The notes beneath the pieces were generated by a model. The model worked only from the letters and a program-made list of their open reading frames with translations, was not told the DNA's origin and ran no database searches. Positions 1 through 64,000 of a stretch of 64,000 nucleotides of DNA are shown piece after piece. The position numbers were made by a program, and so were the translations under genes. Origin of the DNA: Palaeococcus ferrophilus DSM 13482 (GTDB lineage: Archaea; Methanobacteriota_B; Thermococci; Thermococcales; Thermococcaceae); contig NZ_LANF01000018.1 in assembly GCF_000966265.1 (NCBI RefSeq), positions 1 through 64,000 on the forward strand. Direction: 5' to 3'. The first letter of the stretch is position 1. Every line of letters begins with the position of its first letter.

Positions 1-122
1 GCTTCATAAGCTACACCATAATAAAGCTCTTCAGCGGCCGCGGAAAAGAGGTGCACCCGCTTATGTACGTTCTTGCCCTCGTGTTCATAGCCTACTTCGC
101 ATACCTTGGCGGGCTCTTCTGA
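1..122 (+). CDS. NCS2-family nucleobase permease, C-terminal end (partial)
   Basis: Only the last 39 codons are in the window; the reading frame starts at base 3 and stops with TGA at 120-122. The visible tail has a short basic loop (SGRGKEVHP) followed by a hydrophobic helix ending YLGGLF. This matches the C-terminus of AzgA/PbuG-like purine or uracil/xanthine permeases of the NCS2 family, which sit in the cytoplasmic membrane and import nucleobases with protons. The assignment rests on a short tail, so the substrate cannot be named. Confidence 0.55.
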   Translation, partial: FISYTIIKLFSGRGKEVHPLMYVLALVFIAYFAYLGGLF

Positions 123-147
123 GCCCCTCAAAATTTTTAGAAGAGGC

Positions 148-579
148 TTATTCTTCCCTATGCTCCTTGAGGAACTGCTTTATCACGTAGGGGCACTGCT
201 CCTGGATGTACTGGGCGAACTCCTTTATCCTCTGCGCCGTTACCTCGTGCACGTAGTGCTCGAACTGGCAGGCATCTTCTTCGGCTATCTCCGGGGGGAT
301 CCCGAGTATGTTGGTGAAGAACTCCGTTAATAGGACGTGCTTCTGGAACGTCTCCTCAGCGATCTTTTCGCCCGCTTCGGTGAGCATAATCCTGTCGTAC
401 TTCTCGTACTCCACGAGCCCCTTATCGGCCAGCTTCTTGAGCGCGTCAACAACACTCGGAGGGCGTACTTTAAGCATCCTGGCTATGTCCTTGACGCGTA
501 TTATCCCTTTTCTCTTGTAGAGGCGATACATCGCCTCGAGATACTCCTCCTCCCTCTTGCTGATGTCCAAAACTCCCAC
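148..579 (-). CDS. DtxR/MntR-family metal-dependent transcriptional regulator
   Basis: A 143-residue protein with an N-terminal winged helix-turn-helix (residues 5-70, including REEEYLEAMYRL and VKDIARMLKVRPPSVVDALKKL), then the helical dimerisation/metal-binding domain with the typical EEDACQFEHYV segment, in which Cys, Glu and His are metal ligands in the DtxR family. It has no C-terminal SH3-like domain, so it resembles the short MntR form. The role inferred from the family is repression of metal-uptake genes in response to Fe(II) or Mn(II). It faces the permease end convergently and is transcribed away from the tRNA pair. Confidence 0.9.
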   Translation of the reverse strand: MGVLDISKREEEYLEAMYRLYKRKGIIRVKDIARMLKVRPPSVVDALKKLADKGLVEYEKYDRIMLTEAGEKIAEETFQKHVLLTEFFTNILGIPPEIAEEDACQFEHYVHEVTAQRIKEFAQYIQEQCPYVIKQFLKEHREE

Positions 580-644
580 CCGGATTAGATTTGCCTAAAG
601 AATTTAAGTAGTTTTCGATAGCCCCGCCGGTGCGGGACACCGCA

Positions 645-660
645 AGATTTATAAATACCC
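645..660 (+). promoter_or_regulatory. TATA box of the tRNA-Phe/tRNA-Gly unit
   Basis: An AAGATTTATAAATACC box centred about 32 bases before the first base of tRNA-Phe has the spacing expected for an archaeal BRE/TATA promoter. The downstream tRNA-Gly is only 11 bases after tRNA-Phe and has no box of its own, so the two are probably co-transcribed. Confidence 0.7.
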
Positions 661-684
661 CGCAACCTTGTATAAGTTGGACGC

Positions 685-761
685 GGGGCGGTAGCTCAGC
701 CTGGGAGAGCGCCGGACTGAAGATCCGGGTGTCGGGGGTTCAAATCCCCCTCGCCCCACCA
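685..761 (+). tRNA. tRNA-Phe(GAA)
   Basis: The cloverleaf folds by eye: acceptor stem GGGGCGG with TCGCCCC, anticodon stem CCGGA/TCCGG, loop CTGAAGA with anticodon GAA, and a T-arm with GGTTCAAAT. CCA is encoded at 759-761. Confidence 0.95.
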
Positions 762-772
762 ATTCTCCCAAC

Positions 773-851
773 GCGGTGGTAGTCTAGCCTGGTCTAGGAC
801 ACCGGCCTTCCAAGCCGGTAACCCGGGTTCGAATCCCGGCCACCGCACCAG
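773..851 (+). tRNA. tRNA-Gly(TCC)
   Basis: Acceptor stem GCGGTGG pairs with CCACCGC. The anticodon arm is CCGGC-CTTCCAA-GCCGG with anticodon TCC, and the T-loop is GTTCGAAT. CCA is encoded at 849-851. It lies in tandem with tRNA-Phe. Confidence 0.95.
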
Positions 852-905
852 CTTCTTTCACCACAATCACTAAATAGGGGAGCATCGAATTTACCCCTTG
901 ATGCC

Positions 906-1073
906 ATGATGCTCACGAAAGAACTTCTTGCCAGCCTTTTGAGGGAGGCCGAGAGGGCCCATGCCGAATACGAGAAGAGCCTCGGGAAGAGGGACGAGAA
1001 CTGGCCCGAGTGGTACGCGGGGTACATAATAAAAAGACTGGAAGAGAAGGGATTGCTCAATAAGAGGGTCTGA
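906..1073 (+). CDS. Small conserved protein with WPEWYAGYI motif, function unknown
   Basis: A 55-residue reading frame starting at the second of two overlapping ATG options and ending TGA. It begins MMLTKELLASLLREAERAH and contains RDENWPEWYAGYIIKRLEE. The amphipathic helix followed by the Trp-Pro-Glu-Trp-Tyr block is a pattern I recognise from small conserved proteins in archaea and bacteria, but no function is known to me. It overlaps the 3' end of the convergent DEAD-box helicase gene by 17 bases. The codon pattern (GAG, CTC, AGG) fits its neighbours, which supports it as a real gene. Confidence 0.65.
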   Translation: MMLTKELLASLLREAERAHAEYEKSLGKRDENWPEWYAGYIIKRLEEKGLLNKRV

Positions 1074-2175
1074 GCGGCGGGGTCTTGCGTTTCTCTATCC
1101 TAACCCCGGCGATATTGGAAATGTAGCGTATCCTTCTCCCTTCTCCGGGCATGATGAAGGTTATGGCCTTCCCCTTCCTCCCGGCCCTTCCGGTGCGCCC
1201 TATCCTGTGGACGTAGGCCTCTGGGTTCTGGGGGATTGAGTAGTTGAGCACGTGGGTGGTGTTCTTAACGTCTATGCCCCTTGCTGCCACGTCCGTCGCG
1301 ACCAGAACCCTCACGCGGCCCTCGCGAAACCTCTGGAGCGTCCTCTCCCTGGCCCTCTGGGGCATATCCCCGTTTAGAGCGGCAGCCCGGTACCCTTTCC
1401 TGTAGAGCTTCTCCGCGAGCTCCCTCGTTTCCCTCTTTGTCTGGCAGAAGACTATCCCGTAGAAGTCCTCCTCGTCTATTATCTTTGTGAGCAGGTTGAA
1501 GCGCTTGGAGTGGGGAACCTCGTAGTACTCCTGCTCGAGGGTCTCAGGTGCCAGCATCTCCCGCGTGGTCTTAACGAGCTCGTAATCGCCAAGGTAGCGC
1601 CTCGCCAGCCTGAGTATCTCCCTCGGAACCGTGGCAGAGAACATGAGGACGCGCTTGTCCTCGCCCGTGTGGCGCATTATCCTCTCGATGTCGTCTATGA
1701 ATCCCATGTCGAGCATCCTGTCAGCTTCATCGAGGATGAAGTAGTCTATTCCCTCCAGCCTCAGCGTGCCCCTCTCCAGGTGGTCGAGCACCCTTCCCGG
1801 CGTCCCCACCACAACGTGGGCACTCTCTATCGCCCTTATCTGGGGACCTATTGAAACCCCGCCGTAGACGGTGGCGACCCTGATCCTCTTCCTCCCGCGG
1901 AGGCTCTTGATTTCTTCCGCCACCTGGACGGCGAGCTCGCGCGTGGGGGTGAGTATTATTGCCTGAAGACCCATATCTTCCTCAATCTTCTCGATGAGGG
2001 GGAGGGCAAATGACGCTGTCTTCCCTGTCCCCGTCTGCGACTGGCCGATGAGGTGCCCATCGCCGTTGAGGAGTCTTGGAATTACCTCCCTCTGGATGTG
2101 GGTGGGAGAATCAAAGCCCTTCCTTCTAATAGCGTGTAAAGTGTTTTCCGAAAGTCCCAATTTTTCAAAACTCAT
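1057..2175 (-). CDS. DEAD-box ATP-dependent RNA helicase
   Basis: A 372-residue helicase core with few extensions. Visible motifs in order: Q-motif region (FDSPTHIQ, residues 21-28), Walker A GQSQTGTGKT (about 44-53), PTRELA (about 77-82), GTPGR, DEAD box (LDEADRMLDMGF, about 149), SAT (FSATVP), then domain 2 with ATDVAARGID and HRIGRTGRAG. It should unwind short RNA duplexes during ribosome assembly, RNA turnover or heat/cold adaptation; Thermococcales carry one closely related single-copy helicase. The start ATG at 2175 is followed directly by SFEKLGLS, which fits the family. The gene stands alone, convergent with the small gene at 906. Confidence 0.93.
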   Translation of the reverse strand: MSFEKLGLSENTLHAIRRKGFDSPTHIQREVIPRLLNGDGHLIGQSQTGTGKTASFALPLIEKIEEDMGLQAIILTPTRELAVQVAEEIKSLRGRKRIRVATVYGGVSIGPQIRAIESAHVVVGTPGRVLDHLERGTLRLEGIDYFILDEADRMLDMGFIDDIERIMRHTGEDKRVLMFSATVPREILRLARRYLGDYELVKTTREMLAPETLEQEYYEVPHSKRFNLLTKIIDEEDFYGIVFCQTKRETRELAEKLYRKGYRAAALNGDMPQRARERTLQRFREGRVRVLVATDVAARGIDVKNTTHVLNYSIPQNPEAYVHRIGRTGRAGRKGKAITFIMPGEGRRIRYISNIAGVRIEKRKTPPLRPSY

Positions 2176-2226
2176 TTTTCCAAACCTACCTTTAATTCCT
2201 GGGAGAAGAGCCCGTCAGAATGGTTT

Positions 2227-2304
2227 TGGCGGGCCGGGGGGGATTCGAACCCCCGACCACGGGATTAAGAGTCCCGCGCTCTAACCATGCTGAGCTACCG
2301 GCCC
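2227..2304 (-). tRNA. tRNA-Lys(CTT)
   Basis: On the minus strand the acceptor stem is GGGCCGG with CCGGCCC, the D-arm is TAGCTCAG, the anticodon arm is CGGGA-CTCTTAA-TCCCG (anticodon CTT) and the T-loop is GTTCGAAT. CCA is encoded. Confidence 0.95.
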
Positions 2305-2334
2305 ATTGCGCCCAATGCATTGGATACAAAAAGC

Positions 2335-2348
2335 CTTTATAAATCTTT
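2335..2348 (-). promoter_or_regulatory. TATA box of tRNA-Lys
   Basis: On the minus strand an AGATTTATAAAGGC box lies about 35 bases before the tRNA-Lys 5' end, the spacing usual for archaeal tRNA promoters. Confidence 0.65.
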
Positions 2349-2375
2349 CGGTCACTCCCTGGGGACAGGGGAGGG

Positions 2376-2390
2376 AAAAGTTTATAAAGG
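2376..2390 (+). promoter_or_regulatory. BRE/TATA box of tRNA-Leu
   Basis: AAAAGTTTATAAAGG lies about 33 bases before the 5' end of tRNA-Leu and diverges from the tRNA-Lys promoter. Confidence 0.65.
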
Positions 2391-2417
2391 GTTCATGGCC
2401 GATAATAATTCGGCTGC

Positions 2418-2505
2418 GCGGGGGTTGCCGAGCCTGGTCAAAGGCGCGGGATTGAGGGTCCCGTCCCGTAGGGGTTCGTGGGTTCAAATCCCACCCCCCG
2501 CACCA
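2418..2505 (+). tRNA. tRNA-Leu(GAG)
   Basis: A class II tRNA with a long variable arm (TCCCGTAGGGGTTCG region). Acceptor GCGGGGG pairs with CCCCCGC. The anticodon loop is TTGAGGG with anticodon GAG, and the D-arm GCCGAGCCTGG is typical of tRNA-Leu. CCA is encoded at 2503-2505. Confidence 0.93.
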
Positions 2506-2534
2506 GAACTTCTCGACTTCTAAGAGCTCAACCC

Positions 2535-2960
2535 TCAAAGTGTTCTCTCACGCCTTTTCGCAGGTCTGAGCGTTATCACGAGCAGCGGCTCCCTGGTTCC
2601 AATGTAGAGAACCCTCTTTTCCCTGTTGATGTAAAAGTGGTATCTCCCACCCTCGATTTTCCCGAAAAATTGGCGGGGTTTCTTCCGGGCACCTGAGAGT
2701 CCCTCCAAGTTGAGGACGCACTCGTATTCCCCCTTGATGTCCTCAACGCGCTCCGCAATCTCCTCCTTCTTCAGGAGCTCCCCCTTTAGCGGCACGCACA
2801 CGAGACTTTTCTCTCCGTCCGTGAAGATTATCGTGCTCCCTACCTCCAGCCTTCTCGAATGTTTAAGAAACGCGTCGAGTGCAGCGTAAATGGCCTCCGT
2901 TCTCCTCTTCCTGCTGAGCCTTTTGATGACCCTCTCCCGGGCGTGATGCGTGAGTAGCAT
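2535..2960 (-). CDS. Conserved archaeal protein of unknown function
   Basis: A 141-residue soluble, basic protein. The N-terminal third is helical (HHARERVIKRLSRKRRTEAIYAAL), followed by predicted beta strands (STIIFTDGEKSLVCVPLKG and GGRYHFYINREKRVLYIG). No catalytic motif or metal-binding cluster is obvious. Codon use matches the chromosome, and it is an isolated gene between tRNA-Leu and a zinc-finger gene. I do not recognise a named family. Confidence 0.7.
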   Translation of the reverse strand: MLLTHHARERVIKRLSRKRRTEAIYAALDAFLKHSRRLEVGSTIIFTDGEKSLVCVPLKGELLKKEEIAERVEDIKGEYECVLNLEGLSGARKKPRQFFGKIEGGRYHFYINREKRVLYIGTREPLLVITLRPAKRRERTL

Positions 2961-3024
2961 GGGCCGGGGAGGAAAGTAAACCTTAAAAATTTGACCCCCT
3001 CAAAGCATCCCGGAGGTGGGGAAG

Positions 3025-3168
3025 GTGAAGGCCATCAAGGTTAGGGACAGGGATGGTGAGACCTTCCTCATGTGCCCGAGATGCGGGATGCTCTTCAAGC
3101 GCTCCAAGGACTACACGAAGCACGTGAACAAGGCCCACGCCCACCTCTTTAAGGTTGGCTCACCCTGA
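3025..3168 (+). CDS. C2H2-type zinc-finger small protein
   Basis: A 47-residue protein starting at GTG 3025, seven bases after a strong GGAGGTG ribosome binding site at 3012-3018. It consists almost entirely of one finger: CPRC, twelve residues, then HVNKAH, giving the spacing C-X2-C-X12-H-X4-H of a classical C2H2 finger with the basic and aromatic positions expected (LFKRSKDY). Single C2H2 fingers occur in archaeal DNA- or RNA-binding proteins. The gene overlaps the upstream untranslated region of the following membrane wHTH gene, so the two may be linked in expression. Confidence 0.75.
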
Positions 3169-3226
3169 TTTTCTTTTTCGAAAATATTTTAAGCCCTTCT
3201 CCAGACTCCTTTTGGGAGGGATAGAA

Positions 3227-4207
3227 TTGAGGAGATGGATTTTTGGAGTGCTGTTGCTGCTGATGCTCGCCGTGCCCGTGATGGCCGGCCCGCGCAACGT
3301 TCACTACGATGTGATAATCGTAAGGAACGATAACCTTATTGATTACATAACGGCCCTTCCCTATTCTTCCGCCTTTAACATCCCCATCGTCCCCGTGAAC
3401 CCCACGGGACTCGACGACCAGACCCGTGCCCAGCTCTACTCCTTCGTCCAGCTGGGGTGGAAGGAGGCCCTCATAGTGGGCAACGCGAACGCGGTGAGCG
3501 TTGAGGTTGAGAACGAATTGATGGACCTGGGTTTCAACGTAAAGCGGGTTGGGGGTGACTACCGTACCGAAACCGCCGAGAGGCTCGCCACTCACTTTTA
3601 CGATAGCGCCGACCTCGTAGTGCTTGCGAGCTCGAGCGATTACGGCGCGGCACTGGTGGCGGCAAAGTTCGCGATGGAGTACCAGGACCCAATGCTCCTC
3701 ACGCTCGAAAACGACCTCTCCGAGCCTGCGGAGAAGGCCCTTAAGGAGCTCAACGCCAAGCAGGTCCTCATAGTGGGCCCCGGGATATCCCCGACCGTCA
3801 AGGAGAAGCTCGAGGCGGAGGGCTACTCCGTATTCTGGTACGCCAAGAACATAGACGTCCTCCCGCCCAAGCCCGTTGAGCCGGAGAAGAATCCCTACAA
3901 GTACCTCCTAATCGGTGCGCTGCTCTCTCTGGCCCTCGCCCTCCCTGTGGTGGTGTACTACGGAAAGAAGAAGTGGAGCTCGAACGTAGTCCCCGTGGAG
4001 GTTCTCACGGAGAAGGAGAGGATCGTCGTGGAGGCGATCCTCAAGGCAGGGGGGGTCGTCAAGCAGGAGGACCTTCCGGAGATGACCGGCTACTCCCGTC
4101 CAACGATAAGCAGGATTATCCAGGAGCTCGAGAAGAAGCAGCTGGTATCGAGGGAGAAGGTGGGGAAAACCTTCACGGTTAAGCTCATAAAGGAGATAAG
4201 GATTTGA
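3227..4207 (+). CDS. Membrane-anchored protein: extracellular CWB2-like domain, one TM helix, cytoplasmic wHTH
   Basis: The best start is TTG 3227, nine bases after GGGAGGG, giving 326 residues and a clean signal peptide (basic RRWIFG, then LLLLMLAVPVMA). Residues about 25-215 carry two repeats of the type seen in cell-wall-binding repeat 2 (ALPYSSAFNIPIVPVNP, ALIVGNANAVS, VLIVGPGISPTVKEKL). A hydrophobic helix follows at about residues 227-245 (LLIGALLSLALALPVVVYY), then KKK, which places the C-terminus inside. Residues about 260-326 are a winged helix (LTEKERIVVEAILKAGG, TGYSRPTISRIIQELEKK). The layout suggests an outside sensor coupled to a DNA-binding domain; the signal and target are unknown. 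A BRE/TATA (AAAATATTTTAA, 3181-3192) supports the late start. Confidence 0.8.
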   Translation: MRRWIFGVLLLLMLAVPVMAGPRNVHYDVIIVRNDNLIDYITALPYSSAFNIPIVPVNPTGLDDQTRAQLYSFVQLGWKEALIVGNANAVSVEVENELMDLGFNVKRVGGDYRTETAERLATHFYDSADLVVLASSSDYGAALVAAKFAMEYQDPMLLTLENDLSEPAEKALKELNAKQVLIVGPGISPTVKEKLEAEGYSVFWYAKNIDVLPPKPVEPEKNPYKYLLIGALLSLALALPVVVYYGKKKWSSNVVPVEVLTEKERIVVEAILKAGGVVKQEDLPEMTGYSRPTISRIIQELEKKQLVSREKVGKTFTVKLIKEIRI

Positions 4208-4275
4208 GAGGTCAGGAAGCCCTAACCGCTCATCATCCTCAGCGTCCTGGCTTCTCTTCATCCCTCTTTTGAGGA

Positions 4276-4950
4276 TCAAAGCTCAAGGACGTCCCCCGGG
4301 TTGAGTATTACAACCTCCGCCTTCTCCCCCACGAGCCTCTTGAACTCCTCGGGGTCCTTCTCTATCGGCGGGAAGGTTCCGTAGTGCATGGGAACCACTT
4401 TTCTCGGCTTGAGGAGTTCAACTGCCTTTGCCGCCTCCTTCGGCCCCATCGTGAAGTGGCCGCCTATCGGGAGGAGTGCGACGTCAATCGGCCCGTAGAG
4501 CTCGTTGAAGAGGGCCATATCGGAGAACACGAAGGTGTCCCCGGCGTGGTATATCTTGACGCCGTCCATCTCGACGATGTAGCCGCAGGGGTTCCCTATG
4601 CTGTACTTGCCGTCGCTGCTGGAGTGCCAGGCGGGAACCTGGACGATTTTGACACCATCCACCTCCGTCGGACCGTAGTTCATGCCGATGGTCGTTATCC
4701 CCTCGTTGTTCTCGACGAGGTAGTTGGCGATATCGTATATGGCAACTATCTTCGCGCCAGTCCTCTGGGCTATGGCGACGGCGTCTCCTATGTGGTCGCC
4801 GTGGGCGTGGGTAACGAGTATTAAATCTGCGTCAAGCTCCTCGGGCTTTGCCGCGGCCTTTGGGTTGCCCGTGAGGAAGGGGTCTATGAGTATCTTCTTG
4901 CTCCCTGCTATCTCGAAGGCTGCATGTCCCAGAAACCTCACCCTGACCAT
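4276..4950 (-). CDS. UPF0173 metallo-beta-lactamase-fold metal-dependent hydrolase
   Basis: A 224-residue protein starting at the ATG preceded six bases upstream by GAGGTG (two earlier in-frame starts at 4956 and 4959 are too close to that site). It opens VRVRFLGHAAFEI and has the metallo-beta-lactamase signature THAHGDHIGD (residues about 48-57), a second histidine site (VPAWHSSSDG), HAGDT, and a late MHYGTFPP. These are the ligands of a two-metal active site. UPF0173 proteins are conserved hydrolases of unproven substrate. The gene is convergent with the membrane regulator and transcribed away from the acyl-CoA synthetase operon. Confidence 0.88.
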   Translation of the reverse strand: MVRVRFLGHAAFEIAGSKKILIDPFLTGNPKAAAKPEELDADLILVTHAHGDHIGDAVAIAQRTGAKIVAIYDIANYLVENNEGITTIGMNYGPTEVDGVKIVQVPAWHSSSDGKYSIGNPCGYIVEMDGVKIYHAGDTFVFSDMALFNELYGPIDVALLPIGGHFTMGPKEAAKAVELLKPRKVVPMHYGTFPPIEKDPEEFKRLVGEKAEVVILNPGDVLEL

Positions 4951-5098
4951 TGCCATCACCTCGTGATTATACTAACTTCAAATTACTTAAACCTTTTCAT
5001 GAATCCCTCCGAGTGGTAAAGGGCATTGATGTCACATTATGCTCATTAAAGGCACAATTTTGCTTTTTCATGCTTCTAAAGTTCTCTGAAGGCATCTT

Positions 5099-5114
5099 CG
5101 GAAAGTTTATATAG
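5099..5114 (+). promoter_or_regulatory. BRE/TATA promoter of the acyl-CoA synthetase-ior operon
   Basis: CGGAAAGTTTATATAG is a strong purine-BRE plus TATA match. Transcription would be expected near 5134-5138, leaving a very short leader before ATG 5149 with GGTGAT as the ribosome binding site. Confidence 0.7.
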
Positions 5115-5148
5115 ACTTTTACCGATGTGAAATACGGTGATTGTCAAA

Positions 5149-6525
5149 ATGACGCTGGACTACTTCTTCAAGCCAAAGGCGATAGCGGTTATCGGAGCCT
5201 CAAACGACCCGCTCAAGCTTGGCTACGAAGTCTTCAAGAACCTCAAAAAATACCGCGGTGGCAAGGTCTACCCCGTCAACGTCAAGGATGAGGAGGTTCA
5301 GGGCGTTAAAGCCTACAGGAACGTGAAGGACATCCCCGACGATGTTGATCTGGCTGTTGTTGTCGTCCCGAAGCGCTTTGTGAAGGGCACCATCCTGGAC
5401 TGCGGCGAGAAGGGCGTTAAAGGAATAATCCTTATCACGGCAGGTTTCGGTGAGGTCGGCGAGGAGGGCAAGCGCGAGGAGCGCGAGCTGGTCGAGATAG
5501 CCCACAAGTACGGGATGAGGATCGTCGGTCCCAACTGCGTTGGAATCATGAACACTCACAATGAGATGAACGCCACCTTCGTGATGGACGCCAAGAAGGG
5601 CAACATAGGATTCATCAGCCAGAGCGGCGCTTTGGGAGCGGGAATTATCTACAAGACCGTTAAAGAAGGTATAGGCTTCTCCAAGTTCGTCAGCATTGGC
5701 AACATGGCGGACGTTGACTTCTCCGAGTTCATGGAGTACCTGGCGGACACTGAGGAGGACAAGGCGATAGCCCTCTACATCGAGGGCCTCAAGGACGGCA
5801 GGAAGTTCATGGAGGTCGCGAAGCGCGTCACAAAGAAGAAGCCGGTTATAGTCCTCAAGGCAGGGAAGAGCGAGAGCGGCGCCAGGGCAGCATCAAGCCA
5901 CACCGGTTCCTTAGCCGGAAGCTGGAAGATTTACGAAGCTGCCTTCAAGCAGAGCGGCGTTATAGTTGCTGAGACCATTGACGACATGCTCAGCATGGCG
6001 AGAGCCTTTACCCAGCCGCTCCCGAAGGGGAAGAGAGTAGCGATAATGACCAACGCGGGCGGCCCCGGAGTTCTAACGGCAGATGCGATAGACAGGTTCG
6101 GATTAAAGCTCGCTAACCTCGAGGAAAAGACGATTGAGGAGCTCCGCTCGTTCCTTCCGCCGATGGCAGCAGTCAAGAACCCAGTTGACATGATAGCCTC
6201 GGCTCGCGGGGAGGATTACTATAAGACGGCAAAACTCCTTCTCCAGGACCCGAACGTTGACATGCTCATAAGCATCTGTGTGGTTCCCACCTTCGCGGGG
6301 ATGACGCCAACGGAGCACGCGGAGGGAGTCGTCAAGGCCGTTAAGGAGGTTAACAACGGAAAGCCCGTCCTCGGCCTCTTCATGGCGGGTTATGTCAGCG
6401 AGGAGGCCAAGGAAATCCTTGAAGCGAACGGAATCCCGAGCTACGAGAGGCCCGAGGACGCTGCCGCCGGCGCCTATGCGCTGGTCGAGTTTGCCAAGGC
6501 AAGGGGAGTTTTGAAGGAGGAATGA
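5149..6525 (+). CDS. ADP-forming acyl/acetyl-CoA synthetase, alpha subunit
   Basis: A 458-residue protein starting MTLDYFFKPKAIAVIGAS. The N-terminal CoA-binding domain (residues 1-130, Rossmann motif VIGASNDPLKLGYEV) is followed by two succinyl-CoA-synthetase-like ligase domains. The expected phosphohistidine is seen in ARAASSHTGSLAGS at about residue 250. The enzyme converts an acyl-CoA plus ADP and phosphate into the acid, CoA and ATP, the main substrate-level phosphorylation step of amino-acid fermentation in Thermococcales. It needs a beta (ATP-grasp) subunit, which is not encoded nearby. The gene starts a tight three-gene operon with iorA and iorB, so the acyl-CoA is plausibly an aryl-acetyl-CoA. 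Confidence 0.92.
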   Translation: MTLDYFFKPKAIAVIGASNDPLKLGYEVFKNLKKYRGGKVYPVNVKDEEVQGVKAYRNVKDIPDDVDLAVVVVPKRFVKGTILDCGEKGVKGIILITAGFGEVGEEGKREERELVEIAHKYGMRIVGPNCVGIMNTHNEMNATFVMDAKKGNIGFISQSGALGAGIIYKTVKEGIGFSKFVSIGNMADVDFSEFMEYLADTEEDKAIALYIEGLKDGRKFMEVAKRVTKKKPVIVLKAGKSESGARAASSHTGSLAGSWKIYEAAFKQSGVIVAETIDDMLSMARAFTQPLPKGKRVAIMTNAGGPGVLTADAIDRFGLKLANLEEKTIEELRSFLPPMAAVKNPVDMIASARGEDYYKTAKLLLQDPNVDMLISICVVPTFAGMTPTEHAEGVVKAVKEVNNGKPVLGLFMAGYVSEEAKEILEANGIPSYERPEDAAAGAYALVEFAKARGVLKEE

Positions 6526-6535
6526 GGTGGTTTGT

Positions 6536-8476
6536 ATGGCGAAAGTTACGGATATGGTGTTATGGGACAAGCCGGGGGAGAAGGTTCTCCTCCTCGGCAA
6601 CCAGGCTATAGCAAGGGGAGCGCTTGAGGCAAACATAGCCGTTTACGCCGCCTACCCCGGAACGCCGAGCTCAGAACTGACGGACACCATGGCCATCGTT
6701 GCCAAGAAGGCCGGGGTTTACATGGAGTACTCAACCAACGAGAAGGTTGCCTTCGAGACGGCTTTAGCCGCAGCATGGAGCGGCCTCAGGGCCATGACCG
6801 CCATGAAGCACGTTGGTTTGAACGTCGCGGCAGATACCTTCCTCAGCTCGGTAGGTATGGGCGTCGAGGGCGGCTTTGTCATAATGGTAGCGGACGACCC
6901 GAGCATGTGGTCTTCACAGAACGAGCAGGACACGCGCGTCTACGCCAAGTTCGCCAACGTCCCCGTCCTTGAGCCGAGCGACCCGCACGAGGCCAAGGAG
7001 ATGGTGAAGTACGCCTTCGACCTCAGCGAGAAGTTCAAGCACTTCGTCATCCTCAGGACCACCACCAGGAGCTCCCACGCGAGGGGAGACGTCATCCTCG
7101 GGGAGCTGCCTGAGGACATAAAGGAGGCAAAGAGGAAGTTCGGGAAGTTCAACAAGGACCCGAGCAGGTTCGTTGACGTCCCCTCAAACTCCAGGAAGTT
7201 CCACCCGCAGATACTCGAGAAGATAGAGAAGATCCGCGAGGAGCTCAACGACTGCCCGTTCAACTGGATCGAGGGCGACGAGAATGCGAAGGTCGGTATA
7301 ATCGCTCCGGGCCTCAGCTACGCCTACGTCAAGGAAGCCCTTCACTGGCTCGGCGTCGAGAACGTCAAGGTCCTCAAGCTCGGAACTCCGTTCCCTGTGC
7401 CTTACGGTCTCCTTGAGAAGTTCTTTGAGGGCCTTGAGAAGGTTCTCATAGTTGAGGAGCTCGAGCCGGTCGTTGAGGAGCAGGTCAAGACCTGGGCCTA
7501 CGACAAGGGTTTGAGGATCCCGATCCACGGCAAGGATCTCGTTCCCAGGGTTTACGAGATGACCACCAGGAGAGCCGTTACCGCCATAGCCGAGTTCCTT
7601 GGAATTGAGACCCCGCTGGACTACGGGGAGCTCGACGCGAAGTACAACAAGGCCCTTGAGCTCGTTCCTCCAAGGCCGCCGAGCCTCTGTCCCGCCTGCC
7701 CGCACAGGAACAGCTTCTACGCCATAAAGAAGGCCACGCACTCGAGGGGAATATACCCGAGCGACATAGGCTGTTACACCCTCGGTCTGCTGCCGCCCCT
7801 CAACGCGGTTGATACGACCGTCGCGATGGGTGGTTCAATAGGCATCGCCCACGGGCTGGAGATAGCGCAGCACGGTTCGATAAGTGAGGAGCAGAGGAAG
7901 AAGGAGAAGAAGGTGGTCGTTGCTACAATCGGTGACTCAACGTTCTACCATACCGGGCTTCCGGCCCTTGCGAACGCCATATACAACCGCTCCAACGTTC
8001 TCGTAGTTGTCCTTGACAACCTCGTAACTGCGATGACCGGTGACCAGCCCAACCCAAGCACCGGCCAGACCCCGCACGGCATGGGTAAGAGGATACCCAT
8101 CGAGGACGTCGCCAAGGCCATGGGTGCCGACTTCGTGGCAGTGGTTGACCCCTACGACATAAAAGCCACCTACGAGACGGTAAAGAAGGCCCTCGAAGTT
8201 GAGGGAGTCAGCGTCGTTGTCTCAAGGCAGGTCTGTGCCCTCTACAAGATAGGCCAGATGAGAAGGAGAGGCGAGAAGTGGCCCATCTACTACGTTGATG
8301 AGGAGGCCTGTACTGGCTGTAAGATATGTATCAACGCCTACGGCTGTCCCGCTATCTTCTGGGACGAGGAGAAGAAGCAGGCGAGGATAGAGCCCAGCAT
8401 GTGCTGGGGCTGTGGTGGATGCGCCCAGATCTGTCCGTTTGGAGCCTTTAAGCCCGTAGAGGAGGGAGAGGAATGA
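6536..8476 (+). CDS. iorA: Indolepyruvate ferredoxin oxidoreductase, alpha subunit
   Basis: A 646-residue protein starting [14 protein letters not shown] at ATG 6536, five bases after GAGGTGG. It has an N-terminal pyrimidine-binding domain ([13 protein letters not shown]), a middle linker, a thiamine-diphosphate domain with [10 protein letters not shown] and a following [16 protein letters not shown], and a C-terminal ferredoxin region with two 4Fe-4S clusters ([14 protein letters not shown] and [12 protein letters not shown]). Together with IorB it oxidises indolepyruvate, phenylpyruvate and hydroxyphenylpyruvate to aryl-acetyl-CoA, passing electrons to ferredoxin. It lies 10 bases after the acyl-CoA synthetase gene and overlaps iorB by four bases. 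Confidence 0.95.
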
Positions 8477-9081
8477 AGGAGTACAACATAGTCATCACGG
8501 GTGTCGGCGGCCAGGGTGTTCTGACAGCTGCGAACATCCTCGGATGGGCCGCCCTTCACGCCGGCCACAAGGTGAGGATGGGTGAGGTTCACGGAATGAG
8601 CCAGCGCTTTGGTAGTGTTGTCTCCTACGTCCGCTTCGGCGAGGAGGTTTACGGTTCGATGGTTCCGGAAGGGAAGGGTGACGTCATCCTCGCCTTCGAG
8701 CCGGTTGAAGCTCTCCGCTACATTAACTACCTCAAGGAGGGCGGAATGGTCGTCGTTAACACCAAGCCCATCGTTCCGGTCCAGGTCTCGATGGGCAAGG
8801 CCCGCTATCCTGAGCTCGACGAGATAAAGAAGATCGTAGAAGAGGACTTCAGGGCGAAGTGGATAGGCTTCAACGCCGAGGAGCTTGCCATGAAGGCGGG
8901 CCACGTAGTTACCACCAACACCGTTCTCATCGGAGCGCTCACGCAGATTCCGGAGTTCCCCCTGGATGAAGACCACGTCAGGGAGGTCATAAGGCTCAGC
9001 GTTCCAAAGAAGGCAGTTGACATGAACATGAAGGCCTTCGACCTCGGAGTAGAGGCGGCCAAGAAGATTCTGGGGCTCTGA
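8473..9081 (+). CDS. iorB: Indolepyruvate ferredoxin oxidoreductase, beta subunit
   Basis: A 202-residue protein whose ATG overlaps the iorA stop (ATGA), indicating translational coupling. It begins [23 protein letters not shown], the glycine-rich motif of the gamma domain of 2-oxoacid oxidoreductases, and has [16 protein letters not shown], typical of IorB. It completes the IorAB enzyme of aromatic amino-acid fermentation. A T-rich stretch follows the stop at 9092-9120 and probably ends the transcript. Confidence 0.95.
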
Positions 9082-9087
9082 GGCCCC

Positions 9088-9128
9088 TACCACATTTTTA
9101 GCATTCTGTTGTGACTTTTTGTAATTCT
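9088..9128 (+). terminator. T-rich terminator after iorB
   Basis: Runs of T (CATTTTTAGC, GACTTTTTGTAATTCTT) lie between iorB and the convergent tbp gene. Such T-rich stretches without a needed hairpin are the usual archaeal termination signal. Confidence 0.5.
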
Positions 9129-9152
9129 TAGCAAAAGTAGGGAGGAGAAAAT

Positions 9153-9722
9153 TCAGAACTCCCAGCCTTCCGTGAGTCCGTACTTCTCGAGTTCCCTTAC
9201 GAGCTTCTTAACGGCCTCCCAGGCGTCGTGCTCGCTCTTGGCTCCCGAGCATACGATTTTGCCCGAGCTGAAGAGGAGTATAACGGCCCTTGGGGTCTTA
9301 ACGCGGTAGATAACGCCGGGGAACTGTTCGGGCTCGTACTCACAGTTGGGAAGGGCGAGGGCCACGGCATCGAGGTTGAACTCCATCCCTATGTCGCCGC
9401 TAAACACCATGTTCTGGATGTCAATCTGGGGCGCCCTCGCGAACTTGGCACCTATGCCCTTGAGCATGGTCGTGAGCTTTGAAACGGCGTTCTGTATGTC
9501 ATCAACGCTTTTCGCTCCGGTGACGACGAGCTTGCCAGAGCTGAAGACAAGAAGGGCCACCTTTGGCTCATCGAAGCGGCAGATGATTCCCGGGAACTCC
9601 TCGGGGTTGTACTTAGAATTGGGGCATATCTCTATGACCTTCTCGAGATCCAGAGAAGTGAAAAGGTCCACAGAGGCCACGATGTTCTCAATCCGGAGCT
9701 TTACCTTGCTCATGTCTATCAC
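9153..9722 (-). CDS. tbp: TATA-binding protein
   Basis: A 189-residue protein made of two direct repeats of the TBP saddle: residues about 9-95 ([12 protein letters not shown]-like start, [31 protein letters not shown]) and about 100-185 ([43 protein letters not shown]). The end is acidic. It binds the TATA box and recruits TFB and RNA polymerase. The start is GTG 9722, six bases after GGAGGTG. It is a monocistronic gene, and upstream TATA-like sequences face both it and the divergent radical SAM gene. Confidence 0.97.
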
Positions 9723-9809
9723 AAATTACACCTCCCCTTCGTGGGTTTAAAAACCCTTTATAAATGATGCCCCAGAGGTTTTTAAAGGTTTAGGTTCTAG
9801 GTGGTGTTG

Positions 9810-10847
9810 ATGGTCATGTGGTTCCGTGATCCGGGACGAGCGGAGGATGCATTGCCCCACTACTTCTCAATTCTTGAGGGGGAGGAGGCACCCAACTTTC
9901 TCAACGCGAAAAAGATTGGGGTTAATTTCAGGAGGAAGCAGCCGCTCGAGGAGCTTTGGAAGCTTCACAGAGAGGGTATGGAGCGGCTGAGGGAGAACGA
10001 CCTTGAGGAAAAGCCCGAAAAGAACCTCCTCGACCTGAAGGCAACCATAGCCAACAAGCTCCTTGAATCCTGCACTCTCTGTGAGATAAAGTGCCGTGTG
10101 AACCGGAAGGAGAGTATAGGCTACTGCCGCGTGAAAGAGAGCCTCGTCGCGAGCGACTTCCTCCACTACGGTGAGGAGCCCGAGCTGGTGCCGTCATACA
10201 CCGTCTTCTTCTCCGGCTGCAACTTCCGCTGCGTCTTCTGCCAGAACTGGGACATAAGCCAGTACCGCGTTGGGGTCGAGCTCCCCCCGGAGTTCATGGC
10301 CATCAAGATAGAGGAGGCCTTCAAGAGGGGGGCGAAGAACGTGAACTTCGTTGGAGGGGAGCCGACGCCTAACCTGCCATTCATTCTCGAAACGCTGAGG
10401 CACGTTAGTGCCCCCATCCCCGTTGTCTGGAACTCCAACATGTACATGAGCGAGGAGGCGATGGCGCTTTTGGATGGTGTGGTTGATGTATACCTCGGTG
10501 ACTTCAAGTGGGGGAATGATGACTGCGCCATAAGGTACTCAAGGGTTCCCTTCTACCGGGAGATCGTTACGAGGAACTTCCTCCTTGCAAAGGGACACTA
10601 CAGGGCCGAGTTCCTTATAAGGCACCTCGTCGTTCCCAATCATCTGGAGTGCTGCACGAGGCCCGTCCTTGAGTGGATAGCAGGGAACCTCGGCAAAAGG
10701 GTGAGGGTCAACGTGATGTTCCAGTACAGGCCGGAATACCGGGCCATGGGGTATGATGAGATAGCCAGAACGCTGGAGGGAGAGGAGATGGAAAAAGCCG
10801 CGAGGATCGTGGAGGAGCTGGGCCTCAGGAACGCGCTGGTTGGTTAG
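9810..10847 (+). CDS. Radical SAM protein, pyruvate-formate-lyase-activating-enzyme-like (COG1313 type)
   Basis: About 345 residues. The radical SAM cluster motif is FSGCNFRCVFCQNW (CX3CX2C) at about residues 134-147, followed by GGEPTP, the SAM-binding GGE motif. An additional upstream cysteine set (CTLCEIKCRVNRK and GYCRV, residues about 88-110) is typical of the COG1313 subgroup. The target protein or small-molecule substrate is unknown. ATG 9810 and ATG 9816 are both possible after AGGTGGTG; the former is used here. It is transcribed divergently from tbp and is followed by a DUF356 gene with its own TATA box. Confidence 0.85.
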   Translation: MVMWFRDPGRAEDALPHYFSILEGEEAPNFLNAKKIGVNFRRKQPLEELWKLHREGMERLRENDLEEKPEKNLLDLKATIANKLLESCTLCEIKCRVNRKESIGYCRVKESLVASDFLHYGEEPELVPSYTVFFSGCNFRCVFCQNWDISQYRVGVELPPEFMAIKIEEAFKRGAKNVNFVGGEPTPNLPFILETLRHVSAPIPVVWNSNMYMSEEAMALLDGVVDVYLGDFKWGNDDCAIRYSRVPFYREIVTRNFLLAKGHYRAEFLIRHLVVPNHLECCTRPVLEWIAGNLGKRVRVNVMFQYRPEYRAMGYDEIARTLEGEEMEKAARIVEELGLRNALVG

Positions 10848-10862
10848 GTTTATAAACTTCCC
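10848..10862 (+). promoter_or_regulatory. TATA box of the DUF356 gene
   Basis: GTTTATAAACTTCCC immediately follows the stop codon of the radical SAM gene and lies about 38 bases before ATG 10889, showing that the next gene has its own promoter. Confidence 0.6.
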
Positions 10863-10888
10863 CTATGAATTTCGAGGGGTGAGAGTTT

Positions 10889-11281
10889 ATGAAAAACACG
10901 CTCGTACTCGTGAGAACGGACAGCTTTGACAAGGCCATGGTGGCCCTCGCGGATTTAACCAGGTACGGTGGAATAAAGATTCTGGGAGACCCGAGGATAA
11001 TCCAGCCGGCCATTTCTGATTGGGCGTTCGAGAAGGTAGTGGGTGAGAAACCCCGCAAAAAGCCCAAAGCCCATGTGGTTGCCCAGATAGACCTTCCGCC
11101 CGCCAAGGCAATCGGGCGGTTGAGGAAAATCCACCCCCCAGCGCACGTTATAGTCATCCCGCCGGAGAGCCCGGCCCATGAGGAAATCATGCGCCTCTGG
11201 CCAACCCTCGAGAAACTCAGGGGCTTCCACAAGCCCAAGGTAGTGTCAAAAGAGGAGGAGAACGAGGAAGCGGAGGAGTGA
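10889..11281 (+). CDS. DUF356-like conserved euryarchaeal protein
   Basis: A 130-residue protein starting at ATG 10889 after GAGGGGTGAGAG. It opens NTLVLVRTDSFDKAMVALADL and contains RYGGIKILGDPRII and a proline-rich HPPAHVIVIPPESPAHEE. It ends in a strongly acidic tail (EEENEEAEE). The N-terminal pattern matches what I recall of the DUF356 family shared with methanogens; no biochemical role is known. It abuts the MBF1 gene convergently with no spacer, so the transcripts likely overlap. Confidence 0.65.
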   Translation: MKNTLVLVRTDSFDKAMVALADLTRYGGIKILGDPRIIQPAISDWAFEKVVGEKPRKKPKAHVVAQIDLPPAKAIGRLRKIHPPAHVIVIPPESPAHEEIMRLWPTLEKLRGFHKPKVVSKEEENEEAEE

Positions 11282-11821
11282 TCACTTCTTCTTCCTCTTC
11301 TTGATGCGTATGTTGGCAATATCCCCGAGCGTTGGCTCGTAATCCCTTGGGATGTTCGCCTTCTCCATCTTCGGCGCTTCCGTGCTCTCGAGGAGCTTTA
11401 TCCCGAAGTACTTCTCGAGCTTCCTCGCCTCGTCTATGGTTGGCGCGTAATCCCCGTGGGCTATCCTCTTGAGCAGGTTGGTGGAGAGGCCGACCTTGTG
11501 GGAGAGCTGCTCGTAGGTGAGCCCGCTCTTCTGAATGGCCTTCCTGACCCTCTCGGCGTAGTCCTCCACTATCTCCTCTGTGTACGTGGGCCTCGGGGTT
11601 CTGGGCCTCTGGGGGGTCTTGGGCCTTGGCTTGGGCGTGTACCGCCGCCTCGGCTCCCTGCCTGTGGGCATCGGACTCCATGTTCCCGGTTTTTTCTTGG
11701 AGTACCTCTCATAACAGCGGTTGCACACGAGGAGTTCTGCCCCTTCGATCTTCACTGTGTGTCCGGGTCCCCTTATTTCAGCCCCGCAGATTTCACAGAT
11801 CTTTGGCTTAGCCTTCGCCAT
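11282..11821 (-). CDS. Archaeal multiprotein bridging factor 1 (MBF1), zinc ribbon plus HTH
   Basis: A 179-residue protein starting MAKAKPKICEICGAEI at ATG 11821, after AAGGTGATAG. An N-terminal zinc ribbon (CEICG and CNRCY, residues about 9-39) is followed by a proline/arginine-rich linker (about 50-85) and a Cro/C1-type helix-turn-helix (KSGLTYEQLSHKVGLSTNLLKRIAHG, about 105-130). The tail is lysine-rich. Archaeal MBF1 associates with the ribosome/translation machinery and may bridge TBP. The longer open frame upstream to 11962 has no ribosome binding site and is not used. Confidence 0.92.
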   Translation of the reverse strand: MAKAKPKICEICGAEIRGPGHTVKIEGAELLVCNRCYERYSKKKPGTWSPMPTGREPRRRYTPKPRPKTPQRPRTPRPTYTEEIVEDYAERVRKAIQKSGLTYEQLSHKVGLSTNLLKRIAHGDYAPTIDEARKLEKYFGIKLLESTEAPKMEKANIPRDYEPTLGDIANIRIKKRKKK

Positions 11822-11912
11822 CACTATCACCTTCTCTGATTTGTACTCTGAAGGCGCGTTTTTAAAGTTGTGGGCAAAGGATTTAAACCCCTCCGGCGGA
11901 GGCTTATTTGCC

Positions 11913-12374
11913 ATGGAAGTGAAGGTAGAACCGCTGGATGAGTGGAACGAGGAGGTACTCAACCAGCTTATACAGATTTACATGAGGGGCTACGAGGGAC
12001 TGCGCGAGTACGGCGGAGAAAACGTCCCCTACGCCCGCCGTTATCTTAGCTGGTGCTGGAGAAATGGCAAAATCTTCGTTGCGCGGATCGGTGAAAGGAT
12101 AGTAGGATTCGCGGTCTGCATGAGGGACTGGGAGCATGCCCTGAGGGGCGAGAAAGTGGGGTACATAGGCGAGTTCGTGGTTGACAGGGAGTACCAGGGA
12201 CACCGCATTGGCAGGAAGCTAATGGAGGCGTGCCTCAACTACCTCAAGGGCTCAGGCAAGGTGGTCCTCGAGGTGGGGGAGAAAAACGAGAACGCCATCC
12301 GCTTCTACGAGCACTGGGGCTTCCGGAGGCTCAAGAAGGACGGTAAGTGGATAGTAATGGTCAGAGGAGATTGA
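11913..12374 (+). CDS. GNAT-family N-acetyltransferase
   Basis: A 153-residue protein starting MEVKVEPLDEWNEEVL at ATG 11913, about ten bases after GGCGGAGG. The GNAT core is visible: VGYIGEFVVDREYQGHRIGRKLMEACLNYLK carries motif A (the Q/R-x-x-G-x-G/A acetyl-CoA loop, here QGHRIG), then NENAIRFYEHWGFRRLKKDG, motif B. It acetylates an amine substrate, which cannot be told from the sequence; RimI-like protein acetylation is one option. It is divergent from MBF1. Confidence 0.85.
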   Translation: MEVKVEPLDEWNEEVLNQLIQIYMRGYEGLREYGGENVPYARRYLSWCWRNGKIFVARIGERIVGFAVCMRDWEHALRGEKVGYIGEFVVDREYQGHRIGRKLMEACLNYLKGSGKVVLEVGEKNENAIRFYEHWGFRRLKKDGKWIVMVRGD

Positions 12375-12457
12375 CATTTTCATGTTAATTGCAGACCGCA
12401 ACCATTTTAAAGATGCCGCCAACATAACAATGGATAAGGGTTCTGGGTGAACGCAAA

Positions 12458-13477
12458 ATGCCAAGCTACATCGTTGTTGGCGGCCAGTGGGGAGATGAAG
12501 GAAAAGGTTCTGTGATAGCCTACCTCGCAACCAAGGACGAACCGGAGGTAATAGCGCGCGGCGGCGTTGGCACGAACGCTGGCCACAGCGTCTTCATCCA
12601 TGGCAAGAAGTACGCGGTGAGACAGCTTCCAACGGGCTTCATGCAGAGGGAAGCGAGGCTTCTCGTCGGTGCGGGCGTCCTCGTTGACCCGGGGGTCTTC
12701 TTCCGCGAGCTCGAGCACCTAAAGGACTTTGGCGTTGCCTCAAGGGTGGGTATAGATGCGCGCTGCGCTATAATCGAGGAAAAGCACAAGGAGCTCGACA
12801 GGACGAACGGTTATCTCCACGGCAAGATAGGAACAACGGGAAGTGGCTGCGGGCCTGCAAACGCGGACAGGGTCATGAGGACGGCGAAGCTCGCGAAGGA
12901 TATCAAGGAGCTTGAGCCCTACCTCACGGACGTAGCGGTGGAGGTTAACGACGCGCTCGATGAGGGCAAGCTCGTCCTCGTTGAGGGAACGCAGGGCTTC
13001 GGGCTGAGCCTCTACTACGGCACCTACCCCTACGTCACCTCCAAGGACACCTCCGCCTCGGCGATAGCTAGCGACGTTGGAATCGGACCGACGAGGGTTG
13101 ACGACGTCATCGTTGTCTTCAAGAGCTTCCCGACGAGGGTTGGGGCCGGCCCCTTCCCGACGGAGATGTCTCAAGAAGAGGCTGAAAAGCTCGGAGTCGT
13201 CGAGTACGGGACCGTTACGGGAAGGAGAAGGAGAGTAGGCTGGTTCGACTTTGACTTTGCACGCTACTCCTCCAGAATTAACGGCGCGACTATGCTCGCC
13301 ATAACGATGCTCGACAAGTACGAGAGGGGGGCCTTCGGTGTTACGGACTACGACAAACTCCCGAAGAGGGCCAAGGAGTTCATCGAGGAGATAGAGGAGA
13401 GGGTCGGCGTTCCCGTTGGCCTGATAAAGACGGGGCCCGAGCTCGAGCATATAATTGACAGAAGGGAGAACCTTTAA
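12458..13477 (+). CDS. purA: Adenylosuccinate synthetase
   Basis: A 339-residue protein with the P-loop-like GDEGKG motif near the N-terminus ([18 protein letters not shown]), [53 protein letters not shown] and [17 protein letters not shown]. The length matches the short archaeal form, which lacks segments of the 430-residue bacterial enzyme. It makes adenylosuccinate from IMP, aspartate and GTP, the first committed step to AMP. It is monocistronic with a TATA-like ACCATTTTAAAG at about 12402. Confidence 0.97.
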
Positions 13478-13846
13478 TGGAATCTCCCGAAAAGACCTGC
13501 CTTTTCCCCTTTACCCCTTCCCACTGGTGGATTTCAGAATTAGGGGTTAACGTAAGGGGCACGTTGGATTGCTGAAACCTCTCAGAAAACTGCCCCTCGA
13601 AAAGGGGAAATCCCCGCCTGTTGGGAGTTTGTTGGGGTTCTGTCTTTCCCTTTACCCTTTCAAACGGATTCCCGTCTGTGGGATTATTCGGCCCCCAGAC
13701 AGCTCTCCCTCCGGGCGATGGTTAGGCTGGCTGATTTCTGATTACGGGGGTACCTTAGGGGGCAAGAGTCCTTGCTGTGACTTACCCGACTCCCGCCCCC
13801 AGATGGAAAGGCTTTTATTTCCTCCCCCTCCCATTCTATTGGATGC
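13478..13846. other. Intergenic region before tRNA-Arg, no gene seen
   Basis: About 370 bases with no convincing open frame. It holds several C/T-rich blocks (CCCCTTTACCCCTT and CCCTTTACCCTTTC are near-repeats) and G-rich counterparts (AAAAGGGGAAATCCCC). A TATA-like GGCTTTTATTTCC at 13810-13822 is the likely promoter of tRNA-Arg. A small RNA is possible but I see no diagnostic box. Confidence 0.5.
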
Positions 13847-14069
13847 GGGCCGGTGGCCTAGTATGGATAGGGCGTCGGCCTCCGGAGCCGAAGGTCGCGG
13901 GTTCAAATCCCGCCCGGCCCGCCATAACTCGTGGATCAGGAGTTTCTCCTCCCAGAAAACTCATGAACAAAAGCGCTGCCGCCTCAAAAAAGGCCGATTT
14001 TGAGAAGTCGTTCCCCTCAATAAAAGCCAGAACAAACTCGCTCACGGTTATGGTGACCCTTTTCCTCAT
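13836..14069 (-). CDS. Integrase, N-terminal fragment (intN), split by integration
   Basis: On the minus strand ATG 14069 follows GCAGGTGGTG and begins RKRVTITVSEFVLAFIEGN; the frame reaches the attachment repeat after 48 codons and in the integrated state runs to a stop at 13836 inside tRNA-Arg flanking DNA. Codons 1-64 end exactly at base 13878. In the circle the frame continues at base 35820 with TKMGGTPLKM, giving a predicted 370-residue integrase. A longer frame up to TTG 14168 lacks a ribosome binding site. This is the left half of an SSV-type partitioned integrase and should be inactive on its own. Confidence 0.85.
   Translation of the reverse strand: MRKRVTITVSEFVLAFIEGNDFSKSAFFEAAALLFMSFLGGETPDPRVMAGRAGFEPATFGSGGRRPIHTRPPARIQ
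13847..13924 (+). tRNA. tRNA-Arg(CCG), integration target
   Basis: Acceptor GGGCCGG pairs with CCGGCCC. The anticodon arm is TCGGC-CTCCGGA-GCCGA with anticodon CCG, and the T-loop is GTTCAAAT. CCA is encoded at 13922-13924. Its 3' half (from tRNA position 32) is part of the left 49-bp attachment repeat, so the tRNA stays intact after integration. Confidence 0.95.
13878..13926 (+). repeat. attL: 49-bp direct repeat in tRNA-Arg
   Basis: Identical over 49 bases to 35821-35869. It starts GCCTCCGGAG in the anticodon loop, runs through the T-arm and CCA and ends CCATA. It is the left attachment site of the integrated element and, read on the minus strand, also codes for integrase residues (VMAGRAGFEPATFGSGG region). 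Confidence 0.93.
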
Positions 14070-14247
14070 GCGTTCCACCACCTGCTTACATAGTATGCAT
14101 ATAATCATACGTTTTAGCCGATGGTCATATAAATTGTGCGGTAAACTTGATATGGGAACTTTCACCAAGAAGTCTCTCCCACTATGCGGCCCTCAAATCA
14201 TACCGTTCCAGCATGATCCACTGGACTACCGGGGACTGGAGAGCCAG

Positions 14248-14275
14248 CGCCCTATCCATACTAGGCCACCGGCCC
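14248..14275 (-). repeat. 28-bp inverted copy of the tRNA-Arg 5' half
   Basis: Reverse complement of 13847-13874, that is tRNA-Arg nucleotides 1-28 (acceptor strand, D-arm and start of the anticodon stem), identical at all 28 positions. Identity stops where the tRNA sequence turns to TCGG (here CTGG). It lies inside the element about 180 bases upstream of intN and is not followed by a tRNA 3' half. Confidence 0.9.
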
Positions 14276-14422
14276 ACGCCCAACAACTAGTTCTTGGCGA
14301 AATCCTTTCCCCTCTCTACTCTCGTGGGAGTCCACTTCTCTTCGTCATTTCTCTCGTAACCATGTAGTTACTCACAACGTTTTTATTTTCCAATGATAAT
14401 ATCACTCTTGGTTGATGCTCAC

Positions 14423-17400
14423 ATGGGTATGAAGATCAAACCAGGGCACATTATAAAAAGTGCAAAACTGAAAGAGCCTTTTCTTGTGGAGATAGTGCAA
14501 CAAGTAGGTGGCACAGTAAAACTTGCAGGAGCATACCTTGAGTCACGGGAACCTGACTACCTCATCTTCACTGAAGACGAACTGGCAGACATGACTATAA
14601 TAGAAAACCCCTTAGATTTCAAAGGCGATCCAGAGGCGGTGGCACTTGCAATCGAGGGAGAAAGATATCATTTCGCCGCTCTTTACGATCCAATACTCGC
14701 GGTGAGTGTATCGAAGATAGCTCCCCTACCCTTCCAGATAGACGCAGTTTACAATCACATCCTCAAGAACCCAGAAATACGCTTCCTCCTTGCCGATGAT
14801 CCCGGTGCAGGAAAGACCATTATGGCAGGTCTCGTGATAAAGGAACTCAAACTCAGAGGGCTCGCGGAGAGAATCCTCATTGTTGTTCCAGGGCACCTCG
14901 TACCACAATGGCGGCGTGAGATGAAGGAGAAGTTCCAAGAAGAATTCCAGATTATCAATAGGGAAGTGTTCAAAACAACCACAGATGTATGGAGACGCGA
15001 AAAGCAAGTAATAGCCTCAATAGATTTCCTCAAGCAGGAGGATATCATCAAAAGCCTCGAAAACGTGGACTGGGACCTTGTGATAGTGGACGAAGCCCAC
15101 AAGATGGCCGCCTACCGCTTTGGGAAGAGAGTACGCCGTACAAAGAGGTACAGAGTCGGTGAGGTACTCTCAAAGAACTCAACCCACATGCTCTTTCTCA
15201 CGGCTACTCCTCATAAAGGGGATCCCGAGAACTTCCGTCTTCTCCTTGACCTATTAGTTCCAGGCCTTTTTAGTGACAAAGAAATATTACACGAAGCCAT
15301 ACAACGGGGTGAAAATCCCATATTCCTCAGGCGCATGAAGGAAGACCTCGTGGGATTTGACGGAAAACGACTGTTCAAGCCGAGATACCCTCATACCGTG
15401 ACCTTCAGACTCACGGACAAAGAAGTCCGCCTTTACAATGAGCTCTCAAAGTATCTCCACTACCAGTACACGGTCCTTGGAGGCAACAGAAGAAGCATAG
15501 TCTTCCCGCTTGTGATATTCCAAAGGAGATTTGCATCGAGTGTATATGCTCTCCTCCAGTCCCTCAAGCGTAGAAAAGCTCTTCTCCAGGACCGCCTGCA
15601 GAGCGGAGAACTTGAAGTGAAACCCATTCAGCTTCAATTCGAAGATCTCATTGAAATTGAAGACGAGGAAGAGAGAAAACGTTGGGAAGCTGAACGGTGG
15701 ATGGAAGGGGTCATCCTAACCAGACGAAAGGACCGCCTAAAGGCGGAGATACAAACTCTAAACGAGCTTATCAGGATGAGCGAAGAACTGATAGCATTGG
15801 AGGAGGAAACGAAGCTCAAAAAACTCAAAGAAACCCTTGAAACAATCAAAAGAGATCACGGAGAAAAAGAAAAGATCCTCATCTTTACTGAGTTCAAAGA
15901 CACCCTCGAGTACCTCGTAAATAAACTCCAAGAATGGGGGTATACTGTCACATTTATCCATGGCGAGATGGACATGGAGACTAGACTTCAGCGGGAGAAA
16001 GACTTCAATGACTGGGCTCAGGTCATGGTAGCCACAGAGGCTGCCGGAGAGGGAATAAACCTCCAATTCTGCCACCTTCTCATAAACTACGATATCCCAT
16101 GGAACCCCAATCGGCTCGAGCAGAGAATAGGAAGGGTGCACCGTTACGGCCAGAAATACCCAGTTCACATCTTCAACTTCGTGGTGGAGAACACAAGGGA
16201 GGGCATGGTTCTCCAGAGGCTTCTAAAAAAGATAGAGGAGATACGCAAAGCATTAGGAGACAAGGTCTTTGATGTCATTGGCGAACTCCTCGATGGTGAA
16301 AACCTCTACCAACTCCTCTCTGAGGTCGCCATCATGCTTAGAGACCCCGACACGGTTTTGAGAGAAGAAGAACCATCCCTAAAACCCGAAGAGATAACGA
16401 AAAAAGCCGAAGAGCTCCTCGCTGAAAGCCTCGCGACTAAACATATAGATCTAACCAAGATAATGCAACTCCTCGAAAAAGCCGAGGAGAACAAGCTCTC
16501 TCCGGAATACCTCGAACTCTTCTTCCTCAAAGCCATGAAGCGCCTCAATGCAAGGGTGAGAGAGAAAGAACCCCACGTCTACTCCATCGAGCGGACACCG
16601 AGGGTTCTCAGAGAGCTCGCAGAGAGAAAACGCTACGGCGTTGTCGAGCGCTCTTACAGGGCAATAACCTTCGACAAGAAACTATCAGATAAAAGGGATG
16701 GCCTCGAGTTCGTCTCCTTCGGCCACCCCCTCTTTGAGGCCCTCCGCGAATGGGTGCAGGAAGAGCACCTCAAAGAGCTCCAGCGTGGAGCGGTATTCTA
16801 CGACCCCAGAAACCGGCTTCACGGCACCGTCTGGTTCTTTGAGGGTGAGGTCAGGGATGGTTCCAACAAAACTGCGGGAAAGACACTCGTGGCGGTATAT
16901 GATGACGGCGAAGATTTCGAGATCATAGACCCCAAGATAGTGTGGGACCTCGAACCGGCAAAAGATGCTCCCGAAGTAAACACGGACTTCAAGCGCAGGG
17001 AAGACGCTATGATATACGCGAGGAAAGCCCTTGACGGCTACAAAAACCAACTCCTCAAAGAAAGGAAAAGGCAAGCGGAAATAAAGAGAAAGTACGGAAT
17101 AAAATCACTACGGAAGCTCATAGATGACATAGACTTCAAGCTTGCAGAGTACGAACTCCTGCCCCCAGATGAAAAGAAAAGGTATGCTCTTACAATAAGA
17201 AACCTTGAGGAGAGGTTGAACCGCTACAGAAGGACACTGGAAGAACTCCCCGAAAAAATAGAGAGGGAAACAAGCCTTGTAGTTAGACCACCTGTCTTCA
17301 TAGGGGCCATTTATGTACTCCCCAGAGGGCAGATGGGCGAAGACCCGGCTATTGAGGAGATTGGAATGCAGATAGCGATGGAGTACGAAAGGAAGCACGG

Positions 17401-17716
17401 AAGGGAGCCAAAGGACGTATCGAAAGAGAACCTCGGCTATGACATCTACTCAGAGGGGAACGGTGAAAAGAGGCATATCGAAGTGAAGGCGAGAGCACGT
17501 CTCGGAGACGTTGAACTCACCTGGAACGAGTACGTGACGGCGAAGAGACTCCGTGACAAGTACTGGCTCTACGTTGTTGCGTACGCAGCCGAAAAGCCGA
17601 CCCTCTACATTATCCGTGATCCCGCTCATACACTCAAGGTCGTTGAGAAGTACGAGATCAGGTTCAAAGTCCCGCTTGAAGAATGGAGAAAGAAGGGTAA
17701 AAAGGTTGAAGTCTGA
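14423..17716 (+). CDS. SNF2-family helicase with C-terminal DUF3883/nuclease-like domain (BrxH/DrmD-like)
   Basis: About 1,097 residues from ATG 14423; a promoter-like TTTTTATTTTCC at 14380-14391 makes the earlier ATG 14393 unlikely. Helicase domain 1 has Walker A ADDPGAGKTIMAGL (about residue 125) and VDEAHKM; domain 2 has FTEFKDTLEYLV, ATEAAGEGINLQ and QRIGRVHRYGQ. The last 130 residues contain LGYDIYS and RHIEVKAR, a D...ExK pattern like the Mrr/PD-(D/E)XK fold seen in DUF3883. Related helicases belong to BREX type 3 and DISARM defence systems. It is followed after 12 bases by the methylase, forming an operon. Confidence 0.85.
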   Translation: MGMKIKPGHIIKSAKLKEPFLVEIVQQVGGTVKLAGAYLESREPDYLIFTEDELADMTIIENPLDFKGDPEAVALAIEGERYHFAALYDPILAVSVSKIAPLPFQIDAVYNHILKNPEIRFLLADDPGAGKTIMAGLVIKELKLRGLAERILIVVPGHLVPQWRREMKEKFQEEFQIINREVFKTTTDVWRREKQVIASIDFLKQEDIIKSLENVDWDLVIVDEAHKMAAYRFGKRVRRTKRYRVGEVLSKNSTHMLFLTATPHKGDPENFRLLLDLLVPGLFSDKEILHEAIQRGENPIFLRRMKEDLVGFDGKRLFKPRYPHTVTFRLTDKEVRLYNELSKYLHYQYTVLGGNRRSIVFPLVIFQRRFASSVYALLQSLKRRKALLQDRLQSGELEVKPIQLQFEDLIEIEDEEERKRWEAERWMEGVILTRRKDRLKAEIQTLNELIRMSEELIALEEETKLKKLKETLETIKRDHGEKEKILIFTEFKDTLEYLVNKLQEWGYTVTFIHGEMDMETRLQREKDFNDWAQVMVATEAAGEGINLQFCHLLINYDIPWNPNRLEQRIGRVHRYGQKYPVHIFNFVVENTREGMVLQRLLKKIEEIRKALGDKVFDVIGELLDGENLYQLLSEVAIMLRDPDTVLREEEPSLKPEEITKKAEELLAESLATKHIDLTKIMQLLEKAEENKLSPEYLELFFLKAMKRLNARVREKEPHVYSIERTPRVLRELAERKRYGVVERSYRAITFDKKLSDKRDGLEFVSFGHPLFEALREWVQEEHLKELQRGAVFYDPRNRLHGTVWFFEGEVRDGSNKTAGKTLVAVYDDGEDFEIIDPKIVWDLEPAKDAPEVNTDFKRREDAMIYARKALDGYKNQLLKERKRQAEIKRKYGIKSLRKLIDDIDFKLAEYELLPPDEKKRYALTIRNLEERLNRYRRTLEELPEKIERETSLVVRPPVFIGAIYVLPRGQMGEDPAIEEIGMQIAMEYERKHGREPKDVSKENLGYDIYSEGNGEKRHIEVKARARLGDVELTWNEYVTAKRLRDKYWLYVVAYAAEKPTLYIIRDPAHTLKVVEKYEIRFKVPLEEWRKKGKKVEV

Positions 17717-17728
17717 GGAGGCGATAGA

Positions 17729-20488
17729 ATGGAGGACAAACGCTTTATTGAGGTCGCTTTTCCGGTCAAGGCCGTGAGTGAAGAGTCCGCAAGGGAAAAG
17801 AACATAAGGCACGGCCACATCTCAACACTCCACATCTGGTGGGCAAGGCGCCCGCTAGCTTCGTCACGAGCCACAAACTACGCCGCACTCATTCCGGCAC
17901 CAAAAAACGAAGCCGAAATCGAGAGAAACAAGAAGTTCATAGGGAAGCTCTCGAAGTGGGAGAGTTCCCTTGACGAGGAAGTTATACGAAAAGCCCGTGA
18001 AGACATACTGGAGTACTTCAAGCAGATACGGGACGACCAGAACCAAGAGAGGCCGAGGGTTCTTGACCCCTTTGCGGGTGGTGGCTCAATCCCGCTCGAA
18101 GCCCTCCGCCTCGGGCTTGAAACGTACGCAATGGACTATAACCCCGTTGCTGTTCTCATTCTGAAGGCCATTCTTGAGTACCCCCAGAAGTATGGAAAGA
18201 AAAAGAAGGGTGCACTCGACGAGTGGGTCTCCGGAAAGAAAGAGGAGAAGAACTACGACCTCGTGAGGGACGTCAAGAAGTGGGGCGAGTGGGTTCTTGA
18301 GGAGGCAAGAAAGGAGCTTGAGCGCTTCTATCCCAAGGACGATGACGGGTACATCCCTGTTGGCTACATTTGGGCGAGAACAATAAAGTGCCAGAATCCC
18401 GCTTGCGGTGCCGAGATACCCCTTATGAGACAGTTCTGGCTCGCAAAGAAGAACAACAAGAGGGTGGCCCTGTACCCGTACGTCGAAGGGAATGAAGTGA
18501 CGTTCAAGATAGCGGGAGATGGCTACGAGCCGATGCCAGAAGACTTCGACCCGTCAAAAGGCACCGTGAAGGGGGCAAAGGTCACCTGTCCGGTCTGCGG
18601 CATGACTCACGATGCGAACACGACCAGAAAGCTCTTCCGTGAGGGGAAGGCCGGCCAGAGGATGGTGGCCGTTGTTCTGTACCACCCAGAGAAAAGGGGC
18701 AAAATCTACCGCCTACCAACGGAGAAGGATATCCAAGCGTACGAGGAAGCGAAGCGGTACCTTGAGGAGAAGAGAGCAAAGCTCATGGAAGAGTGGGGAA
18801 TTGATCCAGTTCCTGATGAACCGTTACCGCCCAAGGGTACGCTTGGTTTCAGGGTTCAAAACTATGGAATGACAAAGTGGGGGGACCTCTTCAACGATAG
18901 GCAGAAGCTTGCACTGATAACCTTCGTTGAGAAAGTACGGAAAGCGTACGAAAATATGCTCAAAGAGGGCTATGATGAGGGGTATGCGAAGGCGGTGGCG
19001 ACTTATCTGGCACTTACTGTGGATAGACTTATATACTTCCATAATTCCTTGAACACTTGGCAGGCAGAATATGAGAAGACTCGGGGAATATTCTCAAGAG
19101 GCACCATGTCAATGACTTGGGATTATACTGAACTTCAACCGGTTGGTTCGAGCGCAGGAAGCTGGGAAAGTATTTTTGAGGATGTTCCTTCCGTTATCGA
19201 GAATTGCAATCCTGAGATAACAAGGCCATCAACGGTTATCCAATCATCAGCAACATCACTCCCCTTCCCAGACAACTACTTTGACGCCGTCTTCACTGAC
19301 CCACCGTACTACGATAACGTACCTTACTCTTACCTCAGCGACTTCTTCTACGTCTGGCTCAAGCGTACTCTTGGAGAACTTTATCCCGAGCTATTCATGA
19401 CTCCTCTCACACCAAAGAGCAAGGAGCTCGTTGCTTACACCCAGAATCAGGACTGGGAGGCCGCAAAAAGGTACTTCGAGGAAGGAATGAAGCAGGCTCT
19501 CAGAGAAATTCACCGCGTTCTCAAGCCGAACGGAATTCTCGTGCTCGTATATGCTCACAAGACTACTGAGGGATGGGAAACCCTGATAAACTCCCTCCTT
19601 GACTCTGGTTTGGTACCAACGGCTTCTTGGCCACTCCACACTGAGAGAGCTACCCGACTCAGAGCCAAGGAATCAGCCGCCCTTGCATCGTCAATCTACA
19701 TAGTTGCCCGTAAAATCAAGAAAGAGGGCATTGGCTGGTTCGATGAGGTCAAGAAAGAGCTCAGAGTAACGCTTGAGAAGAAGCTCGACCAGCTCTGGAA
19801 GGAGGGCATAAGCGGTGCGGACTTCTTCATCTCAGCCATAGGCTCGGCCATCGAGGTCTTTGGTAAGTACGAGAAGGTTCTCGACTACGAGGGCAACGAG
19901 ATAAGGGGCGACAGGCTCCTCCAGCTCGTGAGGGACATTGTGAGCGACTACGCCATAAGGCAGGCTCTCAGGGAGGACATCTCCGCCGAGCTTTCTCCGC
20001 TTACAAAGTTTTACGTGCTCTGGCGCTGGACGTACGGCGAGGCGAAGGTGGCCTTCGACGAGGCGAGAAAGCTGGCGACGTCGGTCGGCCTTGACCTTGA
20101 GAAGGAGTGGAATAGGGGCTTCATCGTGAAGGAGAAGGAGTTCATCAGGGTTCTCGGCCCGCAGGACAGGAAGCTGAAGGAGATAAAGGGCAACGACCTC
20201 ATTGATGTACTCCACAAGGCCTTGCTCCTCTGGCAGGCGAACAGGAAGAGGGAGATGGTCGGTCTGCTCGCAGAGACTGGCTGGGGTGAGAAGGATGCCT
20301 TCTTCAAGGTGGCCCAGGTCATCAGTGAGGTTCTCTCAAAGGACAGCAAGGAAAAGAAGCTCCTTGATGGGTTCCTGGCCGGAAGGGAGCACATAAGGAG
20401 GGCTATTGAGAAGGGAGACTACTCGCTGTTCAACGGTGAGGAAGAGCCGGAGAAGCAGGCGACGATTGAGCGGTTTATAGGGAGGTGA
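17729..20488 (+). CDS. DUF1156 adenine-specific DNA methyltransferase with zinc ribbon (PglXI-like)
   Basis: A 919-residue protein starting at ATG 17729 after GAGGAGGCG. The N-terminal [19 protein letters not shown] block is the DUF1156 signature. The SAM motif is [16 protein letters not shown] (about residues 110-125), two zinc-ribbon halves (CQNPACG and CPVCG) lie in the middle, and the catalytic [12 protein letters not shown] is at about residue 525. It should methylate adenine N6 in DNA. Such methylases are the modification subunit of BREX type 3-like systems. It directly follows the SNF2 helicase; its stop codon is followed at once by an inserted ATPase cassette. Confidence 0.88.
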
Positions 20489-20497
20489 ACTCGAAAC

Positions 20498-20543
20498 TTT
20501 TATATACTTTTTTGGACGTACCCCATTATGGGGGATGTCCAAA
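20498..20543 (+). promoter_or_regulatory. Promoter and palindromic operator of the nested ATPase gene
   Basis: A TATA box (CTTTTATATACTTTTTT, about 20497-20513) is followed by a 31-base near-perfect palindrome at 20513-20543 with arms TTGGAC...CCCC and GGGG...GTCCAA around ATTAT. The palindrome covers the expected transcription start, so a bound repressor, possibly the ATPase itself or a partner, would block initiation. Confidence 0.6.
20514..20533 (+). repeat. Left 20-bp direct repeat of the ATPase cassette
   Basis: GGACGTACCCCATTATGGGG matches GGACATACCCCATTATGGGG at 21646-21665 at 19 of 20 positions. The pair brackets the ATPase gene. Confidence 0.85.
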
Positions 20544-20544
20544 A

Positions 20545-21633
20545 ATGCTGTTTGATGTCTACCCTAAGACATCAATAGGAGAGTTGTTTGGGCGAAAGGC
20601 CGAGTACCTGAGTTTTCTTGATGCGATAGAAAAAAGAAGGAATTTTTTCATAATTACCGGTCCGAGGAGAATAGGGAAAACAAGTTTTCTTTATGCCGCG
20701 CTCAATGAACTTGAGGGGGAATATGGCATCCCTTATGCAGTAATTGACGCAAGGGCTGCTACATCTGTGAACTCTAAATATCCTCAGAGGGTTATTGCCG
20801 AGCGTTTGTACAAAGCAATAGTACGAAAGGGATTTATAGGTGGTATTATCTCCAGGATAAAGAGTATAAACCTCGAAGGGGTCGGGATTGACCTCCAGGA
20901 GGAAAATTTCGATATTATTGACGTTTTCTCGGCGATAAACGAGGGGAATGAGCTCGCTGTGATAGCCTTTGACGAGGCCCAGTATCTCAGATTTTCGAAT
21001 GAAGATCTCACAAAGCTCTTTGCGTGGATTCTTGACAATCTCCACAATATCGTGCTCGTGGTTACTGGTTCCCAAGTTGGTGTTCTTGAGAACTTCCTCC
21101 GCCTTGATGATGGTAATTCCCCATTATACGGGAGATACGAGGTAAGAATCAACCTGCCACGTTTCAACCCTTCTGAGAGCCTTGAATTTCTGAGAAGAGG
21201 ATTTGAAGAGTATGGAATGGATGTGAACGAACGTGAGCTTCTTCCAGTAGTGAATACTCTCGACGGGGTTCCCGGATGGCTTGTCCACTATGGAGCACAC
21301 CGAATTGATGGACTCACAAACGACGAGGCCATAGAGAAGGTACTTGAGAAGGCCATGAAGTATGTACAGACGGAGTTTGAAGAGCTGGATAAGCTTTCTC
21401 CCAGATACAGAACTGTAATCAGGGCAATAGCCCATTTGAGTGAGGACAAAGGCTATGCAAGATGGGAAAATATCAAGAGGTTTGCTGAGGGAGAGTTAGG
21501 AGAAGGAATAGATGAGAAGTCAATGAGAGGATATTTATCAAAACTCATGGACTACGGTTTTGTGGAAACGATTGGATATGGAAAATACAGAATCCCCGAT
21601 CCGGTCATGTATCGGGTTTTCAAGAGAATGTAA
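20545..21633 (+). CDS. Archaeal ATPase (STAND/AAA-type, PF01637-like) with C-terminal winged helix
   Basis: A 362-residue protein starting MLFDVYPKTSIGELFGRK at ATG 20545; the longer frame from 20485 would read through the promoter. Walker A is ITGPRRIGKTSFLYA (about residues 35-49), Walker B is VIAFDEAQYL (about 139-148), sensor 1 is VLVVTGSQVG, and the C-terminal 100 residues contain a winged-helix pattern (YRTVIRAIAHL, SMRGYLSKLMDYGFVE). This family is greatly expanded in Thermococcales and its cellular role is unclear. It is nested inside the defence module, with its own promoter and flanking repeats, which suggests later insertion. Confidence 0.87.
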   Translation: MLFDVYPKTSIGELFGRKAEYLSFLDAIEKRRNFFIITGPRRIGKTSFLYAALNELEGEYGIPYAVIDARAATSVNSKYPQRVIAERLYKAIVRKGFIGGIISRIKSINLEGVGIDLQEENFDIIDVFSAINEGNELAVIAFDEAQYLRFSNEDLTKLFAWILDNLHNIVLVVTGSQVGVLENFLRLDDGNSPLYGRYEVRINLPRFNPSESLEFLRRGFEEYGMDVNERELLPVVNTLDGVPGWLVHYGAHRIDGLTNDEAIEKVLEKAMKYVQTEFEELDKLSPRYRTVIRAIAHLSEDKGYARWENIKRFAEGELGEGIDEKSMRGYLSKLMDYGFVETIGYGKYRIPDPVMYRVFKRM

Positions 21634-21645
21634 TTGTACATTTCT

Positions 21646-21665
21646 GGACATACCCCATTATGGGG
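21646..21665 (+). repeat. Right 20-bp direct repeat of the ATPase cassette
   Basis: GGACATACCCCATTATGGGG, 12 bases after the ATPase stop codon; same orientation as the copy at 20514. It keeps the central palindrome CCCCATTATGGGG but lacks the outer right arm (TTCC instead of GTCC). Confidence 0.85.
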
Positions 21666-21903
21666 TTCCTCTCAATTCTTTTGGCAGGTACACAACTGCC
21701 CAGTAGCCTTGACATGTTGTAGTGGACTCATGACTATTTTTGTTGGCATTCTAATGAATTACCTTGTGAAGATTCCTCATGACTTATCCTATTTACTTTA
21801 CGCAAGTGGGGAGAGGAGAAAAGATTTTATTGGGCAACGTTTGTAACACAAAGAGGGTGAGTGGCCACTGAAAGAAACAGTAGGTCTTGCTGCTGGATTT
21901 GTT

Positions 21904-22398
21904 GTGGTAATGTTGTTCGCAACGGCCTGGCAGTCTGGACTCATGTACCACTATGAGGCGGGGCACCAAGAGAAGGTACCAGTTCCTCTGAGCTTTTCCA
22001 ACGACTCCAGCACTTCAACCGCCGCTATTGAAGTGGAGAGCACCCAAACAAGTACTTTTTCTGAGGAGCCCACGACGAAAACCTCTACAGTGTCAGAGAC
22101 AGAACCCTCCCAAGTCAATCTGAGTCAGGAAGAGATTATCCGAGTCAATAGGAGTATCCAAAACTTTACTCAAAGCTTATGGGAGGGCATATCCAAGTAC
22201 GGTTACGATAACGTTACACTCACTCTGGCGACATCCATTGCATCTCTGCCACTGGTTCCCGAGTGCGAGAATCTCTCAGGATATAGGAACCTGAGTGTGT
22301 ACAATGAGAGAGTCTCAAACCTCACCGTGGCACTTCATAAGTACAAGAACCTCGCAGAAGGCTGTCCAAGGACTACGGTGTTGAACTGCCTTACTTGA
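21904..22398 (+). CDS. Membrane-anchored Ser/Thr-rich protein, N-terminal part (frame likely broken)
   Basis: The open frame can extend upstream to about 21859 (EWPLKETVGLAAGFVVVMLFATAWQ), which gives a full signal-anchor helix; GTG 21904 is only the first conventional start in frame. A Ser/Thr-rich linker (about residues 30-75) is followed by a helical region. The frame ends at 22398, but homology-like continuity (KDYGVELPYLNDREIG) is found in another frame from about 22368, so a frameshift between 22341 and 22398 is likely. The best ribosome binding site (GAGGGTGA, 21853-21860) precedes a GTG in a third frame, so the 5' end may also be damaged. Function unknown. Confidence 0.5.
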   Translation: MVMLFATAWQSGLMYHYEAGHQEKVPVPLSFSNDSSTSTAAIEVESTQTSTFSEEPTTKTSTVSETEPSQVNLSQEEIIRVNRSIQNFTQSLWEGISKYGYDNVTLTLATSIASLPLVPECENLSGYRNLSVYNERVSNLTVALHKYKNLAEGCPRTTVLNCLT

Positions 22399-22940
22399 AT
22401 GACAGGGAAATCGGAAGACTGAAAAATGCCCTCAGGCCCTCTCAAGTTGAAAATATGCTCATGGCCTGCTCCTTCGTTCGAGACTACAACAGGCTCGTCA
22501 TAGCAGCGGGGCGGGTAACTCTTGGAGACGAGAGCACGTACACAGAATTCTACGAGAGGCTCTTCATAGTGGGAGTAGAACTCATCTTCATGAAGGAGAA
22601 CGTCGCTTACAAGGTTTCGTACAAGCTCGTCGGCAATATTATGTGGAAAACTCACCTCTTTCGTGTGATATATTACCTTGGAGGAAGCACTGCCCTCAAG
22701 ACTGTCATGAGTATCATGCACTGGGAAAGTAGAGGCCTCATAAACAAGTATTTCGACACCTTCAACGAGAACCCAGAGAAGATGGAGGAACTTATCTCAA
22801 ACATTGACGATCCCAGCTGGATTTATGACCAAGTGAGTTCAGTAAAGGAGCTCCTCGAAAACAAGACCACAGAACTCATAGGGAACAAGACTGACCTTGT
22901 GAACAAACTCAAGGGTTTCCTCGGGTCGGATGGAGGGTGA
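22395..22940 (+). CDS. Helical protein, probable C-terminal part of the preceding membrane protein
   Basis: A 181-residue frame whose TTG start overlaps the preceding stop (TTGA). The same frame is open back to 22341, where it reads KDYGVELPYLNDREIGRL, so it is more likely the continuation of the upstream frame after a one-base shift than a separate gene. It is helical throughout, with no transmembrane segment or catalytic motif that I recognise. It lies between the ATPase cassette and the DUF499 ATPase, so it could be an accessory membrane component of the defence module or unrelated cargo. Confidence 0.5.
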   Translation: MNDREIGRLKNALRPSQVENMLMACSFVRDYNRLVIAAGRVTLGDESTYTEFYERLFIVGVELIFMKENVAYKVSYKLVGNIMWKTHLFRVIYYLGGSTALKTVMSIMHWESRGLINKYFDTFNENPEKMEELISNIDDPSWIYDQVSSVKELLENKTTELIGNKTDLVNKLKGFLGSDGG

Positions 22941-22992
22941 GTAACCGGAAAACCCAAATACTCTGTGGTGTATAGGATTCGGAGGTGTAACC

Positions 22993-25629
22993 ATGGAGCT
23001 GAAGCCGTTTTATCAGATCGCCATTCCCCATGAGGATATAAAGGAAGGAAAGTTCACTCTCGACACTTTCGCGGCAGATCTTTGGAGTGTGTACCAAAAT
23101 AAGGGGCCTGAAGATTACAGGAATCCCCAGCTCTTCTGGGAGAGGACATATATCACAAAGGGCCTGAGTGATCTCATTGAAATAGCGAGAAAGCGGCTTA
23201 TAGATGGTACAGGCGATGCGGTAATTCAGCTCCAGACGCCGTTTGGTGGGGGTAAAACTCATTCGCTCATAGCACTTTATCATAAGGCCCTTGAGTGGGG
23301 AGCGAACGTTGTTGTTCTGGATGGTACTGCCTTTGATGCAAAAGAAGTAATCCTCTGGGAGGAGCTCGAGAGACAGCTTACGGGCAAAGTAGGCCTTCTC
23401 AAAGGAGATGTTGCCCCAGGGAAGATAAAGCTTTCAGAGCTCCTTGAAGAGAGGGCCCCAGTACTGATTCTCGTTGATGAGCTCCTTGAGTACATGGTAA
23501 AGGCTGCTGGTATTACCGTTGGGGAGACTACCCTCGCTGACCAGACCCTTGCATTCGTTCACGAGCTCACAGAGGTTGCAAAGTCCACTGATAAGGTTCT
23601 GCTCGTTATGACACTTCCATCAAGTATTCTCGAGCACTATTCTGAGAAAGCGGAGGAATACTTCCAGAAACTCCAAAAAATAGTGGGACGCTCACAGAAG
23701 GTATTCACACCTGTGCAGGAGGAGGAAGTTCATGATGTCATCAGGACGAGACTCTTCAAGAGAATTGATGAGGCTGAGATGGAGGCCATTGTGAAAGAGG
23801 CTGTTGAGTACCTTGATAAGGAAAGCCTCATTCCCGAGGGACTCAATGCATACCAGTACCGCCAGAGATTTCTCAGGAGTTACCCCTTCCAGCCCGAGGT
23901 CATTGACGTGCTCTATCATCTGTGGGGAAGCCTTCCAAAGTTCCAGAGGACGAGGGGAGTTCTGAGGCTCCTCTCAATCGTGGTGCACTCCCTTATGGGA
24001 AGGGATGTACCCTTCATAAGGCTTTCAGACTTTGATTTGAGCGTCAAGACTCTCAGGGACGAGCTTATTGACATCATTGGTGAGAGTAGGTACTATTCAG
24101 TTCTTGACGCTGATATTCTCTCTCCAAATTCAGGAGCGAAGAAAGTTGACAAGATGGTTGGAGAATCGTACGAGCACTATCGCGTGGGGACGAGAGCGGC
24201 AACCGTCATCTTCATGTACTCCTTCTCAGGTGGAGATGTGAAAGGAGCCACGACTAAGGAGATAAAACTCTCCTGTGCTGATACAAGATACTCAAGCAGT
24301 ATAGTTGGGGACGCCATTCTTTACCTCAAGGACAATCTTCTCTATCTACATTACAAGGATGGAAGGTACCACTTCAGTCTCGAGCCAAGTCTCAACAAGC
24401 TGGTCGTTGACGAAATGAACAATGTGAGCGATGAGCAGATAGCGGAAGTCGAGCACGAGCTTTTGAGGGGGCAGCTCAAGGGTAGGCACTTCAAAGTGTA
24501 CCTGTGGCCAAGCAAACCTACCGACGTTCCTGATAGTGACCCCAGCTTGAAGCTCGTTGTCCTGCGCGAGCACGATAAAGACAAGGTTCTCCAGCTACTC
24601 CAGTCATACGGCGGTGGTGAGAGAGTTCACAAGAATACTCTCATATTTCTCGTCCCGAGAGAAACGGAGAGAGCCAGCTTCAACAGGTTCGTGAGAAGGT
24701 ACGTTGCGTGGAAGATCATCGCGGAGAAGGCGAAGAGAGGCTCGCTGGAGCTCACATCGGAACAGAGGGAGGACGTGAAGGAGAACCTGAAGAGGGCTCG
24801 TGAGGATATCATTCAGAAGATAGCCGAGCTTTACAGGATCGTCCTTCTTCCAAAGAGAGGTGGCTACGAGGAGCTTGACCTAGGAATGAAGCCTGTTGGT
24901 GTCAAGAAGACTATAGAGGAACTCATCTACGAGAAGCTCAAGGATGAGGGTAAGCTCGTTGAGAAGATGGCACCAATAGTCATTGAAATGAAATATCTCG
25001 ATGGCAATGAATATGTTCAAACAAAGCTCCTCTATGAGAGCTTCCTCAAGACTCCAGGGATGCCACTCTTGAAGAGCAAGAGCGTGCTTGTAGATGCGAT
25101 AAGGGAGGGTGTGAGCGAGGGGCGCTTTGGATTGGGGTACCTCTCTGGAGAGGAGGCAACATGTGGGTACCTTGGAGAGAGGCCCACGGTTACACTCGAC
25201 GACAACGAGATTATCATAAGAAAGGATTACTGCGAGAAACTGAAAGCAGCGAAAGAAACAGAGATTGAGGAACCTACAATCCCTGCAGAAGTCAGTACCA
25301 CGAGCATTGAACCTGAGACCACAGAGTGGAAACCCCTCGAGGTCAGGGAGAAGCAGGCAGTATTAGTTCCTTCAACTACAACGGAGATAGAAACGAAGCC
25401 TGAACTCTCGGGTCTAGTTAGTGAAGTGCATTTGCATTTGACTCTTGGTCCTGGCACAGGTGGACTCACGGATCTCTTGAGAGCATTGAGATTACTGAAA
25501 TCCAAGTTTGAGAGTGTAACTATTGAGATAAAGGCTGAGAAGGGTTCCCTGACCGAGACAGAGTATGAGAATCTGCTCGAGACCTTCAAGCAATTGAACA
25601 TTGAAGTCAGGGAAGTGCATAAAGAATGA
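22993..25629 (+). CDS. DUF499 large P-loop ATPase (PglY/BrxC-like)
   Basis: An 878-residue protein starting at ATG 22993 after a strong GGAGGTG. Walker A is QLQTPFGGGKTHSLIALYH (about residues 77-95) and the Walker B-like strand is VLILVDELLEYMV (about residue 158). The N-terminal region has ELKPFYQIAIPHEDI and LWSVYQNKGPEDYRNP, typical of DUF499. The C-terminal third has a variable acidic Thr/Glu-rich linker, then a small alpha/beta domain (VHLHLTLGPGTGGL, VTIEIKAEKGSL). In Pgl/BREX the DUF499 ATPase is an essential partner of the methylase. Here it pairs with a DUF1156 methylase and an SNF2 helicase but no PglZ phosphatase is present. Confidence 0.88.
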   Translation: MELKPFYQIAIPHEDIKEGKFTLDTFAADLWSVYQNKGPEDYRNPQLFWERTYITKGLSDLIEIARKRLIDGTGDAVIQLQTPFGGGKTHSLIALYHKALEWGANVVVLDGTAFDAKEVILWEELERQLTGKVGLLKGDVAPGKIKLSELLEERAPVLILVDELLEYMVKAAGITVGETTLADQTLAFVHELTEVAKSTDKVLLVMTLPSSILEHYSEKAEEYFQKLQKIVGRSQKVFTPVQEEEVHDVIRTRLFKRIDEAEMEAIVKEAVEYLDKESLIPEGLNAYQYRQRFLRSYPFQPEVIDVLYHLWGSLPKFQRTRGVLRLLSIVVHSLMGRDVPFIRLSDFDLSVKTLRDELIDIIGESRYYSVLDADILSPNSGAKKVDKMVGESYEHYRVGTRAATVIFMYSFSGGDVKGATTKEIKLSCADTRYSSSIVGDAILYLKDNLLYLHYKDGRYHFSLEPSLNKLVVDEMNNVSDEQIAEVEHELLRGQLKGRHFKVYLWPSKPTDVPDSDPSLKLVVLREHDKDKVLQLLQSYGGGERVHKNTLIFLVPRETERASFNRFVRRYVAWKIIAEKAKRGSLELTSEQREDVKENLKRAREDIIQKIAELYRIVLLPKRGGYEELDLGMKPVGVKKTIEELIYEKLKDEGKLVEKMAPIVIEMKYLDGNEYVQTKLLYESFLKTPGMPLLKSKSVLVDAIREGVSEGRFGLGYLSGEEATCGYLGERPTVTLDDNEIIIRKDYCEKLKAAKETEIEEPTIPAEVSTTSIEPETTEWKPLEVREKQAVLVPSTTTEIETKPELSGLVSEVHLHLTLGPGTGGLTDLLRALRLLKSKFESVTIEIKAEKGSLTETEYENLLETFKQLNIEVREVHKE

Positions 25630-25647
25630 GTTTTTTCTCTTTTTTCA
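25629..25647 (+). terminator. T-rich terminator after the DUF499 gene
   Basis: GAGTTTTTTCTCTTTTTTC directly overlaps and follows the stop codon of the DUF499 gene. It is the expected end of the defence-module transcript. Confidence 0.6.
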
Positions 25648-25923
25648 AAATAAATAAAAAGAGAGGAAACCCTTAGGTGTAAAACTGGGATTCCCTTCTA
25701 TTTTCAAGGGTAAGTTCTGGATGGTATTTTTGGGTATGCTTTCGGAAGAGTGGGAATTCCATGCAGGGTTTATTGAAGTTTCGTGCGACAGAACCCGAAA
25801 TTTGTTGTAAATATAATCTGTTTTGTGTGGCACGAAGGCCTTCGGAAGTGTTTGAAAATGTTAGATACCTAGAAAATAATGAGCATGTCTAAATGGTGAA
25901 AAAAAGAGGTAGAGAGTGAGGAT
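25648..25923. other. AT-rich spacer, no gene seen
   Basis: About 275 bases between the terminator and the convergent small membrane protein gene. It has no coding frame of convincing composition and no strong repeat. Confidence 0.4.
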
Positions 25924-26151
25924 TCACTCTTCTTCAGGGGCTTTAGCGGCAGGGAGGTGTGCCGGGTGAGTTGGGCCTAACTTGAAGGCGAGCGGGCGGT
26001 AGTACATTTTACCCTCAGGGATCCACTTGCGCGCAGCAAGGTTGTCTATAGTCATGTCTATAATTGCGAGAATAAGCAGTGCTTGGAGCCAGGCAGGCAG
26101 TCCACCAAACGTGCCAACTATCAATTCCACCACACTACTGATTATATCCAT
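25924..26151 (-). CDS. Small membrane protein, function unknown
   Basis: A 75-residue protein starting MDIISSVVELIVGTFGG; a short amphipathic helix is followed by one clear membrane helix (LPAWLQALLILAIIDMTI, about residues 18-35), then a basic segment (AARKWIPEGKMYYRP) and a Pro/Ala-rich acidic tail. An AGGAGGTGCAAGAGG-like site precedes the ATG on the minus strand. Together with the next gene it forms a small-membrane-protein pair on the element. I do not recognise the family. Confidence 0.65.
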   Translation of the reverse strand: MDIISSVVELIVGTFGGLPAWLQALLILAIIDMTIDNLAARKWIPEGKMYYRPLAFKLGPTHPAHLPAAKAPEEE

Positions 26152-26367
26152 CCTCTTGCACCTCCTTGGTGTTGTGCAACTGTTTATATCATATTACATC
26201 TTTTTTAGATTTTCTCTTGCAGATTATGCCATCTACACATGAAAGTGATGTTTATCTGCTTCCCCTGTGTTTCCACGTATTCCAAATACTAAACACTTAT
26301 CATTTGGAATAAATGGGACTTGATAATCGTCAAGGGTTATTGCCCAAGTCAAAAGAAGAAGGTGAAG

Positions 26368-26727
26368 TCAAACATAGTGGTAAACGAACCACGCTATGGC
26401 AGCGATCACCGGCAGCTTCCACCAAGTCGGACCAAGGAACGCCGGCGAAATCAACCACGGTGAAATCAACGGAGCCTTACCACCATACGCGTAATAAAAC
26501 GCAGCGTGTAAAGTAGCCCCCTTCCTAAGCGCGAAGAGGAAGTACCCAAACCCAAACAAAGCCCATACTAGCAAGAACGCTACCACACCAGGCAAGTACT
26601 GCACAAGGTACTCACTCACAAGCACGTACCCAAGGCTGCCAAGAAACACGTCCACCATTATACTAACCCACGGGATCTCAGCCACGTTCACAATCTTCCC
26701 AGACTGAGCCGAGACATTCCCCACCAT
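26368..26727 (-). CDS. Polytopic small membrane protein, function unknown
   Basis: A 119-residue protein starting MVGNVSAQSGKIVNV at ATG 26727, nine bases after AGGAGG. Three membrane segments are visible: WVSIMVDVFLGSLGYVLV (about 20-37), VVAFLLVWALFGFGYFLFAL (about 48-67) and WWKLPVIAAIAWFVYHYV at the end. The longer frame to 26850 crosses the promoter and operator and is not used. Its promoter (minus-strand AAATATAAAAC near 26777-26787) lies next to a copy of the element's 20-bp palindrome, so expression is probably controlled by an element-specific factor. Confidence 0.7.
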   Translation of the reverse strand: MVGNVSAQSGKIVNVAEIPWVSIMVDVFLGSLGYVLVSEYLVQYLPGVVAFLLVWALFGFGYFLFALRKGATLHAAFYYAYGGKAPLISPWLISPAFLGPTWWKLPVIAAIAWFVYHYV

Positions 26728-26793
26728 TTTACGCCCCTCCTGATTATTATCCAATATAATATATGCGAATAAGACCGTTTTATATTTTTCTCT

Positions 26794-26813
26794 GGTTCGA
26801 TTACATTCGAACC
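26794..26813 (+). promoter_or_regulatory. Palindromic element operator, copy 1
   Basis: GGTTCGATTACATTCGAACC, followed by CAATACTCCTC. It lies directly upstream of the TATA box of the membrane-protein gene at 26368-26727. It is one of four copies of the consensus GGTTCGATTNNAATCGAACC within the element; this copy carries one mismatch in the right arm. Confidence 0.75.
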
Positions 26814-27408
26814 CAATACTCCTCCCTAATCCATGCCAGATTCTACCCAACCAACCTCACCCTCCCGCCAACAGGGCGAAGTGGGCTATAATCTCGAGGA
26901 GGCTGGGGTTTGGGTGTGAGGGTGAGAGAGATGATGATAGGCACTCCCCCACCAGGACTCGTTATAACTATTATAGTAATCAAATCACCACCTTAGAGCA
27001 CTATCCTCCTAGCATTGACAACATATTTGACAACGGATCTTACAAGCTTTATTGAGAAGGAAATGAGAACATAATCCCGTTTGTCCTAAAGAAAGTTTTT
27101 AGTATCCGGAAACTTTCCTTCATAAGAGAAGATCATGTATAAAATGAATAATCATGAAGCAAATAAAAGAGGTCTACGCCAAGAATTTACTTTTGTCGAA
27201 GAGTCGAATAGTATATTCTTTTCATAACAAATTTTGCCTATATCCTTCAACGTCATCTTCTGAGATTGTTTGGTTTTGAGAATCCCGTAAATGTCTATTA
27301 TTATTCTAGGGTTTGAGCTCATCATACATCACATACATCATAATTTTCCAAAAAGCCCCCAGAGGTCGCCATAAGGGATGGTTTCCGATCATACTACCCA
27401 TTGCATCG

Positions 27409-28033
27409 TGGACAAATTGCAAAAATGTTGCAAAAATGTCCACAAACAACCCCCATTTTGTCCACAAACCACCTAACCCTCTTCGCAGAACCCACGTTCG
27501 ATAATAGAATTTTCATAAACCTGTAATATCCACACATGTTAGATGAATTGACAATGAAAATTTTTCGGAAGAACCCCAAAGAGTATGCGTTACTACGAGC
27601 ATCATGGGGCAGGATTGTTTCTTTAGCGTGTCACGCTCCGAAAAAAATTTGTCCACAAACCGAATTGTGGACTTTGTGGACAATTTGCAAAATTATTGCA
27701 AACCCCCTAAAATTTTTCGGAAACACCCCCGGGTTTCGACTCACTTATTCGGGCGAAAAATACAAGATGACAACTGTTACCTGCGATTTTTCGTCACTCT
27801 GGCGAAAATGTACAACTATGAAAGTCCACAAATAGTATGTGGACATTTTGTGGACAAAATTCTCTTCGGTGCACCCTAATTTTTTAGAATAATAATCGAG
27901 CTAAGCATCGAATAACCGAATTCAAATCGTCGAAACTATGGGTGTTTATCGAAAAAAATTTGTCCACAAATTTTCAGAAAATTCATTTTCGCGCTCATTA
28001 CTCGAAGTATATTATGCTAAATTTGTGGACAAA
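27409..28033. repeat. Iteron cluster of TTTGTGGACAAA sites
   Basis: Eleven full or partial copies in both orientations: 27409-27417, 27437-27446, 27457-27468, 27648-27659, 27665-27673, 27673-27683, 27823-27832, 27838-27845, 27847-27858, 27959-27970 and 28022-28033. Five are complete 12-mers TTTGTCCACAAA or TTTGTGGACAAA. Two share a longer context CGAAAAAAATTTGTCCACAA. TTGCAAAAAT/TTGCAAAATT repeats are interspersed (27418-27436, 27684-27702). Confidence 0.85.
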
Positions 28034-28670
28034 AGGAGTTTTGATTACCCGGCACTACCTTACCCCCCACGAGCTCACACTCGGTCCCTTATGAAAAACG
28101 GGGGGCGTCCGTGCACCGAAAGCTTTGTCCTAACATCACAACTCAAGAGCAGTGCTGGCTGTCGGGGGATAAGAAAGTCGAGAACTACCTCCCGAGTGTG
28201 TGAAGAAGAAAAACAACACAAAGAACAAGACTTAGTGTGTGAGTTTTGTCGCACTACACTTCAACAAAGAGAACCCTAACCTAAAACACTCCTCACTCAA
28301 AAACAGCGGAACACTCTGTTTATGTGCCTCCATTGCATTATAATATTACTTTTTTTCCGCCTGCAGAATTTTTCTCTGGGCGGATGAAGTTCCCTTCCGT
28401 CCCTGTATACTCATGTGTGGGAATCACTCCACGGAGAAATTTACTCAAGAAAAAAAGCACGCCCACTCCGCCAATGCATCCTGCTCCGCCGGCAGTTGGG
28501 TGAAAGAAAAGTTGTGGGAGGAGAAAGAAACATATGTTATAATGTGGGGGAAGGGAGGGAAGCGTGTTTTAGGCTAACCGTGCGTGCGGGCAGGCGGGTT
28601 AGGGTAATAAGCTGGTCTAGAGTGGCGGGCGGTTGAATGGGGTGGGGATTGCTCGTATTGTGCGGGCGGT

Positions 28671-28750
28671 CTGTTCGGGAGTTACCCGAACAATGTTTTA
28701 TTTTATACAACGTTACACACTTTTGTATAGACTTTTCTGCGCAGAAAAGT
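28671..28750. repeat. Three consecutive inverted repeats
   Basis: TGTTCGGG-5-CCCGAACA at 28672-28692; TATACAA-12-TTGTATA at 28704-28729; and the perfect 20-base palindrome ACTTTTCTGCGCAGAAAAGT at 28731-28750. All lie within 80 bases in a non-coding stretch. Confidence 0.85.
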
Positions 28751-28887
28751 TTTGAGGTATCTAAAGTCAGCATTTGGAAAATTCGCCTTTTCTAAGCTTT
28801 TGTGGGAGGATTACGGCGAGATGGGTGTTTTGTCACATGTTTTGTCAAGCCCTCTACCTCCGTGGGGGTCCTTGTTGAGGAGTGTTG

Positions 28888-28907
28888 GGTTCGATTACAA
28901 TCGAACC
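28888..28907 (-). promoter_or_regulatory. Palindromic element operator, copy 2
   Basis: GGTTCGATTACAATCGAACC on the plus strand. Read on the minus strand it is followed by CAACACTCCTC, matching the downstream block of copy 1. It lies about 40 bases upstream of the TATA box (28947-28956) of the nuclease gene. Confidence 0.75.
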
Positions 28908-28962
28908 GAAGCGAGGTAAGAAATGTGCAGAACAGTGTCTCAAAAACTATAAAAACAATTTT

Positions 28963-28989
28963 TGAGGAACATTCCCTCGGTGTTCCTCA
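28963..28989 (+). repeat. 9-bp inverted repeat touching the nuclease start codon
   Basis: TGAGGAACA (28963-28971), a nine-base loop, then TGTTCCTCA (28981-28989), whose last base is the A of ATG 28989. The left arm holds the only GAGG-like ribosome binding sequence. It may be a DNA operator or an RNA hairpin. Confidence 0.7.
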
Positions 28990-29777
28990 TGATCCCTCAA
29001 ACCAGAGAAAGTGTGGACTTTAGCGAAGTTAGGAATTTGCCGCTGGTTAGCGTGCATACGGTGGCTAATAGGTTAGTCAAACTTCCGCGTGTTTACATGA
29101 ACAGGGAGAGGATACTCAACACCGCTTTTGGAATCGCTTTTGATTATGCAATCTCCCAATGGAACCGCCAAATCCTAAAAGGCGGAAAAACGACCCTCCA
29201 GCGCCTAAACGCCTCACTGCTGGAAGTTTTTACTGCTAACGCGAATAGGGAGTTGCTGACGTACATCGTACGCAACAGAGGTAACTCTACTGAAAAACTA
29301 GTCACTCCCGAAGAGTACACCAAGTACAAGGCGTTAGGGTTGAAAATGCTGAAAGCGTTCCAGCAAACTCCCGCCTTCGGAAAACCTCGCCCCGAACACC
29401 GCTTAGTGATAATCGGCGGCGAGTACGGTCTTACTGCCAGAGGGGATTTCATAGACAGGGATAAGGGTATCATTTTCGAAGTAAAAAGCACTACTAAAAC
29501 GTACACTCTCCCCCGCGCGCGGTGGCAAGTTCTAATGTACTTGTTAGCTTACCCTGAAGTCGAGAGGGGGGCTATTATATACTTTGAGGAGGATGGGGAT
29601 GAGATTCTTCCCCGCATTGAGGTGATCAGGAGGGACGAATTAGACGAGGCTTCACTCCTAAAAATCGAGCAGAAGGTTGCCCAACTCGCCCGGAAGAGCG
29701 GTAGGCGCCTAAACCCTTACCAACTCAGAAAGTGGAAAATACTCGAAATACCCTCCCTGTTGGAGTGGTTCCAATAA
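28989..29777 (+). CDS. PD-(D/E)XK nuclease (RecB/Cas4-like)
   Basis: About 262 residues from ATG 28989 (a TTG at 28962 is an alternative). A helical N-terminal half is followed by the nuclease core: GDFIDRDKGIIFEVKS gives the D and ExK of the PD-(D/E)XK fold (about residues 160-175), and RARWQVLMYLLAYP is the following QxxxY-type helix of RecB/Cas4-like enzymes. No four-cysteine cluster is visible, so it is not a typical Cas4. On a plasmid or virus it could act in replication or recombination. The promoter region carries the element palindrome and an inverted repeat at the start codon. Confidence 0.72.
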   Translation: MIPQTRESVDFSEVRNLPLVSVHTVANRLVKLPRVYMNRERILNTAFGIAFDYAISQWNRQILKGGKTTLQRLNASLLEVFTANANRELLTYIVRNRGNSTEKLVTPEEYTKYKALGLKMLKAFQQTPAFGKPRPEHRLVIIGGEYGLTARGDFIDRDKGIIFEVKSTTKTYTLPRARWQVLMYLLAYPEVERGAIIYFEEDGDEILPRIEVIRRDELDEASLLKIEQKVAQLARKSGRRLNPYQLRKWKILEIPSLLEWFQ

Positions 29778-29948
29778 CAATTTATCAAGTGATCATAGTA
29801 GAACAGATAAGGATTATGCATATAGTCGTCATATAATTTGAAGGAACAATACTGAGGCAAGGAGTGTGAATCTTCCCAGAGAGGTAATCTCCAACATCTA
29901 AACTACATAGTACAGTTATTGCAGGACAAGCCAGGATCGAATGTGCTC

Positions 29949-30818
29949 TCACACTTCTTCAATTGCTTTCCATATGGAATCCTCAGTGACTTTTCCGTTT
30001 TCTAGGAATCTAGACGCGTTTCTCAGGACAAGGAAAGCCCAGTGTAAGTCACGACTCTCACGCTGAATGAGGTCTGCAAGCAGGGCAATGGCTCCTTCGT
30101 CTACTGTTCCGGGAAGGAAGGCACTTTTCACTCTATCTTCGAGTATTTTGAACAGTTCATGAGACATGTATGGTCTGAAGTGGATGGGTATCGGAGTAAG
30201 TGATGAGAGGGAAGGGGCTGAAAGTTGTTCCCTCATAATTCTCCACTGGTTTGTAATCAGTATCAAGTTCACTGCTGGTCTTCCCACACTCTCGTTTAGT
30301 CTGGAGAGGCCGTATGCTAAATCATCAATTGGATTGACCCCAGAGTAAGTCTTCATCTTGTCAATCTCGTCCACGATTATCAAGTACCTAATGTCCCGAC
30401 GTTTTATTGCATCCACTATTGAATCATACACTTCTGAGATGGCGGGCCCCCTCTTCTCAGCGGAGAGAGCTGTTGCAAGGTCTATGAGGGTGTACCTGTA
30501 TGTCTTGTCCTTAGCTGATACGTAAATGGCTCTGGAGGGGATGTTCTGGGTGGTAGCGACTCTGTTATAGGTCCTTTCTACTAGTCTTGCGGCGGCGGTT
30601 TTCCCCACGCCGGGTGGCCCGTGGATGAATAAGTTTAGGGTGATTGAGTGAGCTAAGAATGGGCCCACGTTCTCAAAGATTTTAGCAATCTCGTCCTCCC
30701 TAAACAGCAAGTTCGAGGGCACGTATGATTCCGAGAGGTACTCAGGGTGTATTAGCACGCTTTTTGTCTGAGCATGCTTGCGGAGAAGACTTTTCCGAAC
30801 ATTCTTCTCATTGCTCAT
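29949..30818 (-). CDS. Orc1/Cdc6-like AAA+ ATPase lacking the winged-helix domain
   Basis: A 289-residue protein. Walker A HGPPGVGKTAAARLV (about residues 64-78), Walker B YLIIVDEIDKMK (about 145-156), and a sensor region LILITNQW. The N-terminal part (SVLIHPEYLSESYVPSNLLFREDEI) resembles the Orc1/Cdc6 lead-in where the family has a conserved 'P..L..R' block. Archaeal Orc1/Cdc6 proteins are usually near 400 residues with a C-terminal winged helix that binds origin DNA; here the protein ends after the lid domain, so DNA binding must come from elsewhere. It probably serves replication initiation of the element. No strong ribosome binding site is seen. Confidence 0.8.
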   Translation of the reverse strand: MSNEKNVRKSLLRKHAQTKSVLIHPEYLSESYVPSNLLFREDEIAKIFENVGPFLAHSITLNLFIHGPPGVGKTAAARLVERTYNRVATTQNIPSRAIYVSAKDKTYRYTLIDLATALSAEKRGPAISEVYDSIVDAIKRRDIRYLIIVDEIDKMKTYSGVNPIDDLAYGLSRLNESVGRPAVNLILITNQWRIMREQLSAPSLSSLTPIPIHFRPYMSHELFKILEDRVKSAFLPGTVDEGAIALLADLIQRESRDLHWAFLVLRNASRFLENGKVTEDSIWKAIEEV

Positions 30819-31546
30819 GGTTCTTCAATAACACTATATCCTCAGGATTATAAGAGTTTTTGTTTTTATTTTATTTGGAGATACCGTACAGTACTTGGAG
30901 CATCGTCTCTTGGAGCCATTCAGCAATATTGCATGGGGGATTACCAAGCATGGAATGCACCTAACAAAATTATACATTTCTCGCCTTGTTGAAGGATTAC
31001 AATTATCACAGACAAAAACAACCAAATCCACTCAAGATTGCAACGCACAAGCTACTGATCCACCACATCCGGCGTTTTGATGAAGTGTTCTTGTTATCAT
31101 ATGCGGTAGCACAATAAAGAAATAAGCTCCGCTCTGATAGCTTATATTCGCAAGACGTTACGGACTCAACTTTTTGAGGCCATTGGGCGTTATTGTTTTT
31201 GGTCATCTTCACTGCCCTAGCAGAGAAAAAGAAACGGAGAGAGCACCAGACTCAATGTAAGCATATAATATTATCTCGACATGCGTGTATAATGAAAATA
31301 TTATCTCACCCTCACCAGGGAAGATCTCACTTCTTTCAAAATCTACGCACATAGGAGAGCGTCAAATATTTTCTGACAAGTAGTTTAGTACTACGCTAAT
31401 CACGCCTAACATTCTGTGCTCAGTAGTAATTTCACGTAATAGTATTGTCTCTAGATGAACCGACACTAGCTCCCGAAGCATTGTTTCACTTCCCTCATAT
31501 GATTTACGGCATGTGTCGAAACGTATCTAGACAATCGGGAGACGTG

Positions 31547-31905
31547 TTTATCAAGTGAACGAACTGAAGGGCCTACGTGATGCTCGTGAGAAGAGGTGGT
31601 TATCAAGTGAACAGGTAAATTACCTAAAAGAAGAGGAGTCTCCTTACCACTAAGAGTTTTCTTATATTTTGTTACTTTATTCTCAACGTTCAACTATAGC
31701 CTTATCCAAAAAATAACACGACATGGCTAAAAAATTTCGCTGGAAATATAGCACCATCCGTGGAAATTCTCTAAAAACGTAGAACTTTCTGCTACATTAC
31801 AAGGGCAATGTATGTTACTGGACGGAGGTTCACTTGATAACCACCTCTCTGTCTCTCCCAGGATAACCTTCCGGATAATCTTCACTTGATAACCACCTCT
31901 CTGTC
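31547..31905. repeat. Inverted pairs of a 20-26-bp repeat (GAGGTGGTTATCAAGTGAAC)
   Basis: Plus-strand copies at 31547-31560 (core only) and 31593-31612; minus-strand copies at 31828-31853 and 31880-31905, which share 25 bases reading (G/C)TTCACTTGATAACC...CTGTC. A shorter relative (TTTATCAAGTGA) sits at 29781-29792. The arrangement is two rightward then two leftward copies. Confidence 0.85.
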
Positions 31906-32010
31906 ACCTCGAAAGAGAGCATGTTATTTTGCCTCCTCGGTGGCTCTTATTGACTAACAACCCTCAATTTTTTCGAGGTTGTTACTTGGACTAACCCTTA
32001 GAGGCACTTC

Positions 32011-32030
32011 GGTTCGATTACAATCGAACC
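32011..32030 (+). promoter_or_regulatory. Palindromic element operator, copy 3
   Basis: GGTTCGATTACAATCGAACC, followed by CAATACCCTCTTC. A TATA-like GTTTATATCG follows 20 bases downstream (32051), directed toward the MCM-like gene. Confidence 0.75.
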
Positions 32031-32080
32031 CAATACCCTCTTCTCAGAAGGTTTATATCGTTGGTCTGGGGCGGTATGTT

Positions 32081-32118
32081 CCAATGTTCCATGGATCCAT
32101 GGATCCAATGTTCCATGG
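32081..32118 (+). repeat. Direct repeat CCAATGTTCCATGG around tandem GGATCCAT
   Basis: CCAATGTTCCATGG occurs at 32081-32094 and 32105-32118; between them is ATCCATGGATCC, so the whole block is rich in CCATGG/GGATCC palindromes. It lies just downstream of the expected transcription start of the promoter at 32051. Confidence 0.8.
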
Positions 32119-32316
32119 TACCTTGGTACAATAGAACCTCACACAATATTTACACAACCCCAGTCTAGATAGCACAATACCAAAAAGTATAAAAAGAAAT
32201 GCTGTGTTTGTTTTCTGAAACTTCAAACTTTTCTAATCAGGACAGGTCTAATCAGGTAGAACAGAAAATCAAACGATATGGTAGTAAGATATAACCATCT
32301 TAGAGGGGGTTAGATA

Positions 32317-33990
32317 ATGAGCAAAGTTAGATATGACATCTCTACACCCAAGCTTCCAAGGGAACTTGGACAGGAGAGCATTGGGAAGCAAGTATTGGTT
32401 GAGGGTGTTGTTTCAAGGATCAGCGAAGTGCTTTCTTACCCGCAGAAGGTGACTTTTGTTTGCAGAGTTTGTGGCCATAGAATGGAAGAATCATGTAAAC
32501 CTTGGGAAAAGCCAATAAAACTAAGAAAATGTGAGAAGTGTAAGTCTAAAGACATAGAGATAGATGGCATGAACAGTTACTCTGAGAGATACCAGATATT
32601 TCGTATCCAAGATCCACCAGAAGCTCTTGAAGATGGGACTCTCCCAATGTATATTGACGGGGTTATTACTGGATCGCTGGTTGGCAATCTAAAACTAGGA
32701 AGTCGCGTGAGAATTACAGGAACTCTTACTGTGGCATCTAGGAACGTAAGTGGAAATCAGGGCTTTGTGCTGAATAACGTATTGGAAGCTATCCATGTTG
32801 ATGAAGTAACTGGTGAGTTGAGCAAATGGAGCATACAGGATGGGGACATCCGCAAGTTCCATGAGGAAATCCAAAGAAAGGATTTCAAGCAGAGGATTAT
32901 CAACTCAATACTTCCTAACATCAAAGGATACAACCGTCTAAAAGAATGTCTGCTCTTGGCCTTGCTTGGAGGATCTGGGATCAATCTCCGAGATGGCACA
33001 AGATTACGGAAGAATATCCATGTGTTGGTAGTTGACGAGCAACAGAAAGCAAGTCAAGTCTTGAATGCTATGACAAAAATATTTCCAGGAATGATCTATG
33101 TTGAAGGGTCTAGCCTACAGAGAGCAGAACTTGTCGCTAAAACTACACGCGATGAGCTAACTCGAAAAAGACTCGTTGAAGCAGGCCCCCTAACTCTGGC
33201 AAATGGCAATATCGTCATAATCGAAGAACTTGATAAGCTTCCAAAACGGGATAAGGACACTCTCGCTAAAGTCATGGAGCAAGAAGTTGCTTCAATTACA
33301 CAAGCGGGCATCAATAGCAGATTCCCAGTACAAACTACCGTTATTGCAGTGATCAACCCTAGGCCTAACGCACCAAACAATCCAGAGCCTCTAACTTCTA
33401 GGTTGAACATAAGCCCAAAGCTACTAAGTGTCTTCGACTTAGTTTGTGTTGTGCCCGAAGTTTCTGGGGAAAACAATACTGAAGATCACTATGACCTCGA
33501 GTTTGTGAGGAAGTTTATACTATATGCTCGGAAACTCAATCCAGTCATTTCTAGGGAAGTGCTTGATAGTATTGAAGACCATTATGAAACTATCAGAGAT
33601 AAAGAGACTGATTTAGGTCTTTCTTCCTCTAACGCACATCTCCAGTTCATCATACGCCTTGCAATTGCTCACGCAAAGCTATATCTACGAGAGACAGTCA
33701 CTAAAGAAGACGCCAAAGCAGCTATCGAACTCGTTGAAAATGTGCTAGGGAGAGAGTATACTGAAAGCACACCAACTCGTTTGAATAAAGCAGAAAAGAT
33801 AGAAATTATCCGCGATATAGTATACCAATTTGGATCATCGACACCTCAGGGTGTTTCTGAGGAAAAGCTCATAGAAGAAGCAACTAAGAGAGGTATCCCC
33901 GAGAATGAAGTACAGGGGATAGTATCGATGCTAATATACCGTGGAGAGGTATATATGCCTAGCTTTAGGCATTATAAACTAACATTATAA
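32317..33990 (+). CDS. MCM-family protein with degenerate ATPase motifs
   Basis: A 557-residue protein, shorter than the usual 650-700 because the N-terminal A subdomain is missing. The OB-fold begins at once (VLVEGVVSRISEVLSYP) and a zinc motif is present (CRVCG...CEKC, residues about 50-75). The AAA+ region is recognisable (KGYNRLKECLLLALLGG, MEQEVASITQAGI, VIAVINPR) but key motifs are altered: the Walker A stretch reads VDEQQKASQ instead of GDPGTAKSQ, Walker B is IIEELDK, and the arginine-finger SRFD is SVFD. It is probably inactive as an ATPase. A C-terminal winged helix (about residues 490-557) remains. The start is ATG 32317 after GAGGGGGTTAG. Confidence 0.85.
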   Translation: MSKVRYDISTPKLPRELGQESIGKQVLVEGVVSRISEVLSYPQKVTFVCRVCGHRMEESCKPWEKPIKLRKCEKCKSKDIEIDGMNSYSERYQIFRIQDPPEALEDGTLPMYIDGVITGSLVGNLKLGSRVRITGTLTVASRNVSGNQGFVLNNVLEAIHVDEVTGELSKWSIQDGDIRKFHEEIQRKDFKQRIINSILPNIKGYNRLKECLLLALLGGSGINLRDGTRLRKNIHVLVVDEQQKASQVLNAMTKIFPGMIYVEGSSLQRAELVAKTTRDELTRKRLVEAGPLTLANGNIVIIEELDKLPKRDKDTLAKVMEQEVASITQAGINSRFPVQTTVIAVINPRPNAPNNPEPLTSRLNISPKLLSVFDLVCVVPEVSGENNTEDHYDLEFVRKFILYARKLNPVISREVLDSIEDHYETIRDKETDLGLSSSNAHLQFIIRLAIAHAKLYLRETVTKEDAKAAIELVENVLGREYTESTPTRLNKAEKIEIIRDIVYQFGSSTPQGVSEEKLIEEATKRGIPENEVQGIVSMLIYRGEVYMPSFRHYKLTL

Positions 33991-34124
33991 ACTAAGCACA
34001 TAGTTCCGCCAATTTTGGACAATTCGTGTAACGGGTTTGGCCTTTTGTATTTTTATTTCTTACCTTTGATAAATACGTTTCCTGTATGAATGCGGGGGGA
34101 GGATCCCTTTGAAGAGGGTACTTG

Positions 34125-34144
34125 GGTTCGATTCTAATCGAACC
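34125..34144 (-). promoter_or_regulatory. Palindromic element operator, copy 4
   Basis: GGTTCGATTCTAATCGAACC; read on the minus strand it is followed by CAAGTACCCTCTTC, close to the block downstream of copy 3. It lies between the MCM-like gene and the HTH gene. Confidence 0.7.
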
Positions 34145-34220
34145 AAAACCTATCCACGCTTTTCTTCTCCAACCTACTGGTTCAACTACCAAGAGTTCCA
34201 ATACGCTTTCCAGAACCGAG

Positions 34221-34313
34221 ATGATTCTTGAAATTCTCATGAGGATAGAAAGAATGGAGAAGGAGTACTGGAGGAGTATTTGTTTGATATTGTACGTTAG
34301 AAGGGCATTGTGA
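34221..34313 (+). CDS. Possible 30-residue helical peptide
   Basis: ATG 34221 to TGA 34313 encodes MILEILMRIERMEKEYWRS and eleven further residues: one amphipathic helix with a coiled-coil look. It follows palindrome copy 4, and no clear ribosome binding site is present. It is convergent with the HTH gene, with eight bases between them. It may be chance. Confidence 0.25.
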   Translation: MILEILMRIERMEKEYWRSICLILYVRRAL

Positions 34314-34321
34314 CGACCATC

Positions 34322-34672
34322 TTATTCCTCCAACCACCGTTTGTGAGTTCGATATAGTGAGAGCATCCGCGAGCCAAATTTCTTGGATAATGTGAGGTAG
34401 TGCTTTTGCGTGCCAATCTCAACGTAGTCGTCGAGGAGGCCTATGCTTTTCAGTGTGTTTATGTAACGGTAGATTTGGCGCTTGGAAAAGCCCGAGCTTC
34501 TGGCGAATCTTTCTACGAAGGTCTTGAGTTCCCAACGGGGGAGTTTGCCACCATACTCGAGTTTTATTGCTTCCAGCATGTTTGTGATAACCCGTATCGT
34601 CTCTGCTTTTGTCCTTTTGCGGTGGGGGATTGCCCCCAACTCTACGAGGGCTTCGACAATCTTCTCGACCAT
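34322..34672 (-). CDS. Winged-helix DNA-binding protein (element regulator candidate)
   Basis: A 116-residue basic protein starting MVEKIVEALVELGAIP. The middle contains a helix-turn-helix (WELKTFVERFARSSGFSKRQIYRYINTLKSIGLLDDY, about residues 47-83), followed by a wing (VEIGTQKHYLTLSKKFG). It resembles small archaeal plasmid and virus regulators. The upstream region has repeated TGTCA half-sites, suggesting autoregulation. It may also be the factor that binds the four palindromes of the element, but nothing in the sequence proves that. Confidence 0.75.
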   Translation of the reverse strand: MVEKIVEALVELGAIPHRKRTKAETIRVITNMLEAIKLEYGGKLPRWELKTFVERFARSSGFSKRQIYRYINTLKSIGLLDDYVEIGTQKHYLTLSKKFGSRMLSLYRTHKRWLEE

Positions 34673-34695
34673 GGTTTTTCACGTCCTTTTTCTGT

Positions 34696-34807
34696 CATTA
34701 GTGTCATAATTATGTCTTCAGCAAAATAAGGTTTTCGATTGGGGAGTGCTGCGCCCTTCTTTTGGTGGGGTTTGATTTTTCTGCTAGTGACATATTTGTG
34801 TCACAAA
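34696..34807 (-). promoter_or_regulatory. TGTCA half-site cluster upstream of the HTH gene
   Basis: CTGTCATTAGTGTCATAATTA (34697-34717) has two direct TGTCAT half-sites and GTGACATATTTGTGTCAC (34787-34804) is a palindrome with six-base arms. Both lie in the 230-base gap between the HTH and integrase genes, the usual position for operators of an autoregulated repressor. Confidence 0.5.
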
Positions 34808-34899
34808 TAAAAATCCCCTCGAAATTGAGGTTGCTTACTGATGAACGCCATATTGAGAAAAAATACATCAAAAAATTCACTTTCGTGCCAAGTGTGGAC

Positions 34900-35868
34900 T
34901 CACCTCTTACGACCTCTTCTTCTTTTGTTCCTTCTTTTTCTTTTGCTTGTGTGAGTTGACGCTAGAAGTCTTTCCTCGTTTTCAATGCGTATACCAGAGT
35001 ATATATTTTCCTTGATATATGAGAGCACTGCGGGGTACTGCTTTTTTGAGAGTCGCATGACGTCGAGATAGTGTTTCACTCCAATCGAAGAGGGAGAGCG
35101 ACCCTGTATAAAGTCCGCCACGTCCGGATCCATGCCGTTCTCACGAGCAGTAGTGTACCACCACTTGCGAATTGCGTTGTATAAAACACGTTTACGCTTT
35201 GCTAAATTCCCAGAGACGTTATAAGTCATTTTCTCTCCCAGTTTGGCGATTTCCTCTGCTAGTTCTGCTGAGCAGAGGCAGATGAATGCTCGTTTTGTTT
35301 TATTATTGATGTTGAGTTGAACTTCTGCGATATCCCCATGTATGGTGTATTTCTTCTTGACAATTCTATTGAATGCTTCTACTGCGTGACTGCGACGTAA
35401 GCCGCTTTCTACAACTAGTCTCAGGTATAGTTGGTGTTTGCGGTTGGGGGCTAGGGAGAGGATCTGTTTGATTTCGTCATCAGAATAGATCCGAGGGTCT
35501 ATTTTTGTTTTCTTGAGTTTTATGAGCTTTTTGATTTTTGTGTATATGTCGTCATCTATGATGTTCTCCTCATGGAGAAACTTTGCCAGTGAGCGGAATG
35601 CAAGCCTATGGTTTTTTGGGGAGTCATTGATTTTGAGTAGGTCGTGGACAGTGTTGTATTTCTTCAGGATTTTCTCGTATTCGTTCAGTGTCTTCTCCGA
35701 AAGGTGCTGCCGTGCCCAGTTGTGCCATTTTGGAAGCAGTCGTTCTTTCTCCCAAAGGAGCAATTTTAGAGGCTCACTTTTCTCAATCGGCATTTTTAGA
35801 GGCGTTCCACCCATTTTGGTGCCTCCGGAGCCGAAGGTCGCGGGTTCAAATCCCGCCCGGCCCGCCAT
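34900..35868 (-). CDS. Integrase, C-terminal catalytic part (intC), SSV-type tyrosine recombinase
   Basis: From the in-frame ATG at 35868, inside attR, the protein reads MAGRAGFEPATFGSGG, then the element-specific TKMGGTPLKM from base 35820. A helical core-binding domain (ARQHLSEKTLNEYEKILKKY) is followed by the catalytic domain with VESGLRRSHAVEAF (first Arg) and DFIQGRSPSSIGVKHYLDVM, which carries the late His/Arg-type residues and the likely Tyr nucleophile of archaeal integrases. The tail is very basic (KRKRRNKRRRGRKR). In the circular element the frame joins intN to give 370 residues. In the integrated state it lacks its native promoter. Confidence 0.88.
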   Translation of the reverse strand: MAGRAGFEPATFGSGGTKMGGTPLKMPIEKSEPLKLLLWEKERLLPKWHNWARQHLSEKTLNEYEKILKKYNTVHDLLKINDSPKNHRLAFRSLAKFLHEENIIDDDIYTKIKKLIKLKKTKIDPRIYSDDEIKQILSLAPNRKHQLYLRLVVESGLRRSHAVEAFNRIVKKKYTIHGDIAEVQLNINNKTKRAFICLCSAELAEEIAKLGEKMTYNVSGNLAKRKRVLYNAIRKWWYTTARENGMDPDVADFIQGRSPSSIGVKHYLDVMRLSKKQYPAVLSYIKENIYSGIRIENEERLLASTHTSKRKRRNKRRRGRKR

Positions 35869-35869
35869 A
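35821..35869 (+). repeat. attR: 49-bp direct repeat (tRNA-Arg 3' half)
   Basis: Identical to 13878-13926. No tRNA 5' half precedes it, so it is the right attachment site rather than a second tRNA gene. Confidence 0.93.
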
Positions 35870-36565
35870 CAGCCCTTTGCTTCGCAAAGCGCTGGCGGAA
35901 GAATGGTATGCGTTTTTAACAAGCTTGCTTTTGAGGGGATTACTTGTAAAACAACTGCATTCACAAGGATTTCATCACAGTATAGAGCTCAAAGAGCGCT
36001 AAAAAGAAAGTTGAAATCACAAATAACACGAGAGTTTCGAAAGTAAACCCACTCAAGGTTGCCTCTTGGGAGAACATACACTCCTCAACAGGCAAGTTCA
36101 AAAAGAAGGGCACACTTTTGGTCAAGCTTTTTCCAAAAGCTTGCTAGCGAAGTTTCATCAAAGTTCGTAGCTCCTTCTAAAAAGTCAGCTTCCACGTGAT
36201 TTTCTCTTTTAAAGGCCGTGTTTTAAACGTGAGAACTCTTAAAGTGCTCCCTCAGTGTAGTTTAACTCTAAAAATCGACGCCCAAAGGGCGTCAAAAGAA
36301 GGTTAAACCTTTTTGAGAGGATTATTTAAAGTGTTCTCCTCACGAAAAGGACGCTTGTATTATAGTTTCCTGCTTTTGAACTTCTTTCTGTTTTTAATTG
36401 TTTTTTATAAAGGATTTTGCGGCCCAATATTGTTATTTCTCCACCTCTTTAGAAACTTATAAATACTTTGAAAACAGTTACAGATAAGACCTGCTTAACC
36501 CCTTGGTCCTTCTAACTCAAGGGGGTTCTTGGGTTGGCGGTCGAAAAGGTTGGGAAGGGAGCATT
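35870..36565. other. 700-base AT-rich intergenic region right of attR
   Basis: No supported gene. Two simple hairpins are visible: CTTTGC-TTC-GCAAAG at 35874-35888 and GACGCCC-AAA-GGGCGTC at 36277-36293. A TATA-like TTATAAATACTTTG at 36458-36471 probably drives the following surface-protein gene. The sequence is the original chromosomal neighbour of tRNA-Arg before integration. Confidence 0.5.
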
Positions 36566-37438
36566 ATGAAAACCCCTATTTTTTCCCGAGACCGGCGTTC
36601 CAAAGCCTGGAGAAAAAAGATTAGAAAGTCCATAATCGGCGTGGTAATAATCCTGTTTTTGAGCTTGACGATTATCCAAGTGCATGCCCAATCGGACGCA
36701 GGAGTAAAGATTGAGTGGGAGAAGACCTTTGGAGGGAACGGTGAGGACTTTGCCTATTCCATCCAGCAGACTTCCGATGGTGGCTACATAATAGCCGGTG
36801 CTACAAATTCGTTCGGTGCTGGTTACTATGACGTTTACCTGGTCAAGATTGACTCAGCGGGTAACCTCCAATGGGAGAAGACCTTCGGTGGAGAGGGGAT
36901 GGAGGGTAAGCATGATTCCATTATCAAACCTATGGTTGATGTTCGGCAGACTACGGACGGGGGGTACGTGGTGGTCAGCTACACGTACTCGTTCGATGCA
37001 AACTACAAGGACGTTTATCTGGTCAAGACTGACCCTAACGGGAACCTTCAGTGGCAGAGGACATTTGATGCTGGTGGTTTTGAGGAGGGTCATTCCATCC
37101 AGCAGACTACGGATGGGGGCTATGTAATAGCTGGGTTCACGGACTCCTTCGGTTCAGGCGATGATGATGTCTACGTGATCAAGCTCTCGCCTGGCGGCCA
37201 AGGGGGCACAACTTCTACGGTTCAAACCCAAACAAGTTCGTCCCCGCAAACGGAGACATCAACTAACTTTCCGACCAGTTCGCCAAGCACAACTCAGACC
37301 GGACCCTACCCTTCGCCTTCACGCACCACTTCGACTTCAGAATCTTCGAAGGGGGTGACTTTTAGCGTCACCTGCGGTCCGGGACTGATTGCGCTCTTCC
37401 CGCTTCTTCCACTTTTCTGGAGAAGGCGGAGGAAGTAG
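36566..37438 (+). CDS. Secreted beta-propeller-repeat protein with CGP-CTERM anchor
   Basis: A 290-residue protein from ATG 36566 after GGGAAGGGAG. A basic stretch and a signal helix (SIIGVVIILFLSLTIIQVHA) are followed by three to four repeats of about 50 residues of the form WEKTFGGNGED...SIQQTSDGGYIIAG...YDVYLVKID..GN (residues 50-215), then a Thr/Ser/Pro-rich stalk (about 220-270) and the tail TCGPGLIALFPLLPLFWRRRRK. That tail matches the CGP-CTERM sorting signal of Thermococcales, thought to be processed and lipid-anchored at the cysteine. A cell-surface role is inferred; the ligand is unknown. Confidence 0.85.
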   Translation: MKTPIFSRDRRSKAWRKKIRKSIIGVVIILFLSLTIIQVHAQSDAGVKIEWEKTFGGNGEDFAYSIQQTSDGGYIIAGATNSFGAGYYDVYLVKIDSAGNLQWEKTFGGEGMEGKHDSIIKPMVDVRQTTDGGYVVVSYTYSFDANYKDVYLVKTDPNGNLQWQRTFDAGGFEEGHSIQQTTDGGYVIAGFTDSFGSGDDDVYVIKLSPGGQGGTTSTVQTQTSSSPQTETSTNFPTSSPSTTQTGPYPSPSRTTSTSESSKGVTFSVTCGPGLIALFPLLPLFWRRRRK

Positions 37439-37528
37439 GCACTTTTTCATTTTATTCCTTTACTACTCTTTCCGCACTAAAAGACGCAGTGTCCTAGAAA
37501 AGTGCCATCAGAATTCGAAGCGTATTAG

Positions 37529-37633
37529 TGCCGGGGCGGGGCTTTGAACCCCGGACCTCTCGGTTTCTCAGGCTCCCCCGAAGGGAAGCGGCCCTATGAG
37601 CCGAGCGCTCTGACCAGGCTGAGCTACCCCGGC
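37529..37633 (-). tRNA. Elongator tRNA-Met(CAT) with an intron of about 30 bases
   Basis: On the minus strand acceptor GCCGGGG pairs with CCCCGGC, D-arm TAGCTCAG, anticodon arm CTCGG-CTCATA | intron | A-CCGAG, and T-loop GTTCAAAG. The insert of about 30 bases after anticodon position 37 contains a CTTCCCTTCGGGGGAG hairpin and is the canonical position for archaeal bulge-helix-bulge introns; Thermococcales are known to have one in tRNA-Met. CCA is not encoded. Confidence 0.92.
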
Positions 37634-37748
37634 ACGCCCGATATAGCTCGCGGGGATTTATTTTTAAATTTTTCGCTTTCCCTCTCCACAAAGTTTAAAA
37701 ACGCCTTCCGTTAAGAGGTGAATGTCTCAAGATCACGGAGGGATTACA

Positions 37749-37904
37749 ATGGCGAGATTCCCGGAAGCTGAAGCAAGGCTCTTTAAGAAGTACGTCTGCC
37801 TCAAGTGCGGCGCCACAAACCCGTGGAAGGCCAAAAGGTGCAGGAAGTGCGGTTACACCAAGCTCAGACCAAAGGCAAAAGAGCCGAGGGGAGCTGGTCG
37901 CTGA
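37749..37904 (+). CDS. rpl40e: Large-subunit ribosomal protein L40e
   Basis: A 51-residue basic protein starting [21 protein letters not shown] at ATG 37749, after CGGAGGG. A single zinc ribbon (CLKCG and CRKCG) fills the middle, as in archaeal and eukaryotic L40e. Its TATA box is AAAGTTTAAAAACG at about 37690. The stop codon abuts the convergent PadR gene. Confidence 0.95.
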
Positions 37905-38231
37905 TCACTCCCTCAAATTCTTTGCCATATTTTCGATGAACTTAATCCCCTCTTCGAGAAGCTTTTTCCCCTCGTCGGTAAGCTCGTAGTACTTCCTCGA
38001 CGGTTTTCCAGTCTCGCTCTCCTGCCAGTGGGCGGTAACGTAACCATCCTTCTCGAGTTTGTAAAGAACCACGTAGGAGCTCACGGTGGCGGGCTCGAAG
38101 TTAAAGCGCTCCTTTATCTTCGCTTTGAGCTCGTAAGCGTACATCGGCCTCTCCTTCAGGAGGCTGAGGATGTATATCCAGAGAACTTCCTTCGTCAGCT
38201 TTTCTTTAAGCCTGTCCATCGGGCTTGTCAT
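37905..38231 (-). CDS. PadR-family transcriptional regulator
   Basis: A 108-residue protein with the PadR winged helix: LKERPMYAYELKAKIKERF, TVSSYVVLYKLEKDGYVTAHWQ, and the family-typical GKPSRKYYELTDEGKKLL. A short C-terminal helix for dimerisation follows. PadR proteins usually repress transporter or detoxification genes; no such target is adjacent here, apart from the divergent small HTH gene. The start could be ATG 38231 or the Met at residue 5. Confidence 0.9.
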   Translation of the reverse strand: MTSPMDRLKEKLTKEVLWIYILSLLKERPMYAYELKAKIKERFNFEPATVSSYVVLYKLEKDGYVTAHWQESETGKPSRKYYELTDEGKKLLEEGIKFIENMAKNLRE

Positions 38232-38398
38232 TTATATCACCCTCGATGATACATATTTCACAAAGCTAGAACCTTTTAACCACATAAATATTTTTCGTTT
38301 ATGGTCTTTAAACATTTTTTGGTCGTAAAACTTGCCTCTATCGGAAACCTTATAACCCCGCACGGAGAGCCGAATACGGTGGTGTGAAATGAGGGGGG

Positions 38399-38611
38399 AT
38401 GGAGTTTGCTTTACCCCGTTCCGCGCTGAAGGTTCTCACGGCCCTGGAGAAGTTGGGCCCCGCCTCTTCTAAGGAGCTGTCGGAGAAGGCTGGAATGTCC
38501 GAAAGGACCGTCCGCTACGCCCTTGGCATTCTGAAGGAAAAAGGAATTGTGGAGGAGCTCTACCTCCTGGGGGACACAAGGAGGAGGACCTACCGCCTCA
38601 GGGTTATGTAG
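38399..38611 (+). CDS. Small winged-helix DNA-binding protein
   Basis: A 70-residue protein starting MEFALPRSALKVLTALEKL after GAGGGGGG. A single winged helix spans the length (GPASSKELSEKAGMSERTVRYALGILKEKGIVEEL, then a wing LLGDTRRRTYRL). It resembles MarR/ArsR-like or TrmB-type DNA-binding domains without an effector domain. It is convergent with the helical-repeat gene and divergent from PadR. The target is unknown. Confidence 0.82.
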   Translation: MEFALPRSALKVLTALEKLGPASSKELSEKAGMSERTVRYALGILKEKGIVEELYLLGDTRRRTYRLRVM

Positions 38612-38617
38612 GGGGGG

Positions 38618-39805
38618 CTAAAACGAATTCGTTATCCCCTCTGCCCCGTACAATTTTTTGAGGATGTCGTCACTCACGGCGCTCTCAAGGACCCTCTCCG
38701 CGATATCGAAGGCCTTCAGGAGGTCTCCCCGTCTGAAGTAGAACCTGAGCTGGTCAATGGCCTCCAGGAGCTCAACACTCTTCTTCGTTGAGGCGATATA
38801 CTGGAGGATGGCCTCCCTTATACGTATCTTGTACTCGAGCTTCGGCGTCTCCTGGAGTATCTCCCCGTATATCTTTATGGCCTCCTTGAGCTTGCCCACC
38901 CCCACGAGGGTTACCGCCATGAGCATCATCTCCTCGTAGGCCTTGTGGTATTCGCCCGAACTCCTGTGGCTGGTTATGAGCTGGTTGAGCATCCTCGACG
39001 TGTTGATTCCTATTAACTTTGCCCTGCTCGTGTTGTTGCCGAGGAGGTATGCGTAGAGGGCTTCCACGAGCGTGCGGACCATTTTCTCCAGGTCTCCATT
39101 GGCGTAGGCGAGCTTGCTGGCAGTTTCGTAGTTTTTACCAGCGGTTTCGAGCATCTCGGTGAAGTGGACGTCGTATCCAAAGAGGTCCTTCACGAAGAAG
39201 CCTATACGTTCAAACACGCGGGCCGCGTCCTCGTACTCCTTGTTCGCGAGATGCTCCTCTGAGATTTTGCCATAGATGTCTATGAGCTTGCTTGCGACCG
39301 ATTTAATGCCCTCTTCGTCCTTTATCATCTTGTAGTGCCTGTAAGCTGCTTCGTAAGCCACTATCGTTGAGTCAAGGTCGTCGTTTGCAAGGTAGGTCTC
39401 TCCAAGCTCCTCGTACATCTTGGCGAACTCGCGCGCGTACCTCTCGAAGTTCTTAGTGTCCCCGATGAGCGTGAAGTTGTCGAGGACGTTAATACAGAAA
39501 TTCTCGAGGTTCAGGAGGTCAACCTCGGGCTTCTCTATCTCGGCGCTTATTAAATCAAGGTACAGGGAGGCGCTCTTGATTAGGAAGGGCTTTGCCTTGT
39601 CCTTCAGAGGGGGGATTGAGAGCAACGTCAGACCGACCTGCTTGAACACCCTCGCGGCATCGCCTATATTGCCGCCCTCCTCGTACTTCTTCCCGGCCTG
39701 GATGAGGAGTTTTATGCCTTCCTTCTTCTCGCCTTCCTTGAATTTCTTATGGGCTATGCTCTCAAGGTCTTCGGGCGCCCTCGGGGAAAGTGAAGAGATG
39801 GCCAA
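38618..39805 (-). CDS. Helical-repeat (TPR/SNAP-like) protein
   Basis: About 395 residues starting at TTG 39805 (MAISSLSPRAPEDLESIA), six bases after GAGGTGA; the TTG at 39811 is too close to that site. The protein is made of antiparallel helix pairs with TPR-like spacing (KKEGIKLLIQAGKKYEEGGNIGD, LANDDLDSTIVAYEAAYRHYKM, LANKEYEDAARVFERIGFF, AIKIYGEILQ). The IKLLIQAGKKYEEGGN region recalls alpha-SNAP-like solenoids. It has no enzymatic motif and is probably a scaffold for protein interactions; its partner is unknown. It is monocistronic. Confidence 0.75.
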   Translation of the reverse strand: MAISSLSPRAPEDLESIAHKKFKEGEKKEGIKLLIQAGKKYEEGGNIGDAARVFKQVGLTLLSIPPLKDKAKPFLIKSASLYLDLISAEIEKPEVDLLNLENFCINVLDNFTLIGDTKNFERYAREFAKMYEELGETYLANDDLDSTIVAYEAAYRHYKMIKDEEGIKSVASKLIDIYGKISEEHLANKEYEDAARVFERIGFFVKDLFGYDVHFTEMLETAGKNYETASKLAYANGDLEKMVRTLVEALYAYLLGNNTSRAKLIGINTSRMLNQLITSHRSSGEYHKAYEEMMLMAVTLVGVGKLKEAIKIYGEILQETPKLEYKIRIREAILQYIASTKKSVELLEAIDQLRFYFRRGDLLKAFDIAERVLESAVSDDILKKLYGAEGITNSF

Positions 39806-39879
39806 AGTCAATCACCTCTAGCTAGGGGATTTCACCGATGTACATAAATTCCTGTTCTTGAGTTTAGGTGCCGGGAGTA

Positions 39880-40905
39880 TTAAACCTTTACTACTTTGTA
39901 GCCAGCTGCTTTTCGGAGCCTGTTCATCACCGCGAGCCCCAAACCCCTCTCCTCGATGCCCTCGGCTATTATTATCTCCACGCCCCGCTTGTCGAGCTCC
40001 CTCAGTGCCTTGAAGAGGTTTCTGGCGACTTCTTCCTCGCTCCCGCCGAGGTCAAAGAACTCGTCTGCCTCGTAGGTCCCTCCCGTTGCCATAACCCCAA
40101 CGCGCTTTCCTTCCCCCTTGAAGGAAGCGACGAGCTCGCTTATCTTCTCGTGAACCCGCTCCCTCTTCCCCTCCACGACTATGACGTCCGCACTGGGGGA
40201 GTAGTGCTTGTACTTCATTCCCGGCGCCTTGGCGAGGTCAACCTCCTTCCCCCTCACCGCAGGGTGTATTAGAACCTCCCCAACGGCCCTCTCTATCTCC
40301 TCGAGAGGAAGACCACCGGGCCTCAGCAGAACCGGAGGCCAGCTCGTCAGGTCTATTACCGTACTCTCCACCCCTATGAAGGTCTCGCCGCCGTCAACTA
40401 TGCACGCTATCTCTCCATAGAAATCGTCAATCACGTGTTCAGCGAGGGTTGGACTCGGCTTTCCGCTTATGTTGGCTGACGGGGCAGCTATGGGCCTCCC
40501 GCTGGCCCTTATGAGGGCGAGGGCTATCTCGTGGGAGGGCATCCTAACGGCCACGCTGTCGAGTCCCCCTGTTGTCTCCTTCGGCACTCCCCCGGCCTTC
40601 GGAAGCACGATTGTTAGGGGCCCGGGCCAGAAGCGCTTCGCTAAAAGTTCCGCCTCCTTCGGAACCTCCCGCGCGAGCTCATAAAGCCCCTCAAAATCCG
40701 CTATGTGGACGATTAGGGGATTGTCAGCTGGTCTTCCCTTGGCCCTGAATATCTTTAGGACTGCCTCCCTGTTGAGTGCATCCCCGCCGAGGCCGTAAAC
40801 GGTCTCCGTTGGAAAGGCAACGAGCTCTCCCTCGCGTATGAACCTCGCCGCTACCCTTATCCTTCTCGCGTCAACTCCCTCTCGCATGTTTATCACGACA
40901 GTCAC
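39880..40905 (-). CDS. sua5: L-threonylcarbamoyladenylate synthase, Sua5 type
   Basis: About 341 residues from GTG 40905 (MTVVINMREGVD). The YrdC domain (residues 10-205) shows FPTETVYGLGGDALN, FRAKGRPADNPLIVHIAD, RMPSH and ANISGKPSPT. A linker and the C-terminal Sua5 domain (about 245-341) follow. It makes threonylcarbamoyl-AMP from Thr, bicarbonate and ATP, the first step of tRNA t6A37 formation, handing it to the KEOPS complex. Length and domain order match archaeal Sua5 (about 340 residues). Confidence 0.95.
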   Translation of the reverse strand: MTVVINMREGVDARRIRVAARFIREGELVAFPTETVYGLGGDALNREAVLKIFRAKGRPADNPLIVHIADFEGLYELAREVPKEAELLAKRFWPGPLTIVLPKAGGVPKETTGGLDSVAVRMPSHEIALALIRASGRPIAAPSANISGKPSPTLAEHVIDDFYGEIACIVDGGETFIGVESTVIDLTSWPPVLLRPGGLPLEEIERAVGEVLIHPAVRGKEVDLAKAPGMKYKHYSPSADVIVVEGKRERVHEKISELVASFKGEGKRVGVMATGGTYEADEFFDLGGSEEEVARNLFKALRELDKRGVEIIIAEGIEERGLGLAVMNRLRKAAGYKVVKV

Positions 40906-40945
40906 GCCCACCACCACAATCCGTTGGACGGGGCCTATTAAAAAG

Positions 40946-41981
40946 TTAGTGTCCGGAAACCAGCGAGGCGTAGAGGCTTTCGAGCGCGGAAACGCTCTCC
41001 TCCCATGAGTAGCGTTTTGAAAGGGCCCTCCCTATGCGTCCGGCTCTCTCCCTTGCGGCCGGGTTTCTGAGGTAGTACTCCACTGCCCTGACCAGCTCTC
41101 CCGTGTCGCCGAAGAGCAGGCCGTTCTTGCCGTCCCTCACGAGCTCCGGCAGGGCGCCGACCCTACGCGCCACCACGGGGACTTCGGCCCTGTTGGCCTC
41201 GAGCACCACCAGTCCGAAGCCCTCCCTTCTCGAAGGCACAACAAGGAGCTTTGAACGGCCCAGGAACTCCTCCACATCCCGCCTGTAGCCGAGGAACTCC
41301 ATGTTGGGGGGAGCGCGCTCCTCGAGAACTCTCAGCGGCCCATCGCCGAGTACCAAGAACCTCTCCTCTGGAAAGTACTCCGCCAGTTTAAGGAAATCGT
41401 CGAGCCCCTTGTAGCTTCTCAGGGCGCCAACGAACGTTACGAACTCCCTCTTTTCATTTTTCTCTCCCAAAACAGCCACTCCGTTGGAGATAACCTTAAC
41501 CTCGTGTGCACCGAGGGAGATGGCCTTGAGGGCCAGGTAGTGGCTCACGGCAACCACTGCATCCGCCCTTATCAGGCTCTCCTTGACGAAGAAACGGCCG
41601 AGGGGGAGCTTTGAGGTGAACTCGAGGTCGCTGCCGTGCGCGGTAACGACAAGGGGGGCATCAATCCTCTCTCTAGCGAGAACCGCGGAGTAGCTCGTCG
41701 TCCCCACGAAGTGGGCGTGAACAACGTCGAAACCGTACTCCTTATGGAGCTCCACTATCTTCTTTGAGGCCAGAAGAGCGAAGCTCGTCCCCCTGAGGCC
41801 GAAGACGGGGGGGCACCCTAACCTGGTGCACGAAGTCCCTCTCAAAATCCCTGACCTTCACAGGCCCGTAGGTTAGCACGTGGACCTCGTGCCTTTTCCT
41901 CAGGAGGGCAACCACGCTGTCGAGGTGGTTCGCGACCCCGCCGCCGTGAGGGGGATAGTGGCCCACCATCAGTATCCTCAT
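40946..41981 (-). pseudogene. GT4-family glycosyltransferase, frame broken in a G7 run
   Basis: Two minus-strand frames together make one normal GT4 enzyme. The first (41981 downward) reads MRILMVGHYPPHGGGVANHL...VRVPP; after the run of seven G (plus strand 41807-41813) the second continues VFGLRGTSFALLASKKIVELH...VVTAHGSDLEF...GEREGFGLVVLEA-like SRREGFGLVVLEANRA. Removing one base of the run gives an intact protein of about 344 residues. The enzyme would transfer a sugar from a nucleotide donor to a lipid, glycan or protein acceptor. The break may be a sequencing error, a real mutation or phase variation. Confidence 0.8.
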
Positions 41982-42019
41982 GGCCTAAAAATTGGGGAAA
42001 GAACATAAAAGGGTTGCCT

Positions 42020-43187
42020 TCACGGGCGGTGATTGCCCCCCGGGTTCTGGGGCGGGCCGTGGGATTCGCGGCCGCGCGCGTACCTTCCCCTGATGTCCTT
42101 CTTGAGGCTTTCGAGCTTCTGGGCGGCTTCTCCGTAGCGGCCGCTGTTTATGAGGCTTTCTATCTCCGCTATGAGACTCTCAAGGTCTGAAATGTCCCTG
42201 CCGTTTGCCTCGAGGGCCTTAACAATCCACTTGAGGCGCATGAGTTTGAACTCGAGGCCGTGCTTCCCGCTTCCCTGGAACGTGCTCCTCATTATATCGA
42301 GGTTCCTCTTCCTGACAACGTCCGCGTAGCCCTCCGCCGTCAGCGCTAGGATGTACGCCTCCTGGTAGTCCCCCCTTTCGTAGGCACTCCTTGCCCTTTC
42401 GAGGAGCTCCTTCGCCTTCTCCAGCCTTTCCTCACTCCTATCGTCGTAGGCGGAGAGCTTTATCAGGGCTTCCTCCGCCTTCGTTATGGCCCTCGCGGCC
42501 AGATTCCGGGAGGGAGGCACGTTGACGAGTGCCACATCCACACCTCTCTCTTCGAGGGCCTTTGAGACGTTTGAGACTGTGGAAATTCTCCCGAAGAGCG
42601 GTTCGCCCTTCTTCCCGGCCAGCAGGAGAATCTCAACCTCCCCCGCTCCAATAGCCTCAACGACGCTGAGGGCGACCTCCCTAAAAGACTCGGCCCCCAT
42701 GTCCACGAAGAGAACAATGCTCCTACCCGGGAGCTGAGATTTCATGAGGCCGTATGCCGCAGGGTTTCTTCCCTCTATGAACACAACGCTCTTAACACCT
42801 TCGAGGGCGCTTGGAAAGCTGTTTTTAAGGCCAGTGAAGACGGCGTAACTGGTCTCCTCCCTGTTGCTGCCGCCCCAGCGCATTACCTCAACGCCCGCCG
42901 TCGAAAAGTCCTCCTCGTACTCCGGCGGAACCGCCACGGTGCCCCCTATGACTATGACGAGGTCCGGCTCCTCCTTGAGGACTTCCATCGTGACCTCCGG
43001 GCTGTAGGTTCCCCACTCCGTGGTTATTACATTCGCCCCGAGGAGCCCCCCCCACCACCTCACCCATGGCGCTGTCGGCGGGGTTATCGCTTGTGAGCAC
43101 CACCACTCTCCGTACTTCCTGGGTGAGGACGTTTGGTACGGGTATGAGCGTTAAAACGAACAGCAGGGCGATGAGTTTTTTCCACAT
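42020..43187 (-). pseudogene. Secreted CWB2-like protein with helical tail, frame broken in a G8 run
   Basis: ATG 43187 after AGAGGTGGTG starts MWKKLIALLFVLTLIPVPNVL, a signal peptide, then VRRVVVLTSDNPADSAMGEVVGG. At the run of eight C on the plus strand (43046-43053) the frame shifts; the continuing frame reads LLGANVITTEWGTYSPEVTMEVL, VIVIGGTVAVPPEYEE and RWGGSNREETSYAV, a cell-wall-binding-repeat-2 pattern. The C-terminal 150 residues are helical (KAEEALIKLSAYDD, ERARSAYERGDYQEAYILAL). Removing one base restores a protein of about 388 residues. It is a relative of the extracellular part of the gene at 3227. Confidence 0.78.
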
Positions 43188-43322
43188 ATACACCACCTCT
43201 CGATTCTACTTTTTGTAAAAAGCTCTATTTAAGCCTTTTTCACGAAATCGTTTACTCAAACCTTTCCGTTCAGCCAGGGGAGCGTGGGAACGTTAAAAAA
43301 AGTATGGAATCGTTTATTAACG

Positions 43323-44789
43323 TTAATTCTGCCCTGTGGGGCCTTTGATTCTTCCGGGAAGTGGCGAGAAAGTTTCCCTGAAAAGTTTCTCGGAGTAGTC
43401 CCTGAGGGAAAACCCATGCCTCTTAGCCACCCTCCGGAGGAGCCTCTGGGAGTGGCTCCCGTACTGGCACGCCTTCTTCTCCCGCATCGCGAACTCCTCG
43501 GGAAGGCCGAGTTCCAGGGCCACATCCCTGAGAATCTTCTTCCTGACGCCGCTGGCTATCTTGAGCTCCAGGGGCAGGCCAAGAGCTATGCCGACCACGT
43601 TGGGGTCGAGGTAGGGGAAGCGGCCCTCCACGGAGTTGAGCATTGCTATCTTGTCGTCCCTCTCAAGGTTTCTGCTCCAGAGGTTCTCGACGTCTTCCTC
43701 CATTAGTTCTGGCCTCTCAAGGTACTTCGCGTAGCCCCCGAAGAGTTCATCCGCTCCCTGCCCGCTGAGGAGGACCGAATCCCCGTTCTCACGGGCGAGT
43801 TTCGTAGCAAAGTAGAGGGGTATTCCAATCGCGAGGTTCATTGGATTGGGCTCCTCTATGGCGAAAATTACCCTTTTAGCGGCCTCCTCCACCTCGTCCT
43901 CCTCGAAGAGGTACTCCCTCAGGGGCAGGCCCAGGGCGTCGCTTGCCCTACGCGCCCACTCGACGTCGGGGCTGTTCTCTTCTCCAGCGGTGTAGAGACT
44001 CACGTCACCGTACTTTGAAGCGATAAGGGCGAGCAGCGAGCTGTCCAGCCCACCGGAGAAGAGCACAGCAACTTCCCCCGGTGTTCTCAGCCTAACCGCG
44101 TACTCCAGCGCCGCTTTAAGGCTCTTCCTCGCGTTGCAGCCCCTCCGGGCAAGGTCTTTTGGATGGAGAAGACGTTTTCTTACGACGCTCTTTCCATCGA
44201 GGACGACCAGTTCGCCGGGTAGAACGGGATGGGCCTCCTCCCCTACCGCCCACAGCACCTTCCTCTCGGAGGCGAAGAACCCCCTTGGGGAGAAGTGGAG
44301 GGGCCTTATCCCTATGGGGTCGCGGAAGAGGTATATCTTTGTCCCATTGGTTATCGCGACCGCGTAATCACCGTTGAGCATGACCATGGCCCTTCTCACT
44401 GCCTCCTCCATTCTGAGCCCCTTCTCGAGCAGGTACTCGATGAGGCGGAGGATTACCTCCGTATCAACGTCGCTCTCGAAGGAGACGCCCCTCCCCTCCA
44501 GCCATTCCCTGAGGGGCACGTGGTTGTATATCTCGCCGTTGTGAACGAGGGTTAGGTCGTTGAAGAAGGGCTGTGTGAACCCCTTTGAGCCTGTCATGGC
44601 AAGACGGCACTGGAGGATGCCTATCCTGCCGTCGGGTATCTCCCCCACGCGTGAGAAGTCGGGGCTCTTGAGAACTCCCTCATCGGTCCACACGCCGAAC
44701 GAATCCTTCCCCCTGTGCTTTCCCGCTTCGATCATGCGGATGAGCTTTGGTTTGAGGTGCTCGCCCAGTCCTCCCGCTATCAGGCACAT
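43323..44789 (-). CDS. asnB: Asparagine synthase (glutamine-hydrolysing)
   Basis: A 488-residue protein starting MCLIAGGLGEH at ATG 44789 after GTGAGAGAG, so that Cys2 becomes the N-terminal nucleophile of the class II glutaminase domain (residues 2-200; LVHNGEIYNH, NGDYAVAI, RDPIGIRPLHF). The synthetase domain has the P-loop VLFSGGLDSSLLALIA and LLSGQGADELFGGY. It makes asparagine from aspartate, glutamine and ATP. A longer upstream frame to 44897 would hide the catalytic Cys and is rejected. Confidence 0.93.
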   Translation of the reverse strand: MCLIAGGLGEHLKPKLIRMIEAGKHRGKDSFGVWTDEGVLKSPDFSRVGEIPDGRIGILQCRLAMTGSKGFTQPFFNDLTLVHNGEIYNHVPLREWLEGRGVSFESDVDTEVILRLIEYLLEKGLRMEEAVRRAMVMLNGDYAVAITNGTKIYLFRDPIGIRPLHFSPRGFFASERKVLWAVGEEAHPVLPGELVVLDGKSVVRKRLLHPKDLARRGCNARKSLKAALEYAVRLRTPGEVAVLFSGGLDSSLLALIASKYGDVSLYTAGEENSPDVEWARRASDALGLPLREYLFEEDEVEEAAKRVIFAIEEPNPMNLAIGIPLYFATKLARENGDSVLLSGQGADELFGGYAKYLERPELMEEDVENLWSRNLERDDKIAMLNSVEGRFPYLDPNVVGIALGLPLELKIASGVRKKILRDVALELGLPEEFAMREKKACQYGSHSQRLLRRVAKRHGFSLRDYSEKLFRETFSPLPGRIKGPTGQN

Positions 44790-44921
44790 CTCTCTCACCA
44801 CATACCATCTCTCCCCATCACAAAAAAGGGTTTCTCCGGCCCTTTTGTTTGGAAGTTCAGCGTTTACAGGGATTTTATGAAAAGTATGGGACCGCAAACC
44901 CCGAATCCTGAAAAGTGTTCA

Positions 44922-45662
44922 TCAGTACATTACCCTCGCCTTGAAGCCGGATATCCTCTCTATCTCCTGCGCGAGGGCCATGAATGCCTTGGCCCCATCG
45001 GAGGTGGGCTTGTACGCCACAACTGGGATTCCCTCCAGGGTGGCCTCCCTGACGGCCGGATCCTCGGGTATGACCGCGAGAAGAGGGACTTCCATAACTT
45101 CCTCCGCCGCGTCCGGCGGGATGTCGTTCGAGCTCCTGCCGTATCGGTTCAGCACAAAGCCGAGCATCGCGAGTCCGGCCCTCTTCAGAACTATTCCCAC
45201 CTTCATGGTGTCGGTCATGCACGATATCTCGGGGTTCGTGACGAGTAAAACTTCCTCACCGCTCAGCATCGCACTCATGGCGTCAACCTGAAGGCCGGCG
45301 GGGCAGTCTATCAAAACGTAATCAAACTGCTCCTTAAGGGGTTTTATCACCGAGGGAAGGCCGCGAGGGTCGGCTTTCATAACGTGTTCCCAGTCAATGG
45401 CGGCGGGGATTACGTGAACGTTCTCAAAATCGGGAATCGCGTAGATGGCATCCTTTATTTCCGCGGTTCCTATGAGTACATCATGTATCGTTACACTTGC
45501 ATCATCGAGGCCCATAACGAGGCTTAGGTTTGCCATCGTGAGATCTCCGTCAACGGCAACAACACTCTTCCCCAGCTTTCCCAGGGCCACCGCAAGGTTC
45601 GCCGTCGTCGTGGTCTTCCCAGTTCCCCCCTTTCCCGATACGATGGAGATAATCTTGCCCAT
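44922..45662 (-). CDS. MinD/ParA-family ATPase
   Basis: A 246-residue protein starting MGKIISIVSGKGGTGKTTTTANLA after GGTGAGAGA. It has the deviant Walker A (KGGTGKTT), switch region VDGDLTMANLSLVMG, Walker B YVLIDCPAGL and LLVTNPEISCMTDTMK. The C-terminus lacks a clear MinD amphipathic membrane helix (ends SGFKARVMY). Archaea have several MinD paralogues that position chemotaxis arrays, archaella or chromosomes; which one this is cannot be told. It is divergent from the PIN-ATPase gene. Confidence 0.9.
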   Translation of the reverse strand: MGKIISIVSGKGGTGKTTTTANLAVALGKLGKSVVAVDGDLTMANLSLVMGLDDASVTIHDVLIGTAEIKDAIYAIPDFENVHVIPAAIDWEHVMKADPRGLPSVIKPLKEQFDYVLIDCPAGLQVDAMSAMLSGEEVLLVTNPEISCMTDTMKVGIVLKRAGLAMLGFVLNRYGRSSNDIPPDAAEEVMEVPLLAVIPEDPAVREATLEGIPVVAYKPTSDGAKAFMALAQEIERISGFKARVMY

Positions 45663-45773
45663 TCTCTCACCACACATTATGTAGCGGCCTCATCGTTTTA
45701 ATAAGTTTCCATCATCAGGATTGTGCTAACCTTTATAACTCCCTCGAGGTAGTGCCCATTAGAGGTGAGGATT

Positions 45774-47588
45774 ATGGAAGTCATCGTTCCGGATACTAGT
45801 GTCATTGTTGACGGCAGGCTCACGCAGTACCTGCGGGAGCTCGGCGAGAGGGTTAGGGTAGTCGTTCCCGAGGCCGTTGTGGCGGAGATAGAGCACCAGG
45901 CAAACGAGAAGAGGGCTATAGGTCACGTCGGCCTCGAGGAGCTCAAAAAGCTTCGCGAGATGGCGGAGAAGGGGGAGATTGAGCTCGAATTTTACGGGGA
46001 GAGACCGGAGCTCTGGCAGATAAAGCGTGCTAAATCGGGCGAGATAGACAACATGGTTAGAGAGGTGGCCATGGAGCTCAAAGGGATACTTCTGACGGGT
46101 GATGCCGTTCAGAGGGACGTGGCAATAGCCAAGGGTATACGCGTTATCTACCTTGAGGCCAGAAGGGAAGTCAGGCACCGCCTCGAGGACTTCTTCGATG
46201 AGAACACGATGAGCGTCCACCTCAAGGCAGGGGTCGTGCCCATGGCCAAGAAGGGCAGGCCCGGTGAGTGGCGCCTTACTCCCCTGCGGGAGGAACCCCT
46301 CACGGACGATGAAGTTCACGAGATCGCGGACGACATAGTGGAGAGGGCAAGGAGGGACCCGGAGAGCTTCATAGAGCTCGATGCCGAGGGGGCAACCGTA
46401 GTTCAGCTCAGAAACTACCGTATAGTCATTGCGAGGCCGCCTTTTGCAGATAGGATTGAGATAACCGCCGTGAGGCCCATAAAGAAGCTCTCCATAGAGG
46501 ACTACCACCTCAGCGAGAAGCTCCTCAAGAGACTAACGGAGAAGGCTGAAGGTATACTCATAGCCGGTGCGCCCGGAGAGGGTAAGAGTACCTTTGCACA
46601 GGCCCTGGCGGAGTGGTATTCATCTATGGGCAAGATAGTGAAGACTATGGAGAAGCCGAGGGACCTCCAGGTTGCGGAGGAGATAACGCAGTACACCGCC
46701 CTTGAGGGGAAGATGGAGCTTACGGGTGATTTGCTCCTCCTCGTGAGGCCGGACTACACGATATACGACGAGATGAGGAAGACGAGGGACTTCAAGATAT
46801 ACGCCGACCTCAGGCTGGCGGGAGTTGGAATGGTTGGCGTGGTGCACGCGACCAAACCGATAGATGCAGTTCAGCGCTTCATAGGAAGGGTCGAGCTCGG
46901 AATGATACCCCAGATAGTGGACACGGTGCTTTTCATCAAAGCCGGAAAGGTGGAGAAGGTTCTGAGCCTCGAGTACAAGGTCAAGGTTCCGAGCGGCATG
47001 ACGGAGGAAGACCTCGCGAGGCCCGTGATAGAGGTCAGGGACTTCGAGAGCGGCGAGCTGGAGTACGAGATTTACACCTACGGCGAGGAGATAAGCATAG
47101 TTCCGGTCAAGAAGAAGGGAGAGAAGGCCCCCGCCCTTAAGCTGGCCGAGAGGAAGCTCCGCCAGGAGATAAAGCGCTTCCTTCCGGATGTTTACACCGA
47201 GGTGGAGCTCGTGAGCCCGCACAGGGCGGTTGTGTACGCGGACGAGTTTGACATCCCGACCATCATAGGCAAGAAGGGCAAGAGAATAACGGAGCTGGAG
47301 AAGAAGGTGGGCATAAGCATAGACGTCAAGAGCTTCGAGGAGAGGGCCATGGAGGAGGGCCCCAGGGAGAAGATTCCGGTGGAAATCGAGGAGAAGAAGA
47401 GGCAGTTTGTCCTGAGGGTGAGCAAGGACTTCGCGGGCATGCCCATCAAGTTCTACGCCGGGGAAGACTACATCTTCACGGCCACCCCGAGCAAGAAGGG
47501 CCTCGTCAAGGTAAACAGGAACACCCCGATAGGCAGGGAGCTTGAGCGCATCGTAAGGGAAAACCTCGAGGTATGGGCTAGCATTTGA
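45774..47588 (+). CDS. PIN-domain ATPase with KH domain (COG1855 type)
   Basis: A 604-residue protein from ATG 45774 after GAGGTGAGG. The PIN domain is residues 1-140 (VIVPDTSVIVDGRLTQYL, EAVVAEIEHQ, GILLTGDAVQRDVAI, with the conserved acidic residues). A PilT/VirB11-like ATPase follows at about 250-450 with Walker A ILIAGAPGEGKSTFAQAL and VGVVHATKPIDAV. A KH domain with GKKGKRI (IGKKGKRITELEKKVG) lies at about 490-520. The combination suggests an RNA-processing nuclease powered by a hexameric ATPase, conserved in archaea but not well characterised. Confidence 0.9.
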   Translation: MEVIVPDTSVIVDGRLTQYLRELGERVRVVVPEAVVAEIEHQANEKRAIGHVGLEELKKLREMAEKGEIELEFYGERPELWQIKRAKSGEIDNMVREVAMELKGILLTGDAVQRDVAIAKGIRVIYLEARREVRHRLEDFFDENTMSVHLKAGVVPMAKKGRPGEWRLTPLREEPLTDDEVHEIADDIVERARRDPESFIELDAEGATVVQLRNYRIVIARPPFADRIEITAVRPIKKLSIEDYHLSEKLLKRLTEKAEGILIAGAPGEGKSTFAQALAEWYSSMGKIVKTMEKPRDLQVAEEITQYTALEGKMELTGDLLLLVRPDYTIYDEMRKTRDFKIYADLRLAGVGMVGVVHATKPIDAVQRFIGRVELGMIPQIVDTVLFIKAGKVEKVLSLEYKVKVPSGMTEEDLARPVIEVRDFESGELEYEIYTYGEEISIVPVKKKGEKAPALKLAERKLRQEIKRFLPDVYTEVELVSPHRAVVYADEFDIPTIIGKKGKRITELEKKVGISIDVKSFEERAMEEGPREKIPVEIEEKKRQFVLRVSKDFAGMPIKFYAGEDYIFTATPSKKGLVKVNRNTPIGRELERIVRENLEVWASI

Positions 47589-47609
47589 GGGCTTTCCGAG
47601 AGGTGGCCC

Positions 47610-48872
47610 TTACCTCCTCACCAGCTTTATCACCGCCTCGACGTGGGGCGTGTGCGGGAACATGTCCACTAAAACGGCCTCCTCAACGCGGTAGGCCTTC
47701 TTCAGGTGGTTCTCGTAGTCGAGCCTGAAGGCCCTAGGGTTGCACGAGACGTAAACCACGTTCTCAACTCCGCTTTTGATGAGGAGTTCCGCCGCTTCTT
47801 TCAGCCCCTTACGCGGCGGGTCAACTATCACGGTGTCGTACTCTCCGATGAGAGTTTCCTCCGCTCTCCCGACGTGGAACTCGGCATTCACCCCGTTAAG
47901 TTCGGTGTTTTTCTTCGCCATTTCCACCGCAAAGGGGTTGACTTCGACGCCTTCAACCTCGAAGCCCCTCTTCGAGAGGTAAACACCAAACGTCCCGACG
48001 CCGGCGTAGAGGTCGAGAACCTTCTCCCCCTCCGTAAAGTCCTCCACGGCCTTAAGGAGCAAGGGTAAGGCGTAGCTGTTGGTCTGGAAGAAGCCCTTGG
48101 GGTGGATAAGGTAGGTAACGTCCTCAGCCCGCTCGCGGATGTACGGTTCTCCAGCCACCAGTTGCGCATCACCGCGCGGGTCGTCCCTTTCATCCCTCTT
48201 AACGCTCCAGTAGAGAGAATCAGCGAAGGAAAAGTAGTCTTTAAACGCCTCCAGAACCTCTTCTTGAGGCTCAACGTGGGCTATTATGTTTACCATGACG
48301 TCTCCAGTGAACTTGCCCTCCCTCACCTGGAGGTAGTGCACCTCCCCGGTTCTTCTCCTTAAATCCCATGGCCTTAGGCCGGTCTCGCGGAGGAAGTCCC
48401 TCAGGGCGCGCAGATACCCGGGAGTGTGCTTCGAGAAGACGGGGCATTCTTCAAGGTTTTCCACCTCCAGGGGCGCGCCGTACTTCTTCAGCCCGATTCC
48501 GGAGGTGGTCACTATGAAGTTGCTCACGTTTCGGAAGCCCCACACCTTGGGCGAGCCCTTAATCTCGGCGCTTATCCCTGTGGCCCTCTCGAAGAGCCCT
48601 CTCTTGAGGCGCAGCTGTTCCTTATACTTCAACCCCTGCCAGAGACAGCCGCCGCAGGTTCCGAAGTAAGGGCACCTCGCCCCCTGGCGGAGGGGGGACT
48701 CTCCAAGGAGCTCGAAGTCAAGGGCTATTTTTCTCCCGAAGCGGCGCTTCGTTCTCTTAACCTTCACCCTATCGCCCGGATATGTGAAGGGGACGTAAAC
48801 CTCACCGTCTCCGCCCCTCAGAACCCCGAGACCGTCGTTGCTCATGCCCTCGATTTTCCCCTCGTGCCTCAT
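47610..48872 (-). CDS. TRAM-domain RNA (uracil-5-)-methyltransferase, RumA/RlmD family
   Basis: About 420 residues from ATG 48872 (MRHEGKIEGMSNDGLGVL). An N-terminal TRAM domain (residues 1-55) is followed by cysteines CPYFGTCGGCLWQ and CPVF, which hold a 4Fe-4S cluster in this family, and a SAM domain with VLDLYAGVGTFGVYLSKRG, VIVDPPRKG and YVSCNP, the catalytic cysteine motif. It methylates C5 of uracil in tRNA (U54) or 23S rRNA; Pyrococcus has one paralogue for each, and I cannot tell which this is. No strong ribosome binding site is seen before the start. Confidence 0.9.
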   Translation of the reverse strand: MRHEGKIEGMSNDGLGVLRGGDGEVYVPFTYPGDRVKVKRTKRRFGRKIALDFELLGESPLRQGARCPYFGTCGGCLWQGLKYKEQLRLKRGLFERATGISAEIKGSPKVWGFRNVSNFIVTTSGIGLKKYGAPLEVENLEECPVFSKHTPGYLRALRDFLRETGLRPWDLRRRTGEVHYLQVREGKFTGDVMVNIIAHVEPQEEVLEAFKDYFSFADSLYWSVKRDERDDPRGDAQLVAGEPYIRERAEDVTYLIHPKGFFQTNSYALPLLLKAVEDFTEGEKVLDLYAGVGTFGVYLSKRGFEVEGVEVNPFAVEMAKKNTELNGVNAEFHVGRAEETLIGEYDTVIVDPPRKGLKEAAELLIKSGVENVVYVSCNPRAFRLDYENHLKKAYRVEEAVLVDMFPHTPHVEAVIKLVRR

Positions 48873-48906
48873 GGTCTTGAGTACGGGCAGGGGTTTAAGA
48901 GGGTTC

Positions 48907-49360
48907 TCATGGGACAATTTCAACTTCATCTATGTCCCTAAAATCTTCATCGAAAGTCGCTATTCCCTTTACTCCGTTAACGGCGCACGTTGCCAGAATC
49001 TGCGCGTCTTTGGGCATTAGGCCGTAGGTTACAGCATAGAGTTCAACGAGTCCCGGACTTGAAACGTCATCAATGAGTTTTATGTTGAACTGGAAAACGA
49101 GGCTTAAAACTGAGGTGAACGCCTCTCTGATCAGTGCTTTCCCCTCATCACTCTTTAGAAAGCGCTTCACATCGTACCTGTTCTTGATGCCCCTTCTATC
49201 CGAGATCAGCTTTCGAAGAGTTACATAAACTGCCTCTTCGAGGGCAGCGAAGGACGTCACAAACTCACCTCTGTGTGCCTCAAGCACACTCTCGGCTCTC
49301 TTTGTTAGAGGGGGTCTGAAAGAGATAGTTGTAGAAAACGTTCGCATCAACGTAAATCAA
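48907..49360 (-). pseudogene. vapC: VapC-type PIN toxin, frame broken in a G5 run
   Basis: The toxin frame starts at TTG 49360, overlapping the VapB stop (TTGA), and reads IYVDANVFYNYLFQT, the PIN N-terminus with the first catalytic Asp. At the G5 run (49310-49314) the frame shifts; the downstream frame continues LTKRAESVLEAHRGEFVTSFAALEEAVYV and KDAQILATCAVNGVKGIATFDEDF, with the remaining acidic residues. Deleting one base of the run restores about 150 residues. VapC proteins are Mg-dependent ribonucleases that cut tRNA or rRNA. The intact frame alone would otherwise start at 49350 without the catalytic N-terminus. Confidence 0.78.
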
Positions 49361-49533
49361 CGCCCGGCCTCCTCGGCGTAGGATTCAAGCTCCTCAACCG
49401 TTGCCTTTCCAAGCATTCCCGGGTAGACCTTCGTTCTCATAGCTTTCGCTAGCAGTTTTGCATCCATCTCTATGAGATTCTTAAAGAGCTCCAGATCAAC
49501 GTCTGGGGGTACCTTTATCTTCACCTCACCCAT
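49357..49533 (-). CDS. vapB: VapB-type antitoxin
   Basis: A 58-residue protein starting MGEVKIKVPPDVDLELFKNL at ATG 49533. A short beta-strand plus helix N-terminus (VKIKVPPDV) is followed by helices with VYPGMLGKATVEELESYAEEAG, a wrapping tail that fits antitoxins of this class. It would neutralise the adjacent PIN toxin and repress the operon. The TGA stop overlaps the VapC start. Confidence 0.75.
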   Translation of the reverse strand: MGEVKIKVPPDVDLELFKNLIEMDAKLLAKAMRTKVYPGMLGKATVEELESYAEEAGR

Positions 49534-49636
49534 TCTCCCACCAAAATATTTTCCCCTGCTGGAGTATTAAAAGTTTCGCCGTATGCCCTTGACGGACGAT
49601 GGGAGAACTTATTTATACCTTCTACGGATAGTAACC

Positions 49637-49825
49637 ATGGTGATTGCTGTGGAGAGAAGACAGCTTAAGTGTCCCCTCTGCGGGGGGATAGACTTCCAGG
49701 TCGAGGAGGGCAAGCTCGACAGCAAGTGGGGTTTTACGGCACACAAGGTCAAGATAGTTATCTGCAAGAACTGCGGCTACGTCATGATGTTCTACAAGGG
49801 AAGGACGATATGGGATTTCGACTGA
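49637..49825 (+). CDS. Small zinc-ribbon nucleic-acid-binding-like protein
   Basis: A 62-residue protein from ATG 49637 (MVIAVERRQLKCPLCGGIDF). Two cysteine pairs (CPLCG and CKNCGY) separated by about 30 residues form a zinc ribbon. The family is common in Thermococcales without assigned function. A TATA-like CTTATTTATACC at 49608-49619 lies close to the start, so the leader is very short. It is convergent with the aminotransferase gene. Confidence 0.82.
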   Translation: MVIAVERRQLKCPLCGGIDFQVEEGKLDSKWGFTAHKVKIVICKNCGYVMMFYKGRTIWDFD

Positions 49826-49844
49826 AGTGAAGAAAAGAAAAGGC

Positions 49845-51059
49845 TCAGAACTTCTCGTGGTAGAGCTCTGCAAGCCTCTTTATCCCTTCCTTTATCTCCT
49901 CTTTGCTCGGCCGTGAGAAGTTGAGCCTTATGGCGTTTCTACCGCTCTCGTCGGTGTAGAACGGCTTACCAGGGACAACAACGACACCCTTCTTCTCCAT
50001 AAGCTCCTCGGCGAAGGCCATTCCGTCCGCTCCTTCTGGCAGGAACAGCATCACGAACATTCCCGCGATTGGCCTGGTGAATTCTGCCTCCGGGAGGTGC
50101 TCTTCGAGGGCCCTGAGCATCGCGTCCCTCTTCTCCCTGTATCCAGGGAGGCCCTGCTTGAGGTGGTACTCCTCAAAGTAGCCCCTCCTGAGATACTCAA
50201 GGGCTATGTACTGGGAAATCGTTGGAGCGCAGAAGTCTATCGGGGACTTCTCCATCAGGATTTTCTGCTTTACTTCCCCGTGGGCTATTATCCACCCAAC
50301 GCGGAAGCCCGTGCCGAGAACTTTGCTGAGGGTTCCAGCCACTATCACCCTGCCCTCCCCGTCCATAACCTTGAGTGGAGTCGCCTCACCCTCGTAGCGC
50401 ATGAAGTTGTAGGCCGAGTCCTCCACTATCAAAAGGTCGTACTCGCTCGCGAGCTCAAGAAGGTGCTTTCTCCGCTCTTTGCTCATCGTAACGCCCATGG
50501 GGTTCTGGCCGGTGGGGATGGTGTATATGAACTTCACCTTGACTCCCTTCTTCTTCAGCTCCCTGAGCTTCTCTTCAAGAAGGTCTGTCCTCATCCCCTC
50601 GCCGTCAACCGGAACTCCATAGACCTTTGCCCCCAGCTGCTCGAAGGCTAAAAGTGTGTTTATGTAACTCGGGTTCTCGGTTATCACGACGTCACCGGGG
50701 TCTATGAGAACCCTTCCAAGGAGGTCGAGGGCGCCTGTTCCCCCAACGGTTATGATTATATCATCCGGAGAAACACTGTACCCCTCGTATTTTTCAAGGA
50801 ACTTCGAGATTTCTTCCCTCAGCTCGGGGATTCCGTTGGCTGGAGTGTACATGACGGAGGCTGGAACCTCCCTAAGTATTTCTTTCGCAAGCTCTCCGAG
50901 GACTTCCCTCGGGATGAGGTTCGGGTCTGGGTCGCCGGCCGAAAGGGAGATGAGTTCCCTTCCCTTGGCTCTGAGCTCGGCGGCCTTCTTCATAACATCG
51001 GCGAGGGCCGAGCCTTTAATCCAATTGGCCCGCCCCGCGAGAAACTTGTCGTACTCCAT
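49845..51059 (-). CDS. PLP-dependent class I/II aminotransferase
   Basis: A 404-residue protein starting MEYDKFLAGRANWIKGSAL. Fold-type I motifs are visible: SLSAGDPDPNLIP near the N-terminus, TVGGTGALDLLGRVLIDPGD, TIPTGQNPMGVTMSKERR, VEDSAYNFMRY and the PLP lysine in AGTLSKVLGTGFRVGW (about residue 250), then a late NAIRLNFSRPS with the carboxylate-binding Arg. It probably transfers amino groups from aromatic, branched or aminoadipate-type amino acids to 2-oxoglutarate, feeding 2-oxoacids to enzymes such as IorAB. The exact substrate is not readable. Confidence 0.92.
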   Translation of the reverse strand: MEYDKFLAGRANWIKGSALADVMKKAAELRAKGRELISLSAGDPDPNLIPREVLGELAKEILREVPASVMYTPANGIPELREEISKFLEKYEGYSVSPDDIIITVGGTGALDLLGRVLIDPGDVVITENPSYINTLLAFEQLGAKVYGVPVDGEGMRTDLLEEKLRELKKKGVKVKFIYTIPTGQNPMGVTMSKERRKHLLELASEYDLLIVEDSAYNFMRYEGEATPLKVMDGEGRVIVAGTLSKVLGTGFRVGWIIAHGEVKQKILMEKSPIDFCAPTISQYIALEYLRRGYFEEYHLKQGLPGYREKRDAMLRALEEHLPEAEFTRPIAGMFVMLFLPEGADGMAFAEELMEKKGVVVVPGKPFYTDESGRNAIRLNFSRPSKEEIKEGIKRLAELYHEKF

Positions 51060-51130
51060 GAGAACCACCGATTAAAAATCGCCCCGAAACTATTAATAGC
51101 TTACCCTCATCAGAACGTTAAGGTGAGAGT

Positions 51131-52135
51131 ATGAAGCCGAAGGTCTTCATCACGCGCAGGATTCCCGAGAACGGGATAGAAATCTTGAAGGGGCACTTCG
51201 AGGTTGAGGTCTGGGAGGACGAGCATGAGATACCAAGGGAAGTCCTGCTTGAGAAGGTTCGTGATGTGGATGCGCTCGTCACGATGCTGAGCGAAAGGAT
51301 TGACGCCGAGGTCTTCGATGCCGCACCGAGACTCAGGGTAGTGGCCAACTACGCCGTCGGCTACGACAACGTTGACATCGAAGAGGCGACCAAACGCGGA
51401 ATCTACGTCACCAACACACCCGACGTCCTAACGAACGCCACCGCGGACTTTGCGTGGGCACTCTTACTCGCAACCGCCAGGAGGCTCGTTGAGGGGGATA
51501 CCTTCGTCCGCTCAGGCGAGTGGAAGCGAAAAGGTGTCGCCTGGCACCCCCTCATGTACCTCGGCCACGACGTCTACGGCAAGACCGTCGGAATAGTCGG
51601 CTTCGGAAGGATAGGCCAGGCGATAGCGAGGAGGGCAAAGGGGTTTGGAATGAGAATCCTTTACAACGCCCGCTCAAGAAAGCCAGACGTCGAGAAGGAG
51701 CTCGGAGCGGAGTTCAGGCCCCTTGAAGAGCTCCTTAAGGAGAGCGACTTCGTTGTATTGGCGGTTCCGCTCACGAAGGAAACCCACCACATGATAAACG
51801 AGGAGCGCTTGAAGCTCATGAAGCCGACCGCGATACTCGTCAATATCGCACGCGGCAAGGTAGTGGATACGGGGGCGCTCATCAAGGCCCTCGAGGAGGG
51901 CTGGATAGCTGGAGCAGGCCTGGATGTCTTCGAGGAGGAGCCCTACTACAACGAGGAGCTCTTTGCTTTGAAAAACGTCGTTCTGGCACCGCACCTCGGC
52001 AGCGCTACCCATGGAGCGAGGGAGGGAATGGCAGAGCTCGTTGCGAGGAACCTCATAGCCTTTAAGAACGGCGAAATACCGCCGACGCTGGTAAACAAAA
52101 AGGTCTTAAACGCCAGGAAGCCAGGATTTGAGTGA
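51131..52135 (+). CDS. gyaR: Glyoxylate reductase (D-2-hydroxyacid dehydrogenase family)
   Basis: A 334-residue protein starting [19 protein letters not shown]. The NAD(P)-binding motif is [22 protein letters not shown] (about residues 153-174). Catalytic Arg, Glu and His are in [25 protein letters not shown] and [14 protein letters not shown]. Length and sequence strongly resemble Thermococcus litoralis/Pyrococcus glyoxylate reductase. It reduces glyoxylate (and hydroxypyruvate) to glycolate with NADH. The leader is short with GGTGAGAG before ATG. Confidence 0.95.
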
Positions 52136-52175
52136 TTCTACCCTTTTACCCGTGGGCTTAATGGAGGAGCGGAAA

Positions 52176-52877
52176 TCAAAGCTCCTCCACTATCTTTAGA
52201 ACCTCGCGCAGGTCGCTTATTATAAACTCGCACTCGTTCCAGAGCTCTCTTTTGCTTCCCTCCGGGTCGTAGAGGACGCTGCTCATGTCAACGCTCCTCG
52301 CACCGACGCAGTCCTTTGAGGGGTTGTCGCCCACGTAGATGGTCTCATCTCCCTCAACGCCCGCCTTCTTCAGGGCCAGCTGGAAGACCGCCGGGTGGGG
52401 CTTGTAGAATCCCGCTTCCTCGCTGGTGGTTATCGAATCGAAGTACTCGAGGAGCCCAAGGGCCTCGAGGTGAGCCTTGAGGTAGTCGTTGTCCGAGTCA
52501 GTGACGAGGCCAACGTGGATGCCCCTCTCGCGGAGCCCCTTGAGGACTTCCTTGGTTCCCTCAACGAGCTCGCCGTGGAGGGCGTGCATTCTCAGGTGAA
52601 TCTCCCAGAAGTCGGCCGGAACTTCGAAGCCGTACTCCTTCCCCACTTCCCCCATGGCCTCTGTGTCTATTATTCGGACGGGCTTGAAGGGCTTCCCGGC
52701 CAGGGCCTTAAACGCTCTGGAGGAGGCGTCCTCGTAGGCTTTCCACACCTCAACGACGTCAAGGTCTTCCCTTCCGGCTTTCCTGAGAACCTCGCGCACT
52801 ATGTTCTGGTGGGTAACCTCCTCCCCCCGCTTGGTAATGAGAGTCCCCACGAAGTCGAAGAACACTGCCTTTATCAC
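52176..52877 (-). CDS. HAD-superfamily hydrolase (subfamily IA)
   Basis: About 233 residues from GTG 52877 (MIKAVFFDFVGTLI), six bases after GGTGGTG. Motif I is DFVGT (the canonical second Asp is replaced by Gly-Thr context: D-F-V-G-T), motif II is GLVTDSDNDY, and motif IV is YVGDNPSKDCVGARS, with a helical cap (residues 15-95). Archaeal proteins of this type are phosphatases or haloacid-dehalogenase-like enzymes. The third residue of the DxDxT/V motif is Val rather than Asp, seen in some subgroups, so phosphatase activity is uncertain. Confidence 0.87.
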   Translation of the reverse strand: MIKAVFFDFVGTLITKRGEEVTHQNIVREVLRKAGREDLDVVEVWKAYEDASSRAFKALAGKPFKPVRIIDTEAMGEVGKEYGFEVPADFWEIHLRMHALHGELVEGTKEVLKGLRERGIHVGLVTDSDNDYLKAHLEALGLLEYFDSITTSEEAGFYKPHPAVFQLALKKAGVEGDETIYVGDNPSKDCVGARSVDMSSVLYDPEGSKRELWNECEFIISDLREVLKIVEEL

Positions 52878-53064
52878 GTTCACCACCGCATAAAGCTCCC
52901 TTTTTGGGGTTAAAACCCTTTGTTATACGGCCGTTAAATATGGGGCCGTGCCATTTTTCTGACATTGCGACAATTCTTTTCCCTAATTTTTGAAATTTTT
53001 AGTCAAAAGAGCAACGTTTAAAGCACAAGTGCTAAATATCTCAAGGTCTTCCTGTCGTACGGAG

Positions 53065-53331
53065 GTGGTAACCATCGAAGCCCTCCTACTTGTGTGGGGC
53101 GTTAGGGACGAAGACCTGGAGCGCCTCCCCGTGGATGGGTACTGGCTCTACGGGGAGTACGACTTCATAGGAAAAATATACGCCGAAAGCGAGGAGGAGT
53201 TTGAGGCCCTTAAGAGGCAGATTGCGAGAATAGTCGGCCACAACTTCAAGATATTCCCCGTAAAATACAGCGCGACTTCTCCCTCGGGCCCGGTATTCGG
53301 GGAGAAGGTCGAGGTATCAGCCTATCTTTGA
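53065..53331 (+). CDS. Small protein resembling an Lrp/AsnC effector (RAM) domain
   Basis: About 88 residues. The sequence IEALLLVWGVRDEDLERLPVDGYWLYGEYDFIGKIYAESEEEF has the beta-alpha-beta-beta-alpha-beta pattern of the ligand-binding domain of Lrp/AsnC regulators, without a DNA-binding domain. The start is uncertain: GTG 53065 overlaps a strong GGAGGTGG site, whereas the codon at the ideal spacing is ATC at 53074. It could modulate Lrp-type regulators by mixed assembly. It overlaps the convergent ASCH gene by 15 bases. Confidence 0.65.
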   Translation: MVTIEALLLVWGVRDEDLERLPVDGYWLYGEYDFIGKIYAESEEEFEALKRQIARIVGHNFKIFPVKYSATSPSGPVFGEKVEVSAYL

Positions 53332-53877
53332 GTCCATCAGCCCCTTCTCTTTCAGCTCTTTGTACGCCCTTCTCAAAGCGTCCCTTATGAGGTATCTCCT
53401 GTTCATGCCGCCGAGTTTATAAGCCGCTTTCCGGAGGCTCCCTTCCTTGAGAAAGAGCCTTATCAACCTCTCGTCTTCCTGATCAAGGTCGAGGTGCTTG
53501 AGCGCCATCCTCGCTATCTCCAGGGGGCTGTTCCCCTCGTAGGGGAGCTCTGAGGAGAGAACGGGCCTGCTCCTCTCCACGAGTTCAAACTCAACGACCG
53601 TTACCTCCCCCCTGAGGTTCGGGTAGTGCTCCCTCAGCGCCCGCAGGAGTTCCTCCCTGCTTGAGAAGCCGTCCTTTATGGCGTCCTCTTCCGTGAGCTC
53701 CTCGATGGACTTCCGCTCCACCCTCCTTATCCTAGCCCTTCCGAGGACGTAGCCCCCCGCGTGTATGAAGACCTCGTCGCCCTCCCTGAGGTTCACCTTC
53801 CCCGCTCTGACCGTGGCACGCTTTCTGCCGGAGAGGATGGCCTCCCTATACCTGCCGTCGAACTTCAGGTGCCTCAT
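53317..53877 (-). CDS. ASCH/PUA-like domain protein with helical C-terminus
   Basis: A 186-residue protein starting [19 protein letters not shown] at ATG 53877, which overlaps the upstream stop (ATGA). The ASCH domain occupies residues 1-110 ([46 protein letters not shown]); the rest is helical ([35 protein letters not shown]), resembling a DNA- or RNA-binding helical bundle. ASCH domains bind RNA and are found with translation and RNA-modification factors. It is co-transcribed with another ASCH gene. Confidence 0.82.
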
Positions 53878-54212
53878 CTCTTCCCACCCAGGAGGCGGAA
53901 CCTTATGGCCATGACACCGTAGCGGTCCTCCTTCCACTTGGGGTACATGCCGTGGAAGCGCTTCACGGCCTCCTCGTAGCTCGGTGAATCCGGAAAGACC
54001 TTTTCAATCTTCTCCTCGCGAAGGAGCTGGCGGAACGTCTCGTACCGCTTAACCCACACGACCTCCGCGGGGATGAGGTCGTTGAAGAGTATCTTGTCCC
54101 CCGCTTTCATCCCCCTGAGCTGGGGGTAGGCCACCCTCGCCTCGATGAGCTTCTTTCCGCTCTTTATCATCTCGAGGTATTCCTCTCTCACACGAAGTTT
54201 GTACACCCTCAC
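53874..54212 (-). CDS. ASCH domain protein
   Basis: A 112-residue single-domain protein: [61 protein letters not shown], and [28 protein letters not shown]. The GxKxxExR-type motif ([10 protein letters not shown]) and the KAGDKI turn mark the ASCH/PUA-like RNA-binding fold. It is the first gene of a two-gene operon with the longer ASCH protein. Its nucleic-acid target is unknown. Confidence 0.85.
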
Positions 54213-54600
54213 GCCTCTCCCCGGTTTTTGAAGGTAGGGGCTCTTTAAAAAGTTGCCGCGCTATGAGCTTGTATCAATTTACATGTCAACCATTTTAAGG
54301 GGCGCTGTACAATGGGATTTTTCCGAAAACTTTAGTGAAGTCCCCCTGGCAAACGATGCCGAAAAAAGACCTATGGTCATAATAGGAAGTGGGGTTGGTA
54401 CGAGAAGCATGGGAAGGGCTGACACCACTCCATTTAACGCCCCCTCCCGCCTGTTTTTGTGAGCTGCCATTTCGTTATATTCATGAACCATTTTAATAAA
54501 ACCGTGTTTTCTTCAAGCATCAGAAATTCTTTAATTTTTATTGATTTTACTACAAAAAATTTTTAAACACTAACGTTAGTTGTAAAGCCTGGTGATAATA
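54213..54600. other. Intergenic region, start of the second accessory island
   Basis: About 390 bases without a supported gene. The sequence becomes markedly AT-rich after 54470. Two CCATTTTAA blocks (54288 and 54489) resemble promoter elements. The last 60 bases hold AAAATTTTTAAACACTAACG, a likely BRE/TATA for the surface-protein gene. Confidence 0.5.
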
Positions 54601-57378
54601 ATGAGAAAAGCCGGAGGATTGGTGATAGTAATACTCCTGCTCGGGAGCTTGATCAACATTGGAACTGTTCAAGCACTCAGCCAGGACCCTTACGAGGACT
54701 TCTGGAGGATACTCGAGAAGGAGGCAAATCTTATCCCAGAAGCGGGATCAGGGAACGTTACAGCTATTAACGAGTTATTCCAGAACTCTCACGCCGGGGC
54801 CGAAAACGCTGCACTAATCTCCGCCCAAACCTGGCAGGCCCTCCAAGAATTAAAATCAGCAGGGGTAAAACTGTACTACACTGAGGAAGAGCTCAGGAGG
54901 ATGGCCCTGGAGATTAAAAGCCAGGGCCTCCCCCAGGAGACGGTTCGGGCCTTAAAAGAGCAGGGGTGGAGTGATGAGGAGGTGAACAACCTTCAGGAGT
55001 ACTTAATCCAGCACGCGGATGAAGTCAGCGGGGATTTTAACATGAGTGAGTTCCTCACGGAGTTCTCGAACGCTTTTCTCAGAGTGGCTTTCAAGTGCAA
55101 TGAGTACGAGAGTAAGGCGTTAGAATGGAAGTACTGGTCAAATCCTGGGACATTCTCCATTCGGGGCGAGGAGGTTCTTCTCCCGGCCATCTCGAGCGAA
55201 TGGGGTGCTTTTTATGAGGTTTACCGCTCTAAAAGCATTGATGATAAGTTATCCGCCCTCAGAAGGTTAAAGGAGAGGGAGTTAAAACTCATTGAATCCG
55301 GTGGAAAGTTGGGTGACGGGTTTTTGGTAATGAAAATAACAACCTCACCCCGGAAACTCACGACCCTGGACGAGACCTCTACTAAAACGTCAAGCGTCTC
55401 CTCCCTTCCAATCCGCCGGGTTCCAATCAAGCCAGTACCAGTTAAACCAAAACCGTGCACTATAATCTATTACTGGAACGCTTTGAAGGCTTACAATCTC
55501 ACCCTTCAGGTTGAGTCCATTCTCACGGCCCAAAAGTTCGGGAACTCCAATCCTGAACTTAATTACCGCTTGAATGAGAAGGTGAGCGAGCTGGCTGACG
55601 CTCTGAGGGCGCGCAGGGTTGTTAATGGTGGTGATTGTTCCGGAGTAAGCCCTCCTGAGCCGGGAATTTTGGGAGGGTCTCTCACGGAAGAGGCTCTAAC
55701 TGCCGGGCGGTTAGAGGTTAAGAGTGTCCGCGTGGAGCCCGTTGAGGTGGCTGAGGATTATGCCACGTACAGGGTCGTGGTGGAGGTTCAGGCTGTGGGG
55801 AATGCTGTTTCCAGCGTTAATGTGGAGTTTAAGGGTGTGGAGTTGAGTGACGCTGAGAGCGGCGGGTTTTTGTATGAGAATGAGGTGAAAACGGTCGCGA
55901 GTGGTGTTAGTGGTAGGGTTTACGGTAGTGGGAGCGTTGAGGTCAGTGGTGTCGTCAGGGTTTCGTACGAGTCCCACTCTGGGCCTGTTCCATTATCAGC
56001 GAGTTCACCTGAAACGTCAATGAAGCTGATCGAAGTGCCTTACTCGGGCACGATAACCCTCAACGATCCAGTGGATCCTCAAAAAGTGAATGTTAGTATC
56101 ATCCCTATTGACGAAGATGGGGATAGTACCATACTCGAAGGAGAAAGTGTTAAATTTATGGTGAAGATCTTGAATGAAAATGGGGAGTTCGTTAAGGGCA
56201 ATTGTTACATCGACATTAGTTATCCCATTACATCGACGGAAACAAGTATTGCAAAATTTCAGAGCTCATTTAGCGTTTCAGCTGGAGGGAGCGTAAGTGA
56301 GACTATGGGCGAACTCACATATGAGTATCCGGGGGTATTTAATTACCTGGGAAAATGCTACTTTAACCAATATTCAAAAACCGTAAGTGGTAGTGTTACT
56401 GTAATTTCAGCTGAAAGGGGGAGCAGATCGATTAGTGGTGCATTTGGTATATACCCTGCTACAATATACGTTGGGGATGTAGCCATGTTTCACTATACAG
56501 TAATTCCCTTAGAGGACTCTATATCCAATCCCACTGTGACACTCGAAAGTGATGATAATTCTATACTAATACTTAAAAAGACGTATCAGGGGGCAGTGAT
56601 AACGAGAGATAAATACTTGGAAGGTTATGCTTATTACAAATTCGACAGAGCTGGAACGTATAGGATAACATTAAAGGTCAATGGTTTGCCAATATTTTCA
56701 AAAAACATTAAAGTAAATAATCTTCCCGAGCTAACCCTTCATCTGGAGTGCTCTAATGAGCCAGTATTACTCGGAGAAACAGAGGTATGTAACATTATAG
56801 TCAAGAAGAATACATTATCCGCTGATGTGCCATATGCAATAACTACCAAGATGCTTGATAGTGGCGAAGACACTTCGAGGGCAATCAGCACTAATATTAT
56901 TACGGATGTCATTCCAGCAAAATTCAGCGGCAAGATAGCGGAAGTGTTTGTGCCGCTCGATGAAAGAATGACTGAGGCTCTCAAGCTTAGTGATGTGCGG
57001 GATTTAACCCCCAGAACTGGAGTATGGTCATGTGAAGACGGAACTTGCTACTATACTTTAAAGAGAGCAGACACGCCACATTACCTGAAGGTTACCGTTA
57101 GATTAGGCTCTGATCAGTATAGGAACCTGGAAGGGATAATAATGGCAAGGTACACAGGAAGTAAATACTGGAATGAAGACGCCGATGAGGGCATTAAAAA
57201 AGGAGCATTAATGGGGATTGCTCCTGTCGGTTTAGCATACGCCCCAGTAGAATACCTAGGGGCAATGATAGTCGAAATGGCCCCAGCTTCGGAACCCGTG
57301 AAAACAATTACCCAAATATTCCTATTCGCTAAAGATATTTGTCAAGGGATTTGGAAAGAGATTAACTTTGGAGGGTGA
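54601..57378 (+). CDS. Large secreted multidomain protein with hydrophobic C-terminal segment
   Basis: A 925-residue protein starting at ATG 54601 with a signal peptide (AGGLVIVILLLGSLINIGTVQA). Residues 30-260 are helical; a Lys/Pro linker (VPIKPVPVKPKPC) precedes another helical part, then Ig-like or CARDB-like beta domains (about 365-800; VEVQAVGNAVSSVNVEF, GESVKFMVKILNENGEF, GTYRITLKVNGLP). The last 60 residues are hydrophobic and amphipathic (GALMGIAPVGLAYAPVEYLGA). The 3' half, from about 56,030, is visibly more AT-rich than the 5' half. No known family. It heads a run of small membrane-protein genes; see the findings for a toxin-like reading. Confidence 0.75.
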   Translation: MRKAGGLVIVILLLGSLINIGTVQALSQDPYEDFWRILEKEANLIPEAGSGNVTAINELFQNSHAGAENAALISAQTWQALQELKSAGVKLYYTEEELRRMALEIKSQGLPQETVRALKEQGWSDEEVNNLQEYLIQHADEVSGDFNMSEFLTEFSNAFLRVAFKCNEYESKALEWKYWSNPGTFSIRGEEVLLPAISSEWGAFYEVYRSKSIDDKLSALRRLKERELKLIESGGKLGDGFLVMKITTSPRKLTTLDETSTKTSSVSSLPIRRVPIKPVPVKPKPCTIIYYWNALKAYNLTLQVESILTAQKFGNSNPELNYRLNEKVSELADALRARRVVNGGDCSGVSPPEPGILGGSLTEEALTAGRLEVKSVRVEPVEVAEDYATYRVVVEVQAVGNAVSSVNVEFKGVELSDAESGGFLYENEVKTVASGVSGRVYGSGSVEVSGVVRVSYESHSGPVPLSASSPETSMKLIEVPYSGTITLNDPVDPQKVNVSIIPIDEDGDSTILEGESVKFMVKILNENGEFVKGNCYIDISYPITSTETSIAKFQSSFSVSAGGSVSETMGELTYEYPGVFNYLGKCYFNQYSKTVSGSVTVISAERGSRSISGAFGIYPATIYVGDVAMFHYTVIPLEDSISNPTVTLESDDNSILILKKTYQGAVITRDKYLEGYAYYKFDRAGTYRITLKVNGLPIFSKNIKVNNLPELTLHLECSNEPVLLGETEVCNIIVKKNTLSADVPYAITTKMLDSGEDTSRAISTNIITDVIPAKFSGKIAEVFVPLDERMTEALKLSDVRDLTPRTGVWSCEDGTCYYTLKRADTPHYLKVTVRLGSDQYRNLEGIIMARYTGSKYWNEDADEGIKKGALMGIAPVGLAYAPVEYLGAMIVEMAPASEPVKTITQIFLFAKDICQGIWKEINFGG

Positions 57379-57740
57379 TGCACGTGAAGTTTGATGTCCT
57401 TTCAACGGCGATCTCAGTGTTATCTTTGCTGGCGTATGCCTTTAGTAAGGAGGAGGTCCATTTTCTGTCCTTCATTTTATTTGCATTTCTCTCGGCTTTT
57501 TATCCCGTTAAAAGTGAGATTCAGAAGCTAAAAAGAGAACTTAACATCAAAGGTATTGATCAGGACCTAGGAGAAGTACTGGCCAGATACCTCTTGTTGG
57601 GGATTGTTGCAGTCGCCTTTGCCACGAGCGGAGATCTCAAAGACTTTGTTGCTCTGTTGTTACTGTACTCTTTAATTGAGAGATGGAAAATCCGGCAAGA
57701 ACTTGTTCACATTAGAAATAATTTAAGATATTCACCCTGA
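57378..57740 (+). CDS. Small four-helix membrane protein with charged segment
   Basis: 120 residues from ATG 57378, overlapping the preceding TGA (TGATG); GTG 57384 at better distance from GGAGG is an alternative. Two membrane helices (AISVLSLLAYAF, FLSFILFAFLSAFYPV) are followed by a charged helix (KSEIQKLKRELNIKG) and two more hydrophobic segments (YLLLGIVAVAFAT, FVALLLLYSLIE). The overlap suggests coupling to the large secreted protein, so it may be its partner or immunity protein. Family unknown. Confidence 0.65.
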   Translation: MHVKFDVLSTAISVLSLLAYAFSKEEVHFLSFILFAFLSAFYPVKSEIQKLKRELNIKGIDQDLGEVLARYLLLGIVAVAFATSGDLKDFVALLLLYSLIERWKIRQELVHIRNNLRYSP

Positions 57741-57842
57741 AAGAGTGAGAAAATAAGCATTTACAGAGAATCCCAAAATATTGGCCCAACACATATCCAA
57801 ATCAAAATAATAACCCCAGTTCAACAAAATGAAGGTGATTAT

Positions 57843-57998
57843 ATGCTTGAGGTATACCTGCTGATGGCGCTTCCCTGGATCTTTTATTTATTTCTAATGT
57901 ACTTCTTCCGCCGTAGGCTACTTAGAGAACTTGGGGAGATCAATCGCAGGCTGTTAAATCTCGAAAACCACGTTAGGAGGGGAGAGGCAGATGATTAG
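57843..57998 (+). CDS. 51-residue single-pass membrane protein with coiled-coil tail
   Basis: ATG 57843 follows GAAGGTGATT. It begins MLEVYLLMALPWIFYLFLMYFF, one membrane helix, then RRRLLRELGEINRRLLNLENHV, a short coiled coil. It overlaps the next gene by eight bases. The positive residues after the helix place the tail in the cytoplasm. Confidence 0.6.
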   Translation: MLEVYLLMALPWIFYLFLMYFFRRRLLRELGEINRRLLNLENHVRRGEADD

Positions 57999-58263
57999 TT
58001 ACATCCCACCATGGAATTCAATCGTAGCACTGGCATACATTATTTTAGCAGTAAGTATGGTGCTCAAGATACGCCCCAGTGCCGGAGAACTGATATTCGT
58101 AATCCTTTACAGTATCTCATCAATTGCCATCTCTCTTATATCCTTGGGCTACTCCGTACTCCTCTTAGGGCCGCTTTTAATGTATGGAGCATTAGCTTAC
58201 TCTGAAAAAACAAGCCTGAATAACCTAAAAGGAGAGATTAGCAAGCTGGAGGGGAAACCATGA
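57991..58263 (+). CDS. 90-residue three-helix membrane protein with coiled-coil tail
   Basis: ATG 57991 follows GGAGGGGAGAGGC. Hydrophobic segments IVALAYIILAVSMVL, LIFVILYSISSIAISLIS and YSVLLLGPLLMYGAL are followed by TSLNNLKGEISKLEGK, a short coiled coil. It overlaps the following gene by four bases (ATGA). Function unknown; same design as its neighbours. Confidence 0.62.
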   Translation: MISYIPPWNSIVALAYIILAVSMVLKIRPSAGELIFVILYSISSIAISLISLGYSVLLLGPLLMYGALAYSEKTSLNNLKGEISKLEGKP

Positions 58264-58532
58264 AAGTTCACCGTGTCATACTGGCCATTATAGTGGCAAT
58301 GCTTTTTCCCAATCTCCTTGAGATAAAAATTTATGGATGGCTCATTGCCCCAATTCTGGTTTTTGTAGTACCTTGGTTATTTGTTTGGGCATTTTTTGAT
58401 GACGTTGACGAACTAAAAGCGAGCATAGCCAGACGGGTTAGATCATTAAAGCACACAAAGAGCCAAGCAACAATCTTAGCGGGGACAATAACCCAACTCG
58501 TGAGGGCAGTGGATTCATGTCAGTGGCTGTGA
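58260..58532 (+). CDS. 90-residue membrane protein with charged tail
   Basis: ATG 58260 overlaps the preceding stop. Two membrane helices (VILAIIVAMLFPNLL, WLIAPILVFVVPWLFVWAFF) are followed by DDVDELKASIARRVRSLKH, an amphipathic segment. The C-terminus (TITQLVRAVDSCQWL) runs into the region where the next, apparently truncated, secreted-type gene begins, so its 3' end may be a recombination junction. Confidence 0.58.
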   Translation: MKVHRVILAIIVAMLFPNLLEIKIYGWLIAPILVFVVPWLFVWAFFDDVDELKASIARRVRSLKHTKSQATILAGTITQLVRAVDSCQWL

Positions 58533-58613
58533 AGCTTCTTGTTGATGATGGAGAAAGTCGACCAAGAGTCTCACAATAGATGGTGGCAGCATGGGGCGTT
58601 ACTTTAACGTGGA

Positions 58614-59741
58614 GTGCCAAGATTGCAGACATGGCTGGAGGATAGAAGTCTGGGAGGCAAACTGGAAGTGTCGAAGCGTAGGAGTGTTCCAGCAGTCTCT
58701 ACAAGGGGGTTTTCCCTTCAGTGGACTGCTGTCCAGGGTGAGCATTCGTACGGGGTTAAGCTTTTCGAGGTCCTTGGTGGGCAGGAGTTGGAAGTGGACA
58801 GTAGGGAGGGGGAGGTGAGTGTTGCTTCTAAGAATCAGCTCTTTGCGGTGGTTATGAGAGCTTTTCCGACTGAGCTTGAGGGTGGTGGGACTGTGTACTT
58901 GACCGTTAAGGTCAGGAATTTTGATGCTGGTGCTCTTTCGCTCAGTGGTTTCGTTGAGGATGAGAGTGGAGCGATAATAAAGAGGATTGATGGTTTTGAG
59001 GGGAGGATTCCGGCTAACGGGGTGAAGAATATCACGTTTGGTTACACGGTTTACGGTGTTGGTGCTCACGCGTTCAGAGTCTTCCTCGACAATTATGATG
59101 GTGAACCGAATGGTAAGGGCGAAGAACACTGGGCGGAAGTGACGATGGAAGTAAAGCCAGTAAATGGGAGGGAATTGAAACAGGTAGGGTTTGAATGCGA
59201 CGATCCCGAATTTAACTGGAATGGAATAGAGTACAAGGCTCCGATAGTGTGCAGAGCGTCTGTCTATAATCCCTCTAAAAACAACGTTGAAATAAGTATT
59301 GTAAATGTTAAAACTTGGACGATAGATAATCAGGCCTTAGAAAATTCCTTAGGTCATACTTGGGAGGTTGAGTATCCTAATGTAATACATGGATCTGAAA
59401 CCGCTACGATAATCTTCAAAAATACAGCTCGTACAGGGCTTCTCGCACTTGAGAAGGATTTGTTTGGAAGTTATATCTCAGTTTCACTGAGATACATTAT
59501 CTCCCCTCAGAATGGAGATGACATAGCATTCACCGGCACGGATACAATAAACATACGACAAGACAACAAAGACGTGATAGTGGATGTTGGAACTAACTTA
59601 GTTTTAATTGGAGCAGACGTTAAGGCAGGAATAACAATAGCTAAACTTGCCAAGAATGGAGAAGTTATCAAAGCTCTCAAGAATGCTTGGCCTTACGGAG
59701 TAAGCTTCTTCAGGTGGGGATGGTCACAGATAAACAATTGA
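58614..59741 (+). CDS. Truncated relative of the large secreted protein (no signal peptide)
   Basis: A 375-residue frame from GTG 58614 with no ribosome binding site and no signal peptide, so the 5' end is probably lost. A CARDB-like domain is visible (GGGTVYLTVKVRNFDAGALSLSGFVED and GVGAHAFRVFLDNYDGEP), then an AT-rich region with FECDDPEFNW and VCRASVYNPSKNN, resembling the LECSNEP/VCNIIVKKN part of the large protein. It ends in a hydrophobic tail (LVLIGADVKAGITIAKLAK). As in the large gene, composition shifts toward AT about half way (near 59,110). It is followed after 12 bases by a membrane-protein gene. Confidence 0.6.
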   Translation: MPRLQTWLEDRSLGGKLEVSKRRSVPAVSTRGFSLQWTAVQGEHSYGVKLFEVLGGQELEVDSREGEVSVASKNQLFAVVMRAFPTELEGGGTVYLTVKVRNFDAGALSLSGFVEDESGAIIKRIDGFEGRIPANGVKNITFGYTVYGVGAHAFRVFLDNYDGEPNGKGEEHWAEVTMEVKPVNGRELKQVGFECDDPEFNWNGIEYKAPIVCRASVYNPSKNNVEISIVNVKTWTIDNQALENSLGHTWEVEYPNVIHGSETATIIFKNTARTGLLALEKDLFGSYISVSLRYIISPQNGDDIAFTGTDTINIRQDNKDVIVDVGTNLVLIGADVKAGITIAKLAKNGEVIKALKNAWPYGVSFFRWGWSQINN

Positions 59742-59753
59742 GGAGGTGCAAAG

Positions 59754-60272
59754 ATGGTGAGGGAGCAACTGTTGATCGTTTTCCTTTTCCTTTTTTCAAT
59801 TATCTACGGGCTGCTCATATATCGCGGAAAAGCTACAAAGGGGATTAAAGTGTCCATTACCGTCCTTCTCTCAGCATACCTCGCGGTGAAAGCGCTCTTG
59901 GAGTCAAACCCTAAGTTTTGGGGATTGTTGGTGCCGGTTTTAATTTTCTACCTTACCGAAGTCGGATACTATTCCTATCACCTGCTGTTAGGTGTAGATC
60001 TTAATGATTCAAGTGAAAGGAGAAAAAAGTTTAAGTTAGATTTAAAGAACGGAATAGGTCTCGCCTTGCTTTTAGTCCTCTTTGAGATCGTTCCGCTACT
60101 TGCTGTGTATTACGCCACTCAGAATATCCTCCTATCCGCTACAGTTGGACTCGGAAGTGGATTGTTTTTCCTTACACTACCAAACTTTGATGAAAACGTA
60201 TTCGGGTATGCTTTCGACTTTTATACACTCCTAGCGAGTATAACAACAATGGTGGTGATTTATGGGAATTAA
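59754..60272 (+). CDS. Polytopic membrane protein, function unknown
   Basis: A 172-residue protein from ATG 59754 after GAGGAGGTGC. Five or six hydrophobic segments are visible (LLIVFLFLFSIIYGLLIY, SITVLLSAYLAVKALL, LLVPVLIFYLTEVGYYSY, GIGLALLLVLFEIVPLLAVYY, ILLSATVGLGSGLFFLTL), with a charged loop SSERRKKFKLDLKNG between the third and fourth. Its position directly after a secreted-type gene mirrors the membrane gene after the large secreted protein. Confidence 0.68.
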   Translation: MVREQLLIVFLFLFSIIYGLLIYRGKATKGIKVSITVLLSAYLAVKALLESNPKFWGLLVPVLIFYLTEVGYYSYHLLLGVDLNDSSERRKKFKLDLKNGIGLALLLVLFEIVPLLAVYYATQNILLSATVGLGSGLFFLTLPNFDENVFGYAFDFYTLLASITTMVVIYGN

Positions 60273-60668
60273 AAACAGGCCTGTAATCCCATCTCTTATG
60301 TTTTTTCAATGATAGGCTCATTTTATCTTGTCAAGTACTTGATCCACCAGCTCCTAATCACAGCATACGTCGTTATTTTCCTTTGTAGTTCATTGGAAGA
60401 AGATGAGGTCTATCAAAGAGAGAGCATTAACGGCCACTGTGGTTAGCTTTCCACTTATGTCTTTCCAACGTGGGTCATAATTGAAAATATGCTTTTAACC
60501 CTTGTCCTAGGGATTGTGTGGAGTCTTTCTACTGGAGTTACAGTTTATGAAATACTATCAAGGAAACCTATTGTTACAGACAATTGGGGTTCAAACATTA
60601 ATGACGCTTCCAAGGGCGGCAAAAATAGTATGGGACTTCGTAGGGCCAATTGTCATTGGAAAGATTAA
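60262..60668 (+). pseudogene. Decayed membrane-protein gene
   Basis: ATG 60262 overlaps the preceding stop and reads MGIKNRPVIPSLMFFQ, then stops; a second frame from ATG 60309 continues MIGSFYLVKYLIHQLLITAYVV as far as an in-frame TAG at 60444 and on, after the stop, with TYVFPTWVIIENMLLTLVLG to 60668. One frameshift plus one nonsense codon therefore separate three pieces of what looks like one membrane protein. Confidence 0.6.
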
Positions 60669-60699
60669 AAACGAAATCTTGGGGTGATCTTGGGATGAT

Positions 60700-61071
60700 A
60701 CCTGCAAGCTCCTTAAAAAGGAGAGCATTTGTCCATTTCATTCTTTGTTTTATTTTGCTGTTTCCATAACGTACAAGCTTGTTAACCCGGATGAAGTTAT
60801 CACGTTTTAGATTTTCTTGGAGTTTTAATAATGATGGCATCAATACTTTAGAAAATACAGAAGCCCAGAACTTCCAGAAGAAAAGATGATAGTGTTAGGG
60901 CTATTGATAATAACTGATATTCTTGGAATGCATCAGATTACAGACAATGAAGTTTTATCGGTTTCCCTTGAGATCCTATGGGGAACTATAATAACGATTT
61001 CAAGCTATGCCATTATTCACTACAACAAGTTTAAATATTTACAAATCTCCAAGGAGATAGGGAGCAAGTGA
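60700..61071 (+). pseudogene. Second decayed membrane-protein gene; 61-codon open remnant
   Basis: Fragments FVHFILCFILLFP and ITYKLVNPDEVITF lie in different frames (60728-60810), followed by an open frame from ATG 60886 (MIVLGLLIITDILGMHQITD...FKYLQISKEIG) that ends at 61071. The in-frame sequence upstream of that ATG (PELPEEK) suggests it is the tail of a longer protein. The open part could still be expressed as a small two-helix membrane protein. Confidence 0.5.
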
Positions 61072-61097
61072 CTCCAGCAGGAAAGGTGTTAACCAAA

Positions 61098-61217
61098 ATG
61101 GGCTGTGAACCAAAGATTGGGCCTTTGGATGAATTTAGAAGTATGGTTCACTTTGAACTGAATAGTACTGATAGTGTTATATTGGACATCAAGGAGGTTG
61201 ATGATAATGGGGGTTAA
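61098..61217 (+). CDS. Possible 39-residue soluble peptide
   Basis: ATG 61098 begins GCEPKIGPLDEFRSMVHFEL and runs to TAA 61217. AAAGGTG lies about 11 bases before the start. It could be another remnant in this decayed stretch; no family is recognised. Confidence 0.3.
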   Translation: MGCEPKIGPLDEFRSMVHFELNSTDSVILDIKEVDDNGG

Positions 61218-61299
61218 AGAGACACTCTGGGCTGTCATGGTTTTTACTGGCCTTATTCCCATTATTCTTTGTTCATTTCAGGCGATAATTGTTCGATAA
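61207..61299 (+). CDS. 30-residue single-helix membrane peptide
   Basis: ATG 61207 lies nine bases after AAGGAGG (ATG 61201 is the alternative). It encodes MGVKETLWAVMVFTGLIPII and eleven further residues, almost entirely one membrane helix. The strong ribosome binding site argues that it is translated. Confidence 0.45.
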   Translation: MGVKETLWAVMVFTGLIPIILCSFQAIIVR

Positions 61300-61410
61300 A
61301 TGCATACTCCAACTCAACCTGTACCATTCTTTAAGGGTCAAGAAGATGCTGCCGCGCCATTCACAAAAAGTTTAAATCAGATGAGGGCCAAAAGATATTA
61401 GGTGAGAGGA

Positions 61411-61575
61411 GTGAGGAGAGCCCAGAGTGCGATAGAGTACCTTTTCATGCTCGCGGCCGCGCTAATCCTCGTTGCGGTTGTGGTGAGGGTCATCGGCGAC
61501 AGCCTGAACCAGATAAACGACGTCATCACCCAGTACACGGAAGTTATGAGGGAAAAGCTCATCCAGAACCTGTGA
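61411..61575 (+). CDS. Class III signal-peptide (type IV pilin-like) protein
   Basis: A 54-residue protein from GTG 61411 (GTG 61402 possible). It begins RRAQSAIEYLFMLAAALILVAVVV: the class III signal QSAIEYL is cut before the Gln by a prepilin peptidase, leaving the hydrophobic helix that builds pilus fibres. The short C-terminal part (DSLNQINDVITQYTEVMREKL) is helical, too short for a full pilin head, so it may be a minor pilin or adaptor. It lies nine bases before the peptidase gene. Confidence 0.78.
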   Translation: MRRAQSAIEYLFMLAAALILVAVVVRVIGDSLNQINDVITQYTEVMREKLIQNL

Positions 61576-61584
61576 GGTGAAATA

Positions 61585-62805
61585 ATGAACGGCGAACTTC
61601 TTCTCGCTATCATAGGGGTTATTATGGGTATTCTCACGTCCTACACGGACATAAAAACGGGCTTCATTGAAGACAGGCACGTTTTCCCAACCTTCACCTA
61701 CATTGAGAGGCTCTTCTCCAGGGGCGAGGTTGAGGACACGGGCTCTACGGGCCTTTTTTCTTGGGTTATCCTTCCTGCGGCTGAAATAGGGGTGCTCTAC
61801 TACCTCGTGAGGGGCCTCTCGGAGGGGAACGTTTTCCTTGCCCTCTCGGGGCTCATAGGCCTAATCGCCGGCTTCCTCCTCGGCTATTTCCTCTACTTCA
61901 TAGGGGGCTGGGCCGGCGGTGACGTCCTCATCCTGGCGGCGTTCTCGGCGCTCTTCCCCTACGCGTCAAGCTACGCGAGGGTCAGGCCCTTCTACGCCAC
62001 CAGCTACCCTCTACACGCGGTGACGCTCCTCTTCAACAGCATAATCGCTATCTTCCCCTTCATACTGCTCTACGCCCTCGGTGTGCTCATAGCGCGGGGA
62101 GAGGGAAGGAAGCTCACGGAGGTGTTCACGGAGAACGTCCGCCTCACCGTCGAGGGCGCCCTCTGGGTAATGGCGGCGATAACGTTCATCATAGTCCTCG
62201 CCAGCGCCGTTGGGGTTACGCTCAATCCTATCATCCGCTACGCACTGACGCTGGTACTCCTCTTTGTCCTCGGCAAGTACAGGGTCGTTGGCGATGCCCT
62301 CGGTCTCTTCGCCCTCGCCTACGGCGCCTACACCATCGGGACGGACTTTCTCTACGTCTTCGGGAAGCTCCTGCTGACCTTTTACGCCTTCAAGCTGTTC
62401 TTCTCCGTGGTTAAAGTGCTCAGAGCCGAGGTTCTCATGGAGGAGAAGCCCCTCGAGGAGATAAGGGAGTGGGACATAATAGGCGAGTGGATATACGAGA
62501 AGGGCGGGGAAGTGCGGAGGGACAGGGAGAGCTTCCTCGACAGGCTCAGGAAGGGCATTCTCACCGGTGACCTGAGCGTTCTGAACCCTGATTACGGGGA
62601 CGTTATAGTCTCGCCAACGGCGGAGGGAATTAAGAAGGAGCAGATTGAGAGGCTCCGTGCCCTCGTTGAGGAGGGAAAGCTCGAGAACCGCTTCCTGGTC
62701 AAGAAGGCCATGCCCTTTGCCCCGGCACTCTTCCTCGGCTTTCTGATTTCGATACTCTACGGTGATATATTCTGGTGGCTCGTCCTGAAGATGGCGGGCC
62801 TCTAG
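61585..62805 (+). CDS. A24-family archaeal prepilin peptidase (FlaK/EppA-like)
   Basis: A 406-residue membrane protein after GAGGTGAAAT. The first catalytic Asp is in SYTDIKTGFIEDRH (residue about 22) and the second in GGWAGGDVLIL (GxGD-type motif, about residue 113), as in aspartic prepilin peptidases. At least eight further membrane helices and a cytoplasmic domain (about 285-385) follow; the size exceeds the usual 230-residue FlaK and fits the larger EppA-like class that processes class III signal peptides. The adjacent pilin-like gene is a probable substrate. Confidence 0.85.
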   Translation: MNGELLLAIIGVIMGILTSYTDIKTGFIEDRHVFPTFTYIERLFSRGEVEDTGSTGLFSWVILPAAEIGVLYYLVRGLSEGNVFLALSGLIGLIAGFLLGYFLYFIGGWAGGDVLILAAFSALFPYASSYARVRPFYATSYPLHAVTLLFNSIIAIFPFILLYALGVLIARGEGRKLTEVFTENVRLTVEGALWVMAAITFIIVLASAVGVTLNPIIRYALTLVLLFVLGKYRVVGDALGLFALAYGAYTIGTDFLYVFGKLLLTFYAFKLFFSVVKVLRAEVLMEEKPLEEIREWDIIGEWIYEKGGEVRRDRESFLDRLRKGILTGDLSVLNPDYGDVIVSPTAEGIKKEQIERLRALVEEGKLENRFLVKKAMPFAPALFLGFLISILYGDIFWWLVLKMAGL

Positions 62806-62906
62806 GGCCCTTTAAAATTTGGGTCAGGGAAGGGCGTGTTCGTCACCTTTCGGCAAAGCAAAAGCTCATCATCCCCCGACGTTAAATGGGAAGTGGGGTT
62901 AAAAGG

Positions 62907-63533
62907 TTAGCCCCCAATGAGCCCCTCGATTATCTCCCTCACTTCCAAGAGGTTCTCAACGACGTGGTCGCCCTCAACCCCCTCGTGTGGGTTTATCGCT
63001 ATAGCTACGTCGGCCTCGCGGAACATCGCTATGTCGTTGTAGCCGTCCCCAACGGCCACCGTGAGCTCCGGCTTCAGCTCATCCTTGAGCCTCCTTAGGA
63101 TGGCCCCCTTCCCCTGGAAGTCAACGTGCGGTCTTACCTTTCCGGTTATAACGCCGTTCTCATCAAAGATTAGCTCGTTCGCGAAGACGTAGTCAACGCC
63201 GAGCTCTTCCCCGACCTTCCTCGCGAGGCACATGAGGCCGCTCGAGAGGATTGCCACCCTGAAGTTCTCCCCCTTCAGAAACTCAATCAGCTCTCTCGCC
63301 CCTTCCATGTACTCCACTTTTTCAACCCACTCCATAATCTCCTCCCTCGTGTGCCCCCTCCAGAGGGACGCGTCGAGCTCGGCCCACTCGGCATAGCTTA
63401 TCTCGCCGGCAAAAAAGCGCTCCGCGTACTCCTTGCCCTTCTCCCACGTCCCAAAGCGCTTGTGGAGCTCCACCCACCCTGAGACTGACTTTACAAGCGT
63501 TCCCTCAAGATCAAAAGCTATGAGCCTGGCCAT
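62907..63533 (-). CDS. HAD-superfamily phosphatase, phosphoserine-phosphatase-like
   Basis: A 208-residue protein starting MARLIAFDLEGTLVKSVSGW. Motif I is DLEGT (nucleophile Asp; the second Asp of DxDGT is Glu here, as in several archaeal SerB-like enzymes), a helical C1 cap follows (about 15-80), motif II is AILSSGL, and motifs III/IV are GKGAILRRL and VAVGDGYNDIAMFREA. It resembles phosphoserine phosphatase (HAD-IB), making serine from phosphoserine; other small phosphates are possible. Confidence 0.85.
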   Translation of the reverse strand: MARLIAFDLEGTLVKSVSGWVELHKRFGTWEKGKEYAERFFAGEISYAEWAELDASLWRGHTREEIMEWVEKVEYMEGARELIEFLKGENFRVAILSSGLMCLARKVGEELGVDYVFANELIFDENGVITGKVRPHVDFQGKGAILRRLKDELKPELTVAVGDGYNDIAMFREADVAIAINPHEGVEGDHVVENLLEVREIIEGLIGG

Positions 63534-63572
63534 TTTCTCACCTAAAGAAAGGTTCGGTTGGAGCTTAAAAGC

Positions 63573-64000
<428 letters not shown>

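Follow-up and report, generated by a model that had tools for sequence, protein, structure and literature searches.

An integrated element with defence and replication genes

The 64-kb stretch of DNA analyzed here (the window) contains an element of ~22 kb (13878-35869) that is integrated in tRNA-Arg(CCG) and has a G+C content below that of its flanks. Repeat and tRNA searches placed attL, of 49 bp, at 13878-13926 in the 3′ part of the tRNA gene (13847-13924), and repeat comparison located an identical 49-bp attR at 35821-35869. The C-terminal part of an SSV-type integrase, int(C), is encoded on the minus strand at 34900-35964 (PF16795, 8.5e-27; phrog_5127), in an ORF that reads across attR. 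An int(N)-like ORF is present at attL (13836-14168, minus strand) and was assigned by its position and the reading frame through the att site, not by homology. The integrase apparently exists as two parts, int(N) and int(C); splitting of the integrase, with int(N) recognized by position, and direct repeats at att sites within a tRNA gene are the traits of SSV-type integrated elements.

The left half of the element is occupied by a Hma defence operon on the plus strand (14393-25629, PADLOC). It contains HmaA-like (14393-17716, 2.9e-195), HmaB-like (17729-20488, 3.1e-148) and HmaC-like (22993-25629, 2e-129) genes, the three homologues that together mark this system, and an additional ATPase gene (20485-21633, plus strand), whose product has a winged helix of the MCM_C type (PF21100, 6e-09). 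The right half encodes a PD-(D/E)XK nuclease (28962-29777, plus strand; Pfam PDDEXK_1, 3.7e-07), a Cdc6 protein, an MCM homologue and a small helix-turn-helix (HTH) protein. No relatives of the nuclease were found in the other Thermococcaceae genomes searched. The HTH protein (34322-34672, minus strand) is, by sequence comparison, of the kind encoded by pTN2, pIRI48 and a T. profundus plasmid (68-71% identity).

A truncated Cdc6 and its probable origin

Pfam and homology identified a Cdc6/Orc1-like AAA+ initiator of 289 aa on the minus strand (29949-30818), which has intact Walker motifs and lacks the C-terminal winged helix. The closest Cdc6 proteins are the full-length ones of pTBMP1 from T. 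barophilus (404 aa, 54% identity) and of the 38-kb T. profundus plasmid (399 aa, 48%), and the similarity covers the AAA+ and lid regions only. The element Cdc6 is cut exactly after the lid, with homology stopping at residue 284/404, and no remnant of a winged helix was found within the window. The other Cdc6 homologues in 94 genomes of the family are nearly all open frames of about 390-550 codons, with only a few shorter ones (289-361), which are weak or contig-edge matches.

Upstream of the cdc6 gene, between it and the divergent mcm gene, a repeat search revealed four copies of an origin-box-like 21-bp repeat. Copies 1 (31540-31560, two mismatches) and 2 (31592-31612) are on the plus strand, and copies 3 (31828-31848) and 4 (31880-31900, one mismatch) are on the minus strand, forming a 2+2 inverted array with the same 52-bp spacing on both sides. 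The inverted pairs are separated by a spacer of 65% A+T (31613-31827), which is a candidate unwinding region. The chance expectation in the window is 0.01, and no further copy of the repeat was found elsewhere in the genome. Both plasmids with the closest Cdc6 proteins also have inverted, G-rich repeats immediately upstream of cdc6 (GGGGGTATGTTGCGAAGTGGAAC in the T. profundus plasmid and GGGGGTGTGTTAGGAAATGGAAC in pTBMP1), and these, aligned by eye, resemble the 21-bp repeat around a GTT-NNN-AAGTG(G)AAC core. The element has the Cdc6 and the inverted repeats directly upstream that are found in replicons of this type, but not the Cdc6 winged helix. The similar repeats are good comparative evidence that the array is probably an origin recognized by the pTBMP1/T. 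profundus Cdc6 family.

Other repeats are also present in the right half. The 20-bp palindrome GGTTCGATTACAATCGAACC is located upstream of the MCM gene at 32011-32030, and the palindrome (GGTTCGATTNNAATCGAACC) occurs in four copies (26794, 28888, 32011 and 34125) that are specific to the element in this genome. One copy (28888-28907) lies just upstream of the nuclease gene, and the recurrence before the MCM and nuclease genes suggests shared control. Flanking bases to one side of the copies seem to be shared as well, with an alternating orientation. Five overlapping TCCATGGA-like units follow each other in 8-bp steps (32072-32126) in the interval that separates the palindrome from the MCM gene. 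Six copies of TTTGTGGACAAA (chance expectation 0.33) are found at 27457-28033, a stretch without convincing genes; this array may serve in partition or as another regulatory array.

An MCM homologue without subdomain A

The MCM homologue (hereafter, the element MCM) is encoded on the plus strand by an ORF with confirmed bounds of 32317-33990, which starts with ATG and specifies 557 aa. An in-frame TAG is located two codons 5′ of the ATG, and therefore no in-frame N-terminal extension is hidden upstream. Pfam matches above the cut-offs were obtained for MCM_OB (8e-21), the MCM P-loop domain (1.1e-44) and MCM_lid (2e-16), and no Pfam match above the cut-off was obtained for residues 491-557. Among solved structures, the closest relative is T. 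kodakarensis MCM3, residues 97-680 of which align with residues 6-554 of the element MCM (8x7t_D, 6.4e-91). Because the alignment begins at residue 97 of MCM3, the N-terminal subdomain A, a trait of cellular archaeal MCMs, is absent, as had been proposed in an earlier note made from the sequence alone.

An AlphaFold2 model, calculated with 56 fetched relatives as input, reached a pLDDT of 86 and a pTM of 0.77. As predicted, the protein has the parts of a complete MCM, namely an OB fold with a C4 zinc motif (residues 6-175; 32332-32841, plus strand), a helix-2 insert, a pre-sensor-1 hairpin, a lid and a C-terminal winged helix (residues 491-557, with 491-555 modeled as such; 33787-33987, plus strand). 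Foldseek searches with the model returned 8x7t (E 1.7e-53) and 8x7u as the two top PDB matches. By homology, the protein belongs to the MCM family, and the model indicates a genuine MCM fold without subdomain A, not a chance similarity.

Loss of motor residues

The motifs were read from a 36-row alignment of the element MCM with 35 other MCMs. Walker A, HVLLVGDPGVAKSQ in the others, is replaced by HVLVV-DEQQKASQ (VDEQQKASQ, residues 239-247; 33031-33057, plus strand). Compared to the consensus, a single residue has been deleted from this motif and the Gly, Pro and Lys are all lost; the remaining lysine is out of register, such that Ala245 occupies the position of the catalytic Lys. In Walker B, IDEFDK is changed to IEELDK (IIEELDK, 33217-33237, plus strand), where Asp303 has become Glu (D303E) and the catalytic E304 is retained. 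The arginine finger is lost by the change of LLSRFDL to LLSVFDL (R372V; 33421-33441, plus strand). These three changes had been noticed before, and the alignment substantiates each of them. The damage exceeds what the earlier note stated, since two changes were missed there: the sensor-2 arginine is also lost by the change of ARQLEALIR to NAHLQFIIR (R440A; 33634-33636, plus strand), and SKAGI in the pre-sensor-1 hairpin has become TQAGI (K329Q), a lysine that is present in 34 of the 35 other MCMs. By our own numbering, we take this lysine to correspond to SsoMCM K430. The att sites, the Hma genes and the truncation of Cdc6 are likewise absent from the earlier note. No alternative P-loop was seen elsewhere in the translation.

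In total, the element MCM keeps 3 of 10 ATP-site columns, compared to 9-10 of 10 in each of the other 35 proteins. Outside the ATP site, it keeps 14/16 conserved columns in the N-terminal domain, 14/18 in the lid and winged helix and 25/45 in the rest of the AAA+ domain. The retained residues include the zinc cysteines (49, 52, 72 and 75; 4/4), E304, the sensor-1 N347, R231 and R447. Thus, the parts that had been described as kept (OB fold, zinc motif, sensor-1 Asn and winged helix) are indeed found in the Pfam matches, the alignment or the model. A Fisher test for the loss at the ATP site against the rest gave p = 0.035, a value that is modest because the columns are few. The AAA+ core is equally relaxed in two MCMs whose ATP site is near-intact, one encoded on contig C13 of the same genome (24/44) and the other on pMETVU02 (25/44). 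Most basic residues of the N-terminal hairpin are gone compared to the cellular Thermococcales MCMs. In sum, the motif set of an active motor (Walker A GDPGxAKS, Walker B DE, SRF finger and sensor-2 Arg) is missing, and these losses support the prediction that the protein is a non-ATPase MCM.

Retention of the reading frame

When neutral substitution of the gene was simulated, the first stop codon appeared after a median of 20 substitutions, and within 129 in 99% of the runs. The actual frame, noted before as long, is open over all 557 codons, although 27 conserved AAA+ positions have changed, including 7 of 10 in the ATP site; neither a stop nor a frameshift is present. The gene has probably changed far beyond 20 substitutions since the loss of the motor, and the data are compatible with more than one order of changes. 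The codon-usage score of the frame is 0.016 bits per codon, compared to −0.23 to −0.71 for the other five frames and 0.07-0.35 for the other genes of the element, and its GC3 is 0.38. The open frame despite heavy change, together with the pattern of losses, suggests that the reading frame remained under selection once the motor was lost. The earlier note had held that selection maintains a non-ATPase MCM; the open frame and the concentration of losses in the motor support the part of this claim that the protein is a non-ATPase and not a plain pseudogene.

Relatives and other MCMs of the genome

In Thermococcaceae genomes, IMG/VR, GTDB, and phage and plasmid records, nothing closer to the element MCM than ~39% (partial) identity was found. 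Protein scans of viral and genome contig collections and a scan of viral contigs with an N-terminal-domain profile likewise returned no close relative, and the MCMs in phage and plasmid collections did not exceed about 30% identity. Motif-seeded scans gave 150 loci, as a census biased by seeds with intact motifs; a pattern screen of 152 long matches flagged six. These six seem to be split or truncated, or to have escaped the pattern, and were rejected as further MCMs with a lost motor. Searches of Thermococcaceae with the whole protein or the N-terminal domain, which are less biased, showed intact motifs wherever these were readable among the subset of matches fetched, many intein-split cellular copies being partly readable.

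A phylogenetic tree placed the element MCM inside the Thermococcales MCM clade (100/99 support) on a separate long branch (1.78). This branch and the identity of 34-36% rule out a recent capture from the host. The same genome encodes four MCMs, namely the intein-bearing host MCM on contig C19, two with intact motifs on C15 and C13, and the element MCM. The host replicative MCM is one frame of 2659 codons (L059, G000:C19), which inteins interrupt in Walker A, in the helix-2 insert, in Walker B and close to the next helix, and its visible motifs are intact. The host inteins were considered as a source of the motif damage and set aside, since the losses of the arginine finger and sensor 2 are away from the intein junctions seen.

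Possible roles of the element MCM

The delivery of MCM to an origin by archaeal Cdc6 is still poorly understood. The simplest reading, which we propose tentatively and with somewhat less than even confidence, is that the element MCM has been retained as a replication accessory without motor function that works at the element's own origin. A folded MCM paralogue would have lost its motor and been kept as a non-ATPase part of the element's replication module. The MCM gene is parted from the cdc6 gene only by the probable origin, and the MCM and the Cdc6 without winged helix may act jointly at the origin repeats. Cdc6 would provide ATP-dependent switching, and the element MCM would provide DNA contacts via its OB fold and winged helix and present a surface of the MCM type by which the host MCM ring would be recruited or positioned. 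Unwinding would then be done by the host ring, and the element would be copied by host enzymes. The loss of the motor with the fold kept, the open frame, the adjacent origin array, the shared palindrome and the host MCM with its visible motifs intact all speak for this proposal. Among the roles suggested earlier (DNA-binding loader, decoy poisoning host MCM rings and origin-marking protein), the origin-related one gains support from the adjacent Cdc6 and repeat array. However, the collections searched contained no close relative of the protein, which leaves selection on it and a conserved MCM-Cdc6 partnership without direct support; both neighboring replication proteins are reduced, as would also be expected of a replicon in decay; less constraint is indicated for the AAA+ core by its relaxed state, even if two MCMs with near-intact ATP sites are as relaxed; and the N-terminal hairpin has been stripped of most basic residues. 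If the accessory role is true, the element would offer a natural case, with an MCM stripped of motor residues next to a Cdc6 stripped of its DNA-binding domain and a compact origin, in which what MCM does as a recruiter or scaffold is uncoupled from what it does as a motor.

The complementary losses of Cdc6 (winged helix) and MCM (ATPase) invite a more specific model, in which the two are complementary halves of an origin-recognition and helicase-recruiting complex and the element MCM acts as the initiator or as the platform from which the host helicase is loaded. A decaying replicon fits these losses almost as well, and we consider the model decidedly unlikely. Decay in its own right, with the element settled in the chromosome, its replication genes eroding and the MCM gene a young pseudogene still free of stops, is an unlikely explanation. 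The lost winged helix of Cdc6, the lack of known relatives and the codon-usage score, weaker than those of the other element genes, agree with it, but the frame has stayed open through more changes at conserved positions than the median number to a first stop, the N-terminal domain and all four zinc cysteines are conserved, the correct frame outscores the other five and the att sites are still identical over 49 bp.

Alternatively, the element MCM may enter host or rival-element MCM rings, or occupy loaders, and block them, thereby controlling copy number or excluding MCM-dependent viruses. In eukaryotic MCM rings, subunits with unequally important ATP sites are mixed. The element MCM has lost both cis (Walker A/B) and trans (arginine finger, sensor 2) residues, and therefore a single subunit would inactivate two of the ATP sites in a ring; the cis and trans contributions to the MCM ATP site are laid out in the relevant passages of PMC4619765. 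Potential partners are available in the host MCM and the two other motif-intact MCMs of the genome, as well as in rival elements, among which MCM genes are common (they occur in six Thermococcales virus families; PMC12934983), and the Hma cargo would suit a defence role. Nevertheless, co-assembly is purely conjectural, identities of ~27-36% to potential partners make the compatibility of interfaces uncertain, subdomain A is missing, and the gene lies in the replication module rather than the defence module. We regard this blocking role as unlikely; if true, it would represent a natural dominant-negative of the replicative helicase. A further explanation is that the protein regulates transcription or copy number by binding the palindromes or the TTTGTGGACAAA array with its OB or winged-helix parts. 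The four palindromes and the six-copy array in the right half would offer targets, and small DNA-binding proteins replace MCM in some Thermococcales virus loci (PMC12934983). Small HTH proteins are, however, more natural for that task, one is encoded on the element itself (34322-34672), and no sequence evidence links the MCM to the palindromes, such that we consider this explanation very unlikely.

Comparison with known systems

T. kodakarensis MCM3 (8x7t), which has been described as an active helicase (PMC3307487), shares its fold with the element MCM over the whole protein at 33-35% identity, but it has all motifs and subdomain A, both of which the element MCM lacks. The MCMs of Thermococcales viruses and plasmids (pTN3, TKV-type and the six virus families in PMC12934983) are likewise element-borne and belong to the same Thermococcales clade. 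In contrast to the element MCM, those with readable motifs keep the P-loop and arginine finger, and many carry an N-terminal HTH extension of ~200 aa, whereas the element MCM has neither this extension nor subdomain A. The Thermococcales viral dataset has no Orc1/Cdc6 and no classical ORBs (PMC12934983), but the element MCM adjoins a Cdc6. Conversely, the pTBMP1 and T. profundus plasmids share the inverted repeats upstream of cdc6 with the element, and the latter also the small HTH protein (71%), but their stretches examined contained no MCM. The T. profundus plasmid also encodes a 130-aa protein that resembles, by eye, half a PCNA clamp (L048:19006-19398).

Several MCM relatives without ATPase are known or were found here. 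Haloarchaeal outliers of 312-315 aa are described in passages of PMC3972481 as consisting of the N-terminal domain only. Two Pyrococcus-like genomes encode 254-aa proteins of the same makeup, which are 82% identical (L299:9882-10646 and L300:8434-9198, both minus strand) and whose dN/dS of 0.17-0.20 indicates purifying selection. Such proteins are similar to the element MCM in being predicted to have no ATPase, but they have no AAA+ domain at all, whereas the element MCM retains the fold of this domain without its motor residues, along with the lid and winged helix. In one Thermococcus-like genome, the N-terminal part of a 457-aa protein (L301:9388-10761, plus strand) matches the MCM zinc/OB region (3e-10 to MCM3), and no AAA+ domain was recognizable in the rest; it is possibly an extremely degenerate MCM.

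The closest precedent is MkaMCM2 of Methanopyrus kandleri (PDB 3F8T, Bae et al. 2009), an inactive MCM with natural deletions and a non-conserved Walker A, according to the passages that describe it in PMC2933578, PMC3972481 and PMC4619765. By these descriptions, it has in common with the element MCM an unconserved Walker A and the state of an inactive homologue, which for the element MCM is predicted. MkaMCM2 has internal deletions and no exterior hairpin, whereas in the element MCM the segment GINLRDGTRLRKNIHVL is present and the invariant Arg R231 is kept, a distinction drawn from the description of MkaMCM2. The same descriptions report no mobile-element or origin context for MkaMCM2, whereas the element MCM lies in a mobile element beside a probable origin. 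With MkaMCM2, the haloarchaeal and 254-aa forms and possibly the 457-aa protein, motor loss is a recurring event among MCMs, and purifying selection acts on at least one of these forms, the 254-aa pair. A full-length MCM of this kind in a mobile element beside its own Cdc6 and origin was not reported in the open-access literature searched. Inactive MCMs as such were already known from MkaMCM2.
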